Shown here: positions 1 to 64,000 of the stretch, in pieces
Numbering within the stretch: the stretch's first letter is position 1
Layout of the letters: each line of letters begins with the position of its first letter
DNA from: Aquiluna sp.
Lineage (GTDB): Bacteria > Actinomycetota > Actinomycetes > Actinomycetales > Microbacteriaceae
NCBI GenBank assembly: GCA_028822985.1
Contig: JAPKCK010000002.1
Coordinates: 109,360-173,359, forward strand
Direction of reading: 5' to 3'
Length of the DNA: 64,000 bases
The notes under the pieces: model-generated
Database searches by the model: none
The model's input: the letters and a program-made list of their open reading frames with translations, nothing else
What the model was told of the DNA's origin: nothing
Translations under genes and position numbers: made by a program

Positions 1-1970
1 TCGTCTGCACTTTGCATCGCACTGAGCATCAATTTGGACCGAACTGCGCCCAGGCTCTTGTAAAACAGCCGAAGCTCGTCGGCCAACTCTGATCTGGCTG
101 CCTTACTGGGATCGTCGGATCTTCCAGTCAAGAATGCTTGGAGCCCGCTAGCCCCAAGCAATGAGTTCCTGGGCCTAAGGTTTGGCCAAATGCCCTCTTG
201 CAATCGAGGCATAGCGAGGACCTGAAATTCCAGTCCGGACAGTTGAGAGGCAGTGGCCAGAACCACCAAATCCCGCAATCCAACTTGTGCCAGTGAGTCC
301 TCGGGCACCGCAGCATCAAGCTGTTCAGCTAAAAATGCCTTCGCACCGATTCCCTGCTGCTGATCGAATCTGTTTGCGGCAGCAAATAACTCCAAAATTG
401 CATCTAGATCACGGTTTGCGGCCAAAGCCACCTCCGACTCGCCCCTCGCGAGTTCCGCGAGCTTCCCGGCTGGAGCGAGAGCCCAAATGGCGCTCACGAA
501 CTGGTAGGCGCCCATCTCGTTTTTATTCTTAAGATCCCCAAGCACTTTGATTGCTCGATTCAGCCTGGCAACTTCGTTCGAGTCAAAGTCAATCTCAGCC
601 TCAAATATCGACTCGAGCATCTGGATGCGAGTAACGCCCTCAAATTGCTCCAGCGACGAGAGTTGTCGAAAAAGCCGACGCTGTTGAATCACTGAAAGGC
701 CAACCAAGCTGGACCCTAGAAGCTCGGTCACTAGGTAGTGCTTTGGCTCGGAAAATACTAGCTGGCCAAAGTCGAGCACTGACCGGGCCGCCGGCTGATC
801 TCTTAGCGCTTTCTGCACGCCGAGGATTCTCACAGGTATCGATCTCGCTGCTAGGTCACTGGAAAGCTGATCGAGCTGCACTCTGGTTCTTGCAACAACG
901 CACATCTGCCCCCAATCCCAGCCTTTGGTGACTCTTAGCCTGCGAAGCTCACTGGCAAGGTAATCAGTTTCCGATATCTGATTATCAAAGACTGAAAACT
1001 CGTCAATGCTGGATTTCGCATCGGATTTGGGTCGATGTCGAAAGGCTTCGGAAGTTGGTACGCGCTCAGCTAACCGCGCCATAAGGCCATTGACCTCCGT
1101 TGGCTGGCTGCAATAACCAGTGAGCGCAACTTCCAAAAGGTTTTTTCTTTTTTTTCTGAGCTCAGATACGAAGCCCCCCGCTGCAGCGCGAAATCCGAGA
1201 GAGGCAGTATCCGGATCACCACAGGCGATCAGCTGACAACTGCCTGCCAGCTGCAGAATGAATTCAACCCCAGCCAGCGAGAGGTCCTGCGCGTCATCGA
1301 CAAGAACAACCTTTGCGCTCTTTGCGCCGGCTGCAAATTTGGTTGCCATCACAATCAGCTGGGAAGGATCAACTTGATTATTTTTTTGCAGGGCGTCGAC
1401 GTAAACCGGCAACAGATCAATTGCAGCGCGGAAATTCGCCTTAGGCCAACTCTCTTGAAGCGCTAAGAGCTTGCCTTGGTCTATTTGGTTCTCAATCAAC
1501 ACTGCAAACAAATCTCGAAGTTCGTTATGAAAGCCCGACAGTGCAAGGCTCGCGGCATCAAAACCCCAACTTTTGGTTGCACCGTTTGCGAGCGCTTCGG
1601 AAACAAGTCCGGCAATAAGTGACTGCTGTTTTGCTCCCGAGACCAACTTCACGCCTGGGAGCTCCGACTGCAGGATTTCAAAAGCCAAAGAAGTGATTGA
1701 TCGCGCCCTTGGCAAGATAGCTACTTTTTTTGAGCTGACAGCCAGTTGGTCTCGAAGTCGGGTTGCGGCGGCACGCTGCGGGGTTATTACGAGAACTTCA
1801 CTTGGTCCCAAGCCATCAGTTTCAAATTTCGTCGCCAGATTCTTTATCAGGCTGGTTTTACCAGACCCTGGAGATCCAAGCACCAGTGCATCCATGCCAG
1901 ACACAACATCACCGAATTCAGCCGGAAGTTCCATCTCGGCCGGATTGTGCAACTCAAAAGAATTTCTCAC
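1..1970 (-). CDS. UvrD/REP-superfamily ATP-dependent helicase (AdnA-like), truncated by window edge
   Basis: Manual translation from GTG at 1970 is open to the window edge: MRNSFELHNPAEMELPAEFGDVVSGMDALVLGSPGSGKTSL (Walker A), VVLVDDAQDLSLAG (motif II). Missing from the ORF track because it is incomplete at the edge. Followed by DUF3107 as in other actinobacteria. Confidence 0.85.
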   Translation of the reverse strand, partial: MRNSFELHNPAEMELPAEFGDVVSGMDALVLGSPGSGKTSLIKNLATKFETDGLGPSEVLVITPQRAAATRLRDQLAVSSKKVAILPRARSITSLAFEILQSELPGVKLVSGAKQQSLIAGLVSEALANGATKSWGFDAASLALSGFHNELRDLFAVLIENQIDQGKLLALQESWPKANFRAAIDLLPVYVDALQKNNQVDPSQLIVMATKFAAGAKSAKVVLVDDAQDLSLAGVEFILQLAGSCQLIACGDPDTASLGFRAAAGGFVSELRKKRKNLLEVALTGYCSQPTEVNGLMARLAERVPTSEAFRHRPKSDAKSSIDEFSVFDNQISETDYLASELRRLRVTKGWDWGQMCVVARTRVQLDQLSSDLAARSIPVRILGVQKALRDQPAARSVLDFGQLVFSEPKHYLVTELLGSSLVGLSVIQQRRLFRQLSSLEQFEGVTRIQMLESIFEAEIDFDSNEVARLNRAIKVLGDLKNKNEMGAYQFVSAIWALAPAGKLAELARGESEVALAANRDLDAILELFAAANRFDQQQGIGAKAFLAEQLDAAVPEDSLAQVGLRDLVVLATASQLSGLEFQVLAMPRLQEGIWPNLRPRNSLLGASGLQAFLTGRSDDPSKAARSELADELRLFYKSLGAVRSKLMLSAMQSAD

Positions 1971-2036
1971 GTCATCAATCTATTTGGCTCTACAGACATT
2001 TATCTTGCCGTAACCTTATTTTGACTAAGGAGAATA

Positions 2037-2261
2037 ATGGACGTCAGAATCGGCATTAGAGACAACGCAAGAGACATCAGCTTCGAATCAGGCCTGAGCG
2101 CCAAAGATCTGATGGCTACGGTAAAAAAGGCTATTGAAGCCTCCGAGCCCGTGCTTCAACTAAGCGACGAAAAAGGCAGCATCATCCTGATTCCCACATC
2201 TTCAATCGCATACGTTGAAATAGGCGCCGAGGAAACAAGGCGCGTAGGATTCTTGGCCTAA
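2037..2261 (+). CDS. DUF3107 family small protein
   Basis: 74 aa MDVRIGIRDNARDISFESGLSAKDLM...; typical neighbour of AdnA-like helicases. Confidence 0.8.
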   Translation: MDVRIGIRDNARDISFESGLSAKDLMATVKKAIEASEPVLQLSDEKGSIILIPTSSIAYVEIGAEETRRVGFLA

Positions 2262-2563
2262 TGGAAATCCTAATAATCATTGCCTACGCAGCAATACTGG
2301 CAATGGTTGGGCCCTTCGTCCTAGCAAAATCGGACCACTACGGAAAATTAGTGCCCGTGAGTATTGCATTGTCTGCTGGTAGCGCCCTGTGGCTGATTTT
2401 GACCTGGGTTGGATTCAGCTATTCCAGCGCTTGGATATGGTTCATTGTCATGCTTACGATGCCGGCGGCTGGTTGGTTCGGTACGAATTTCCTAGTCGCA
2501 AAACGCGAATCAACAGAAGCTAACGAGCTCGCGAGTATCCGACTACGCGGTAAGGCCCAGTAG
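2261..2563 (+). CDS. small membrane protein, unknown function
   Basis: 100 aa with three hydrophobic segments; start overlaps DUF3107 stop (ATGG/TAATGG). Confidence 0.65.
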   Translation: MEILIIIAYAAILAMVGPFVLAKSDHYGKLVPVSIALSAGSALWLILTWVGFSYSSAWIWFIVMLTMPAAGWFGTNFLVAKRESTEANELASIRLRGKAQ

Positions 2564-3301
2564 GTCCATTCTGACAGTGTGCTTGGCTATGAGCACCGAC
2601 GTAAATGGCTCAAGTGTCTTGAACTGCTCCCTGGCAAGAGCGACCATGTCGTCCTTGACGGGATTTGGCAGAACTTTCGCAAGGTCGACAGAATCTCGAA
2701 TTTCCAGCAATGCATCGGCTACCACCATGCGTCCGAACATTGCCAGCCTTGGACCCAAACTTGGTTCGGCGGCAATACCGGCGGACAAATGATGGTGGCA
2801 AAACTTTTCCAACTTCTTCGAATCTAAAAGTTGATCCACTTTCAACCTTTTTGCAGGAGGTAAGCCTTTGGAAACTTGCGAAGCGCCGTCTTGAAGTATT
2901 CCAAAAACGACATAAATCCTCATCAGGTCTTCGAACCAGTCAGCACCTTCTGTTCGCATAACTAGCTGTTCGAGACGCTCACGGATATCCGATTGCAGTT
3001 CCATTTGACTTGCGCCAAGTCGAATCAATAAACCGTCGAGCTGTTTCGAGCGGTCCCTGTAGGACCCTGCCAAAATACCCTGAGCCTCGCTTTGACTTGC
3101 GTTGGGCGCCTTGAGGGAGTCTTGCTGCAGAAGATCGGAGATCACAAGATTCAACTGAGATAAAGAAGACAGATAGATTTCCGACGAAGGAGTAAGCTTG
3201 GCAGGGTTGAGTTGGATTTGACTGCGACCAGCAGTTGCGTCTCGCGAAGGAAGCGTTAGCTTCTGCGAAACCTTACGTATCTTGCGTATCCAATCCAACA
3301 C
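2543..3301 (-). CDS. ferritin-like fold-containing protein
   Basis: 252 aa, helical; family inferred from context between DUF3107 and DEAD-box helicase in Micrococcales. Confidence 0.6.
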   Translation of the reverse strand: MLDWIRKIRKVSQKLTLPSRDATAGRSQIQLNPAKLTPSSEIYLSSLSQLNLVISDLLQQDSLKAPNASQSEAQGILAGSYRDRSKQLDGLLIRLGASQMELQSDIRERLEQLVMRTEGADWFEDLMRIYVVFGILQDGASQVSKGLPPAKRLKVDQLLDSKKLEKFCHHHLSAGIAAEPSLGPRLAMFGRMVVADALLEIRDSVDLAKVLPNPVKDDMVALAREQFKTLEPFTSVLIAKHTVRMDLLGLTA

Positions 3302-3366
3302 CTTGCAAGCTTATAGCTCAGCTCGAGGAGTAGAAAACCGAGAGCCAAAAACATACGGAGAATTAC

Positions 3367-4686
3367 TTGAGTTTCAAATCACTAGGCATAGATGCAGACA
3401 TCTGCGAAGCCCTAGAGTCCAAAGGCATCACCAGTCCATTCCCAATTCAAGAACAAGCTATTCCAGTTGCGTTATCTGGCACCGATGTCATCGGCCAAGC
3501 CAAAACCGGAACAGGTAAGACCCTTGGGTTTGGCCTTCCGCTCATTCAGGCACTGGGCGAAAACCCAGCCCCTGGAGTTCAGGCGCTAGTGGTTGTCCCA
3601 ACCAGAGAGTTAGCACTTCAGGTTTCTGAGGACCTAATACTTGCAACAGCGAACCGCCCAACTACGGTGGTGGCCATCTACGGTGGCAAAGCCTATGAAG
3701 GGCAGGTTGCAGCTCTAGAAGGTGGCGCACAGATTGTTGTCGGCACACCGGGACGTCTGCTTGATTTGGCCAAACAAAAACTTATGAACCTCTCCAACGT
3801 GACTTTTATGGTCCTGGATGAAGCTGACGAGATGCTGGACCTTGGCTTCTTGCCCGATGTTGAAAAGCTGTTTTCCCTAACACCTCCTCAACGCCAGACC
3901 ATGCTGTTCTCGGCGACCATGCCGGCGGCGATTTTGAGCTTGGCTCGTCGTTACCAAAACCGCCCAATCCACATACGTGTCAGCGATCCAGATGAAGGTA
4001 AAACCAAGGCGGACATCAAGCAGTATGTCTATCGAGCACACGCCCTTGATAAAGACGAAGTAGTGGGCAGAATCTTGCAGGCTCAGGGCCGAGGCAAAAC
4101 AATTATTTTCGTCCGAACCAAGAGGCAGTCCGCGAAGTTGGCCGAAGAGCTAATCGATAGAGGCTTCAATGCTGCTCCATTGCACGGAGACATGTCTCAG
4201 GATGCTAGAGAGCGCTCCATGGCTTCCTTTAGAGAAGGCAAGAAAGAGATTCTCGTTGCCACCGAAGTCGCCGCCCGCGGCATCGACGTGGACGATGTGA
4301 CGCACGTCATAAACTACTCGGTTCCCGAGGATGAAAAAGCCTACCTACACCGCACCGGAAGAACCGGAAGAGCCGGCAAGCTGGGAGTAGCCGTTACCTT
4401 CGTTGACTGGAACGATTTAGCTCGCTGGGTTCACATTAATCGTGAGCTTGATCTTGGTGTTCCAGAGCCCACCGAAACCTACTCAAATTCACCACACCTG
4501 TTTGAGGAGCTCGGTATCGAACCTGGCACGAAGGGTCGAATCGGAAGAGCTCAGCCTGCTGTCAAAAAAGCTCCCGCCTCTAGTCAGCCTGCTAGGTCAA
4601 GCGCACCGAGCAAGTCTGCGCCTCAACAAAGTCGCAATCGAAGCCGAAACCGAAACTATAAGGGAACCTCAAAGCCAGAAGCCTGA
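3367..4686 (+). CDS. DEAD/DEAH-box RNA helicase
   Basis: AKTGTGKT, PTRELALQV, LDEADEMLD, SATMP, HRTGRTGRAG motifs; basic C-terminal tail. Confidence 0.95.
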   Translation: MSFKSLGIDADICEALESKGITSPFPIQEQAIPVALSGTDVIGQAKTGTGKTLGFGLPLIQALGENPAPGVQALVVVPTRELALQVSEDLILATANRPTTVVAIYGGKAYEGQVAALEGGAQIVVGTPGRLLDLAKQKLMNLSNVTFMVLDEADEMLDLGFLPDVEKLFSLTPPQRQTMLFSATMPAAILSLARRYQNRPIHIRVSDPDEGKTKADIKQYVYRAHALDKDEVVGRILQAQGRGKTIIFVRTKRQSAKLAEELIDRGFNAAPLHGDMSQDARERSMASFREGKKEILVATEVAARGIDVDDVTHVINYSVPEDEKAYLHRTGRTGRAGKLGVAVTFVDWNDLARWVHINRELDLGVPEPTETYSNSPHLFEELGIEPGTKGRIGRAQPAVKKAPASSQPARSSAPSKSAPQQSRNRSRNRNYKGTSKPEA

Positions 4687-5525
4687 TCTAAGATTCGCTG
4701 AAGCATCGCCGGCTCAGTTCGGTTTTCACCTAGCCGGTTATCCTTCCCGTCGATGCCGTGGTAGTCGCTGGAGCCAGTGGTTATCAAATTGTGTTTCACA
4801 GCTAAGTTCTTCAGCCATTGCTTCGCTTGCTTCGGAACGGAACGGTGCTCAATTTCGATGCCATTCAGCCCTGCACCTATAAGAATCTTGAAAAATTCCG
4901 CGGGTAAATCCGTCATCGACGCTCCGGCGGGGAAGTCGATTAGCGGATGAGCAATCACTGACACTCCTCCCGCACCACGAATCAAGGCTATGGCGTCCGT
5001 GGTGTCGACCGAGTAATCCGAAACGTAATAGCGCGAGTGCGAGTGAAGAATTGAGGTGAACGCATCCGAACGCGTGGGAACAACTCCCATTGACACCAAG
5101 GTGTCCGCCAAAGCGGGTCGTCCGACCGTGGAACCCTCTGGTATCTGCGCAAGGACCATTTCCCAAGTAATCGGATAGTCCTCAGCCAGAAGAGCAACCA
5201 TATTTTTTGCTCTTTCAATTCTCGATCGCCTGGTCTTCTCAAGCTCCTCAACCAGTGCTGAGTTTTTGGGGTCTGGAAGATACGCAAGTATGTGAACGCT
5301 AATCGAACGGTTCTCACCAATCAGCTGCCTGGTCGACACTTCGATTCCGGGAATTACGCGCACCTGGTTCTGGCGACCTGCAATTATTGCCTCGTCCCAG
5401 CCAAGAGTGGTGTCGTGATCTGTAATTGCAAGTGTCGTGACACCTGCGAGCGCGGCGTTCTGGACGAGCTCAGTTGGGCTGTCTAATCCGTCACTCATGT
5501 TTGAGTGTGCATGTAGGTCTATCAC
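4656..5525 (-). CDS. PHP domain-containing phosphoesterase
   Basis: VIDLHAHSNMSDG, AITDHDT, SSDYHG; ORF extends to 5564 but GTG 5525 avoids overlap with the divergent gene. Confidence 0.88.
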   Translation of the reverse strand: MIDLHAHSNMSDGLDSPTELVQNAALAGVTTLAITDHDTTLGWDEAIIAGRQNQVRVIPGIEVSTRQLIGENRSISVHILAYLPDPKNSALVEELEKTRRSRIERAKNMVALLAEDYPITWEMVLAQIPEGSTVGRPALADTLVSMGVVPTRSDAFTSILHSHSRYYVSDYSVDTTDAIALIRGAGGVSVIAHPLIDFPAGASMTDLPAEFFKILIGAGLNGIEIEHRSVPKQAKQWLKNLAVKHNLITTGSSDYHGIDGKDNRLGENRTEPAMLQRILDQASGFEVPL

Positions 5526-5542
5526 AGGAGCAGAATAGTGCC

Positions 5543-6928
5543 ATGACGAAAAATTCTCAGCCAACTAACCGTTCGCGCGTTCCACACTCGGAACAATTTA
5601 TGGATTTCATCTCCTCGAACTGGGCAGAGATTGACTCGCCACCAATCACCCGATGGGAAGTAGCCGACCACAGCCCGAAACGAAGAGAAACCCTCTCGGC
5701 GAAGTTTCCGGGCAAAGTCTTAATGGTTGCTGCCACTGATCCAAGAGTCAGAGCGAATGACACCGACTATCGGTATCGCCCAGACACAGCCTTTACACAC
5801 CTCACGGGATGGGGCTCGGCAACTGTTCCTGGATCGGTCCTGCTTATCGATGGCAGGCAGGAAAATTGCGAATCGACTCTGTACCTAATGCCAACCGCAG
5901 GAAGGGATTCCGATGAGTTTTTCGCGAACCCTGCAATCGGAGAATTCTGGGTCGGGCCACGACCTACATTGACTCAAGTCTCTTTACAGCTAGGCATCAA
6001 AACCAAAAACCTAAAGCAACTGGAGGACGACCTCAAATCAATGGGGGTAGTTCTGGAAATGGAAGATCCGGAACTTGCCGAAGCTGCCTCCTCGCTTAGG
6101 TTTGTAAAAGATGACTACGAGATTTCCCAAATGCGTGAAGCGGTCAGAATCACCGTTGCCGGTTTTGGAGAGGTTGCCAGATCTATTCCAAAGGCCACCA
6201 GGCAAGCCAGAGGCGAGCGAGTGGTTGAGACCGCCTTTTACAGCGTGGCAAGGCAACACGGTTTCGAGCTCGGCTACGAGACAATCGCCGCCAGCGGGCC
6301 AAACGCCTGCATCTTGCATTGGACAAAAAATGATGGCGATGTCAAACCTGGTGACCTAATACTGATTGATGCCGGAGCGGAGCTCGACTCCTTGTACACA
6401 GCCGACGTAACAAGGACAATCCCTGTTAATGGCAAATTCTCGAAAGAGCAGCTCTGGGTCTACAACACGGTGCTAGAGGCCGCCGACGCGGCCTTTGCAG
6501 TAGTGAAACCAGGGATCCGATTCCGCGAAGTTCATAACGCTGCGATCGAGGTAATTGCGAAACGAGTAGCCGAGCTTGGAGTCATTCCAGTGACAGCTGA
6601 AGAGGCCCTGGAAAAAGACAACCAGCATCATCGCCGATATATGGTGCACGGCACCAGCCACCACCTCGGGCTTGATGTCCACGACTGCGCTAAAGCGAGG
6701 CGCGAAATGTATCAAGACGGGATCTTAGAAAAAGGGATGATTTTTACGATAGAGCCCGGCCTCTACTTTCATCAAAATGACCTGAATCTGCCCGAAGAGT
6801 ACCGCGGCATTGGCGTGAGAATTGAGGATGACGTCTTGGTCACTGAGTCTGGTTATGAGAACCTGAGCGCCGCTTTGCCAAGAACCGCACGCGACGTTGA
6901 GAACTGGTTCGCCGACCAGCTGTCCTGA
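5543..6928 (+). CDS. pepP: aminopeptidase P family (Xaa-Pro aminopeptidase)
   Basis: Metal ligands in LIDAGAE, ADVTRT, HGTSHHLGLDVHD, TIEPGLY; internal ATG 5543 (MTKNSQ) is the likely start. Confidence 0.9.
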   Translation: MTKNSQPTNRSRVPHSEQFMDFISSNWAEIDSPPITRWEVADHSPKRRETLSAKFPGKVLMVAATDPRVRANDTDYRYRPDTAFTHLTGWGSATVPGSVLLIDGRQENCESTLYLMPTAGRDSDEFFANPAIGEFWVGPRPTLTQVSLQLGIKTKNLKQLEDDLKSMGVVLEMEDPELAEAASSLRFVKDDYEISQMREAVRITVAGFGEVARSIPKATRQARGERVVETAFYSVARQHGFELGYETIAASGPNACILHWTKNDGDVKPGDLILIDAGAELDSLYTADVTRTIPVNGKFSKEQLWVYNTVLEAADAAFAVVKPGIRFREVHNAAIEVIAKRVAELGVIPVTAEEALEKDNQHHRRYMVHGTSHHLGLDVHDCAKARREMYQDGILEKGMIFTIEPGLYFHQNDLNLPEEYRGIGVRIEDDVLVTESGYENLSAALPRTARDVENWFADQLS

Positions 6929-7444
6929 TTAACCCAGGTCACGCGCCAAATTTACAATTTGCATGGCCTTTGCTGCATCTTCTTCGGGCACGATAACTTC
7001 GTATCTTGAGGCAACCGGCATCTGCGAGCTTAGAAAACCGCGCTTGTTCTTGGAGGCCAGGAATCGAAGAATGTTTACGAGCATGCCCACACCGGCTGCA
7101 ATCACAATAACGGCCAGGAATTCTTGAGGCGCGTAGTTGATCTCCCCGTCGGCACCGACATCAAAGCCTGCTCCGATAAGAAGCGCGAAAATTAGGCCCA
7201 ACCAAAAGCCGGTTAAGACTCCTGAAGCGGCTACTCGACCGTAACCCAGTCTTGTTCTGACCTTCTCAACCATGACTAGGTCATGACCCAGAATTGTGAC
7301 TTTATTTGCCTTGAAATCTGCCGCGACAAGTCTGTTCACAAACTCGGTTGCCTCGGTGTGGGTTCGAAATTCGCCCAGGCTGTGTCCGCGTGGAATCGAG
7401 AGAGCCGAGTTGTTCTTTTTGGAGCTTCTTCTAGCATCAGACAT
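6929..7444 (-). CDS. general stress protein, YflT-like domain with membrane segments
   Basis: GHSLGEFRTHTEATEFVNRLVAADFKANKVTILGHDLVMVEKV... Confidence 0.7.
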   Translation of the reverse strand: MSDARRSSKKNNSALSIPRGHSLGEFRTHTEATEFVNRLVAADFKANKVTILGHDLVMVEKVRTRLGYGRVAASGVLTGFWLGLIFALLIGAGFDVGADGEINYAPQEFLAVIVIAAGVGMLVNILRFLASKNKRGFLSSQMPVASRYEVIVPEEDAAKAMQIVNLARDLG

Positions 7445-7490
7445 TTGAGAAGCCTTTCAGGATTAGGCATGTCCGAATAAGGTTATCTCT

Positions 7491-8732
7491 ATGAGCGCAA
7501 CCAGAGTCTTCGTAGCCAGATTGGTGGGCTGTGGCGTTTTTGACCCCCAGGGGGACCGAGTTGGCAAGGTAATCGACGTGCTGATGGCATATCGAACCAC
7601 CCTTCCGCCGCGAGCCACCGGCTTCATCATTGAAATTTCTGGCAGAAGAAGAGTTTTTCTGCCAATTGCGCGAGTTACGGCGATCGCTCCGGGTCAGCTG
7701 ATTACCAATGGCCTGATAGACCTTCGCCGTTTCACCATGCGCGGTCAAGAAGTTAGGGCAATTGCCCAAATGCTGGGCCGGAAAGTCACCTTGCTCGATG
7801 GGGCCGGTCTTGCAAGCATCGAAGATTTTGCCATTGAACAAGGTAAACGCGGCGATTGGGTTTTGTCTGAATTATTTGTGAGAAAACAAAAAAAGAACTC
7901 GGCTATGCCTTTTGCCAAGGGTCCCACCATGTTCGTTCAGTGGCAAGAAGTCGCTGAAAACCGAGAAAACCCAGCCGACCAAGATGCCCGGCATCTGCTC
8001 TCGACGGTGGCCGACCTTCGCCCAGCTGACCTTGCCACCGCAGTGTTGGATTTACCTGAACACCGAATGCTAGCCCTGGCGGACGAGTTGGATGACGAGC
8101 GCTTGGCGGATCTACTAGAAGAGCTTCCCGAAGAGGAACAACTGGAGATCATTAACGATCTTGATGACGCGCGAGCCGCCGAAGTTCTTGATCTAATGGG
8201 TCCGGATGATGCGGCCGACCTGATGGCCAACCTATCCCCGGAGCGCGCAGAAACGCTCCTGGGTCTCATGGACGATGAAGAAGCTGATGACATTAGGCAG
8301 CTTTTGCAATACGAGCCTTACACCGCAGGCGGAATGATGACTCCGGAGGCGATCATCTGCGCCGCTGACACCACTATTGCTCAGGCAATGGCTCTAGTTA
8401 GACGGAAGGAAGTCGAGCCAGTCTTGGCAGCCCAAGTGTTCGTAACCCTCCCGCCTTACGAAGCTCCAACTGGACGTTATTTGGGCGTCGTCCATTTCCA
8501 AAAGCTCTTGCGATACCCGCCTCATGAGCGCCTTGGGTCGATCTTGGACACCGAGCAAGAACCAGTGGCGCTGGACACTCCAATTGCTCAGATTCACCGA
8601 TACCTCGCAAGTTACGATCTCGTAGCCTTACCGGTCACCGACGATGAAAAACGACTTGTCGGGGTTGTGACAGTAGACGATGTTTTGGACCACCTGCTTC
8701 CTGACGACTGGCGAAGCGAGGAAGAGCGCTAA
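7491..8732 (+). CDS. MgtE N-terminal domain plus CBS domain protein (no transporter domain)
   Basis: Repeated ADELDDERLADLLEELPEEEQLEIINDLDDARAAEVLDLM, then CBS region; ends after CBS with no MgtE membrane domain. Confidence 0.85.
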   Translation: MSATRVFVARLVGCGVFDPQGDRVGKVIDVLMAYRTTLPPRATGFIIEISGRRRVFLPIARVTAIAPGQLITNGLIDLRRFTMRGQEVRAIAQMLGRKVTLLDGAGLASIEDFAIEQGKRGDWVLSELFVRKQKKNSAMPFAKGPTMFVQWQEVAENRENPADQDARHLLSTVADLRPADLATAVLDLPEHRMLALADELDDERLADLLEELPEEEQLEIINDLDDARAAEVLDLMGPDDAADLMANLSPERAETLLGLMDDEEADDIRQLLQYEPYTAGGMMTPEAIICAADTTIAQAMALVRRKEVEPVLAAQVFVTLPPYEAPTGRYLGVVHFQKLLRYPPHERLGSILDTEQEPVALDTPIAQIHRYLASYDLVALPVTDDEKRLVGVVTVDDVLDHLLPDDWRSEEER

Positions 8733-9247
8733 TGGCTAGAAACAGATCAGTGCTCGAGAAGCCTATGACTCGTCGGACCCGGTTCCGGATTCCGAACATC
8801 TCGCAAGAGACGGTTGGACGCGTTTCCGAAAGGTTTGCGCGTGCTATGGGTACAGGCGCGTTCCTGATTTTCATGACGGTCTTCGTGGCGCTCTGGCTGA
8901 GTTGGAACACTTTGGCGCCGCAGGGAGCTCAGTTCGACCCGCGGGCATTGAACTTCACTCTCCTAACGTTACTTTTGTCTTTGCAGGCGTCCTACGCCGC
9001 TCCGCTGATCCTGCTGGCCCAGAACCGGCAAGACGACAGGGACCGCGTTAAGTTCGAGCAGGACCGGCAGCGTGCCGAGCGCACTCTTGCTGACACCGAA
9101 TACTTGACCCGGGAGGTAGCAGCCTTGGCGCTCGCGGTTGATGAAGTTGCAACTAAGGACTTTGTTAGGGACGAGATCCGAGACGCAATGAAAGAGCTAC
9201 TCGAGCAGTTGCGTGAAGACAAAAAACCTAACAAGAAATCCAAATGA
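8732..9247 (+). CDS. DUF1003 membrane protein
   Basis: GTGAFLIFMTVFVALWLSWNT...FTLLTLLLSLQASYAAPLILLAQNRQDDRDR. Confidence 0.9.
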   Translation: MARNRSVLEKPMTRRTRFRIPNISQETVGRVSERFARAMGTGAFLIFMTVFVALWLSWNTLAPQGAQFDPRALNFTLLTLLLSLQASYAAPLILLAQNRQDDRDRVKFEQDRQRAERTLADTEYLTREVAALALAVDEVATKDFVRDEIRDAMKELLEQLREDKKPNKKSK

Positions 9248-10347
9248 GCCAGCGCGCTCTCGAGGCGCTAGCCGGAGTCATTGACCCTGAGCTTCGCCGG
9301 CCAATCACTGAACTTGATATGGTAGGCCCGATCCAAGAGACCGAGGATTCAGTTTCGGTTCAGATAAAGCTCACAATTGTTGGTTGTCCAGCCGCTCAAT
9401 CCATCGAGCGCGACGTCAATGAGGCGCTCGCAGCTGTCTTCAAAAATGTCGAAGTCGAAATGACCACCATGACCAACGACGAGCGCAAGGCGCTGACGCT
9501 AAAACTTCGCGGAGACAAGCCCGCGAAGTTCAATCCCTTTGCAGATAAAGACAACCTCACCCGCGTGATTTTCGTCTCGAGCGGCAAAGGCGGAGTTGGC
9601 AAATCTACTCTGACGGTGAACCTCGCGGTTGCCCTTGCCGGCCTTGGTCAAAAAGTGGGACTCCTCGACGCGGACATTTTCGGTTATTCAATACCGCAGT
9701 TGATTGGTGTAAACCAAAGCCCAACCCAGGTCGAAAACCTCATGCTGCCTCCCATAGCGCACGACGTGAAGGTGATATCGATTGGCTTTTTCGTGAAGGA
9801 CAACCAACCGGTGGCGTGGCGCGGTCCCATGCTTCATAGGGCCGTGGAGCAGTTCTTGACGGATGTGTTTTGGGGAGACCTCGATTTCTTGCTGGTTGAC
9901 CTGCCTCCCGGTACCGGTGACGTTGCTATCAGCCTTGGGCAATTGCTGTCCAAGGCTAAAACGCTTGTTGTTACAACGCCTCAGCACACTGCGGCTATCG
10001 TTGCCGAAAGATCCGGTGCAATTGGCCTACAAACTGGTCAAGAGATTCTGGGTGTTATCGAGAACATGAGTTACCTTCCGTCGGAGAACGGGCCGATTGA
10101 AATTTTTGGCTCTGGAGGTGGCGAGGCCGTTGCCGCCAGGCTCACCGAAATAAGTGGAAAACAGGTGCAGCTAATGGGCAAAATTCCTATTAGTCAGGAC
10201 CTCCGGATATCCGCCGATAACCAGCTGCCTATTGTGGTTTCTGACCCGGAAGACCCTGCAGCCATAGAGATTACGAGAATTGCAAAATTACTAATGGATT
10301 CCCCACGCGGACTTGCTGGGAAATCTTTGAAGATAACTCCGAGTTAG
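9244..10347 (+). CDS. mrp: Mrp/NBP35 family Fe-S carrier ATPase
   Basis: VSSGKGGVGKST deviant Walker A, LLDADIFGYSIP, VDLPPGTGDV. Confidence 0.93.
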   Translation: MSQRALEALAGVIDPELRRPITELDMVGPIQETEDSVSVQIKLTIVGCPAAQSIERDVNEALAAVFKNVEVEMTTMTNDERKALTLKLRGDKPAKFNPFADKDNLTRVIFVSSGKGGVGKSTLTVNLAVALAGLGQKVGLLDADIFGYSIPQLIGVNQSPTQVENLMLPPIAHDVKVISIGFFVKDNQPVAWRGPMLHRAVEQFLTDVFWGDLDFLLVDLPPGTGDVAISLGQLLSKAKTLVVTTPQHTAAIVAERSGAIGLQTGQEILGVIENMSYLPSENGPIEIFGSGGGEAVAARLTEISGKQVQLMGKIPISQDLRISADNQLPIVVSDPEDPAAIEITRIAKLLMDSPRGLAGKSLKITPS

Positions 10348-10355
10348 GTAGTGGC

Positions 10356-11831
10356 ATGAAAACCATTAGCGTTAGCGACCCCCTTACGGGAAATAAGCTC
10401 CACGAAATTGCCGCGCACTCAAAAGCAGAAGTGGCCCTTAAGTTTCAGGCGGGCCGGGATGCTCAGGTTGAATGGGCTAATCGACCTGCAAAGGAGCGGG
10501 CTGGGGTTGCCAACAAAATCGCCGGACTACTGGTGGAACGTGAAGAACAAATTCTTGACCTACTTCAAAAAGAAACCGGTAAGTCCAAGGCTCATGCGTT
10601 CGAGGAGCTTACGGGTGCTCTCGGTGCCGTCGCTTACTACGCCAAGACTGTTTCCGGTCTCATGCGTCGAAAGCGCGTTCGCGCCGGAGTGCCGTTCATG
10701 ATTAGTGCTTTTGTAGAACCCTCCCCGGTGGGTGTGGTTGGAATCATTACTCCCTGGAACTATCCACTCGCACTGACCATGATGGATGTTATCCCAGCGC
10801 TCATGGCGGGAAACGCGGTTGTTCAAAAGGCCGATAACCAAACCGCAAAAACTGTCCAGCTGGCAAGGGACTTGAGCGTTGAAGCAGGGATACCAGAGAA
10901 CATCTGGCAAGTGGTCCACGGTGACGCGACCGAGGTGGGCAATGCCGTAACCGATCATGCTGACTTCGTAGCCTTCACCGGATCCACCGCGACTGGAAAA
11001 TTGGTTGCAGCAAGAGCTGCTTCCAGACTCGTGGGCTACGCCCTAGAGCTTGGCGGTAAAAATCCCATGATTGTTCTTCCCGGTGCGGACTTGGAAAAAG
11101 CGGCAGAAATCGCAATTGGTGGAGCTTTTGGAAATAGCGGCCAGCTCTGTGTCGCCATCGAACGCCTCTATGTGTCAAGCCATGACCTTCAAGAGTTCGA
11201 GCTAATCCTGAAGCGCAGGGTCGAGTCTTTGAAATTGGGTAGCTCAAATAAATTCGACTTCGACCTAGGCGCCCTTACCTCGTCCGCTCAGCTTCAGAGA
11301 GTTTCTGGCTTCGTAGATCGAGCCAAGCAAGAAGGGGCGGTCGTACTTACAGGCGGACGTGCCCTGCTGGACCTCGGGCCAAATTTTTATGCGCCAACTG
11401 TCATCACCCAGATTCCACTAGGTGCTGAGATCCTCCACAAGGAAGTTTTTGGTCCGGTAATTGCGCTCGTAGGTTACGAAGGCCTGGATCAGGCAATTGA
11501 GCTTTCGAATGCCAGTGAATATGGCCTGAACGCCTCGGTAGTCGGGAATCGCAGACAAGCACTCCAGGTCGCCTCTAAGCTCATGGCCGGTTCAGTGAAC
11601 ATAAACGAGGGCTATCGAGCCACGATGGCCTCCATGGCAGCACCAATGGGCGGTATGAAGCAATCTGGGATGGGACGACGTTCTGGACCCCAAGGACTCT
11701 TGAGATTCACCGAGCTTCGAACAATTGGGGTCAGCAATAACTTTCCAATAAAACTGCCAACCAGGGCAAGGCAGTATCTGCGACTGGCGCCAATCATGAC
11801 CAAAATGGTCAGATGGATGGGGAAGCTCTAG
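10356..11831 (+). CDS. aldehyde dehydrogenase (succinate-semialdehyde dehydrogenase-like)
   Basis: GVVGIITPWNYPLALTMM, FTGSTATG, ELGGKNPMIV, GNSGQLCVAIERLY. Confidence 0.9.
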   Translation: MKTISVSDPLTGNKLHEIAAHSKAEVALKFQAGRDAQVEWANRPAKERAGVANKIAGLLVEREEQILDLLQKETGKSKAHAFEELTGALGAVAYYAKTVSGLMRRKRVRAGVPFMISAFVEPSPVGVVGIITPWNYPLALTMMDVIPALMAGNAVVQKADNQTAKTVQLARDLSVEAGIPENIWQVVHGDATEVGNAVTDHADFVAFTGSTATGKLVAARAASRLVGYALELGGKNPMIVLPGADLEKAAEIAIGGAFGNSGQLCVAIERLYVSSHDLQEFELILKRRVESLKLGSSNKFDFDLGALTSSAQLQRVSGFVDRAKQEGAVVLTGGRALLDLGPNFYAPTVITQIPLGAEILHKEVFGPVIALVGYEGLDQAIELSNASEYGLNASVVGNRRQALQVASKLMAGSVNINEGYRATMASMAAPMGGMKQSGMGRRSGPQGLLRFTELRTIGVSNNFPIKLPTRARQYLRLAPIMTKMVRWMGKL

Positions 11832-12184
11832 GTAGATTCCTGGTCGAACGGTGGAGACTCTCCAAATTCGAGTGGCTTTTGAGGCGGTTTGGCTCTATTG
11901 AGAGTTTCGGCGGCGTTGGCCGGTCTCTTTTTTTCTTCCGTCAGAGCTTCTCGGACAATTCGCCGTGGGTCATACTGTCGCGGGTCTAGCTTCTTCCAGT
12001 CCATGTCTTCGAAGCCTTCGCCCAGCTCAGATTTCATTTGGACTTGGGCGTTGTCGACCATTCGCTTACCCTTACGGGCCCACTCACCCAACTGCTTGGC
12101 ATAGTAGGGCAGGCGCTCAGGTCCCAAGATTAGGACCGCAAGGAGAGCCAACAGCAGCAGCTTCTCAGCACTAAGACCAAACAT
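11828..12184 (-). CDS. tatB: twin-arginine translocase subunit TatB-like
   Basis: MFGLSAEKLLLLALLAVLILGPERLPYYAKQLGEWARKGKRMVDNAQ. Confidence 0.88.
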   Translation of the reverse strand: MFGLSAEKLLLLALLAVLILGPERLPYYAKQLGEWARKGKRMVDNAQVQMKSELGEGFEDMDWKKLDPRQYDPRRIVREALTEEKKRPANAAETLNRAKPPQKPLEFGESPPFDQEST

Positions 12185-12234
12185 GAAAATGAGTTTACAA
12201 CTAACCAATCCATCCTTTTTACACATGGCAACCT

Positions 12235-12891
12235 ATGCTTGGGTCCAAGATGATAGACAAGATTTCAAGCTGGAAATACGCGGAGAATTTCAACCGCGAA
12301 CCCGATCACATTTCTGTTGCCCGAGACAGCGCTGAGCAGCTCGGCGTTGAGTCGGTGACGCCTGCGACCGGTGCGGGCCTCGCATCCATTGCAGCAATGC
12401 TCTCGGCAAAAAACATAGTGGAGGCCGGAACCGGTGCTGGAGTATCGGGGTTGTGGTTATTGAGTGCCTCGGAAACCAGCACTCTAACCACTATCGATGA
12501 TGAGCCCGAGTATCAAAATCAGGCGCGAACCAACTTTCAATTAGCCAATGTCCCGGCAAGTAGAGCAAGGGTTATTACGGGGAGGGCTGCAGCCGTCATG
12601 GCAAACATGACAGAGTCCGCCTATGACCTAGTGTTTTTGGACATTGAGCCTTTTGATCTAGAACAGCTTTTGCCTCACGCAATTGGGCTAGTAAGGCCTT
12701 CGGGTGCGATTGTCATCTCTCACGCTCTATGGCGTGACAGGGTTCCGAACCCCGCGCTACGAGACGATGAGACATCGGCGATGCGCGCGGTAGTCAGGGT
12801 GTTTGAAGAATCAGAAGAATTTATCTCAAGCATCTCAATGCTCGGAGATGGCTTACTAGTTGCAGTTAGAAGACCAGGGGCTATTTCTTAA
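12235..12891 (+). CDS. SAM-dependent O-methyltransferase
   Basis: VEAGTGAGVSGLWLL, YDLVFLDIEP. Confidence 0.85.
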   Translation: MLGSKMIDKISSWKYAENFNREPDHISVARDSAEQLGVESVTPATGAGLASIAAMLSAKNIVEAGTGAGVSGLWLLSASETSTLTTIDDEPEYQNQARTNFQLANVPASRARVITGRAAAVMANMTESAYDLVFLDIEPFDLEQLLPHAIGLVRPSGAIVISHALWRDRVPNPALRDDETSAMRAVVRVFEESEEFISSISMLGDGLLVAVRRPGAIS

Positions 12892-13054
12892 CTACGGACT
12901 CTAAAACTTTAAAAAGTTCTTTAGCCTCGATGTCATTGACTGAGACAACGAGCCGGCCGCCGCCTTCAAGCGGAACCCTCAGGACGATTAGTCCCCTCGT
13001 CTCACGTTCTGCTTCCATGGGTCCATCACCGGTACGAGGCTTCATTGCTGCCAT
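12881..13054 (-). CDS. DUF3117 small protein (57 aa)
   Basis: Manual translation MAAMKPRTGDGPMEAERETRGLIVLRVPLEGGGRLVVSVNDIEAKELFKVLESVVKK*; below the size cutoff of the ORF track. Confidence 0.9.
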   Translation of the reverse strand: MAAMKPRTGDGPMEAERETRGLIVLRVPLEGGGRLVVSVNDIEAKELFKVLESVVKK

Positions 13055-13125
13055 GAGGTTGGGCTCCTTGGATTCGTCTTAGAAGCCCCAATTATCCCAG
13101 ACTTCTCACCGAAGCGCCAATTTAT

Positions 13126-14199
13126 CTACAGGCTGAGCCAGGCCCTAAGTCCATCTTCCGCGTCAACAAGGTGACCAACCGGCACATTTTCGTTGTCGGC
13201 ATGGGCCAGTGAGGGATCTCCCGGGCCATAGTTCACCGCGGGAATTCCCATGGCCGAAAACCTTGCAACATCGGTCCAGCCATACTTCGGCCTTACCTCC
13301 GCGCCGATGGCAGCAATGAAATCGAGAGCTACTGGCAGGTTCAAGCCAGGCTTCGCACCTTCTGCCTTATCTGTGACAGCAATTTCAAAACCCTCAAACA
13401 GAATTTCCAGGTGCGCAATCGCCTCGGCGGCGGACTTATCCGGTGCGAAGCGATAGTTCACGGTCAGCACTGCGGCATCGGGAATCACGTTGGTCGCAAT
13501 GCCACCGCTGACCGTTACCGCACTCAAGCTTTCTTTGTAAGCAAGCCCATCGACGGTGATCGTCGCTGGTTGGTAGTCGTTCAAAATATTTAGCGAGTGC
13601 GCGAGCGCGTGAATTGCGTTTTTGCCCATCCAAGGTCTTGCAGAGTGGGCCTTGACGCCGACGGTTCTAACTTCAACTCGAACAGTGCCGTTGCACCCTC
13701 CCTCGACCATGGCGCTGGTGGGTTCACACAACACCGCGAACTCTCCGGTCAGTAGTTCCGGATGATTTTTGGCAAGTCGCCCAAGCCCATTAAGGTCAGC
13801 AGCAACTTCTTCGTTGTCATAAAAAACCCAAGTGACATCGAACTTGGGCTCACGAAGTTCGACCGCAAGCTTTAACATAACTGCAATGCCGCCCTTCATG
13901 TCTACTGTTCCACGGCCAAAAATTACTTGCTCCCGCTCAAAATGATGAAGCTTTGAGGGCAGGTTATCTGCCACGGGCACGGTGTCGATGTGGCCGGCAA
14001 TGATGACTCTTGTGTCCCGGTTTAGATTGGTCCTTGCCACCAGTGCGTTGCCATCGCGTGTAATCGATAAATGCGAGGCCGTGGTCAAAACCTGCTCGAT
14101 CTCATCGGCAAGCTTTGCTTCATTGGACGAGACTGACTCGATGTCGCAAATTGCCATGGTGAGCTCGACAAGCGTCTGAGTGGGGTCTAAAGCTGACAT
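13126..14199 (-). CDS. dapE: succinyl-diaminopimelate desuccinylase
   Basis: M20 peptidase: [25 protein letters not shown]; likely start ATG 14199. Confidence 0.92.
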
Positions 14200-14229
14200 G
14201 TGATTAAGGCTACCTGTATTCTGGTTGTA

Positions 14230-15180
14230 ATGAGTGATGCGCAAATTAACCAAAAGGCCTGGGGACACGGTCTGGCCTCTAAATCCCCAAGCGGAACCGT
14301 GCTTGACGTCTGGTTCCCGGAGCCTTGCCTCGGTGAAGCACCGATGTCAGACCTGCAGTGGTTTCCGCCAAAGGATTTAGACCTGAAAGCAGGTCCGGAT
14401 GAGCTTCGTAATCTAACCCTTGAGGTTATTAGAGTCGAAATAGACCTAACCAACCCAGTTGCGTCAACTGCCGATGCTTACCTCCGTTTGCACCTATTGT
14501 CCAAGCTCCTTGTTCGGCCCAACTCGATCAACCTGGAGGGGCTGATACCAAACTTGCCCATCGTCGCCTTTACCAATTTCGGTGTCATGGAGCTAGCCGA
14601 CTTTGAGGCAAGGACGCTCGAGCTAAGGCGACACGGAGTCATTGCGCACTCCATCGATAAATTTCCTCGACTGGTCGACTACGTTGTCCCCAAAAAGGTT
14701 CGAATAGCGGATGCTAACCGCGTTAGGCTCGGCGCTCATCTAGCTCCGGGCACCACGGTGATGCACGAAGGCTTCGTAAACTTCAACGCTGGAACCCTCG
14801 GGGCTTCTATGGTCGAGGGCCGAATTTCGCAGGGAGTTGTCGTTGGCGATGGCTCCGATGTTGGCGGTGGAGCGTCAATTATGGGCACTTTGTCTGGTGG
14901 AGGTAGCCACCGAATTTCCATTGGCGAACGAGCACTACTTGGGGCAAATTCTGGAATCGGAATCTCCATTGGAGATGACTCGATAGTGGAGGCCGGCCTT
15001 TATGTAACGGCGGGTACCAAAGTCATTTTGATAGTTGAGGGTAAAACCGAAACCGTTAAGGCCGCCGAGCTAAGCGGCCTACCTGGCTTGCTGTTTAGAA
15101 GAAACTCTCTAAGTGGCGCGGTCGAGGCAATTGCTCGGCAAGGCGTTGGGGTTTCTCTCAATTCAGAGCTGCACGCCTAA
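14230..15180 (+). CDS. dapD: 2,3,4,5-tetrahydropyridine-2,6-dicarboxylate N-succinyltransferase
   Basis: Hexapeptide-repeat region; divergent from dapE. Confidence 0.92.
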
Positions 15181-15183
15181 GCG

Positions 15184-16185
15184 CTATCCGGTAACGGAAT
15201 CCCAACCCTTTGGGCTCAACAGTTGACCACTGAGATATACGTCGCTGTCGCCCTTGGCAATTACCTCGCCAATGACCTTTGTGCCGCGAGGTAAAGTGGC
15301 CGTCGGCGAGACGGTAGCTAAGAAGCAATGGTCTTCACCTCCGTGCAGAATCCAGTCCCACTCAGAAACGGGTGGGACTTCGGAATCTCGAGAATTGATA
15401 GATTGTGCCGCTTGCTCGAGAATTGCTGCGTAGCCCTCAAGAAGCTCCTTTTTTATGTTCATGGTGACATTTGAACTAGACGCCAGCCTCCCGGCGTCAA
15501 GAGATAACCCGTCTGAAACGTCGAGCATCGAGGATGCCACAGCTGCCAACTCAAGGCCCAGCGCGAAATCTGGTACTGGTCGAAGCTGGATGCTCACAAT
15601 ATCCGGATAGCTAGCCGACAGGGTTTCATCATCGGAGCTAAGTAATGCAAGCCCACATGCGGCCTTCCCCAACGTTCCAGCAATCACGATTAGGTCGCCC
15701 ACTTCGGCCGTTGAGCGCAGTATCGGCTGCCTGGACTCGAGGTCTCCGTGGGCGGCAATCGCAACTACTATTTGCTCGCCGGATGCAAGGTCTCCCCCGA
15801 CAATCTGGCATTCCGGGGCATGCCGGTCACATGCTGACTGCAGTCCGGAGGCAAAATCCTCGAGCCAGGCTTGAGGGGTTTCTTTGGTAACTACCAGTGC
15901 GACAGTTAGCGCCCTTGGTGCGGCCCCCATTGCGACAAGGTCTGCAATATTGCTAGTGACCGCCTTGTAACCGATGTCAAAGCCAGAAGACCACTCAAGC
16001 CTAAAATCATGATCCTGCACCATGGTGTCAGTTGTAATAACCACTCGAGAATCACTGAGGCTTATAACCGCAGCGTCGTCGCCTGGGCCAATGAGCGTGG
16101 TGGCAACCGGCTTGAAAACGTTCAGCGCTCGTCTAAGAGCCTCGGTCTCGCCGATCTCAATAATCTTTTGGCCATCATTATTCAC
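15184..16185 (-). CDS. thiL: thiamine-phosphate kinase
   Basis: GPGDDAAVISL, TTDTMVQDHDFR, DVSDGLSLDAGRLA, LHGGEDHCFLATV. Confidence 0.92.
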   Translation of the reverse strand: MNNDGQKIIEIGETEALRRALNVFKPVATTLIGPGDDAAVISLSDSRVVITTDTMVQDHDFRLEWSSGFDIGYKAVTSNIADLVAMGAAPRALTVALVVTKETPQAWLEDFASGLQSACDRHAPECQIVGGDLASGEQIVVAIAAHGDLESRQPILRSTAEVGDLIVIAGTLGKAACGLALLSSDDETLSASYPDIVSIQLRPVPDFALGLELAAVASSMLDVSDGLSLDAGRLASSSNVTMNIKKELLEGYAAILEQAAQSINSRDSEVPPVSEWDWILHGGEDHCFLATVSPTATLPRGTKVIGEVIAKGDSDVYLSGQLLSPKGWDSVTG

Positions 16186-16208
16186 ACAGCAACGCTAGCC
16201 TTATTTCA

Positions 16209-16655
16209 ATGCGTAAATTTACTATCTCGATGTTTTTGTTAGTTTTACTTTCTGGTTGCACGCAAGCGGTGAATCTTGAGGCGGCGGAAGATTCAAATAA
16301 TCCAAATTGTGCCGATGTAAGCGTGCGACTGCCAGATATGCTCGGAGAAAACCAACTCCGCTACACCAACGCTCAAGCCACGGCCGCCTGGGGAAATCCC
16401 GCGGCTATTTTGCTTCGCTGCGGGCTAGAGACGGTCGAAGTCTCGACGTTTCCCTGCGTAACCGCGGGGACAACAGACTGGTTGGTAGATGAGAGTGACG
16501 CTCCCAAATATAGATTTATTTCCTACGCCACTATCCCGGCAGTAGAAGTCATAGTTGATTCTGAAGTTGCAAGCGGAATAAGCACCCTCGAGGGCCTTTC
16601 TCAAGCAATGAGCGTCCTCCCTAGAACAAAGGTCTGCACCACGCTGGTCGACTAA
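16209..16655 (+). CDS. DUF3515 lipoprotein
   Basis: Lipobox LLSGC; TAAWGNPAAILLRCGL. Confidence 0.85.
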   Translation: MRKFTISMFLLVLLSGCTQAVNLEAAEDSNNPNCADVSVRLPDMLGENQLRYTNAQATAAWGNPAAILLRCGLETVEVSTFPCVTAGTTDWLVDESDAPKYRFISYATIPAVEVIVDSEVASGISTLEGLSQAMSVLPRTKVCTTLVD

Positions 16656-17728
16656 TCGGCCGCCTCTTCAGTTAGCTCTTGTTCACCGAAACCATTTTGA
16701 ATCAGAATCTCAACCAGATCCTGATAATTAATACCGCTGGCCTCAAATAACGCCGGATACATGGAAATTGGAGTAAACCCCGGCATGGTGTTTACCTCGG
16801 TAATCACCCAGCCCTTTTTGGTTAGAAAGAAATCGGTTCTCGCAAGACCCTTGCAGCCAAGAGCTCGAAAAGCGGCCGTCGCAGCCTTCACAAGTGCTGA
16901 CGCGTCCTTGGCGGTGAGCTTCGCCGGAATGACAAGCTCTGCTCCAGCTCCCAGGTATTTCGCCTCGTAATCATAAAAAGGCCTACCGGTTACAAGAATC
17001 TCGCCAGCCTTCGATACCTGCAGGTCGCCGTTTGGCATTTCTAGTACCGAACATTCGATCTCTCGACCCAAAACTCGTCTCTCCACCATTGCGGTTTGAT
17101 CGTGGCTCAAAGCCAACTCAATAGCCGCCTCAAGGTCTTTTTCCTTCAAGACAAGGCTCACGCCCACCGAAGAACCGGACCTGGAAGGCTTAACAAAGGC
17201 GTCCGGCTTCAGAATTTTTTTAGCGCGGGACAAACAAGTGCTTTTCGAAACCGCCCACTGGTCGCGAGTAATTACCTGCTCCGAGGCAACTTCTAATCCG
17301 ACATCACGGAAAAGCGCCTTGGCCTGAACCTTATCCATTGCTAGAGCGGAGGCCATAACGCCATTGCCCACGTATGGAATCTTGCAAAGCTGGAGCAGGC
17401 CCTGAATCGAGCCATCCTCTCCATTTGGACCATGAAGAACTGGAAATGCCAAGTGAATTTTGCCAAGAGAAATACCTGAGGTCATACGGAGTTCGCCGCC
17501 GCCAAGTGGCAGCAATAATTCCGGTGAGTCCTCGCTTACTTCGGGAAAGTCCTCGAGTCGCCATTCTTGGTTTACCGGCTCCAGAACAAAGCGCCCAGTT
17601 TTGGTAATTCCAATCGGGATAACCTCATACTTTGTCGAATCGATGGCTGTAAATACACCCAGTGCTGTCACGCAGGATACCGAATGCTCGCTTGATTCTC
17701 CTCCATAAATTAGGGCTATGCGTTGCAT
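16652..17728 (-). CDS. ddl: D-alanine--D-alanine ligase
   Basis: GGESSEHSVS, HGPNGEDGSIQG, EVNTMPGFT. Confidence 0.95.
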   Translation of the reverse strand: MQRIALIYGGESSEHSVSCVTALGVFTAIDSTKYEVIPIGITKTGRFVLEPVNQEWRLEDFPEVSEDSPELLLPLGGGELRMTSGISLGKIHLAFPVLHGPNGEDGSIQGLLQLCKIPYVGNGVMASALAMDKVQAKALFRDVGLEVASEQVITRDQWAVSKSTCLSRAKKILKPDAFVKPSRSGSSVGVSLVLKEKDLEAAIELALSHDQTAMVERRVLGREIECSVLEMPNGDLQVSKAGEILVTGRPFYDYEAKYLGAGAELVIPAKLTAKDASALVKAATAAFRALGCKGLARTDFFLTKKGWVITEVNTMPGFTPISMYPALFEASGINYQDLVEILIQNGFGEQELTEEAAD

Positions 17729-18726
17729 TAGAACTCCATTTCAATTTCGTCGGCAAGGTTCAGGTGCTGACCAAAATCAGTCGGCTTCATGACCCCGTTT
17801 AGTACGTCGCTGACCTGCTGCACGATTGGCATGTCTATACCCAGCCTCTGTGCAATCTCTAAAACTGGCTCCACCGAACTTAGGCCTTCAGCGGTTTGCT
17901 CCATGCGACGCAGAACTTCGGGCTTGCTGTAGCCCTTACCTAGCATCTCCCCCGCTCTAAAGTTCCGTGAAAGATTCGACTCACTCGTTGCAATAAGGTC
18001 ACCCAGGCCGGCAAGGCCGAACATGGTTCTCCTCCTCGCGCCATGCTCAATTGCAAAGTTTGTTATTTCGCTTAGACCCCGGGTCATAATTGACGCCTTT
18101 GTGTTTTGGCCATAACCCAAGCCGCTAACAATTCCGATTGCTACTGCAATTAGGTTCTTCAGAACACCGCCGAGTTCGGTACCAACCAGGTCCTGATTGC
18201 TAAAAACTGTGAAGTACTGGTTTGAACACACCTTTGCAACTTCAATCGCGCGATCTTGATTCTCGCAGGCGCAAACAGCAGCCGCAGGATCTCTACGCGC
18301 GATTTCGAGAGCCAAGTTAGGACCCGAAAGCACCGCTATTTGCGATGCGGGCACATTTGTCGCCTGATGAATAACTTCACTCATGCGTGCACCCGTGGAC
18401 TGCTCCAATCCCTTCATGAGGCTGATTACGGTTGCACTTTCAGGAATCAGCTCTTTCCATTCACCCAAGGTCTCACGGAGCGACTGAGACGGAATGGCTA
18501 TGTAAACCTGAGTGGCATTCACTAGTGCGGCTTCCAGATTAGAGGTGGCAGTCAGCGTCTTTGGTAAATCAACGCCCGGAAGGTAATCACCGTTTCTAGA
18601 AGTTTCATTAATCTCATCGGCGAGATCCTTGCGTCTCGACCAGAGCACGACCTCGTTGCCACCATCGGCAATGACCTTGGCCACAGTCGTACCCCAACTG
18701 CCGGCACCCATAACTACGATTTTCAT
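17728..18726 (-). CDS. gpsA: glycerol-3-phosphate dehydrogenase (NAD(P)+)
   Basis: GAGSWGTTVAKV, KNLIAVAIGIVSGLG, GLAGLGDLIAT. Confidence 0.95.
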   Translation of the reverse strand: MKIVVMGAGSWGTTVAKVIADGGNEVVLWSRRKDLADEINETSRNGDYLPGVDLPKTLTATSNLEAALVNATQVYIAIPSQSLRETLGEWKELIPESATVISLMKGLEQSTGARMSEVIHQATNVPASQIAVLSGPNLALEIARRDPAAAVCACENQDRAIEVAKVCSNQYFTVFSNQDLVGTELGGVLKNLIAVAIGIVSGLGYGQNTKASIMTRGLSEITNFAIEHGARRRTMFGLAGLGDLIATSESNLSRNFRAGEMLGKGYSKPEVLRRMEQTAEGLSSVEPVLEIAQRLGIDMPIVQQVSDVLNGVMKPTDFGQHLNLADEIEMEF

Positions 18727-19490
18727 TTGGTTTCTTTTCTAAAGTTCCCGGTTTGGGTCTGACCCTTATCGTTTGGGTCCCACAGCTTTTCAGGAGGAGT
18801 TTCGCCTCGCATCTGACCAACAAGCTTCGCGACCTCTCGCATAATTTTGTCAGTAGCCTCGCTCATTTCTTTTGCGGTCAGGGCATCTTTCTTTGGCTTG
18901 CCGAAATAGATCGGCTTGCCAATTGTCACTCGGACCGTATGAAAAGGGTTTGGTCGAAACTTCTTAGAGTAATTGCCAAGTACTTTTTCTACACCCCAGT
19001 GCGCAGCTGGCACGACGGGTAGGCCAAGCTCGAGTGCGAGCCTAATTGCGCCGCTTTTGCCGCGCATTGGCCATAGATCCGGATCCCTGGTCAGTGTGCC
19101 CTCCGGGAACACTATGACAACCTGTCCTGCTGCCAGGTACTCCTTGGCAACTCGAAGAGGCTCCTCGTTGGACTTACCGCCACGATAAACGGGGATCTGA
19201 CCGACTTTTGGGAGAATTTTCCCAACAATGGGGATCCGAAATAGCGACTCTTTGGCTAGGTAATGAGGAACTCGCTTCATGTGTATGTAAACGGAGTATG
19301 CAAAAGCAAGTGGATCCAAGTAGCTGACGTGGTTCCCGACCAAAATATATCCACCCTTGGGCAAGTTCTCCAAGCCTGTGGTTTTTATATTGAAAAACAA
19401 TCGAAGCACGGGAGCCATGAGACCGGCTACCAATCTGAACAGCCAGCTTCTCTGGTCTTCAAACCTTTTTGATGCCGATGATGCCGTCAT
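18723..19490 (-). CDS. plsC: 1-acyl-sn-glycerol-3-phosphate acyltransferase
   Basis: NHVSYLDP and FPEGTLT motifs. Confidence 0.92.
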   Translation of the reverse strand: MTASSASKRFEDQRSWLFRLVAGLMAPVLRLFFNIKTTGLENLPKGGYILVGNHVSYLDPLAFAYSVYIHMKRVPHYLAKESLFRIPIVGKILPKVGQIPVYRGGKSNEEPLRVAKEYLAAGQVVIVFPEGTLTRDPDLWPMRGKSGAIRLALELGLPVVPAAHWGVEKVLGNYSKKFRPNPFHTVRVTIGKPIYFGKPKKDALTAKEMSEATDKIMREVAKLVGQMRGETPPEKLWDPNDKGQTQTGNFRKETK

Positions 19491-19493
19491 TTT

Positions 19494-20810
19494 TCAACCT
19501 TCAATCTGAAAGTCGGCCCCAAGATCTTGAAGCTTGTCGATAAAGCGCTCGTAGCCCCTTGAAATCAATTGAACGTTTGAAACATTAGAGGTTCCTTCGG
19601 CAGCGAGGGCGGCAACAACATGAGAAAAACCTCCACGTAAGTCTGGAACCCGAATGTCCGCGCCAAGCAATGGGGTTGGGCCGGAGATAACCGCGGAGTG
19701 GTTGAAATTTCGCTGACCAAAACGGCACGGGTTGCCACCCAAGCACTCCCGATAAATCTGGATTTGGGCACCCATTTTGACAAGCGCGTCGGTGAATCCA
19801 AATCGGTTTTCGTAAACCGTCTCGTGCACAATAGATAGGCCTTGAGCCTGGGTGAGGGCTACAACCAGAGGCTGCTGCCAGTCAGTCATGAATCCAGGAT
19901 GAACATCGGTCTCAATAACTACAGGCTGTAGTTCGGAGCCAGGATGGTAAAAGCGAATTCCCGTAGGTTCAATCTCGAACTCCCCACCTACTTTTCGGTA
20001 GGTGTTTAGAAACGTCATCATTTCTATTTGCTTTGCTCCACCGACGAAGATGTCACCCTTCGTGGCAAGAGCTGCGGCCGCCCAGGAGGCCGCTTCATTT
20101 CGGTCAAACAATGCCTTATGGGTATATCCCTTGAGCTGCTTTACGCCCTCGATTCGTATAACGCGATCGGTATCAACCGAAATGATTGCGCCCATCTTTT
20201 GCAAAATCGCTATCAGGTCGATTATCTCCGGCTCGATAGCTGCGCCGCGAAGTTCTGTTAGGCCCTTTGCTGTTGTTGCCGAGAGAAGAACCTGCTCGGT
20301 GGCACCGACCGATGGATAAGGAAGGTTTATCTTGGCCGCTACTAGCCCGTCTGGAGCGCTGAGTCGAGTGCCGGTAGGCAGCTTCTCAATAACAGCGCCG
20401 AACTGCCGAAGAACGTCAAAGTGAAAATCAACTGGTCGGTCGCCAATCTCGCAGCCGCCAAGACCCGGGATGAAAGCCTCGCCAAGGCGATGAAGCAGTG
20501 GGCCACAAAACAGAATGGGAATCCTAGACGAGCCGGCGTGGGCATCTATGTCCACGATTCTTGCCTGCTCAACATTGGAGGGGTCCAGTGTCATGTCACC
20601 AGTTTTAGGATCATGAGTGATTGTCACGCCATGAAGGTTTAGAAGTCTTTCAACAACGTCTACGTCGGAAATATGAGGAACGTCCAGAAGCGTCGAAGGG
20701 GTTTCGCCCAGCAGTGCTGCGACCATGGCCTTGGTCACCAAGTTCTTGGCGCCCTTTAGGTCGACTCTGCCTCTAAGTGGCTTGCCGCCCTCGATCCGAA
20801 TCAGGCTCAA
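19494..20810 (-). CDS. murA: UDP-N-acetylglucosamine 1-carboxyvinyltransferase
   Basis: GGKPLRGRVDLKGAKNLVTKAM; EPT-synthase fold repeats. Confidence 0.93.
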   Translation of the reverse strand: MSLIRIEGGKPLRGRVDLKGAKNLVTKAMVAALLGETPSTLLDVPHISDVDVVERLLNLHGVTITHDPKTGDMTLDPSNVEQARIVDIDAHAGSSRIPILFCGPLLHRLGEAFIPGLGGCEIGDRPVDFHFDVLRQFGAVIEKLPTGTRLSAPDGLVAAKINLPYPSVGATEQVLLSATTAKGLTELRGAAIEPEIIDLIAILQKMGAIISVDTDRVIRIEGVKQLKGYTHKALFDRNEAASWAAAALATKGDIFVGGAKQIEMMTFLNTYRKVGGEFEIEPTGIRFYHPGSELQPVVIETDVHPGFMTDWQQPLVVALTQAQGLSIVHETVYENRFGFTDALVKMGAQIQIYRECLGGNPCRFGQRNFNHSAVISGPTPLLGADIRVPDLRGGFSHVVAALAAEGTSNVSNVQLISRGYERFIDKLQDLGADFQIEG

Positions 20811-21413
20811 TCAAACTCCCTTGGCTGGCAGAGTCTTGGGTTTCCAAGACTCTCTTTTGGCCTCGTAGGCCGCTATCGCATCTTCACTCTGGAGGGTTAT
20901 TCCGATATCGTCAAGCCCCTCAGTCAGACGCCACTTAGTATATTCATCAATCTCAAATCGAATCACGACATCGTTCACTCGAATTTCTTGGCTAGGGAGG
21001 TCGACGGTTATTTTGGCGGCAGGGTCTGCCTCAATCTGCTCCCAGAGGCTTTCCGTATCGGCATCGCTTATGACTCCAGCGATTAAGCCCTGCTTCCCGG
21101 AGTTTCCAAGAAATATGTCCGCAAATTTGGAGCTAAAAACTGCCTTGAAGCCGTAGTCCCTGAGCGCCCAAACTGCGTGCTCTCTTGAAGAGCCGGTTCC
21201 AAAGTCGGATCCGGCAACAAGGACTTCGGCGCCTTGGAAGCTCGGGTTATTTAGAACAAAATCAGGGTTCTGCCGCCAGTTCGCAAACAGCCCATCTTCG
21301 AATCCAGTCTTGGTTATTCGCTTCAAGAAAACCGCAGGGATTATTTGGTCAGTATCAACGTTGCTTATCTTTAGAGGCATGCCTGTGCCGGTGAACTGAG
21401 TAACTTTTTCCAT
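20811..21413 (-). CDS. leuD: 3-isopropylmalate dehydratase small subunit
   Basis: [26 protein letters not shown]. Confidence 0.95.
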
Positions 21414-22828
21414 TACTGCTCCAAGTCTGAAGGGGCAGAAAGTGTCCCTCTGATTGCAGTTGCCGCAGCCACCATGGGGGAAACCAAGTGGGTTCTTGCG
21501 CCTTTGCCTTGCCGGCCTTCAAAGTTTCGGTTCGAGGTGGAAGCTGCGCGCTCCCCCGGCGCAAGCTGATCCGGGTTCATGCCCAGACACATTGAGCAAC
21601 CTGCAAAACGCCAATCTGCTCCAAAGTCAACAAATACTTTGTCTAAGCCCTCTTCTTCCGCCTGAAGCCTCACCTTTTGAGAACCGGGGACCACCATCAT
21701 GCGAATCCCTGGTGCCATCACCTGGCCGCGAATAATGTCTGCGGCTGCCCGAAGGTCTTCGATTCTTGCGTTCGTGCAGGAGCCCAAAAAGACCGTGTCA
21801 ACCGCAATGTCCTTCATCTTGGTTCCGGCCTTGAGATCCATATAGGCCAGGGCCTTTATTGCGGCAGCCTTTTGACTCGGATCATCGAAGCTGTCCGGGT
21901 CTGGAATGCTATCCATGAGTGAGACGCCCTGACCAGGATTTGTTCCCCAGGTTACAAAAGGATCCAAGGTGTCGGCATCAATAAAGACTTCGGCGTCGAA
22001 AACCGCATCGTGATCGGTTGTCAGTTCGCTCCAGTCCTTGAGTGCCTGATCCCAATCTGCACCTTGAGGAGCGTGTGGCTTGTCTTTGAGGTAGTCAAAA
22101 GTAATTTGATCTGGAGCGATTATTCCAGCCCTAGCGCCTGCCTCAATCGACATGTTGCAGATGGTCATGCGACCCTCCATAGACAATGCCCTAATCGCAC
22201 TTCCGCGATACTCAAGAACGTAACCTTGGCCACCGCCAGTCGAGATCTTGGAAATGACGGCCAGAATAATGTCTTTGGCGCTAACGCCTTTACGAAGTGT
22301 GCCCTCGACATTTATAGCCATGGTCTTAAATCGCTGCAACGGCAAAGTTTGAGTTGCCAAAACGTGCTCGACTTCGCTTGTTCCAATTCCCATAGCTAGT
22401 GCCCCAAAGGCGCCGTGAGTTGAAGTGTGCGAATCTCCGCAAACAACGGTAAGTCCCGGCATTGTTAGACCCAACTGCGGGCCAACAACGTGAACTATGC
22501 CCTGGTTTTTATCGCCGAGCGAGTGAATTCGAATATCGAACTCTCGAGTGTTGTCCCTGAGGGCCTGAACCTGCGCCCTGGAGGTCGCATCCGCAATTGG
22601 CAGGTGAATGTCCTGCGTGGGTGTGTTGTGATCCTCAGTGGCGATTGTCAGGTCTCTACGCCTGACATCACGTCCGGCCAGGCGAAGGCCATCAAAAGCC
22701 TGCGGGCTGGTTACTTCATGAATGAGATGCAGATCAATATATAAAAGATCCGGAGCACCGTTTTCACCCCTCAAAACCAAGTGGTCTCGCCACAGTTTCT
22801 CTGCCAAAGTCAATGGCTTACTAGACAC
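21413..22828 (-). CDS. leuC: 3-isopropylmalate dehydratase large subunit
   Basis: [38 protein letters not shown] start. Confidence 0.95.
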
Positions 22829-22881
22829 CTAAATCACCTCGCGATTGCGTAGATACTTACTTTATCGCAAAGGACTAATCT

Positions 22882-24123
22882 TTGATGGTGCAGGACTTTA
22901 CCGAACAGCAACTTATCGCCCTCCAGAAAAGAACCGTAAAGGTTCTTTCCCTTGGTCAAGCGCTGGGTGGCTTCGGTCTAGGAGCAACGCTGTCAGTTGG
23001 CGCTCTTCTAGCAGTCGAACTGTCTGGAACCACCGCCTGGTCTGGGGCCGCTGCAACCCTGAGCACTCTGGGTTCTGCAGCGATAGCAATCCCACTTGCA
23101 AATCTCGCTTTTAAGCGCGGTCGCCGGGTCTCCTTGGCCTTCGGCGCGTTTTTGGCCATCTTGGGCGCCGCGATGATGATTTTGGCCACCTACACACAAT
23201 CTTTTCCAGTCGAAATTGTTGCGCTGTTGTTTTTAGGTGCCGGTTCAGCAGTTTCGCTTCAGGCACGTTTCGCGGCGGCAGACATCCCAACCGGCAAGCC
23301 AAAGGGAAGGGATTTATCACTGGTGGTTTGGGCCACTACCCTTGGCGCGGTGATTGGCCCTAACCTGATCGCACCTGGTGAAACACTTGGCCTTTGGCTC
23401 GGAATGCCGCATTTGGCAGGCCCCTTCCTGTTTACCATCGCCGCTCAATTGAGCTCAACTCTGGTCTTCTGGTTCGGGCTCCGCCCGGACCCTCTAATTG
23501 TTGCTCGCGACATCGCAGGGTTAGACCCGAAGCAAAAAAACGCGAGCCTCAAAGATGCCTTGGAAGTTGTTCGAGAGTTCCCGCTCGCGGGATATGCTGT
23601 GCTGACAATTGCACTCAGCCACATGGTTATGGTTTCAGTGATGTCGATGACCCCGGCACACCTAAACGCCGCGGGCCACTCGTTAGCGGACGTTGGCTTC
23701 ACAATATCGCTGCACATCGCAGGTATGTATGCACTTTCGCCGATATTCGGATGGCTAACTGACAAATTTGGTGCCATCAAAATAGTGATCACTGGGCAGT
23801 TTATTTCTTTGACTTCGCTTGTCGTTTCAGGATTTTGGCAGTCAGAGTTTTACGCCGTAGTTTTGGGGCTTTTCTTGCTAGGTGTTGGTTGGTCAGCGTC
23901 CACGGTCGCCGCTAGCGCACTGCTAAGCGAAACTCTTGCTACTGGCCAGCGCAGCAAGGTACAAGGGTTTAGCGACTCGCTGATGAATCTTTCGGGGGCC
24001 TTTGGTGGCGCAATATCGGGCATCATCTTGACGATCTTTACCTTCGGGGGGCTAAATGCTGCTGCTCTCGTACCCGTAGTGTTTATCGCTCTGGCCACCA
24101 GCTACTCAAAAAGATGGCGCTAA
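22882..24123 (+). CDS. MFS transporter
   Basis: About 12 hydrophobic segments; LTDKFGAIK loop motif. Confidence 0.88.
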   Translation: MMVQDFTEQQLIALQKRTVKVLSLGQALGGFGLGATLSVGALLAVELSGTTAWSGAAATLSTLGSAAIAIPLANLAFKRGRRVSLAFGAFLAILGAAMMILATYTQSFPVEIVALLFLGAGSAVSLQARFAAADIPTGKPKGRDLSLVVWATTLGAVIGPNLIAPGETLGLWLGMPHLAGPFLFTIAAQLSSTLVFWFGLRPDPLIVARDIAGLDPKQKNASLKDALEVVREFPLAGYAVLTIALSHMVMVSVMSMTPAHLNAAGHSLADVGFTISLHIAGMYALSPIFGWLTDKFGAIKIVITGQFISLTSLVVSGFWQSEFYAVVLGLFLLGVGWSASTVAASALLSETLATGQRSKVQGFSDSLMNLSGAFGGAISGIILTIFTFGGLNAAALVPVVFIALATSYSKRWR

Positions 24124-24124
24124 C

Positions 24125-24166
24125 AAAAAAACTCGCTCCCAAGATTATTAATCATTGGAAGCGAGA
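24125..24166 (-). terminator. rho-independent terminator downstream of tRNA-Glu
   Basis: Minus strand CTCGCTTCC...GGGAGCGAG hairpin followed by TTTTTTT. Confidence 0.75.
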
Positions 24167-24171
24167 ATTCG

Positions 24172-24244
24172 TGACTCCAGCGGGATTCGAACCCGCGCTA
24201 CTGCCGTGAGAGGGCAGCGTCCTGGGCCGCTAAACGATGGAGCC
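24172..24244 (-). tRNA. tRNA-Glu (CTC)
   Basis: GGCTCCATCGTTTAGCGGCCCAGGACGCTGCCCTCTCACGGCAGTAGCGCGGGTTCGAATCCCGCTGGAGTCA folds as cloverleaf; loop CTCTCAC. Confidence 0.95.
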
Positions 24245-24289
24245 GTTAGGAACTTGAGAAGTCTGCCATAAATACCCCCTATTGGCAAT

Positions 24290-25189
24290 CTATCTGCTGA
24301 GTAGCCGAAGCGCTCCTGGATGGACCTCTGTGGAGAACGGGGCATTGCCAACAAGCTCTCCGTCACAGGTCACTGGGTAGTTATCATTGCTAATTTTTAT
24401 TGACTTAGCCTTGAAAATTTCAACCTCGGGAAACCTTAGGTGTTTGCCTCTGTAGACCGTGGGGAATATACGAAGCAGTCGTGCTCTTGAAACCTTGTGC
24501 AGAATAAAAACCTCCAGCTCACCATCGGTAATATCTGAGTTCGGTGAGATCATCATGCCGCCGCCAAAGTTTTTCACATTCGCTACCCCGCACAACATCG
24601 CCTCAATCACGCGCTTCTCACCATCAACATCTAGGTGGTACTCAATAGCTTTGAAGGAAGGAAGTTCAAGAAATAGTGCCGCGATGTAGCTATTGGACCC
24701 CTTGGGCCAACTAAGCGAATTGGCCCGTGTGGCACAAAGCGCATCAAAGCCAGCTGAGACTGAGCCGACTGACCAAATTTCTTTACCCGAAACACTGACC
24801 TTCATCGCGTCGACCCTTTTTGGGGAGTCAAGCGAATCCAGGATATTCTTGACTGCTGCCGGAATGTTGCTTAGGTCAATGCTCAGTTCACGAGCTTGAT
24901 CGTTCCCGGACCCTGCTGGAACTATGCCCAGCGGTATTTGATTTGGAACCGCTATTCCAGCACAGAGCTGGGTGGTTCCGTCCCCGCCGACTGCCACTAA
25001 TGCCGATATCTCTTGAAGTCGAATTAATTCTTCAGCTTTTTTCTTCGCCTCCAACGCGGTGCCGGCAGACAGGTTTATTACAGCAATGCCGGCTTTGGCG
25101 AATGCCAAAAATACTTGCTCGCCAACAACAGCTGCTTTTCCACGATTCGCTTTGGGGTTCACGATAATCCCGAGTGGCTTCATCGACAC
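24290..25189 (-). CDS. diacylglycerol kinase-family lipid kinase (YegS/DagK-like)
   Basis: IVNPKANRGK, VGGDGTTQLCAGIA, GIVPAGSGNDQAR. Confidence 0.92.
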   Translation of the reverse strand: MSMKPLGIIVNPKANRGKAAVVGEQVFLAFAKAGIAVINLSAGTALEAKKKAEELIRLQEISALVAVGGDGTTQLCAGIAVPNQIPLGIVPAGSGNDQARELSIDLSNIPAAVKNILDSLDSPKRVDAMKVSVSGKEIWSVGSVSAGFDALCATRANSLSWPKGSNSYIAALFLELPSFKAIEYHLDVDGEKRVIEAMLCGVANVKNFGGGMMISPNSDITDGELEVFILHKVSRARLLRIFPTVYRGKHLRFPEVEIFKAKSIKISNDNYPVTCDGELVGNAPFSTEVHPGALRLLSR

Positions 25190-25234
25190 TTCCTAACTTT
25201 CAATGAGATAAACATAGACTGAAGCCAAGGAGTA

Positions 25235-25879
25235 ATGATGAAAATAACGAAGTTCGACCATGCGCTTTTGTCGATAGAAATCGATTCGAAAATCGTTGTT
25301 ATTGACCCGGGTGTTTATTCAAGCCAGCTTCCAGATTTCAAAAATGTAGTGGCAATTTGTCTTACCCATATTCACGAAGACCACAGCTACTTGCCACACG
25401 TTCAAAAAATCTTCCTTGAAAACCCAGACGCTCAAATTTTTGGCCCCGCTGAGGTCGCTCAAAAACTGGGCAAGCTTCCCGTCCAGGTTGTTTACCACGG
25501 CGATCACTTCGAGGTGTCGGGCTTCGAACTTGATTTTTCCGGGGACTTACACGAACAGATTCACCGGAGCATCCCCTTGATTCAAAACATCGGTGTCATG
25601 GTCAACCAAACCCTCTACTACCCGGGAGACAGCTATACGATTCCGGAAGATAAAGTCAAAGTTTTAGCCTGTCCGACAAGCGCTCCATGGATAAAAATTT
25701 CTGACGTTATGGACTTTATTACAGCAGTAAAGCCGGAAACGCTTTTCCCTACCCACAATGCTCTACTGAACGACAATGGCCACGCACTTTACAATCAAAG
25801 GATCAGCGAAGTCACAAAAGAAAATGGTGGGACCTTTGTTTTTCTCACGCCAGGTCAAAGTTTGGAGATCGAGGTTTAG
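25235..25879 (+). CDS. MBL-fold metallo-hydrolase (UlaG-like)
   Basis: LTHIHEDHSY, YYPGDSY, PTHNALL. Confidence 0.85.
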   Translation: MMKITKFDHALLSIEIDSKIVVIDPGVYSSQLPDFKNVVAICLTHIHEDHSYLPHVQKIFLENPDAQIFGPAEVAQKLGKLPVQVVYHGDHFEVSGFELDFSGDLHEQIHRSIPLIQNIGVMVNQTLYYPGDSYTIPEDKVKVLACPTSAPWIKISDVMDFITAVKPETLFPTHNALLNDNGHALYNQRISEVTKENGGTFVFLTPGQSLEIEV

Positions 25880-25887
25880 GCCTGAAC

Positions 25888-26271
25888 CTAGACAGCGACG
25901 ATTACTGCCGCCAGCAGCATCGCTACCGTCGGGCCAGACCAAAGTTTCTTATGCTTTAGGTTTCTAGAAGTATTTGCTATGAACGCTTGCACGGTGGCAA
26001 TGCCGACCAGAACCCAATTCACCACTGCATTCCCGCCAGCATCCAGGATGGGAGTGAACAACCCCAACTGTGCCAAGTAGTGGCCGACGATTGCGATAAA
26101 GGTCAAGAAAAACCCAAAGCTCAAAGCTCGACGCGACAAACGCAATTGGCCATTTGAATTTTCGCCGTGAACATAGGCAGCCAATGGTGCCCCAAGGGCG
26201 ATTGCTAGATGGAATAAAGCTGCCGCTAGATAGGCAAAAACCAAAAAACTGGAGGAAAACGCATCAAGCAT
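25888..26271 (-). CDS. small integral membrane protein, unknown function
   Basis: 127 aa, about 4 hydrophobic segments. Confidence 0.65.
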   Translation of the reverse strand: MLDAFSSSFLVFAYLAAALFHLAIALGAPLAAYVHGENSNGQLRLSRRALSFGFFLTFIAIVGHYLAQLGLFTPILDAGGNAVVNWVLVGIATVQAFIANTSRNLKHKKLWSGPTVAMLLAAVIVAV

Positions 26272-26290
26272 CTTTTCCTCCAGTAGTTAC

Positions 26291-26365
26291 TGGCTGGGGT
26301 ACCTGGACTCGAACCAAGAACAAATGAACCAGAATCATCCGTGTTGCCAATTACACCATACCCCA
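26291..26365 (-). tRNA. tRNA-Gln (CTG), CCA encoded
   Basis: TGGGGTATGGTGTAATTGGCAACACGGATGATTCTGGTTCATTTGTTCTTGGTTCGAGTCCAGGTACCCCAGCCA; acceptor TGGGGTA/TACCCCA. Confidence 0.93.
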
Positions 26366-26395
26366 AGGGTCGAACCCAAGGCCCGATTGCCTATC

Positions 26396-27901
26396 TTAGC
26401 GGGATTGGGCAAATGCCTCTAGTCGAGCAAGGCTTTGCTCTTTCCCAAGAATCTCCATGCACTCGAAAAGTGGCGGGGTTACGCGCCTGCCGCTGATTGC
26501 CGTTCTAACTGGCCCAAAAGCATTTCGTGGCTTCTCTCCAAGACCATCAACCAGAGCATCACTCAATGCCTGATGGATTGCGTCGGTGGTAAAATCTTCG
26601 AGGTTCTGAAGTGACGCTGTTGCCGCCGCTACTATCTCGACTGCATTTTCGGGCAGCTGCTTCAAGGCGTCTTCGTCAATTTTCAAGTCAGCGACATCAA
26701 CGAACAGAAATTCAACCATCGCCGGCACGTCGCCCAGCACGATTACTCGTTCTTTGGTGAGTGGAGCAGCAGCACTCAAGATCTCGAGCTGCTTGGCGGT
26801 TGGCTCACCTTGAATGACGCCGGCTGACTGCAAATACGGCAAAATACGGCCCATAAAATCTTCATCGGTCAAAAGTCTGATGTGGGCGGAGTTAATCGCA
26901 TCGGCCTTTTTTTGATCAAACCGCGCAGGGTTCGGGTTCACATTCTCAATCTCGAAGTTCTCGCAAAGCTCGTCAAGGCTGAAGATGTCCCGATCCGCTG
27001 ATATTGACCATCCGAGCAGGGCCAGATAGTTCAACAGCCCCTCCGGTATGAACCCTCGATCGCGATGCAAAAACAGGTTGCTCTCCGGGTTTCTCTTAGA
27101 GAGCTTCTTGTTGCCCTCCCCCATAACAAAAGGCAAATGACCAAAGCGCGGGATGAAAGTTGCGACACCAGCCTCGACAAGTGCGTTATACAGGGCTATC
27201 TGCCTAGGAGTTGAGGACAGAAGATCCTCGCCTCGAAGAACGTGGGTGATACCCATCAATGCATCGTCAACCGGGTTCACTAGCGTGTAAAGCGGCGCTC
27301 CACCTGGGCGCACTAAGACAAAATCAGGGAAAGACCCCGCAGGAAAAGTAATCTCACCACGAACTAGGTCCACGAAAGTTATGTCTTGGTCCGGCACCCT
27401 CAACCGAAGCGCTGGCTTACGCCCCTCGCTGAGATAAGACTGACGATCTTCCTCTGATAGATCTCGCTCCGAGTTGTCATAGCCAAGCTGAACCGCTCTG
27501 GAATTAGCGATGTTTCGCTGCTCAATCTCTTCCCCGGTTAAGAAACTTTCGTAAAGATGACCGGAAGACTTCAGTTTCTCGATTACTTCTTGATATATCT
27601 CGCCGCGTTCAGACTGTCGATAGGGCTCGTTTGGTCCTCCGGTGTCAATTCCTTCGTCCCAGTCGATACCAAGCCAGCGCAGACCCTCAACAAGTTGACC
27701 GTAACTTTCCTCGGAATCTCGAGAAGCATCAGTGTCCTCGATGCGAAAAATGAATTTTCCACCGGTTCTTCTGGCGTAAGCCCAATTAAAAAGAGCCGTT
27801 CGAATCAGTCCCACGTGGGGCGTTCCAGTAGGGCTCGGACAAAACCGAACTCGAATGTCTGAGCCCGTGGCCGTGGTAGTCGGAGCAGTTATAAATGTCA
27901 T
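26396..27901 (-). CDS. gltX: glutamyl-tRNA synthetase
   Basis: [21 protein letters not shown] (HIGH region), KLSKR (KMSKS region); likely start ATG 27901. Confidence 0.95.
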
Positions 27902-27917
27902 TTTTTTCAAACTACCT

Positions 27918-28670
27918 CTAAGAGACTGGGTTGTGCAGGACACCGATGCCAGTGATTTCGCATTCGACCTGGTCACCAGCTTCAATGCGGGCAAGCCCGG
28001 CAGGCGAACCAGTAAGAATCACATCACCTGGAAGTAAAGTCAGGTTTCTACTGACATAGGAAACGATTTCATAAACATCGGTGATCATATCGGAACTTTT
28101 CGAGCGCTGACTTGAGCGCCCATTGATTCGAGATTCAAGCCTTAGCGAACTGGTGTCCAGCTCAGTCTCAATCCAAGGGCCTAGGGGACAAAACGTATCA
28201 AAACCCTTGCTCCTTGCCCATTGAGTGTCGGAAAATTGCAAGTCTCTTGCGGTGACATCGTTCCCAACGGTAAAACCAAAGATGTGATTTTTCGCCTCGT
28301 CGTAACTAACTTCCTTTGCCTGCTTACCGATAACAATTGCCAGCTCAACCTCAAGCTCAACCTGATCAGACTGTCTTGGCAAAACAATCGCATCCTCTGG
28401 CCCGATGATCGCGCTGATTGGCTTAAAAAAGATAAGAGGCTCATCCGGAACATCGATTGATATCTCCGCGGCGTGCGCTCGATAATTCATGCCAATGCAA
28501 ACAACCTTGCCGGGAGTCATGGGGGCAAGCAGCTTCACCGATGAAAGCGGGGCTGACTCCTCCCCAAGCTTTGCTCCCAAAATCGGGTCGCCAAGATAAA
28601 AAACGACCTGGCCCTCGGATATCTGCCCGTGGCGGGTCTCACCGTTGTGTAGCGCTCTAACAATTTGCAC
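27918..28670 (-). CDS. fumarylacetoacetate hydrolase family protein
   Basis: [44 protein letters not shown]. Confidence 0.92.
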
Positions 28671-28674
28671 GTGC

Positions 28675-29760
28675 TTAGTCTGCCAGCTTATGCATCCAGT
28701 TGTGACGATCTTTTACGGTTCCGTACTGAATCCCGGTCAACTCTTCACGCATCGCGACGGTCACAGCGCCGGGCTCGTTGTTGCCGATAGAAATTTCTTC
28801 CTCCCGTGACCTGAATAAGCCAACCGGTGTAACCACCGCCGCAGTGCCGCAGGCAAATACTTCGGTAATGTCCCCGGACTGTATGCTCTCGCGGACTTCC
28901 TCAAGGGTGATCTTACGCTCCTGAACCTCGTGTCCCGAGTCTTTCAAGAGGGTGACAATCGAGTCTCTAGTGATCCCGTGGAGAATGGTTCCATCCAAAG
29001 ACGGGGTGACCACTGAGCCGTTTTTGTAGATAAAAAACAGGTTCATTCCGCCAAGTTCTTCGACGTAGGTGGAGGTTTCTGCATCCAGATACATAACTTG
29101 AGAGCAGCCCTGGTCATAACCCTCCTGCTGAGCCAAGACACCGGCTGCATAATTTCCGCCGGTCTTTGCCTCACCGGTTCCATGCTTTCCAGCCCTCGCA
29201 CTATCAAGTGCAATCCAGATTGATACCGGCTTTACGCCGCCGGGGAAGTAGGGACCAACTGGACTCGCGATAACACGATATTCGACTCGCTCGGCCGCTC
29301 TAACTCCAAGGAAGTTTTCGGCAGCAATTTCAAATGGACGCAGGTAAAGAGTTTTCTCACCAGTTGGTTCCGGAACCCAGGCCCCATCAACTGCAATCAG
29401 CTGCCTTAGCGACTCAATAAAAACCTCGGCTGGGAGTTCCGGCAAGGCCATGCGCTTTGCCGAACGCTGCAAGCGAAGTGCATTCTTATCGGGACGGAAA
29501 GTCCAGATGGATCCATCCTCATGCCGATATGCCTTGATGCCCTCAAAGACTTCTTGTCCGTAATGCAGAACCGCAGAAGATGGGTCCATCAAAATTGGCC
29601 CGTACGGCAAAACCTCTGCAGAATGCCATCCCTCGGTCTTCTCCCAGACGATAACCACCTGGTGGTCCGAGAAGTGCGTTCCGAACATCGGATTGGCGAT
29701 GATCGCTTCACGCTCAGAATCGGGGGTTGGGCTTTGGTTTTTGGTTACCTTGAAATCCAT
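28675..29760 (-). CDS. ilvE: branched-chain amino acid aminotransferase
   Basis: HYGQEVFEGIKAYR, AKTGGNYAAGVLAQ, EELGGMNLFF. Confidence 0.95.
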   Translation of the reverse strand: MDFKVTKNQSPTPDSEREAIIANPMFGTHFSDHQVVIVWEKTEGWHSAEVLPYGPILMDPSSAVLHYGQEVFEGIKAYRHEDGSIWTFRPDKNALRLQRSAKRMALPELPAEVFIESLRQLIAVDGAWVPEPTGEKTLYLRPFEIAAENFLGVRAAERVEYRVIASPVGPYFPGGVKPVSIWIALDSARAGKHGTGEAKTGGNYAAGVLAQQEGYDQGCSQVMYLDAETSTYVEELGGMNLFFIYKNGSVVTPSLDGTILHGITRDSIVTLLKDSGHEVQERKITLEEVRESIQSGDITEVFACGTAAVVTPVGLFRSREEEISIGNNEPGAVTVAMREELTGIQYGTVKDRHNWMHKLAD

Positions 29761-29772
29761 GACTGGCCTTTT

Positions 29773-30813
29773 CTAAATTCGGGCGATTATTGCTTTGGCT
29801 ACCTGATCCGTAGAGCGCGGTTCAACACCGCGTTCTAGCAAGTCAGCAGTAACGGCTTGTTCTATTTTTTCGGCTGCCTCGGTGTAACCGAGAGTATGAG
29901 CCAATAACGCCGCGGAAAGGATGGCCGCAGTGGGGTCCGCCAGATTTTTTCCAGCGATGTCTGGTGCCGAACCATGAACAGGTTCGAACATGGACGGAAA
30001 TAAGCCCGTCGGATTTAGGTTAGCCGAAGCTGCTAGCCCAATGCCACCGCAAATAGCGGCAGCAAGATCGGTGATGATGTCACCAAATAGATTGTCTGTG
30101 ACAATAACGTCGAAGCGCTCAGGGTTTGTGACCATGTAGATCATTGCGGCATCGATGTGCATGTAGTCATGAGTCACTGCCGGATACCGAGCCGACACTT
30201 CTTCGACCATCCGCAGCCAAATCTTTCCCGAGTGAACCAGCACATTTGTTTTGTGAACGAGTGTCAATTTCTTGGCCTCGCGATTAGAAGCAAGTTCAAA
30301 GGCATACTCAACAGCTCTTCTAATGCCAAAGGCGGTATTTACTGAAACCTCATTGGCAACTTCGTGCTCAGTGCCTTCGCGGACAGTCCCGCCGTTTCCA
30401 ACGTATGGGCCTTCGGTGCCCTCCCGCACAACAACGAAATCCAAATCTTTGGCTTTCGTCAATGGAGACGTGACCCCCGGAAATAACTTCGAGGGACGCA
30501 AATTTATGTGATGGTCAAAGCCGAATCGAAGCTTTAGTAGGAGCCCGCGCTCAAGAACTCCGGACGGGACTCTGGGGTCACCAATCGCGCCTAGCAAGAT
30601 TGCGTCGTGGCCGCTCAAATCTTTCAAATCTTTATCAGTTAGCGCTTCGCCTGTCTCAAGATACTTATCTGATCCAAGGTCATAATCGGTTACTTGTAGT
30701 TCAACTGAACCAAGTGCCTTTTTGAGCGCGCTCAGAGCGACGCTGGTGACCTCGGGTCCAATGCCATCGCCGGCAATAACGGCAAGGTTTATCTTGTTCA
30801 ATTGCTGCCTCAC
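29773..30813 (-). CDS. leuB: 3-isopropylmalate dehydrogenase
   Basis: [36 protein letters not shown]. Confidence 0.95.
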
Positions 30814-30841
30814 GAGTTGGTTAGAACAACCTTATTAGCTT

Positions 30842-30997
30842 TTAGCCGAAGAGTTGCACGAATAGCGTTGCTCGCTGGTCCCAGGCATTGATTTTTACTG
30901 TGAGCATTCTCTCCCGCACCTTTTCACCGAGGCCGTGTTCGTGCACCCACCAGGTCAGCTGCAATCCGGTAGCCCGCGATGACCAGCCTAAATTCAT
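30842..30997 (-). CDS. 51-aa protein of unknown function, translationally coupled to rhodanese lipoprotein
   Basis: Manual translation MNLGWSSRATGLQLTWWVHEHGLGEKVRERMLTVKINAWDQRATLFVQLFG*; TGATG stop/start overlap with 30997..31365. Confidence 0.5.
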   Translation of the reverse strand: MNLGWSSRATGLQLTWWVHEHGLGEKVRERMLTVKINAWDQRATLFVQLFG

Positions 30998-31365
30998 CAA
31001 TTAGTCGTCACTTCCAAGTCAAGCTGCTTGGAAGCGTTAGCTACCGAGCCGCCGTTTATAAGTTGACCGGTGAATCCCGCATCCCTCATGAGGTCGATGG
31101 CTTTTCCGGCACGATTGCCACTTCTGCAATAGACGTAGTAGTCCCTTGCTGGATCGAGCATCGATAGTTGATTGGCAAAATCTACATCCGCAATGCCTAC
31201 GCGAATAGCGCCCTCGAGGTGGCCGGAGTTCCACTCATCTAGAGTCCTAACATCAATGATTTGGGCATAACTAGACGCATCAAGTTTTTCGCTCGAGCAA
31301 GCTGTGAGGGAAGTGAAGGCAAACGCTGCGATCAAACCCGCAACTAGCATTTTCATGAGCTTCAA
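30997..31365 (-). CDS. rhodanese-like domain lipoprotein
   Basis: Lipobox LTAC; IIDVRTLDEWNSGHLEGA; active-site loop CRSGNRA. Confidence 0.9.
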   Translation of the reverse strand: MKLMKMLVAGLIAAFAFTSLTACSSEKLDASSYAQIIDVRTLDEWNSGHLEGAIRVGIADVDFANQLSMLDPARDYYVYCRSGNRAGKAIDLMRDAGFTGQLINGGSVANASKQLDLEVTTN

Positions 31366-31381
31366 TTTAGGTCCTTTCAGG

Positions 31382-31397
31382 ATACCCCCTAGGGTAT
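31382..31397. promoter_or_regulatory. candidate CsoR/CstR-family operator
   Basis: ATACCC-CCTA-GGGTAT perfect inverted repeat in the divergent intergenic region, just upstream of a possible -10 (TAGTCT 31402-31407). Confidence 0.7.
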
Positions 31398-31436
31398 GTG
31401 CTAGTCTCTAGGCAGTCAAGTGAATAGGAGCAGCAT

Positions 31437-31694
31437 TTGGAGATTCCAAAAGAGGACCTCAATGCGGTAAAAAATAGGCTTTCTAGGGCACACGGGCAAC
31501 TCGGAGGCATAATCCGCATGGTTGAAGAAGGCCGCGAGTGCACCGATGTACTGACTCAGCTGGCGGCGGCTCAGGCCGCTATCTCAAGGGCGGCTTTTGC
31601 ACTGATTGCTTCGGGTTTCGCAAACTGCGCTCAAGATGACTCCGGCAAAACCGATCGCGCAAAATTAGAGAAAGCCTTTCTGTCGCTGAGCTAG
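31437..31694 (+). CDS. CsoR/RcnR/CstR (DUF156) family transcriptional regulator, CstR-like
   Basis: NRLSRAHGQLGGIIRMVEEGRECTDVLTQLAAAQAAI; Cys35 and Cys64; SD TAGGAG before TTG start. Confidence 0.88.
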   Translation: MEIPKEDLNAVKNRLSRAHGQLGGIIRMVEEGRECTDVLTQLAAAQAAISRAAFALIASGFANCAQDDSGKTDRAKLEKAFLSLS

Positions 31695-32041
31695 TGACAG
31701 AAAATTTAGGAAAGGGAGAAATCATGGCAAACGAAGTATCCATCAACGAACTCGAGCAAGCTATCAAAGACGGGGCATTCGTTCTGGATGTGAGAGAAGG
31801 TTGGGAGTTTGAAAATGGCCACGTGCCGACTGCCCACCATATACCTCTCGGTGACGTGCCTGATCAACTGGCTGAATTACCTAAGGATGTCCAAGTCTGG
31901 GTCATTTGCCAAGCCGGAGGGCGATCAATGACCGCCGCTAATTACCTAGAGTCCCAGAAATTTATTGCAGTTTCAGTAGCCGGAGGCACCGGTAGCTGGG
32001 TTGAAGCCGGGAAGCTCGTCTCCACGGAGCCAAGCAGCTAA
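31694..32041 (+). CDS. cytoplasmic rhodanese-like sulfurtransferase
   Basis: FVLDVREGWEFENGHVPTAHHIPLG; active-site loop CQAGGRS; ORF abuts the regulator stop. Confidence 0.9.
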   Translation: MTENLGKGEIMANEVSINELEQAIKDGAFVLDVREGWEFENGHVPTAHHIPLGDVPDQLAELPKDVQVWVICQAGGRSMTAANYLESQKFIAVSVAGGTGSWVEAGKLVSTEPSS

Positions 32042-32228
32042 GAGAACTCTTCGATTTTTCGTCACGAACTTCCAGACAGTTCGGCAGTCAGAGCAAACGG
32101 ACCAGCGTGCCGGCCAGGTTCTTGGGAGCTCTGGTCAAGGAGCTTAGGGTGCATCAGGTGGAGCGATTGGCTGGCAAAGACGTAGTGGCAGCTGGAGCCC
32201 TGAGCCAATTGACTCTGGCTTTAAGGGC

Positions 32229-33824
32229 CTAGTAGGCCTCTGTGATGGCGATCGACTGCATCAAGTCAGCATCGATTTCGATTCGGAGCTGTTCTAGAAT
32301 TTCTGCATCGACTGGAGAATCAACGGTTACAACCGATAGCGCCTTGCCGCCCTCCTGCTGGCGAGCGATAGTCATGGCTGCAATATTTATGCCGGCTTCG
32401 GCAAACGCTTTTCCATAGACGGCAACTATTCCGGGCCGGTCTTGGTAAACCATAACCACGAAGTTATCCGCCATCGCAAGTTCAACGTCGTAGCCATTTA
32501 TTGAAACGAGCTTTTGCTGGTGTTTTGGCCCAATCACAGTTCCACCGGCCGAAACCGTGGTTCCATCGGAGAGAATTGCCTTCATGGTCGTCACGTTTCG
32601 GTATTCATCCGAAACTGAGTCCTGAGTGAGTCGAACCTCAACTCCGCGTTGTTCGGCCATCAACGGCGCGTTGACGTAAGAGACCTGCTCGGTGACCATG
32701 GTCTGGAACAGGCCCTTTAGTGCTGCCAACTTCAAAACCGTCACATCGTGCGCTGCTATTTCGCCTCTGGCTTCAAACTCCACGGAAACTATTGAGGTGT
32801 GTGCCAGACCCGCAATAATCATCCCAAGCTTTTCGGCAAGCCCAATGCCAGGCTTCACAGAAGCATCGATCTCGCCACCTGCCACATTTACTGCGTCTGG
32901 CACGAGATCACCAGCGAGAGCAAGCCGGACCGAGCGGGCAACCGAGATGCCTGCTTTCTCCTGAGCTTCGTCAGTGGATGCCCCAAGGTGCGGTGTGACA
33001 AGAATGTTGTCGAGAGTTAGAAGTGGCGAACCAACTGGAGGCTCATTGACGAATACGTCGAGTCCGGCTCCAGCAATTCGATTAGATTTGAGCGCTTCAT
33101 ACAGCGCCGTCTCGTCGATTATGCCGCCACGCGAGCAATTCACAATACGCAAGTTTGGCTTAGCCATTGCGAACTCATTTGTGGAAATCATGCCGGTCGT
33201 TTCGGCAGTTTTTGGAATGTGAATAGTTATGTAGTCAGCACGCTTCATCAGAGTTTCAATGTCGCACAGTTCCACACCGATTTGCTCAGCTCGTCCCTGA
33301 GTTACATAAGGGTCATAACCAATCAAAGTCACACCAAAACCCGATAGTCGCTGCGCGACCAAGGCTCCGATTCGACCGAGACCGATGATGCCGATGGTCT
33401 TCTCATAAAGCTCAACGCCGGTGTACTGGCTCCGCTTCCAGAGCCCTTGCTTCAATGAAGCATTCCCGTCCGGGATGTGTCTAGAAAGAGCCAGGATTTG
33501 ACCAATGGCAAGTTCGGCCGCAGAGATAATGTTTGAGGTGGGAGCATTTACAACCATGACTCCAGCGTTTGTGGCTGCTTTTATATCTACATTGTCAAGA
33601 CCGACTCCGGCACGCGCAATTACCTTCAATTTGGGAGCCGCCGCCATGGCCTCCGCATCCATTTTTGTCGCCGAGCGAATTAGCACTGCATTGGCTTCTG
33701 CAAGGGCCGGTAATAGAGCGGAGCGATCCGCACCATCGACATTTCGAACTTCAAAATCCGAGCCCAACGCTTCAAGCGTGGCGGGCGAAAGCTCTTCAGC
33801 GATAAGAACAATTGGCTTTGGCAA
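32229..33824 (-). CDS. serA: D-3-phosphoglycerate dehydrogenase with ACT domain
   Basis: [24 protein letters not shown]-terminal ACT domain [10 protein letters not shown]. Confidence 0.95.
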
Positions 33825-33965
33825 TGGCTGACCTAACGGTTGGGTCGACAGCGACGGGGAATTTCACAAGTCTAACAAGTAATCTTTATGGGCTCCAACC
33901 TTCTCACGTTGGCATCTGGCAGCCCTCAAACATGGCTCTCGAACGAATAATTTAGTCCTTTTTCT

Positions 33966-33996
33966 TCGACCTCTAATTGCGGGTCGATTTTTTTTT
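33966..33996 (+). terminator. plus-strand intrinsic terminator-like hairpin
   Basis: TCGACC-10nt-GGTCGA followed by nine Ts on the plus strand; no annotated plus-strand gene upstream. Confidence 0.5.
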
Positions 33997-34017
33997 CACA
34001 ACGAATTCAATGCATGC

Positions 34018-34048
34018 AAAAACCCCCTCAAATTACTCGAGGGGGTTT
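34018..34048 (-). terminator. rho-independent terminator after ilvC
   Basis: AAACCCCCTC/GAGGGGGTTT perfect 10-bp stem, T-run on minus strand. Confidence 0.88.
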
Positions 34049-34058
34049 AGCAATAAAA

Positions 34059-35105
<1,047 letters not shown>

Positions 35106-35119
35106 TTATTTATTAAACC

Positions 35120-35629
35120 CTAGCGAATCACTTTTTCGCTCATTGACTTAGATCCTCGCGATACAGCAATCGCGCCAGACTGAACCAATTCCTTTATGCC
35201 AAATGGCTCCAGGACCTTCAAGAAGGCCTGGCACTTGGCGGCGTTTCCGGTCACCTCGATTACGACCGCGTCACTCACAACATCAATGACTCGAGCCCTA
35301 AACAAAGTGACTGCTTCTAAGACCTGCGACCTAGTCGAAGAATCGGTTCGAACCTTGATCAACATGTGGTCTCTGGCAACCGAAGTTTCTTCTTCGAGTT
35401 CAACAATTTTTAGAACGTTGATTAGCTTGTTTAGCTGCTTTGTTACCTGCTCAAGTGGCTGACCATCCAAGCTGACCACGACGGTAATTCTGGAAACGCC
35501 CTCAATTTCAGTGGTTCCAACCGCAAGTGACTCGATGTTGTAACCGCGCCTAGCGAACAGCGCGGCGACTCGCGTCAAAATTCCTGGCTTATTTTCAACC
35601 AGCAGTGAAAGCAAATGCTGAGTCGACAT
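35120..35629 (-). CDS. ilvN: acetolactate synthase small subunit
   Basis: LLVENKPGILTRVAALFARRGYNIESLAVG. Confidence 0.96.
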   Translation of the reverse strand: MSTQHLLSLLVENKPGILTRVAALFARRGYNIESLAVGTTEIEGVSRITVVVSLDGQPLEQVTKQLNKLINVLKIVELEEETSVARDHMLIKVRTDSSTRSQVLEAVTLFRARVIDVVSDAVVIEVTGNAAKCQAFLKVLEPFGIKELVQSGAIAVSRGSKSMSEKVIR

Positions 35630-37383
35630 TATTCATCACCATCCCAAATCGGTGCTGCATCTCGGGCATATTGAACCGCGTCATTCGAAATCCCTGATGG
35701 AACCATTGGCCAAACCATAGCGTCTCTGCCGACTATGAAGTCAATTACGACGGGTCGATCGTTGGTTTCCATCGCAAGCTTGATTGCCGCATCAACCTCT
35801 TCGATCTTCTCGACCCTAATTGCCAGGCAGCCATAGGCCTCTCCAAGCTTCACGAAGTCCGGCACCATTATTGTGTCGGTTCCGGTATTCAAGTCGGTAT
35901 TGGAGTAGCGAGAGTTATAAAACAAGGTCTGCCACTGTCTAACCATCCCAAGCGAAGAGTTATTGATGATTGCGACCTTGATCGGAATGTTGTTGATGGT
36001 GCAGGTTGCCAACTCCTGATTTGTCATCTGGAAGCAGCCGTCACCGTCAATCGCCCAAACCAACCGGTCTGGCTGCGCTACCTTGGCGCCCATAGCGGCA
36101 GGAACCGCGTATCCCATGGTTCCCAGTCCGCCGGAATTTAGCCAAGAATTAGGTCGCTCATACTTGATGAACTGCGCCGACCACATCTGGTGCTGGCCCA
36201 CTCCAGCAGCGAATATTGCCTCTGGGCCAGATAGCTCACCGATACGCTGAATTACATACTGGGGTGAAAGCTTCCCGTCCTCGGTTTCGTTGTAGCCAAG
36301 CGGGTAGCGCTCCTTGAGGCCGTTTAGAAAAACCCACCAGTCTTCGTAGTCAGGCTTAGAGTCCTTCATCTGCGCCTTCAACTCGGCAATCAACATCAAG
36401 ATAACAACCTTGGCGTCACCAACTATCGGCACGTCTGCGTGACGGATTTTTCCAATTTCGGCAGGATCAATGTCGACGTGTATTACTTTCGCACCCTTAG
36501 CAAAACTCTTAATGTCACCGGTTACTCGATCGTCAAAACGGGCGCCGAGAGTGATCAAGAGATCTGATTTTTGCAAGGCGGTTACCGCCGGCACCGTCCC
36601 ATGCATACCAGGCATACCCAGGTGCTGGGGATGCGAGTCAGGGAAAGCACCTCTGGCCATCAAGGTTGTGGTAACTGGAGCATGAAGTAATTCAGCAAGG
36701 GCAAGAAGTTCTTTACTTGCGTCGGCCCGGATAACTCCGCCTCCAACATAAAGAATTGGCTTATGAGACTTAAGAATGAGTTCAGCCGCCGCCTGAACCT
36801 GCTTGCCATGAGGGTCGGTAATGGGCCTGAAACCAGGCAGGTCAATCTTCGGTGGCCAAGAGAACTCGAACTTTCCGTTCTGAGCGTCCTTAGCGAAGTC
36901 AATAAGAACCGGTCCTGGCCTACCGGTAGTGGCTATTTCGTATGCCGCCGCAACAACACCGGGGATGTCCTCAGCGCGAGTCACCAGGAAGCTGTGCTTC
37001 GTGATCGGCATTGTTATTCCGACAATGTCAGCCTCTTGAAAGGCATCGGTTCCGATTGAAAATGAGTTCACCTGACCGGTGATTGCGAGCATTGGCACCG
37101 AGTCCATGTGAGCATCGGCGATCGCAGTCACCAGGTTTGTGGCACCCGGACCACTGGTCGCGATACAAACGCCAAGTCTTCCGCTAGCAGCCGCATACCC
37201 TTCGGCGGCGTGACCAGCACCCTGCTCATGTCTAACCAAGATGTGGCGCAGCTTTTTGGAGTCCATGAGCGGGTCATACGTGGGCAAAATTGCTCCACCG
37301 GGCAAGCCAAAGACCGTGTCGACGCCGAGCAGCTCGAGCGAACGGATTAGTGCTTGCGCCCCGGTTAGGGTCTCGGTTGCCAT
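35629..37383 (-). CDS. ilvB: acetolactate synthase large subunit
   Basis: ThDP enzyme: [44 protein letters not shown]. Confidence 0.96.
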
Positions 37384-37405
37384 GATGTCCTTTTCAACTC
37401 GATTA

Positions 37406-39097
37406 TTAGCCGCAGTATGCGCCCTCGGAAGCCGAGTGCACAAGCTTAGAAAATTTAGCTAGCACACCGCGGGTGTAGCGCGGTGGCAATGGCTGCCAGT
37501 CTTTACGACGATCAGCCAGCTCTTCTTCGCTGACGAGTAAATCAAGCGAACGAGCAGCGATATCGACTCGAATCAAGTCTCCATCGCGCACCAGAGCAAT
37601 TGGTCCACCGTCGGCGGTCTCTGGCGAGATGTGGCCGATACACAGTCCGGTTGTGCCGCCTGAGAATCTGCCGTCTGTCAATAATAGAACATCTTTACCC
37701 AATCCCGCACCCTTGATGGCGGCAGTGAAGGCAAGCATTTCACGCATGCCCGGGCCGCCCTTGGGTCCTTCGTAGCGAATCACCACCGCATCGCCAGACT
37801 TGATCTCGCCGTTATTTAGAGCCTCGATAGCGGTTCCTTCGCGATCGAAAACGCGTGCCGGACCCTCAAAGGTGGCCAACTCAAAACCTGCGGTCTTCAC
37901 GACCGCACCATCTGGTGCCATCGAGCCGTGCAGAACATTAATCCCACCGCGCTTGCTCATCGGGTTGTTCATGGCGCGGATGATTTTTCCATCTGGATCC
38001 GGTGGGGAAATTTCCGCTAAGTTTTCGGCCAAGGTCTTGCCGGTCACGGTCATGACATCTCCGTGCATAAGCCCAGCATCGAGAAGTGCCTTCATAAGCA
38101 CCGGAACGCCGCCAACGCGATCAACATCGTTCATCACGTATTGCCCGAACGGCTTTAGGTCGCCCAAGTGAGGAACCTTGTCAGCAATGCGGTTGAAGTC
38201 CGCAAGCTGAAGGTCAACTTCTGCCTCGCGAGCTATCGCTAGAAGGTGGAGGACAGCATTTGTCGAGCCACCGAACGCCATGAGAACCGCAATCGCATTC
38301 TCAAAAGCCGGCTTGGTCATAATCTGACGGGCTGTGATTCCCTTGTCTATCAAGTTCACTACCGCCTCGCCGGAACGGTGGGCCCAAATGTCTCGTCTGC
38401 GATCCGCAGATGGTGGAGCGGCCGATCCAGGAAGGCTCATACCGAGCGCCTCACCGATGGAGGCCATCGTGTTAGCTGTGTACATACCGCCGCAAGCGCC
38501 TTCTCCCGGGCAGATTGCGCGTTCGATCCGACCGAGGTCCTCCTCGCTCATTTTGCCGGCCTTGCAGGCACCAACGGCTTCGAAAGCATCGATGATTGTT
38601 ACCTGCTTCTCGGTGCCGTCGGTTAGCTTCACCCAACCTGGGGCGATTGTGCCGGCGTACAAAAATACAGAGGCAAGATCCAGTCTTGCGGCTGCCATTA
38701 GCATTCCGGGCAGCGACTTGTCACAGCCGGCAAGCAGCACTGAGCCGTCCATCCGTTCAGCCTGCATTACTGTCTCGACAGAGTCCGCAATTACCTCTCG
38801 GGACACGAGTGAAAAGTGCATGCCCTCGTGGCCCATCGAGATTCCGTCCGAAACTGAAATCGTTCCAAACTCCATAGGCCACCCGTTTGCCTGGCGAACG
38901 CCAACTTTGACGGCATCCGCAAGACGATCTAGAGACAAGTTGCATGGAGTCACTTCGTTCCAAGAGGAGGCAACGCCGATTTGAGGCTTAACCCAGTCGT
39001 CGTCACCCATACCGACGGCTCGGAGCATCCCGCGGGCAGGTGCACGCTCAATTCCATCGGTTACATCATGGCTTCTTGGCTTCATGTGATTGGTCAT
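37406..39097 (-). CDS. ilvD: dihydroxy-acid dehydratase
   Basis: [44 protein letters not shown]. Confidence 0.96.
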
Positions 39098-39100
39098 GCG

Positions 39101-39130
39101 TTAATCTTACTTTTTATATCGCGATACTCT
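39101..39130 (+). promoter_or_regulatory. putative promoter for crt operon (leaderless)
   Basis: TTAATC 39101-39106 and TACTCT 39125-39130, 18-bp spacer; -10 lies about 7 nt before the GTG start of crtB. Confidence 0.35.
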
Positions 39131-39136
39131 GGTCGT

Positions 39137-40030
39137 GTGGAAAATCTAGACACAACAAAGATCCCGACCGGTCTGGCGCTTTATAACCGAGCCGCGCACC
39201 GCGCCAGCAAAGAAGTGATCTACTCCTATTCGACCTCTTTCGGCATGGCTACCAGGGTCCTAAACAAAGGTTTACGCGACCACGTCGAGAACATTTACGC
39301 GCTGGTGCGGGTGGCCGACGAAATTGTTGATGGCTGTGCTGCTCAGGCTTCCGCGGAATCAGATGGTTTTGACCCGGGCGTGCTGCTAACTGAATTTGAA
39401 AACGAAACATACCTAGCGTTGACACGTGGCTTCAGCACAAACCTAGTCATTCATGCGTTTGCTCTCACCGCCAGAGAAGTTGGAATCAAGAAAGACATCA
39501 TTGAACCTTTCTTTTTCTCGATGAGGCAAGATTTGACCGAAACGATTCACGATCAAAAGTCCTTCCAGGTTTACGTATATGGCAGCGCCGAGGTTGTCGG
39601 CCTGATGTGTCTCGCGGCATTTGTCCATGGCAGGGATTACACCGAAGAGCAAAAACTTCTCTTGGTCAAAGGCGCTCGTGCTCTTGGGGCGGCCTTTCAA
39701 AAGGTGAACTTTCTTAGAGATCTTGCTGCCGACTTTGACAAGCTTGGGCGCAGCTATTTTCCGGATGTCGCCATAGAGACCTTCGACGAGGAGACAAAAA
39801 ACAGGCTGGTCCGAGATATCGAAAATGACTTGCAAATTTCAGCGCTGTCGCTGCCGCTGTTGGAGTCATCCGCAAGAAAAGCAGTGACGGCAGCTCAATT
39901 TTTGTTTCAGGAACTCAACAATAAAATATCTAAAACCCCCGCCGAGGAACTAATTCGGGCCCGTATCTCTGTTAACAACTTACGGAAGCTATTCGTGCTT
40001 GCCAAAGCCCTATTAGGAGTAAAGCCTTGA
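39137..40030 (+). CDS. crtB: phytoene synthase
   Basis: YSYSTSFGMATRVL, LVRVADEIVDG, FQKVNFLRDLAADFDKLGRSYFP; GTG 39137 likely start. Confidence 0.92.
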   Translation: MENLDTTKIPTGLALYNRAAHRASKEVIYSYSTSFGMATRVLNKGLRDHVENIYALVRVADEIVDGCAAQASAESDGFDPGVLLTEFENETYLALTRGFSTNLVIHAFALTAREVGIKKDIIEPFFFSMRQDLTETIHDQKSFQVYVYGSAEVVGLMCLAAFVHGRDYTEEQKLLLVKGARALGAAFQKVNFLRDLAADFDKLGRSYFPDVAIETFDEETKNRLVRDIENDLQISALSLPLLESSARKAVTAAQFLFQELNNKISKTPAEELIRARISVNNLRKLFVLAKALLGVKP

Positions 40031-41604
40031 GTAATAAAACTGCCGTTGTCGTTGGTGGAGGAATCGCCGGTCTTGCAAGCGCAGCACTTCTAGCTAAGGC
40101 AGGGATGAAAGTTCAGCTTTTCGAAGCGAACGCCACCCTGGGTGGTCGAGCCGATGTCTGGGAGAAAGACGGCTTCCGCTTTGACATGGGGCCAAGCTGG
40201 TACCTGATGCCAGATGCCTTTGAGCAGTTCTTCAAGCTAATGGGCACCTCGGCCAAGGAGCAACTAGACCTAGTGAGACTAAACCCGGCCTACCAAACTC
40301 GAAACGAGGGCCTCGGCGATGCACTTTCGATGCCGGACAACGTCGAGGGCATAAAAGAGCTCTTTGAATCGATTGAAACTGGGGCAGGCGAAGGTCTACA
40401 GAGATATTTAGACAGCGCAGAGGATGCCTACGACCTGTCGATTAAGCACTTTTTGTATACAAACTTTCAAGATGCTAGAAGCTTCGTGCAGCCAGAGGTA
40501 ATTGCGAAACTTGGCCGATTCATGAAGCTACTACTAAAGCCGCTCTATTCATTTTCCGGGGAATACGTAAAAGATGATCGCCTCAAGAAAATGCTGAACT
40601 TTCCAGCCGTCTTTTTAGGTGCTTCCCCCTATGACACCCCGAGCATGTATCACCTAATGACACACGTCGACATGAACCAAGGCGTGTTTTACCCGCAGGG
40701 TGGCCTTCATAGCGTCATTGAGGCGATTGCAAGGCTTGCGAAGCAATACGGCGTTGAGATTCACACTAGTTCGCCGGTTACGAAGATCCTGACCGACGGC
40801 AATAAGGCAGTTGGTCTACAAGTCGGTTCCTCTGAATATTTAGCAGATGTCGTTGTCGCGAGCGCCGACCTGCATCATGTCGAGACTAAATTGCTTGAGA
40901 AAAAGCACCAAACTTATCCGCAAAAATTCTGGGACAAGAAAATCCCCGGGCCTTCGGCGATGCTTATCTACTTGGGAGTTAAAGGCAAAATAGACCAACT
41001 CGACCACCACACGCTGTTGTATACCAAGGACTGGAGCACTAATTTCTCAGAGGTGTTTAGAAAAGCTGATGGAAAGAGTCACGTGCCGTCACCGGCATCG
41101 CTTTACATCTGCAACCCCTCCAAGTCAGATGCATCAGTTGCCCCCGATGGGCACGAGAACCTTTTCGTGCTAGTACCCATTGCCCCGGACCCAGTTATTG
41201 GCCGAGGCGGCATTGAGCGAAGTGGTGATGATGATTTCGAGGCTGCTGCCGACAAGATAATTGATCAGATAGCAGAGTGGTGTGATATCCCTGACCTCCA
41301 TGACCGCATCGTGGTTAGGCGCACCATGGGGCCAGGCAACTTCGAGTCAGAACTAAACGCCTGGAGCGGTACCGCACTTGGTATGGCCCACACTTTGACC
41401 CAGAGCGCATTCTTTAGGCCAAAAAACTACTCCAAGAAGCTAAAGAACCTGTTCTACACCGGTCACAACACCATTCCAGGCATCGGTCTGCCGATGTGCC
41501 TTATTGGTGCTGAGTTGGTTTATAAGCACCTGACTAACGACCGCAGTTCTGGGCCAATTCAAAAAGAACTAACCGAGGTTCAAAGGTGGAAAGGCATTAG
41601 TTGA
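40027..41604 (+). CDS. crtI: phytoene desaturase
   Basis: VVVGGGIAGLASAALLAKAGMKVQLFEAN; TTGA overlap with crtB. Confidence 0.94.
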   Translation: MSNKTAVVVGGGIAGLASAALLAKAGMKVQLFEANATLGGRADVWEKDGFRFDMGPSWYLMPDAFEQFFKLMGTSAKEQLDLVRLNPAYQTRNEGLGDALSMPDNVEGIKELFESIETGAGEGLQRYLDSAEDAYDLSIKHFLYTNFQDARSFVQPEVIAKLGRFMKLLLKPLYSFSGEYVKDDRLKKMLNFPAVFLGASPYDTPSMYHLMTHVDMNQGVFYPQGGLHSVIEAIARLAKQYGVEIHTSSPVTKILTDGNKAVGLQVGSSEYLADVVVASADLHHVETKLLEKKHQTYPQKFWDKKIPGPSAMLIYLGVKGKIDQLDHHTLLYTKDWSTNFSEVFRKADGKSHVPSPASLYICNPSKSDASVAPDGHENLFVLVPIAPDPVIGRGGIERSGDDDFEAAADKIIDQIAEWCDIPDLHDRIVVRRTMGPGNFESELNAWSGTALGMAHTLTQSAFFRPKNYSKKLKNLFYTGHNTIPGIGLPMCLIGAELVYKHLTNDRSSGPIQKELTEVQRWKGIS

Positions 41605-41927
41605 TTGATGCCCTGACGCCCTTTGCTTACCTGGCCGCACTTGTTCTATCGATAATCGGACTTTACCTTCTTGACCGACGTCACAAGTTGGCATTCGCTA
41701 CATCCCCTAAGGCTGCGGCGCTCTCGATCGCAATTGCAGTTGCCCTGTTCTTGGTTTGGGATCTAGTCGGAATCGGTCTTGGGATATTTTTTCGCGGTGA
41801 CGCCCCTCATCTTTCTGGACTACTGCTTGCCCCAGAGCTACCGCTTGAGGAGCTCTTCTTCCTAATCTTGCTGAGCTATAACTCACTGCTTGTCTACTTA
41901 GGCTTTGCAAGGTGGCTGAAAAAATGA
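41601..41927 (+). CDS. lycopene cyclase domain protein, CrtYe/CrtYc-like half
   Basis: PELPLEELFFLILLSYN motif, about 3 TM. Confidence 0.85.
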   Translation: MIDALTPFAYLAALVLSIIGLYLLDRRHKLAFATSPKAAALSIAIAVALFLVWDLVGIGLGIFFRGDAPHLSGLLLAPELPLEELFFLILLSYNSLLVYLGFARWLKK

Positions 41928-42211
41928 CCTACCTTTTGCTGACCTTATCCGTCATGGCCCTTGTGGCGATCTACGCATTCTTGATGCGCCACTGGTTGGT
42001 TGCCAAACCTCTAGTGGGAACTGCTGCCGTAATGCTGACACTCACTGCTATTTTTGACAACGTGATAATTGGAACAGGTATCGTCGCCTATGACCTGGAG
42101 AAGATATCCGGCATCAAAATCGGCGTTGCTCCCATCGAAGACTTCGCATACGCAGTACTTGCGATCGTTCTAGTGCCATCGCTGTTCAATTTTTTCAGGA
42201 CTAAATTGTGA
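41912..42211 (+). CDS. lycopene cyclase domain protein, CrtYf/CrtYd-like half
   Basis: IGVAPIEDFAYAVLAIVLVPSLF motif. Confidence 0.85.
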   Translation: MAEKMTYLLLTLSVMALVAIYAFLMRHWLVAKPLVGTAAVMLTLTAIFDNVIIGTGIVAYDLEKISGIKIGVAPIEDFAYAVLAIVLVPSLFNFFRTKL

Positions 42212-43065
42212 AACTAGTTTCCAGGCTGGTGGTTTCTTCAAGGCCGATTTCCTGGATAAACACTGCCTTCCCGTTCGCAGTTGCGTATTTTCTTGGCACC
42301 GGAAATATCGATGTCACCCTAATTATTGGAGCTCTTTTCTTCCTCATCCCCTACAACCTATTGATGTACGGGGTCAACGATGTTTTCGACTATGAGTCTG
42401 ACCTCACAAACCCCAGGAAAGGTGGGCTAGAAGGAGCTCTTCTGGAGCCCAAATATCACGCAGCAACCCTCTGGATCTCAACCAGCCTTGCTGCACCGTT
42501 TGTGATTTATCTTCTTGTAGTCGGCAGCCTCTTTTCCGGGGCATTACTGCTTTTGGTTATTTTCTCGGTGGTGGCCTACTCGGCCAAGCACTTGCGCTTC
42601 AAAGAGATTCCGGTTCTAGACTCTTTCACCTCTGCCCTGCACTTTATCGGGCCGATGCTCTTTGGGCTTTCGCTCGCTGGGACAAGCCTCACGGGCGAAG
42701 TAGTGATGATGGTAACAATTGCATTCGTGCTCTGGGGCGTGGCCTCCCATGCTTTTGGCGCGGTGCAGGACATCAGGGCAGATAAAGACGCGAACATCGC
42801 GTCAATCGCCACTTTTTTTGGAGCTCGCCTGACGGTGAAGTTGGCTTTTGGCGCTTACCTGCTGGCCGCGCTGATGCTGCTGGGGCTTCCAGGTAGATTT
42901 CAGTTTGCGGCCCTGGCAGCACTCCCCTACTTATTTGTCACTGCAAGAGAGTTCGGAATCACAGATGAAACCTGTGAAACGGCCAACAGAGGCTGGAAAA
43001 GATTTATCTGGCTGAACTTTTTCGCCGGCGCGATTATCTCGTCGCTCTTGATTGGCCCCGGCTAA
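42208..43065 (+). CDS. crtEb: UbiA-family prenyltransferase, lycopene elongase-like
   Basis: YGVNDVFDYESDLTNPRKGG; operon position after half cyclases. Confidence 0.85.
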   Translation: MKLVSRLVVSSRPISWINTAFPFAVAYFLGTGNIDVTLIIGALFFLIPYNLLMYGVNDVFDYESDLTNPRKGGLEGALLEPKYHAATLWISTSLAAPFVIYLLVVGSLFSGALLLLVIFSVVAYSAKHLRFKEIPVLDSFTSALHFIGPMLFGLSLAGTSLTGEVVMMVTIAFVLWGVASHAFGAVQDIRADKDANIASIATFFGARLTVKLAFGAYLLAALMLLGLPGRFQFAALAALPYLFVTAREFGITDETCETANRGWKRFIWLNFFAGAIISSLLIGPG

Positions 43066-43535
43066 ATAGCCCTCCAGCTAATTACATGCAATCTCGAAAA
43101 ACTCGGCGCACATAGTTTGCAGCTGAGGGCAGAACTGGGCCTTCGCATTCGATAGTGCTTATGACCTGCCGAGCACTCCCCCGAATACTTAGCACTGGAT
43201 TCCGCGATTACAGCGCCGTCGAGTTTTTCGTGACGATAGCCGAGTAGGGAAGCTTGCTGTTTCCAATGCCTTCCGTGACCGACAGATCTCCCGACCAAAG
43301 CATGCGCAACCTCGTGAAGCAGCACCTGATGAATTTGGTCCAAATCTGCCGTCGCAACAAAATGCTTGCTCAAAGTGATTCGCTTCTTTGAGTAGTCACA
43401 CTGACCGGCTCTTCTAATTGCCCGATCGAAGCCAAAAGAGTAATTGATAACTCCGTGGGCTTGGAACAACTCAAGCGCCATCTGTTCAATCTGGACATTG
43501 GTTATTGAGGAATCACTTTTTTCTGGGGACGTCAT
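43062..43535 (-). CDS. SprT-like zinc metalloprotease-fold protein
   Basis: LLHEVAHALVG HExxH and C-terminal Cys/His cluster. Confidence 0.88.
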   Translation of the reverse strand: MTSPEKSDSSITNVQIEQMALELFQAHGVINYSFGFDRAIRRAGQCDYSKKRITLSKHFVATADLDQIHQVLLHEVAHALVGRSVGHGRHWKQQASLLGYRHEKLDGAVIAESSAKYSGECSAGHKHYRMRRPSSALSCKLCAPSFSRLHVISWRAI

Positions 43536-43545
43536 ACTTTTAGGT

Positions 43546-44688
43546 TTAGCCCTCACAAAGCTCGCTGATGCGCCTGACAGCCTCGGTAATCCGCGGTTTA
43601 GAACTTGCAAAATTGAACCGGATAAAGCCCTTAAAGTCATCGTGTGGGCTGTGATCGGGCCCTGCGTTCACTGACACCTTCGCCTCGCTCAAAATAGTTT
43701 TTGCCAGATCAGAAATTCGATACGCCTCGAGGTCGATCCACGCCAAATAAGTGGCTTCCATCTGGAACATCTTTGCCCTTGGAAGCCTGGTGGCAACTTC
43801 GTGGCGCAAGTGCTCTAGGTTGTCCTGCAAAATGTTTACCGTTTCATCGAGCCAAGGAGTCCCGGATTCGTAGGCAGCAACCATCGCGTGCGCACCGAGA
43901 ATCGAAGAGCGCCACGGCATGGCATCCGGCAGCCTTGAAAGCTTTTTTCTTACCTGATCGGACTGGGTTATTAGAAAACCCGCCTTTAGCCCGGCAGTGT
44001 TCCAGCCCTTCGAACTTGAGGTGATGGTCACTCCCGTTTCAATAGCGTGCTTGCCCAGAGACAAATAGGGAGTGAATGGGCCCCAGCTAAGCGGTGCGTG
44101 AATTTCATCAGAAATCACCAGTGCGTCAAACTCCTGAGCCATCAGGGCAATCTCAGTCAGCTCTTGAGCCGAGTGAATGCGGCCCACTGGGTTTTGTGGT
44201 GAGCAGAGCAGGTAGACCTTCACACCGTTTTCAAACTGCTCTCTAATGGCGGCTAAGTCTAATTTCCAAGTGTCACCGTCTAGCTGCAAAGGCGCATCTA
44301 CCGGCTCACATTGTGCTTCTTTTAGCCACCCAAAGAATGACGCGTAAACGGGAGAATTTATAAGAACCTTGTCGCCCGGAGTGGTAACCGCCCTAAGAAT
44401 TTCAACCGCGGCCACGCCCACATCGGTGGCCAGCTTTATGCCGCCGGACTCTATTTTCCAGCCCCATCGGTTTAGGGCGAACCCCTCAAAGGCTGGGCCA
44501 ATCTCAGGAAACAGGCCCTGATAGCCAAGGTCAGAATTAGCAACCATTTGACTAATTCGATCTCGAATCGGCTTTGCGACATCAAAGTCCATCTCTGCCA
44601 CGTGCATAGGCAGTACTTCTTCCGGGAACCTTCGCCACTTAGAGCTTGATCGATTGGCGAAATTGCTAAAGCTATTTGGGTCTTGCAT
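43546..44688 (-). CDS. MalY/PatB-type PLP-dependent aminotransferase / C-S lyase
   Basis: LPMHVAEMDF, SPQNPVGR, SDEIHAPL, SSSKGWNTAGLK. Confidence 0.9.
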   Translation of the reverse strand: MQDPNSFSNFANRSSSKWRRFPEEVLPMHVAEMDFDVAKPIRDRISQMVANSDLGYQGLFPEIGPAFEGFALNRWGWKIESGGIKLATDVGVAAVEILRAVTTPGDKVLINSPVYASFFGWLKEAQCEPVDAPLQLDGDTWKLDLAAIREQFENGVKVYLLCSPQNPVGRIHSAQELTEIALMAQEFDALVISDEIHAPLSWGPFTPYLSLGKHAIETGVTITSSSKGWNTAGLKAGFLITQSDQVRKKLSRLPDAMPWRSSILGAHAMVAAYESGTPWLDETVNILQDNLEHLRHEVATRLPRAKMFQMEATYLAWIDLEAYRISDLAKTILSEAKVSVNAGPDHSPHDDFKGFIRFNFASSKPRITEAVRRISELCEG

Positions 44689-44734
44689 GCTTCGATTATG
44701 CCCTAGGTGTTGACTTCTCGGCTCACAGAAAAAC

Positions 44735-45334
44735 CTAAAAGCCAAACAGCAAGTACCCCGCTATGAAAAACATCACGACAGCAATTAGTGAATCGAGAAT
44801 CCGCCAGAACTTTAACGATGACGTAAAGGGCGCCAATAGCCTCGCGAAGTAGCCCAGGCCAAAGAACCACACAAAGCTTCCAATGCTCGCCCCCAACCAA
44901 AACCACCACCTGTCATTTACAAACTGATTGCCGATTGATCCGAGCAAAATAACGGTGTCTATGTAAACATGAGGATTCAAAAAAGTAAGCGCTGCTGCAG
45001 TCCCGATTGCCTTTGCCAAGTTCGATTTTGCTTGCCCACTTGCATCCAGAACGCTGGGACTAATGGCCCTTCGAATTGAACTGATTCCAAACCACACCAG
45101 ATAGGCAGCTCCACCAAAGCGCAGAACTACCAATAACCATGGGACGGATTCGATAACCGCCCCCAGGCCCAAGATGCCAGCCCCTATCAAAATCGCATCG
45201 GCAACTGCGCAGAAAAGGACAACGGCGAAAATATTTTGGCGCCTCAGGCCCTGTCTCAGAACGAAAGCATTCTGCGCTCCGATGGCAATAATCAAGGCCA
45301 AGCCGCTGGCAAAACCGGTAGTGATTGCTAGCAC
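44735..45334 (-). CDS. LysE/ArgO family amino acid exporter
   Basis: GLALIIAIGAQNAFVLRQGL. Confidence 0.9.
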   Translation of the reverse strand: MLAITTGFASGLALIIAIGAQNAFVLRQGLRRQNIFAVVLFCAVADAILIGAGILGLGAVIESVPWLLVVLRFGGAAYLVWFGISSIRRAISPSVLDASGQAKSNLAKAIGTAAALTFLNPHVYIDTVILLGSIGNQFVNDRWWFWLGASIGSFVWFFGLGYFARLLAPFTSSLKFWRILDSLIAVVMFFIAGYLLFGF

Positions 45335-45407
45335 GGGACCCTAACTGAGAATTCGACCTGACAGAAAATTGGAAATAAATCCTTATCAAAGCCTATTGAA
45401 AAATTAC

Positions 45408-45869
45408 ATGAATCTAGAAACCGGAACCGCGGCCCCAGAATTTACTCTTATCAATCAAGATGGTCAAAGCGTCTCTCTTTCTGACCACTTGGGTAAGAAC
45501 GTAATTGTCTATTTCTATCCGGCAGCCTCGACACCGGGATGCACAATTCAGGCCTGTGACTTTAGAGACAACATAAACTCACTCAAGGCAACCGGCTACG
45601 TGGTCCTTGGAGTCTCTCCTGACAAGCAGAGCAAGCTCAGAACATTTCAAGAGAAGCAGGACCTAAACTTCGACCTTCTTTCCGATGAGGATAGCTTCGT
45701 TCAAAAGGCCTATGGCGCCTATGGCGCGAAGCAAATGTACGGCAAGGAATATATGGGCACGATTCGCTCAACTTTTGTGGTTGACCCGGCTGGCAAAATC
45801 AGCCACGCTTTCTACAAGGTCAAAACAGCCGGCCATGTTGCATTCCTGAGGGAGCAGTTAGGCCTTTAG
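45408..45869 (+). CDS. bcp: peroxiredoxin (BCP/PrxQ), two-Cys form
   Basis: PAASTPGCTIQACDFRD; CxxxxC present. Confidence 0.9.
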   Translation: MNLETGTAAPEFTLINQDGQSVSLSDHLGKNVIVYFYPAASTPGCTIQACDFRDNINSLKATGYVVLGVSPDKQSKLRTFQEKQDLNFDLLSDEDSFVQKAYGAYGAKQMYGKEYMGTIRSTFVVDPAGKISHAFYKVKTAGHVAFLREQLGL

Positions 45870-46477
45870 CCACGAAGCGGAAGCAAAACCCCGATCGCAA
45901 TAAAAACGCCTCCGAAAACTCGGTTGAAATTCTTCCCCGCTCGAACCAAAAGCGGCTTGATTCGGTCCGCCAATGAGGCCACGGTGAATTCATAAGCGAA
46001 TTCGATCACGATAAAAGTCATGGCCATCAGCAAAAACTGTGTGAATAGCGATTCTCGCGGGTTCACAAACTGCGGCAGAAATGCAACGAAAAACAGGATG
46101 CCCTTTGGGTTGCTTACTGCTGAAATCAACCCTTGACAGAACAGCGTTCTAAACCTGCCATTGTCAGTGTTTTTGGACCGTGAAATATTGATCGGTTCGG
46201 ACCTGATCAGTTGAATACCCAGCCAGACCAAGTACGCTCCGCCGAGCCACTTCATTATTACTAACAGTCCTGCCCAAGTCGCCAGCAATGCCCCGATACC
46301 AAACATTGAAAGCCCGATAATTAAACCGAACCCTAGAGAGCCTCCAGCTATTGTCGCAAGAGTCTTTTTGGTTCCGTGCAAGGCGCCGTGAGTAAGGGCC
46401 AAAATCCCGTTTGGCCCTGGCGTTAGTGATAGTCCGATTGCCGCCAGTGCGAAGAGAGACCAGGTTTGCCACGTCAT
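45866..46477 (-). CDS. LysE/RhtB family translocator
   Basis: AAIGLSLTPGPNGILALTHG. Confidence 0.9.
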   Translation of the reverse strand: MTWQTWSLFALAAIGLSLTPGPNGILALTHGALHGTKKTLATIAGGSLGFGLIIGLSMFGIGALLATWAGLLVIMKWLGGAYLVWLGIQLIRSEPINISRSKNTDNGRFRTLFCQGLISAVSNPKGILFFVAFLPQFVNPRESLFTQFLLMAMTFIVIEFAYEFTVASLADRIKPLLVRAGKNFNRVFGGVFIAIGVLLPLRG

Positions 46478-46498
46478 GTCTAAATAGTGCCAGAAAAG

Positions 46499-47005
46499 CT
46501 AGCTAACTAACGCTTCATCTTTCTTGGACACAGAACTCTCAAACTTGTGGGTCTTCTTGGTGGATAGACCTGCAACAATCACCAGAGCTGAGCCAATGAT
46601 GACCAAGTTCTTCACAATGTACTGGCCCTCGAGAGTTAGACCAAAAGGAATAACCGTGAAGCAAACCTCGGGGAGAAGCACAAGTGGCAAGAAGGTGCCG
46701 GGCATCTGAAACGCAAGAAGCACTATGCCGGCTCGCGTTAGCGCAGGAACTAAGAAAGCAACTCCTATTGCAACTTCCCATAGACCCAGAAGCGGAACAA
46801 TAATTTCCGGTGTCAGCCAGTAAATGGTCGCAGCGACCAAGTCATAAGCCGGCGACAATTCGCCGATCATCTTTAGAGCACCGAACCAGATGAAGATGAT
46901 TCCGATGGCGTATCTGAGAAACGGAACGCCAATCTTGGTAGAAAACCGGATCATGTACCTGTCGAACTGACTTTCCATCTTTGTGACGAACTCTTTTATT
47001 ATCAC
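46499..47005 (-). CDS. DoxX/DUF417-like membrane protein
   Basis: RYAIGIIFIWFGALKMIGELSPA; LEGQYIVKNLVIIGSALV. Confidence 0.7.
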   Translation of the reverse strand: MIIKEFVTKMESQFDRYMIRFSTKIGVPFLRYAIGIIFIWFGALKMIGELSPAYDLVAATIYWLTPEIIVPLLGLWEVAIGVAFLVPALTRAGIVLLAFQMPGTFLPLVLLPEVCFTVIPFGLTLEGQYIVKNLVIIGSALVIVAGLSTKKTHKFESSVSKKDEALVS

Positions 47006-47212
47006 TTGGCTCCCTATAGACGCTCGAAATTACTACTTGATAACTGGATTTGAACTGCCAAGCGTCTTTGCCGGCAAGTTATAGAAACAACAACGTTGTG
47101 GCTATACCCATTCCCATGGTCACCAAAATGCCCCCGGTGGTGCTCCTAGACAAGAATCACTAAAAGTTGAGTGCTAAGGGCATTCAAACAGCAGGTGGGC
47201 ACATGCCCAAAC

Positions 47213-47980
47213 TCAGTTTTGAGCACCGAGCCTTACGGTTATTTGCGGCCAAGAATCTTGCAACAAGGGGGAAGTTAGATCACTCAGGCGAAGCTTTTGG
47301 TTGCCCGCCTCATCAAAATTATCCGACGCCAACCAGGTCTCAATCGCAGACCTAACCCGCGGCCACTCAGAGTCCAAAATTGAAAACCAGGCCGTGTCAC
47401 GACTGTGATCCTTGACAATCGTGGCTTGCCTAAACACCCCTTCGAAAGAGAAACCTAATCTCGCGGCCGCTCGAATGGACGGTGCGTTGAGCGCGTTGCA
47501 CTTCCATTCGAGGCGCCTATAACCAAGATCAAATGCATTTTTCATCATCAAGTACATGGCCTCGGTGGCTATGGGCTTTTTCTGCATCAAGGGCGAGAAA
47601 GTTAGCCAGCCAATCTCGATAGACGAGGCCCTTGGGTCAATCCGAAGGTGCGAGGAAATGCCGACTGCCTTGTTGGTCTGGTCATCGATGATTGCGTAAA
47701 AAACGGGGTCCTGCTGGCCTTGAACGCGCTGAACCCAAGCCAAAAATTCATCCACGGACCGAAAGGGGCCCTGAGGCAAGTAGGTCCAAAGCGAATCGGA
47801 TGCATCGAGGCTAAATGCCTCAAAGAGATCGATGGCGTGAGCCTCGGCCCTAAGTTGTTCTAACCTGCAAAGAGATCCGGAAATCACCAGGCCTCCGTCC
47901 GGAAGCTCGGGCTTGGCCGCCTGATCCACCTCGATACCAATTGGATCACCGTTTGCATTCGGTACTGAAATTATGAGCAC
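47213..47980 (-). CDS. GNAT family N-acetyltransferase (RimJ/RimL-like)
   Basis: RRLEWKCNALNAPSIRAAARLGFSFEGVFRQATIVK. Confidence 0.88.
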   Translation of the reverse strand: MLIISVPNANGDPIGIEVDQAAKPELPDGGLVISGSLCRLEQLRAEAHAIDLFEAFSLDASDSLWTYLPQGPFRSVDEFLAWVQRVQGQQDPVFYAIIDDQTNKAVGISSHLRIDPRASSIEIGWLTFSPLMQKKPIATEAMYLMMKNAFDLGYRRLEWKCNALNAPSIRAAARLGFSFEGVFRQATIVKDHSRDTAWFSILDSEWPRVRSAIETWLASDNFDEAGNQKLRLSDLTSPLLQDSWPQITVRLGAQN

Positions 47981-48060
47981 TAGCTAAGACTAAGGCTCAC
48001 GCTTCGACAGGGGTAGCGTCCGCTGCGACTTTCCTCTGCGCACTTAGTCTCAGATTCTGC

Positions 48061-50358
<2,298 letters not shown>

Positions 50359-50361
50359 TTA

Positions 50362-50409
50362 GTGATGCGCCCCGGACTTAAACCGGGAACTTACTCATTA
50401 GTCTCGTCA
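50362..50409 (-). pseudogene. degenerate tRNA-Lys 3' fragment (R1)
   Basis: gatgcgccccggacttaaaccgggaacttactcattag versus intact tRNA ggtgcgcccccccggacttgaaccgggaacccactgattaag. Confidence 0.75.
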
Positions 50410-50477
50410 TGCAAATGCCCCGCACATTCGCTAGGGGCGGGCTTGGGTTCTATGGTGCCAATGTAAACAAGACTTAA

Positions 50478-51680
50478 TTAGCTTTGACCTGTATTAGATC
50501 CAGCCAGAACCAACTCGCGCCGGCTTCTCAATAACGCCAAGCCCATGAGTAGTAGAAACGCAGTTATACCCATGCTCATCGTTGTCACGATGCCCGCAAT
50601 CGGATTCCGGAGCACTATCACCGTAAGTAACAGCGGACTGAAAGCAACCACAATTTTTGAAAACATCATTATGTATCCCTGACGTTCACCAAACTGCTCG
50701 GGCCCAAAAAACAGAAGCGGCAGTGTTCCCCTGATAAAGGGGTCAAGCCCAACAGCAATGCCCTGCAAAACTACGAACGGGACCAGCGCATCGACGCCGA
50801 AGACCACAACTAAAGCGACACCTAGCGGGTGCGAAAGCATTGCCAGGGCCGCAACGCGCATCGGGGTCATGACCCTGCCCAAGACAACCAGCAGCACTCT
50901 GGCCAACACCTGAGATGGCCCAAGGATTGCAGCCGCGAACAGCGCTACTCCCATAGAAGCACCAAGTTCAGTCAGCAAAAAGGGCAGTATCGTGTTGACG
51001 GAGGCAACCATGAAACCTTCTAGAGCAAACATCACCGCAAAAATAACGATCAGCAGGTCGATACGAATTCGCCTTTTGTAGCTAGTTGAAGTTGCAGGCG
51101 CGGGCTCTGCAACAGGTCTCGGACCGAGTCGAGGGATTGTTAGGTTTAGCGGCAGCGCAATAAGTAAGTGCGCAAAAGCCCAGACCATCACCGCCCATTG
51201 CCAACTAAAATTTTCGGTGACCCAAGCATTTAAGGGCCAGGAAATTGTTGAGGAGAGACCAACAAAAACAGTGATTCCGGCGATGATCTTGTTCGACTCA
51301 TCGCCAAAAAAAGTAACTACGGTTGCAAATGCAGCGTCATAGTTGCCCATCGCGGCTCCGATGCCAATGAGTACCCAGGCAGCAAAAAGCATCTGCACTG
51401 AGGTGCTTGCCGCCAGAGTGCTAAGACCCAGAATAAACGCGATGCTTCCGAAAGGGAGGACTCGCCTCCCCCCTAGCCGATCGATCGCCTTGCCAACGCG
51501 GGGACCCAAGAAGGCCGCTACCAAGAGGGCAACGGTGAAGGCCCAAAAAAAAGTTTCAGTGGCTATTCCAAGAGACTCTGATATCGGCACTGCCAGGATT
51601 GCCGGGAGGTAGAAACCCGAACTCCAGCCTATGAATTGAGAAATTCCAAGTCGGGCAGTCAATCGTGAGCTGGGTTTCAA
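50478..51680 (-). CDS. MFS transporter
   Basis: About 12 TM; GPRVGKAIDRLGGRRVLPFG motif A. Confidence 0.9.
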   Translation of the reverse strand: MKPSSRLTARLGISQFIGWSSGFYLPAILAVPISESLGIATETFFWAFTVALLVAAFLGPRVGKAIDRLGGRRVLPFGSIAFILGLSTLAASTSVQMLFAAWVLIGIGAAMGNYDAAFATVVTFFGDESNKIIAGITVFVGLSSTISWPLNAWVTENFSWQWAVMVWAFAHLLIALPLNLTIPRLGPRPVAEPAPATSTSYKRRIRIDLLIVIFAVMFALEGFMVASVNTILPFLLTELGASMGVALFAAAILGPSQVLARVLLVVLGRVMTPMRVAALAMLSHPLGVALVVVFGVDALVPFVVLQGIAVGLDPFIRGTLPLLFFGPEQFGERQGYIMMFSKIVVAFSPLLLTVIVLRNPIAGIVTTMSMGITAFLLLMGLALLRSRRELVLAGSNTGQS

Positions 51681-51978
51681 TTAGGTTCCAATTCTGTTCC
51701 GTCAGCACCCGCGCGTGGGCCGGGCTGAGTGCCCAATCGTGTTGTTATTGGTTGTTATTCACTAGCCTCTAAATCATAAGACAGAATGAAACAATCCCTT
51801 GGGCTTTATGAGGCACAGGAGGAATTCAGGGGCGCGGCGGCTCCGGACATCGGACTGGTGTCAAGTGTTGCGTCGTAGAGCATCAATTTTTTCCGTGTGG
51901 GTCTTATTTGCCGAACTGGAGTGAGTTCCGTGATCCATTGCAAACACCTTCTTTTGGTCCGTTACCGAATTTGTCGAA

Positions 51979-52194
51979 ATGAGAACCGTTAGGACAAGGG
52001 CAGAAAAAAACGGCAAGCCAATCAGCTTTAGCCGCGGCATAGTGAAACACTTCCAGCCTCTGGAGTTTTACAATTATGACTGGGAGCCCGAAAACGCTCC
52101 CCTGCTAATAAAGACACTTCTCATGGTTTTCACAGAGTTCAGCGCTCTCCCCAATTATAGTTTTGAGCAACACAGTCCTTATCGAGAGAAGTAA
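51979..52194 (+). CDS. possible 71-aa protein immediately upstream of heliorhodopsin
   Basis: ORF stop 5 nt before heliorhodopsin ATG; no family recognised. Confidence 0.3.
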   Translation: MRTVRTRAEKNGKPISFSRGIVKHFQPLEFYNYDWEPENAPLLIKTLLMVFTEFSALPNYSFEQHSPYREK

Positions 52195-52199
52195 AAACA

Positions 52200-52970
52200 A
52201 TGAAGCCGGAAACAAAACTTGGGAAACAGCTGCAAACATTCAACAGGTTTGCAGGTTTGTTTCACCTGATTCAAGCCATCGTGCTGTTCCTCATCTTGAA
52301 CAACGAGACCAAGATCCCGGTTATCACAAGGTTCTTTACCGATACCCCCGATGGCATCCGGCCAATGAGCGAGACCCTGTTCGAATTTCCAATTGCCTTG
52401 ATTGCTCCGATCTTCCTGTTGATTTCAGCAATCGCGCACCTGCTCATCTCTGCTCCGTTCTACATACGGCGCTATGAGCAAAACATTGCCAAGGGCATCA
52501 ATCCACCGCGCTGGTGGGAGTACTCAATCAGCTCCTCACTGATGTTGGTTGTGCTGCTGATGCTGGGCGGCCTAATAGAGATTTCAGCAATCGTGTTCAT
52601 CTTCACGCTGAACTTCATCATGAACCTGATGGGCCTGGTGATGGAAAAATACAACCAACTGACCGAAAAGGTGAGCTGGTTGCCATTCAACATCGGAGTT
52701 GTGGCGGGAATAGTTCCTTGGATTATGGGTGGGCTGTACTTCTGGGTATCCACCAACAACATTGCGGACGCCATCCCCGTCTATGCGCAGTTTGGTTTCC
52801 TTCTTACCTTTATCTTCTTCAACACCTTCGCCATCAACATGTTCTTGCAATACAAGAAGGTCGGAAAGTGGAAGGACTACCCGTATGGCGAAAAGGCCTA
52901 CATAGTTCTAAGCCTGGTATCAAAGTCAGTACTTGGTTGGGTAATCGTGCTCGGAACACTGGGGCTTTAG
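52200..52970 (+). CDS. heliorhodopsin
   Basis: NPPRWWEYSISSSLM (Glu107), FNIGVVAGIVPWI, YGEKAYIVLSLVSKSVLGW (candidate Schiff-base Lys242); 256 aa, 7 TM. Confidence 0.95.
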   Translation: MKPETKLGKQLQTFNRFAGLFHLIQAIVLFLILNNETKIPVITRFFTDTPDGIRPMSETLFEFPIALIAPIFLLISAIAHLLISAPFYIRRYEQNIAKGINPPRWWEYSISSSLMLVVLLMLGGLIEISAIVFIFTLNFIMNLMGLVMEKYNQLTEKVSWLPFNIGVVAGIVPWIMGGLYFWVSTNNIADAIPVYAQFGFLLTFIFFNTFAINMFLQYKKVGKWKDYPYGEKAYIVLSLVSKSVLGWVIVLGTLGL

Positions 52971-53027
52971 CTCGCAAGCTAAATCCAAGGCCTTCTTCAT
53001 TTCGCAGTATTTGATGAGCGAACTTGA

Positions 53028-53828
53028 TCAGCCGGTTGGCTCGGTTAGCATTCCGGGCCCAACCGGCTGCCTCAGCCACCTAAACAAAGCTCCTGCAGTG
53101 ACCAGAGCCAGCACGGGCAGGAGAATCTGAACCGCAAGGATTATGTCCGGGTATTGCTGATTCCATTCCGTTTCAGACATGTGGCGAGAGTAAATTCCCC
53201 AGAAGGCCCACACCAACACCAGAGAGTATCCTGGGGAGGAATTCACCAGTGCCGTGGCGGTGCCAATCAGAACTGCAACCACCAATATCACTACTGTCCA
53301 AGCTTGCGCTGATAAGCCAAAGCCTTCTTCGAAACCTAGCTGGACCAACAGCGAAGAAATGTTGGCGATGGTTGCAACAGTCGCCCAACCGAAGTAGATG
53401 GCGAACGGGAGCCTAACTGAGATGGTGCTGGCGAAGTCAGTGCGCTTCGCCGTTGTTAGCCGGTTAATTTTGTAAAGCGAGAACAGTAATAGCGCCAGAA
53501 TTAGAGTCGAGAGCCAGAGGAGCTCTAATCGCCAGGCAATGATCCAAAAGCCATTTAGTAAGTTGCCGAGAATAAACCAGGGTGTGACACCTCTGATAAC
53601 TGAAGTATTGGTTGCCAACTGAGTAAAGCTATAGACAGCTAGCCCGAGGTAGATCAGACCCCAGATTCCGAAAGTGAAATCTATTGGCGCAAACAAGGTG
53701 TCGTATTTTCTGGACACCTCGCCAACAGAAAGCCCTCCTAGCGGAAGGGCTGACGCAACAGCATTCATGACTAGCACGAACCCAAAGCTCGCTAGAGACA
53801 GAATGCGCTGCGGCATAAACGGGGCCAT
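53028..53828 (-). CDS. TspO/tryptophan-rich sensory-like membrane protein
   Basis: IDFTFGIWGLIYLGLAVYSFTQ, WRLELLWLSTLILALLL, LPFAIYFGWATVATIAN; ORF extends to 53963 but ATG 53828 more likely. Confidence 0.7.
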   Translation of the reverse strand: MAPFMPQRILSLASFGFVLVMNAVASALPLGGLSVGEVSRKYDTLFAPIDFTFGIWGLIYLGLAVYSFTQLATNTSVIRGVTPWFILGNLLNGFWIIAWRLELLWLSTLILALLLFSLYKINRLTTAKRTDFASTISVRLPFAIYFGWATVATIANISSLLVQLGFEEGFGLSAQAWTVVILVVAVLIGTATALVNSSPGYSLVLVWAFWGIYSRHMSETEWNQQYPDIILAVQILLPVLALVTAGALFRWLRQPVGPGMLTEPTG

Positions 53829-53983
53829 GCCCCTGAGTAAACCACAACTACGCTTTGTTATCCATCGCCTAAAAATCCCGCCGCGCGTCAAATTAGATGT
53901 TTTGGGTGAGAGCGATCTCATGTGGCTGAAAGTGTCGGAAGGCGAAAAACCGCTGTTATGCATGGGGTTTTCTATATTTTTCT

Positions 53984-54081
53984 TGATGCCCCCCCCCCGG
54001 ACTTGAACCGGGAACCCACTGATTAAGAGTCAGTATCTAAATGGGCTTAGAACCGCGTTAATTGGGCTTTAGGGGCATCAA
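53984..54081 (-). pseudogene. tRNA-Lys pseudogene (R2), 3' half intact, 5' half diverged
   Basis: 53992..54034 identical over 43 nt to 59027..59069; then aattgggctttaggggcatca resembles intact aattgagctagaggcgcatca. Confidence 0.85.
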
Positions 54082-54293
54082 TAGTCCCCATTCGTGCCCA
54101 AACCCTGTCGGGCAATAAGTAAATATGGCCGCTGGCAAACTCACGGATACGGACCAGCTCAGACTGATTAGCCGAAAAATTCAGATGCAGCTAAACGCTG
54201 GCCCACCAAATGCCCTGCACATCTGCGTTCTACAAAGCCGCACAGACTTGGGTTCTGTCTGAGGCTCTCCACGCGAGACCTTATCCTTGAGTC

Positions 54294-54971
54294 ATGTCAG
54301 TCTCGGAGCTCACCAACAGTACCCAGAATTATCTCAAGGCAATTTGGAGCCTCACCGAGTGGTCTACAAACTCGGTGACTGTTACCGAAATCTCCCGAAG
54401 GATGGGCCTAAGGCTCTCGTCGGTTTCGGATGCCATGCGCCGTCTTGGTCTAGCAGGATTTGTTGTCTACCACCCCTATGCCGCAATCGAACTGACAGAC
54501 CTAGGTAGACGGCACGCGTTAGCCATGGTGCGCAGGCACCGCCTAATTGAAACATTTCTTGTGGAGGTTCTGGATTACAGCTGGGACCAAGTCCACGACG
54601 AGGCAGAGAGCCTCGAGCACGCTGTCTCGGATTTCATGATTGACCAACTAGATAAAAAGTTGGGTTTTCCAAAAAGAGATCCGCACGGTGACCCAATACC
54701 CAGCGCCAATGGGGCCATCGAGATCCCAAACGCCGTAAAACTTAACCTAGTCCCCGCTCATGCTCAGGCCGTGGTTAGACGAATCTCAGATGCGAACCCA
54801 GAACTACTAAAATTCTTTGACGAACAGCAGATTGGCCTGGACACCCAGCTTGTGACTGTTGATCCCACTGAGAAGTCCGAGGGCATTCGCATCATGATTG
54901 CCGGATCTGACAACTCAACTACTCTCGGCCTCGAAGCCGCGGAAGCTCTTTACGTCGAGATTATTGAGTGA
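54294..54971 (+). CDS. DtxR/MntR family metalloregulator
   Basis: SVTVTEISRRMGLRLSSVSDAMRRLGLAGFVVY, LEVLDYSWDQVHDEAESLEHAVSD. Confidence 0.92.
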   Translation: MSVSELTNSTQNYLKAIWSLTEWSTNSVTVTEISRRMGLRLSSVSDAMRRLGLAGFVVYHPYAAIELTDLGRRHALAMVRRHRLIETFLVEVLDYSWDQVHDEAESLEHAVSDFMIDQLDKKLGFPKRDPHGDPIPSANGAIEIPNAVKLNLVPAHAQAVVRRISDANPELLKFFDEQQIGLDTQLVTVDPTEKSEGIRIMIAGSDNSTTLGLEAAEALYVEIIE

Positions 54972-54981
54972 GTAAAAAGAA

Positions 54982-55872
54982 CTAATTAATGCCTGCCCGT
55001 AGAGAGCGAGCCTGCTGCCTGGCATAAATAACTGCACTTATTCGCTTCCCGATGATGCCTTGCCGAGGACTAAATAGGTACACGAATGCGAACATAGCTC
55101 CCTGGGATAAAACCACCATACCGCCAGACGCCGTGTCGAGGTAATAGCTCAAATAAACCCCACCCACCGCCGCAATTGCTGCCATCACTGGGGCGATGAC
55201 CAACATCTTGGAAAAATTATCCGTTAATAAATATGCGGTTGCCCCCGGAATAATTAGCATTGCGACCACCAAGATGACTCCTACGGCTTGCAGTGCTACC
55301 ACTGAAGTGAGAGCTAATAATGCCAAAAGAACTGCGCCGATTAGCTTGGGATTCAATCCAATTGCTCGAGCGTGAATTGGATCAAAAGCGAACAACGTAA
55401 AGTCTTTGCGCTTGTAAATAAGCGCCCCGAGAGTAAAGGCCCCCAGAATAACAACCTGAGTAACATCTGCCCAAGACACACCTAACAAGTTTCCAAAAAC
55501 AATATGACCCAGGTCAGTTTGTGACGGGGTTACCGAGATCAAAACCAAGCCCAGAGCAAATAGGGTTGTAAAGACAATTCCGATGGCGGCATCCTCTTTT
55601 ACCCTGCTTGTGTCTCGCACAACACCGATCAAAATCACTGCCAGGAAGCCGAAAAATACAGCGCCAACAGCAAAAGGGAAATCAAGCACGTAGGCAATCA
55701 CAACACCCGGTAATACCGCATGCGAGACCGCATCGCCCATCAGAGACCATCCAATTAGAACTAGCCAAGTAGACAAGACGGCACCAACGATTGCGGCCAC
55801 CAAAGTGGTTATCAAAGCGCGAATCATAAAGTCATAGCTCAAGGGCTCAAGAATGAAGTCGATTGGGCTCAT
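54982..55872 (-). CDS. metal ABC transporter permease (MntB/SitC type)
   Basis: ABC-3 permease: GWSLMGDAVSHAVLPGVVIAY. Confidence 0.92.
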   Translation of the reverse strand: MSPIDFILEPLSYDFMIRALITTLVAAIVGAVLSTWLVLIGWSLMGDAVSHAVLPGVVIAYVLDFPFAVGAVFFGFLAVILIGVVRDTSRVKEDAAIGIVFTTLFALGLVLISVTPSQTDLGHIVFGNLLGVSWADVTQVVILGAFTLGALIYKRKDFTLFAFDPIHARAIGLNPKLIGAVLLALLALTSVVALQAVGVILVVAMLIIPGATAYLLTDNFSKMLVIAPVMAAIAAVGGVYLSYYLDTASGGMVVLSQGAMFAFVYLFSPRQGIIGKRISAVIYARQQARSLRAGIN

Positions 55873-56612
55873 GTGGCATCGCCCCTTCCCAAAACGTCAA
55901 TGCCAAAAGCCAGGGCTAGGTTGTTCGGCTGCAGTACTTTTTGCGTGGTGTCGTGCATGAGAACCCTGCGCATCAGGAGAATCGACTCATCGGCTAGCTG
56001 AGGCAAGGTAATGAGGTCGTGGGTTGAAACCAAAACGGTCACCCCTTGATTTGCCAGTTTTTTTATCAGTCGAATAATGGTTACTTCGGACTTTTTGTCC
56101 ACTCCGGCGAAAGGTTCGTCCAACAACAGAATCTTGGCTTCCTGAGCAATTGCCCTAGCTAAAAACGCTCGCTTGCGCTGACCGCCGGAAAGCTGGCCAA
56201 TCTGCCGATTAGAGTATTCGCTGAGCTCCACTCTCGCCAAAGCTTCCTCCACAGCAGCATGGTCTTGAGCACTGGCCCTTCTGGTTGGCCCCATCTTGCC
56301 GAAGCGACCCATTAGGACGACATCCCCAACTGATAATGGGAAGCTCCAATCGATCTCTTCACTCTGCGGCACATAGGCAATACTGCCCTTGCGTCGGGCC
56401 AGCACAGGGTCTTCGCCAAAAACCCTGATTTCACCCGAAGTCGCCTTAACCATGCCCATAATTGCCTTGAACAGGGTGGATTTGCCGGATCCGTTCATGC
56501 CCACGAGTCCCACGACTTTGCTCTCGGGAAGGTCAAGGCTGGCATCGATAAGGGCATCGACCTCTCCGTAAGAGACGGATAAATCTCTGATAGAAATAGC
56601 CGGGTTGATCAC
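55869..56612 (-). CDS. metal ABC transporter ATP-binding protein
   Basis: GMNGSGKST, LSGGQRKRAFLARAI, LLLDEPFAGVD. Confidence 0.94.
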   Translation of the reverse strand: MINPAISIRDLSVSYGEVDALIDASLDLPESKVVGLVGMNGSGKSTLFKAIMGMVKATSGEIRVFGEDPVLARRKGSIAYVPQSEEIDWSFPLSVGDVVLMGRFGKMGPTRRASAQDHAAVEEALARVELSEYSNRQIGQLSGGQRKRAFLARAIAQEAKILLLDEPFAGVDKKSEVTIIRLIKKLANQGVTVLVSTHDLITLPQLADESILLMRRVLMHDTTQKVLQPNNLALAFGIDVLGRGDAT

Positions 56613-57541
56613 TTAGAATCGCCCGTCAGCCCCTGCGCTATTTTCTCGGCGTTATAGCGAATCAAATCCAGATAGGTTGGAACCGGACCATCTGGGAGCG
56701 AAAGAGAATCCACATACAGCACACCACCAAATTTGGCGGTTGTAGCGCTCACCACTGCCTGCATAGCGTCGTCTGACACTGTGGACTCGCAGTAAACTGC
56801 AGTTACATTATTCTCAGAGACGTATTCGATAACTCCAGCCAGTTGTAGAGGTGTAGCTTGACTCTCGGCGTTCACAGGCCAGATGTAAACCTCCCGAAGA
56901 CCGGCATCTCGTGCCAAGTAAGAAAATGCACCCTCGCAAGTAACTAGGGCTCGCTGGGATTCGTCAAGAATTGAAAGTCTTTCCAAAAGCTCATCCTGCA
57001 CCTCTTGGAGTTGAGCTTTATAGACAGTTGCGTTTGCTCGAAAATATTCGGAATGCTCAGGTGCAAGGGCGCTGAATGCCCGGGCCATGTTGTCAACGTA
57101 AATCATCACGTTCAAAGGACTCATCCATGCGTGTGGGTTTGGAAAACCGGCATAGGAATCCTCGGTAATTTGCATCACCTCAACGCCCTCACTGACAACA
57201 ACGTGTGGCACGTCTAGATCTACCACGAACTTCCGAAACCACGCCTCGAGATTAAGGCCATTATCCAAAATAAGCACGGCATCTTGGGCGCGTCTCAGGT
57301 CCCCAGGAGTGGGTTCGTAGCCGTGAATTTCAGCGCCGACCTTAGTGATGGACTCTATTTGCAGCTTGTCCCCCGCCACATTCTCGGCTATGTCGGCCAA
57401 CACCGTGAAGGTCGTCAAGACCACTGGCAAATCATCGACTTCGGGTTCAGTGTTAGAGGTAGCAGCACAACCCGCCAACAAAATTGGCACTATGGACAGA
57501 AGGCCCACAATCTGGGATATTTTGCTAAATCCATGAATCAT
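56609..57541 (-). CDS. metal (Mn/Fe type) ABC transporter substrate-binding lipoprotein
   Basis: Lipobox LLAGC; IHGYEPTPGDL, NPHAWMSP; cluster A-I SBP. Confidence 0.92.
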   Translation of the reverse strand: MIHGFSKISQIVGLLSIVPILLAGCAATSNTEPEVDDLPVVLTTFTVLADIAENVAGDKLQIESITKVGAEIHGYEPTPGDLRRAQDAVLILDNGLNLEAWFRKFVVDLDVPHVVVSEGVEVMQITEDSYAGFPNPHAWMSPLNVMIYVDNMARAFSALAPEHSEYFRANATVYKAQLQEVQDELLERLSILDESQRALVTCEGAFSYLARDAGLREVYIWPVNAESQATPLQLAGVIEYVSENNVTAVYCESTVSDDAMQAVVSATTAKFGGVLYVDSLSLPDGPVPTYLDLIRYNAEKIAQGLTGDSK

Positions 57542-57624
57542 TTATCTCCTAGAAACTAACTTGTAGAACATGACTCTAGCAAATTGTTCGTCCAGACGTA
57601 GTTGATTGAGCTAAATCGACTGAA

Positions 57625-57660
57625 GGTCGGGAACACACTGATTAGGAGTTAGTTCTCTGT
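57625..57660 (-). pseudogene. degenerate tRNA-Lys fragment (R3)
   Basis: tcgggaacacactgattaggagttagttctctg versus intact ccgggaacccactgattaagagtcagttgctctg. Confidence 0.7.
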
Positions 57661-57837
57661 GCCCCTTGATTGCCAATAGATTGACGGGACTTGCTCTATG
57701 ACCAGCGCGGTCGAGCACGCTAGGTGTAGTTGGTGTTTAATCTGTTCTGGCAGTCAAGGCATAATTTTTTACCTAATTCAAAACACGCCCAGCGCGCGAG
57801 CTTGACCTTGAACTAATTCCTGGCGAACCGCACGATT

Positions 57838-58893
57838 CTAAGTACCCGGGAACTTAACTTCTGCGGACAGTGACCCACTTGGAAAAACATCTGAAATATC
57901 CGATTCTGCGGCCGGTCCAGTTAGGCTCTTCAACCAGGAATGATGTTCGAAGTAGAAGCCCTCTACGGTCATGCCAATGTTCTTCTCAAAAGCACCAGCG
58001 AAATCCATCTCGCGAAAGTCTCTGGGGATATCGACAAAAACAGACTGATACGAAGACAACGAAGCCAAATGAGCGACTGCTAGCCAAGGACTTGGGGAAC
58101 ACGAGGTTTCGGTATCATACCTTTCGCCTGTGTTTAGGTCGGGATCGCCGCAGGTTTTAAGGTACATATCCACATTCCAGCTGGTAAATAAGGGACTGAT
58201 GCGGTCCTCAACCCGAGGGGGGATGCCACCTTGGAAAACAGCAAATTTAGCCGCGTTTTCCTTCAGCCAAAGGAATGAGAACAGGTCTGCCGTGCCCTCT
58301 ACCCACCACGTTGGGGCCATCACGCTAGGTTCTTGCTGATAATCCAAATGTTTCTGTCCAGCCATGTTGTTCTGAAACCAGTGAAAATATTCGTGAGCAA
58401 TGCCCGTATAGACGTCAACCCGCGAGTCCGCGAGAGAAGTCTCCGACGGCTCTCTCCCTGTGTAAAAGTACCACTGCTCTTCATTCAGACAAATGCCAAA
58501 TTTATTGGGGGGATCGCCCACGGAACCTAGGCAATTTTGTTCAAGTGCGCCAGAGTGGCCCATCTCAACAAAAGGCTTCAAGGCTTCAAAAACTGATGAG
58601 GAATTTTCGGGCGTGGAAAATATCAGCGTCACGAATCCCGAATACCCGCCGACGAAAGAATTCAAGTTAGCCATCACCTGTCGGTACTCGGCTTCGTAGC
58701 TGGGGTCGATGTCGTCTGAGGCAACATAGGGCTGATAAGGGTTCTCCACCGGCACTCCAAATGACGGGTTGAGAGGTCCTGCTTCTTGACTTGCGCTCTG
58801 CGCGCACGAGGCGAGAATCAAGACGCTAGCCAAACACAGAGCAAGTGACCTCGTCGTTGGAATCAAGTTCATGAACCCGGGCCTAGTGGACAT
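57838..58893 (-). CDS. secreted lipoprotein with HExxH motif (putative metallopeptidase)
   Basis: Lipobox LILASC; YTGIAHEYFHWFQ; no precise family recognised. Confidence 0.7.
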   Translation of the reverse strand: MSTRPGFMNLIPTTRSLALCLASVLILASCAQSASQEAGPLNPSFGVPVENPYQPYVASDDIDPSYEAEYRQVMANLNSFVGGYSGFVTLIFSTPENSSSVFEALKPFVEMGHSGALEQNCLGSVGDPPNKFGICLNEEQWYFYTGREPSETSLADSRVDVYTGIAHEYFHWFQNNMAGQKHLDYQQEPSVMAPTWWVEGTADLFSFLWLKENAAKFAVFQGGIPPRVEDRISPLFTSWNVDMYLKTCGDPDLNTGERYDTETSCSPSPWLAVAHLASLSSYQSVFVDIPRDFREMDFAGAFEKNIGMTVEGFYFEHHSWLKSLTGPAAESDISDVFPSGSLSAEVKFPGT

Positions 58894-59019
58894 TAGAATC
58901 CCAATTTCTTGCACTCCACGTGCACTTACCCAGAATATCGGGGTGTGATTAGTTGCTACTAGCTAGGAGATGAGTTTAGGAGGAGCCCTCTAATTACGGG
59001 GGCAAAGTAGCTATTTAGT

Positions 59020-59095
<76 letters not shown>

Positions 59096-59189
59096 ATCAG
59101 CGCAAAAGCATACCACCAAGCGACTCAAGTTATCCAAGCGATTGATGAATAGTCGTCATCCAAATTTGGTGTGCCAAGATAACCAGGTG

Positions 59190-59783
59190 CCCATTGAACT
59201 TATTCTTGCGGTGGCTACCTTTGGCTTTGTAACCTCGGTAACCCCGGGGCCCAACAACACCATCTTGTTCACCACGGGAGTTAACTACGGCGTCAAAAAA
59301 GCCTTGCCGTTTTTATTCGGCATCATGCTCGGTCTGACCGTAATTCTCACAGCTATTGGTTTGGGACTTGGGGTTATTTTTGTCACTCTCCCAGGTGTTT
59401 ATGAAGTCCTCAAATATCTTGGCTTTGCATACATTCTTTTCCTGGGTTATTCAATTATTCGATCTGGCTACAAGCCCATCGACGGTGACAGCAAGCTGTT
59501 TGGCCTGTTCGAAGCGGCTTTTTTCCAATTTGTGAATCCAAAGGTTTGGGTTGTCATGCCTAGCTTTATGGCTTCGTTTATACCTATTGGCTCCTCACTG
59601 GGAGAAACAATTGGCCTGGTTTCTGTCTTTCTTGCGCTCACATTTCCAGGAGCGCTGGCCTGGGCGGTGTTTGGGGGTCTTCTGAAGAACTTCATGGCCG
59701 ATGCAAAAAAACGCCTGATCTTTAACTGGATAGCCGGACTGTTGCTGGTGGCCAGCATGGTCCCGGTTTTATTCATGGGCTAA
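59190..59783 (+). CDS. LysE family translocator
   Basis: FVTSVTPGPNNTILFTTGVNYG; likely GTG start 59190 (ORF from 59142). Confidence 0.88.
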   Translation, partial: PIELILAVATFGFVTSVTPGPNNTILFTTGVNYGVKKALPFLFGIMLGLTVILTAIGLGLGVIFVTLPGVYEVLKYLGFAYILFLGYSIIRSGYKPIDGDSKLFGLFEAAFFQFVNPKVWVVMPSFMASFIPIGSSLGETIGLVSVFLALTFPGALAWAVFGGLLKNFMADAKKRLIFNWIAGLLLVASMVPVLFMG

Positions 59784-59870
59784 CGCCAGCTATCTCGAAA
59801 ACGCTATCGGCGAACTAGTCGGCGACTACATGGCAAATGCCGCTAGCCTGTCAACACGTAGGGGAGTTTT

Positions 59871-60347
59871 ATGGCTAACGAAGTTGCACGCTTGGAACCA
59901 GGCGACAAAGCACCCGAATTATCGCTGTTAAACCAAGATAACAAGTCAGTCAGTTCCCAGGAGCTCCTCGCCACCCCAACGATTTTCTTCTTTTTTCCTG
60001 CCGCGGGAAGTCCCGGTTGCACGAAAGAGGCGGTTGACTTCCAGGATTATCTAGAAGACTTCGCAGCCCAGGGATATCAAGTAGTTGGCATTTCCCCGGA
60101 CAGCCCTAATCGCCTAAAAGAGTTTGCTCTCTCTCACGACCTGAGCTTCCAGCTGCTTTCCGACCCAGATTTAGCGGCTCACCGATCTTTTGGCGCTTTC
60201 GGCCAAAAGACCCTCTATGGGCGGGTGTACACCGGTGTTCTGCGATCGACGATCGTCACGAACGAAAAAGGCAAAATCGATCAGGCTCTTTACAACGTCA
60301 AAGCCACCGGCCATACAAACATGCTGAAAAAGCGCCTGGGTATCTAG
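59871..60347 (+). CDS. peroxiredoxin (BCP/PrxQ), one-Cys variant
   Basis: PAAGSPGCTKEAVDFQDY; no Cys at +5. Confidence 0.9.
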   Translation: MANEVARLEPGDKAPELSLLNQDNKSVSSQELLATPTIFFFFPAAGSPGCTKEAVDFQDYLEDFAAQGYQVVGISPDSPNRLKEFALSHDLSFQLLSDPDLAAHRSFGAFGQKTLYGRVYTGVLRSTIVTNEKGKIDQALYNVKATGHTNMLKKRLGI

Positions 60348-60805
60348 TCTTTCCTAAAAAGTGCTCTGACCGGCTTTGAGAACATGGCGAAGAAAACCAA
60401 CGCCGCTGGTAACAGCAACCCGAAGCCGAGAACGGCAAGGCCATATTCGCCTCCGAAGCTTGCCACTCCAATTGAAACAATTAAAAGCTGCATTACAAAT
60501 GAGGGCGTGTAGGCCCAGCGCTGGAGTCTAACCATTCCAATTGCGACGTTCGAGAGAAACAATGCAGCTCCTAAAACGATCCCAGTTAAAAACAGTGCGC
60601 TCACCAGTGACAGCACGTCACCCTGAATAATTGACCAGGCTGACCAGAGGGCAATTATCCATAGCACGGCCGACTGGATTGCGGTTATTAATGCCGCTAA
60701 GAGCAAAATTTTCGGCTTTTTAGACAATTGGGTCTTGATTTCTCGAGTCGGCTGTGAAACTATTTTGGGAGTTGTTAGAAGGACTCTACCTTCAAATCGG
60801 CCCAA
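60344..60805 (-). CDS. membrane protein, unknown function
   Basis: 153 aa with about four TM. Confidence 0.65.
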   Translation of the reverse strand: MGRFEGRVLLTTPKIVSQPTREIKTQLSKKPKILLLAALITAIQSAVLWIIALWSAWSIIQGDVLSLVSALFLTGIVLGAALFLSNVAIGMVRLQRWAYTPSFVMQLLIVSIGVASFGGEYGLAVLGFGLLLPAALVFFAMFSKPVRALFRKD

Positions 60806-60833
60806 AATTCGACCTTAGGAATAACAGAACAAT

Positions 60834-61088
60834 ATGGATATGGTTTGGTTAAATAAGGCCCGTTGTCTCAATGCAGACCCAGAGCTATTTTTCCCAGTTG
60901 GGAACACAGGACCGGCTCTAGAGCAAATAGAGCAGGCGAAAACCATCTGCCGTCAGTGCGATGTTTCGGCTCAGTGCCTTGAATATGCGATCAAAGAAAA
61001 CCAGGACACAGGTGTTTGGGGCGGTCTATCAGAAGACGAGCGCAGATCCTTGAAGCGTCGTTACGCTAGGGCCCGACGCGCCGGCTAA
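60834..61088 (+). CDS. whiB: WhiB family Fe-S transcriptional regulator
   Basis: C-x27-CxxC-x5-C, GVWGGLSEDER. Confidence 0.94.
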   Translation: MDMVWLNKARCLNADPELFFPVGNTGPALEQIEQAKTICRQCDVSAQCLEYAIKENQDTGVWGGLSEDERRSLKRRYARARRAG

Positions 61089-62515
61089 ACTGGTATTTCT
61101 AACACCACTCTGGTTCCGCCTCTTATCGGCGAAGTCCAATTGATTTTTCCACGAAGCTCAGATTCCACGAGAGTCTTGACGATTTGCGTACCAAGCCCGG
61201 AACCCAATTTTCCCTCGGGCAGACCTACTCCATTGTCCTCAACTGTGATTCTGAGAATCTTTTTCTCGCGCCCAGCGGTGACCTGAATAATTCCGGGTTT
61301 ATCCCCCAGGCCATGTTCTACGGCGTTCGAAACTATCTCGGTTAGAACTAGAGCCAGCGATGTGCTTCGTTCGGCAGGGAGCTCTCCGAAGCTTCCTTCA
61401 AACTCTGTTACAACTTGAGTATTGTGTGAAACAGCAGTTTCGGGAACCAGAGTTAAAATTCTTTTGAAGACTTGGTCGAAGCTCACGTCTTGGTCCACGC
61501 CCTCAGTCAAAACGTCGTGAACCACAGCAATTGCAGTGACTCGTCGCATGGCCTGAGCTAGCGACTCTTTGACTTCTTCGGACTTGGTCTGTCTTGACTG
61601 AATTCTAAGCAGGCTTGCAACTGTCTGAAGGTTATTTTTCACTCGGTGGTGAATCTCCCTGATTGTCGCGTCCTTGCTTATCAGCTCTCGGTCTCGAACT
61701 CGCAACTGGGTTACGTCTCGACAAAGCACAATGGCGCCGTTTCTTTTTCCGTCGCTCATTAGAGGGACCGACCGAAGCGATACTGTCTGGCCCTCAAAGT
61801 CAACGTCACTTCTCCAAGCTCCCTTGCCGGTCAAGATCAAGGGCAGGCCTTCATCAACCTGATTGAAACCAGTCGGCAGAGCGTTTACGGTTTCCGCAAG
61901 CAACCTGCCTTCAAGCTCACCATCGACTCCCGCGGCATTGAAAACCGATAGCGCACTCGGGCTTGCAAACAAAACACGACCCGCAGCATCGAGGCGTATC
62001 AGCCCGTCATTCGCTCTTGGTGCGCCTCGCTTGGGAGCGCTGCCCGATTCTGCTGTTGGATAGTAGCCCTGAGAAATCATCTTCAACAGCTCCTCACCAA
62101 CAGCGACAAAATTTAGCTGTAATTTATTTGGCATACGAGATTCACCCAAGTTGGTGTGGCGAGTAATAATCGCAATCGGAACAGAGTCTGTTGATTTATC
62201 GGGGGCAAACACCGGGTAGGCCGAGACTCTGCTGGCATTGCCCTCAAATCGCTCGAGCTCAGAACCGAGTGCAGGCGTCTTCGTGGTCCAGGCCTGGTTT
62301 ATCTGCTTCGCCCAGTCACTCCTAGGTGAATTGCCAATAATGTCTCTGTAGAACAAAGTCGGCGCCGCGGCCGGACGGGCGTGAGCGGAAGCTTCGAAGG
62401 TAGTTCGACTGGGAACCCAAAGCACCAAGTCGGAGAATGCCGCATCCGCTACGAGTTGCCAATCAGCCAGCACAGCACTGAGCCAAGATTCGCTTTGAAA
62501 GTCTTTGACAGCCAC
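61085..62515 (-). CDS. pdtaS: PdtaS-like sensor histidine kinase (HisKA_2/HWE)
   Basis: IREIHHRVKNNLQTVASLLRIQSRQ, NAVEHGL, DNGVGLPEG; convergent with whiB as for M. tuberculosis whiB1/pdtaS. Confidence 0.88.
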   Translation of the reverse strand: MAVKDFQSESWLSAVLADWQLVADAAFSDLVLWVPSRTTFEASAHARPAAAPTLFYRDIIGNSPRSDWAKQINQAWTTKTPALGSELERFEGNASRVSAYPVFAPDKSTDSVPIAIITRHTNLGESRMPNKLQLNFVAVGEELLKMISQGYYPTAESGSAPKRGAPRANDGLIRLDAAGRVLFASPSALSVFNAAGVDGELEGRLLAETVNALPTGFNQVDEGLPLILTGKGAWRSDVDFEGQTVSLRSVPLMSDGKRNGAIVLCRDVTQLRVRDRELISKDATIREIHHRVKNNLQTVASLLRIQSRQTKSEEVKESLAQAMRRVTAIAVVHDVLTEGVDQDVSFDQVFKRILTLVPETAVSHNTQVVTEFEGSFGELPAERSTSLALVLTEIVSNAVEHGLGDKPGIIQVTAGREKKILRITVEDNGVGLPEGKLGSGLGTQIVKTLVESELRGKINWTSPIRGGTRVVLEIPV

Positions 62516-62535
62516 AACTACAGAGTTTACCTTCC

Positions 62536-63408
62536 CTAGCTGGCATCTAATAGGTCGAGGCTCAGCAGTCTTATGGATTCGCGGGTCTTGGAGTTTTTGG
62601 CACACAGACATAGTGGTTGCGCTTTCAGTAGGGACAGATCCGTGGCCTGAACATCTTCGGCTATCACTGCCCTAATCTCGAGCCTCGCGAGACGATGCAT
62701 TGTGTCTTTTAGTTGCCTATCTGGGTTTTTGCCGATCGTCGACGCGCGAACTCGATTCGCAACCGGCCAAAATTCAAAGTCAGCGTTCCGGCAGTCCCAT
62801 AAAAACCTGTTTAGGCCGACTGGATCGGCGGCGAATAGACCAAGTGCCAAGTCCGCCTGCTCAATAATTACCCGTGTTGAAGAGTTTCTTGCAACGTCGC
62901 TTCCCGAACTAACTAGGCCCTGCTCAAGTTCAGAGGAAAGGTCAATGACCACGACATCGAAGTGATTTTTTGAAAACTGGATGAGTGTTGCAATGGATTC
63001 GGCATCTAACTCGGGCCAACGACTCGGTGCATTTAGCCCAGTCAGCACTCGAAGGCTCTTTTTTCCAAACTGAATCTCTTCGGTAAGTCGGTATAGCTCC
63101 TCAATATTTAACCTTGAGGTTCGAGCGAGTCTAAGTAAAGCAGTTATGCCAGGGCCAGGCTCAGTTAGCCCAAGACATGCGGCAATTGAAGGTCGATAGC
63201 TATCTGCATCGATAATCAAAACCCTGAGGCCCATGGAAGACATTTCGAAAGCGATATTTACTGCAAGAGTAGTTTTTCCGCTACCGGCGCTCCCCCAAAC
63301 CGCTATTACCTTCGCACCGAGCATTACTGGAGTTTCCAGTGACACTTTCTCGGGTTCTTGTTCATGATCGGCGGTGGCTGCCGGTCTCAGGATATCAGCC
63401 AGAGTCAT
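62536..63408 (-). CDS. CpaE/MinD/ParA-like ATPase
   Basis: VWGSAGSGKTTLAVNIAFEMSSMGLRVLIIDADSYRPS, VVIDLSSEL. Confidence 0.85.
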   Translation of the reverse strand: MTLADILRPAATADHEQEPEKVSLETPVMLGAKVIAVWGSAGSGKTTLAVNIAFEMSSMGLRVLIIDADSYRPSIAACLGLTEPGPGITALLRLARTSRLNIEELYRLTEEIQFGKKSLRVLTGLNAPSRWPELDAESIATLIQFSKNHFDVVVIDLSSELEQGLVSSGSDVARNSSTRVIIEQADLALGLFAADPVGLNRFLWDCRNADFEFWPVANRVRASTIGKNPDRQLKDTMHRLARLEIRAVIAEDVQATDLSLLKAQPLCLCAKNSKTRESIRLLSLDLLDAS

Positions 63409-63989
63409 GGCAGGGGCAAAACATAGATTGGGTATCTTGCCGCAACCGCCGCCAGCACCAAAGTCGACTGATCCAGGTTTAGCAATAGCTCAACATCGGG
63501 CGCATCCTCTGCGAATAGGCCATCACCAAACTCAATTGCCAGAACCTCAGAAACCGAGACGATCCTTTGGGGCACAAATCCGTCTTCGGTTTCGGTTACC
63601 TGCCAGACCGACACCACGCTCCCCGCAACAATCGAATCGGCTGGCTTCAAGTTTGGGACGAATCGAATTGCAGTCTGGTTCGGCCTTAGTCCTGTGCCAA
63701 TTAGTCGCAACGGAATCAACTCCCCCTTGCCAATGACCGCCGTCACGCTCAGGCCATCAATGGCAGTGTCGGCCGTAACGTAAGCCTCGCTCAGGCTTCC
63801 TAGGTTAATTTCGGCGACAACCGTGTCGGCATCGGAAACAAGGGTCCCAGTAGAAATCGCTGACGACGCAACCAGATAACTGGGCAGCGGCTTGATGGCG
63901 CTTGCGAACACGAGCCCGCCAAGCACTAATGATGAGCTTATTAACAACAACACCCAATTTGCTGGTCTTGCTCTTAGCCTCTTTGGCAT
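63405..63989 (-). CDS. SAF-domain protein (CpaB/RcpC-like)
   Basis: N-terminal TM then SYLVASSAISTGTLVSDADTVVAEINLG; ATGA coupling to the ATPase. Confidence 0.8.
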   Translation of the reverse strand: MPKRLRARPANWVLLLISSSLVLGGLVFASAIKPLPSYLVASSAISTGTLVSDADTVVAEINLGSLSEAYVTADTAIDGLSVTAVIGKGELIPLRLIGTGLRPNQTAIRFVPNLKPADSIVAGSVVSVWQVTETEDGFVPQRIVSVSEVLAIEFGDGLFAEDAPDVELLLNLDQSTLVLAAVAARYPIYVLPLP

Positions 63990-64000
63990 GCGGCCTCCTT

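Follow-up and report, generated by a model that had tools for sequence, protein, structure and literature searches.

The fold and the characteristic residues of heliorhodopsins (HeRs) are known, among them a long A-B loop hairpin peculiar to these proteins (PMC9385722) and the positions equivalent to Q148, Q213, and A240 of protein 48C12, which separate HeRs absorbing above 550 nm from those absorbing below 540 nm (PMC7807009). The function of HeRs is unsettled, and most arguments about it lean on neighbouring genes. Redox genes are enriched near HeRs (Bulzu et al.), and HeR regulation of partner proteins has been described in other species (PMC9529153, PMC11109279). For Aquiluna, two evolutionarily distinct HeR copies have been described, mostly from salt water, and HeR transcription has been reported in an estuary; the sections on rhodopsins in that study (West et al. 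2025, PMC12422013) do not describe a tRNA-Lys island, the sharing of the copy studied here across orders, or colour-tuning residues.

This copy, termed HeR-B throughout, is encoded on a stretch of 64,000 nucleotides (the window) from the genome of an Aquiluna, a very small planktonic bacterium of the Luna-1 subcluster of actinobacteria (1.28 Mb, 98% complete). The same genome encodes a resident 48C12-type copy on contig C6, which we call HeR-A and which is 39% identical to HeR-B, and a type-1 rhodopsin with DTE and DxxxK motifs on contig C22. The general picture that we add is that HeR-B represents a separate, mobile subfamily, that paired controls provide evidence for its transfer, that it resides in an island at a tRNA-Lys gene without a conserved partner, and that its colour is predicted to differ from that of HeR-A; none of these points was found in the parts of the literature that we examined. 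The features of the locus are compiled in Table 1.

Table 1. Features of the window, in the order of their positions.
Feature	Positions	Strand	Remarks
Carotenoid cluster	38981..43065	+	Phytoene synthase, CrtI-like amine oxidase, two lycopene cyclase halves, UbiA/CrtEb
Variable genomic island around HeR-B	46499..59019	.	Between core genes 43546-46477 and tRNA-Lys/peroxiredoxin/whiB/histidine kinase block
katG, catalase-peroxidase	48061..50301	-	Two genes from HeR-B
MFS transporter	50478..51680	-	ArsK-like profile, below cut-off; upstream of HeR-B, divergent, variable among relatives
Putative Shine-Dalgarno-like sequence GAGAGAAG	52184..52191	+	8 nt ahead of the HeR-B ATG; by direct sequence inspection
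HeR-B, heliorhodopsin gene	52200..52970	+	ATG to TAG, 256 aa, reading frame intact; E107 (counterion), H22, H80, R104, S238, K242
T203 codon	52806..52808	+	E191 of V2HeR3, I199 of TaHeR
M214 codon	52839..52841	+	Colour-tuning site, Q213 of 48C12
S241 codon	52920..52922	+	Next to retinal lysine; colour-tuning site, A240 of 48C12
K242 codon	52923..52925	+	Candidate retinal lysine, in TM7
Convergent membrane protein	53028..53963	-	311 aa, 58 bp from HeR-B
tRNA-Lys(CTT)	59020..59095	-	Right anchor of island; HeR-B on its 3′-end side

Among the described systems, Candidatus Aquiluna sp. IMCC13023 and its nearest relatives come closest, as they belong to the same genus, share the two-HeR state and encode HeR-B proteins with 96–98% identity. 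Protein 48C12 (6SU3) and actinobacterial HeR-A have the fold, the counterion E107, the His pair, and the SxxxK motif in common with HeR-B but are only about 39% identical, fall into a separate clade and carry Q148/Q213/A240 in place of M/M/S. The closest solved structure is that of TaHeR (6IS6; 42% identity, TM score 0.89), which has Ala and Ile where HeR-B has S241 and T203; the archaeal HeRs sampled resemble HeR-B in having Met at both tuning Gln sites. The viral, proton-transporting V2HeR3 shares family and counterion with HeR-B, which, however, lacks its residues E191 and W195.

An earlier note on this DNA, made from the letters alone, had taken the gene for a heliorhodopsin, and this is borne out by family profiles, fold, and signature residues. 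HeR-B matches the Pfam model Heliorhodopsin (PF18761) significantly and over its full length (model positions 1–242 of 242, E = 2.2e-87, 292.8 bits at a cut-off of 26.7), reaches 307.8 bits with the NCBIfam equivalog “HeR” (NF038020, cut-off 100), and retrieves TaHeR (6is6, E = 8.5e-61) and 48C12 (E about 5e-52) from the sequences in the PDB. The motif RWWEYSISSSLM, E107, H22, H80, and the segment SLVSKSVLGW with the candidate retinal lysine K242 are all found at the places given in the note. The AlphaFold2 model, calculated with 46 homologues (mean pLDDT 92), comprises seven TM helices and the A-B loop beta hairpin at residues 38–64 (strands 38–49 and 52–64), and places K242 inside the helix formed by residues 227–253, i.e., in TM7. 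It superposes on TaHeR, its best match in a Foldseek search (6is6, TM 0.89/0.91, rmsd 1.5 Å); ten heliorhodopsin chains rank on top (TM 0.85–0.89, query length) and type-1 rhodopsins follow far lower. HeR-B is a genuine heliorhodopsin (type-3 rhodopsin). A type-1 pump, already discounted in the note, was rejected, as the DTE motif is missing, PF01036 does not match, and the sole PF01036 match of the genome is another gene. A simple orthologue of 48C12 was likewise rejected, HeR-B being the second HeR copy of its genome and a member of another clade.

The single glutamate counterion in TM3 (ESL-type motif) is E107, the His pair consists of H22 and H80, and the SxxxK motif in TM7 is formed by S238 and K242; the HeR core residues are retained in all HeR-B copies. 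The B-C and E-F loops are basic and, together with homology, imply that the N terminus would be cytoplasmic (inverted topology). When 30 HeR-B proteins were compared with 87 other HeRs, 18 residues emerged as nearly diagnostic for the clade, T203 being one of them.

At the tuning positions, HeR-B has M148/M214/S241, the code of short-wavelength HeRs, and HeR-A has Q/Q/A. Ser at position 241 occurs in 25 of 30 HeR-B proteins (Ala in the other five) versus one of 87 other HeRs, and a Ser beside the retinal lysine is also present in the bluest HeR measured, that of Thermococcus (530 nm, PMC7807009). Because the tuning positions read M/M/S and not Q/Q/A, an absorption of HeR-B at about 530–540 nm appears more likely than the value near 550 nm given in the note. 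By extrapolation from measurements on 13 proteins and from mutations of a few sites in two of these, the protein is predicted to be about 10–20 nm bluer than HeR-A; published swaps at the tuning sites shifted the maximum by 5–12 nm (PMC7807009).

HeR-A is present in 21 of 23 Aquiluna genomes and HeR-B in nine; in a sample of the class, full-length HeR-B-like matches were obtained for three of 395 genomes. Relatives of HeR-B at 79–98% identity are encoded by Aquiluna genomes and by MAGs carrying the label Pontimonas, Micrococcales, or Nanopelagicales. One HeR from a Saccharibacterium reaches 65%, and all remaining HeRs stay below 50%. In the phylogenetic tree, HeR-B proteins from Aquiluna, Nanopelagicales, other Microbacteriaceae, and the one Saccharibacterium form a single clade with a long stem (support 100/100), apart from the 48C12-type clade with HeR-A; within it, Aquiluna is paraphyletic at modest support. 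The strongest evidence for transfer comes from a paired control, in which the three proteins were compared in the same genomes. Within Aquiluna, they diverge similarly (HeR-B 84–90%, HeR-A 76–91%, and SecA 80–86% identity). Across orders, HeR-B retains 79–86% identity to the window protein, whereas HeR-A drops to 48–58% and SecA to 56–64%. As HeR-B is thus far closer across orders than HeR-A or SecA, the comparison identifies it as a gene that was horizontally transferred between lineages. The synonymous sites of HeR-B are saturated between orders; the transfer must therefore be old, not recent, and its direction is uncertain. A dN/dS ratio of 0.04–0.08 indicates that HeR-B is under strong purifying selection.

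Carriage of HeR-B by phages was rejected, with none present in viral contigs or phages, and so was carriage by plasmids, where two distant HeRs with 42% identity were the only ones found. Two HeRs are present in 15 of 20 genomes; as evidence for a pairing of HeR-A and HeR-B, this shows no enrichment, because HeR-A is present in 21 of the 23 Aquiluna genomes anyway. In some Nanopelagicales-like MAGs (L054 and L055; G131:C14 and G132:C9), no more than about 9 kb separates HeR-A from HeR-B on a single contig. A Saccharibacteria MAG (L059 and L091, same assembly) encodes two heliorhodopsins, one of them the HeR-B-like protein with 65% identity, and this suggests exchange with actinobacterial hosts.

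In Aquiluna, the island containing HeR-B is bordered on the left by a conserved block with an aminotransferase, LysE-type exporters, and a peroxiredoxin, and on the right by a conserved block starting with tRNA-Lys(CTT), followed by a peroxiredoxin, whiB, and a histidine kinase. HeR-B abuts tRNA-Lys(CTT) in four relatives. Those lacking HeR-B have a short segment or one with different content, and in one of them, the Aquiluna genome G002, a tyrosine recombinase gene (L118, 4125-5264) immediately adjoins the 3′ end of this tRNA gene. The site thus has the usual appearance of an integration hot spot. Since no direct repeat of the tRNA 3′ end (att repeat) turned up within the window, integration of HeR-B is deduced from its position. 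In other orders, HeR-B occupies unrelated chromosomal sites. A peroxiredoxin (45369-45869 and 59871-60347) and a LysE-type exporter (45866-46477 and 59142-59783) are encoded on both sides of the island; these pairs are possibly old paralogues.

The local gene context, which the earlier note considered important, turned out to be a weak lead. HeR-B is a single-gene unit, alone on its strand, with the MFS transporter gene diverging from it upstream and the gene for the membrane protein converging on it downstream. A same-strand operon partner from the groups of GS, photolyase, or ABC transporters was not found, and both flanking genes point the opposite way. The neighbours vary among Aquiluna species and none is common to the other orders with HeR-B; therefore, we do not assign a partner from local context. 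A 5′ region travelling with the gene was not apparent, the upstream sequences of different orders failing to align; scans for promoters and terminators performed no better than on shuffled sequences, and a search against Rfam retrieved only the tRNA. The 311-aa membrane protein has no sequence match in Pfam, NCBIfam, or the PDB; by eye it resembles tryptophan-rich TspO-like sensors, and no search confirmed this. In four Aquiluna genomes, HeR-A, for its part, is located just behind a co-oriented gene for an MMPL-family transporter (L122, 8765-11338, G000:C6); this transporter, a possible operon partner of HeR-A, is not found there in the other members of the genus, as far as the compared stretches extend.

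We consider it likely that HeR-B functions as a non-pumping heliorhodopsin photoreceptor, was horizontally acquired as a stand-alone gene and has a partner encoded elsewhere. An old vertical paralogue that evolves very slowly would explain the close similarity between orders without any transfer, and low dN/dS as well as saturated synonymous sites are compatible with it. Such a history is nevertheless quite improbable: within Aquiluna, HeR-B diverges about as much as SecA and HeR-A and yet is far closer to its counterparts across orders, its presence is patchy both in the genus and in the class sample, and it is found at unrelated chromosomal sites. The accessory distribution and the variable island would also be expected for passive, redundant cargo without a selected function, a notion that is hardly credible and that the purifying selection largely refutes, given an intact frame, the low dN/dS over a long divergence, and functional residues kept in every copy.

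Two further explanations concern what the protein does. Coupling to its neighbours would make HeR-B a switch for oxidative stress that depends on light and works together with katG, with manganese uptake (MntR/ABC), or with the 311-aa membrane protein. The immediate divergent neighbour of HeR-B is katG in two close relatives only (L033 and L035), and a Mn/Zn-type ABC system together with a DtxR/MntR-like regulator is encoded within the same island; the proximity of these oxidative-stress genes is suggestive and in line with the enrichment reported by Bulzu et al. We still regard the coupling as unlikely, as katG is near HeR-B in only three and the membrane protein beside it (78–91% identical) in only five of nine Aquiluna HeR-B loci, neither is found at any non-Aquiluna HeR-B locus, and none of these genes adjoins HeR-B on the same strand. 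It is very unlikely that HeR-B transports protons or ions in the light as V2HeR3 does. What speaks for transport is a polar Thr specific to the clade (T203 in 30 of 30 HeR-B and none of 87 other HeRs) at the gate position that holds Glu in transporting viral HeRs. However, both hallmarks of V2HeR3, E191 and W195, are replaced in HeR-B, by T203 and F207, and transport is therefore unlikely; furthermore, the helices contain only three acidic residues (E107, E149, and E231), and the extracellular half is no richer in polar residues than that of other HeRs. A wider fenestration or pore lined by small residues in TM5–TM7 was also rejected: summed side-chain volumes revealed neither a net loss nor a net cavity, because larger residues elsewhere compensate.

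The preferred reading assigns to HeR-B most likely the role of a non-pumping green-light (about 530–540 nm) sensor that acts on a partner encoded elsewhere. Retinal provided by the carotenoid and Blh enzymes of the cell would bind to K242 and be isomerized by green light; a slow photocycle would then alter the cytoplasmic face, whose B-C and E-F loops carry positive charges like those of AbHeR and OcHeR, and this change would modulate the partner. HeR-B moves alone between orders and is strongly selected beside a resident HeR, and it follows that the partner should be common to all hosts or that none is needed in cis. Having a second, laterally acquired copy is a more informative fact than the family identity. 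HeR-A and HeR-B would equip the cell with two green-light sensors of different colour in addition to a proton pump. A more far-reaching idea, which we consider doubtful, is that HeR-B (about 530 nm) is a mobile second HeR subfamily that forms a two-colour green-light pair with HeR-A (about 550 nm) in planktonic actinobacteria, perhaps through mixed dimers or a shared core partner, and that the clade-specific gate residue Thr203 changes its photocycle. Both HeRs belong to one cell and their predicted colours differ by about 10–20 nm, so that they can be compared cleanly in the same background, and the two-colour hypothesis is directly testable; an isolate of the genus exists (IMCC13023), and genome editing has been reported in related freshwater actinobacteria (PMC11577799).

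As regards the chromophore, the carotenoid cluster, which would supply the precursor for retinal, lies 9–13 kb from HeR-B, outside the island, and belongs to the conserved core. A blh gene is present on contig C18. With blh and the carotenoid cluster in its genome, the host can probably make its own retinal and in this respect differs from most of the Luna-1 genomes covered by West et al. 2025 (PMC12422013). Four of nine genomes with HeR-B and two of 14 without it contain blh, numbers too small for a claim of linkage. The blh gene (L123, 8123-9810, G000:C18) adjoins another pair of lycopene cyclase halves, which is not the one in the carotenoid cluster of the window; G008 and G003 have their blh near the aminotransferase block instead.
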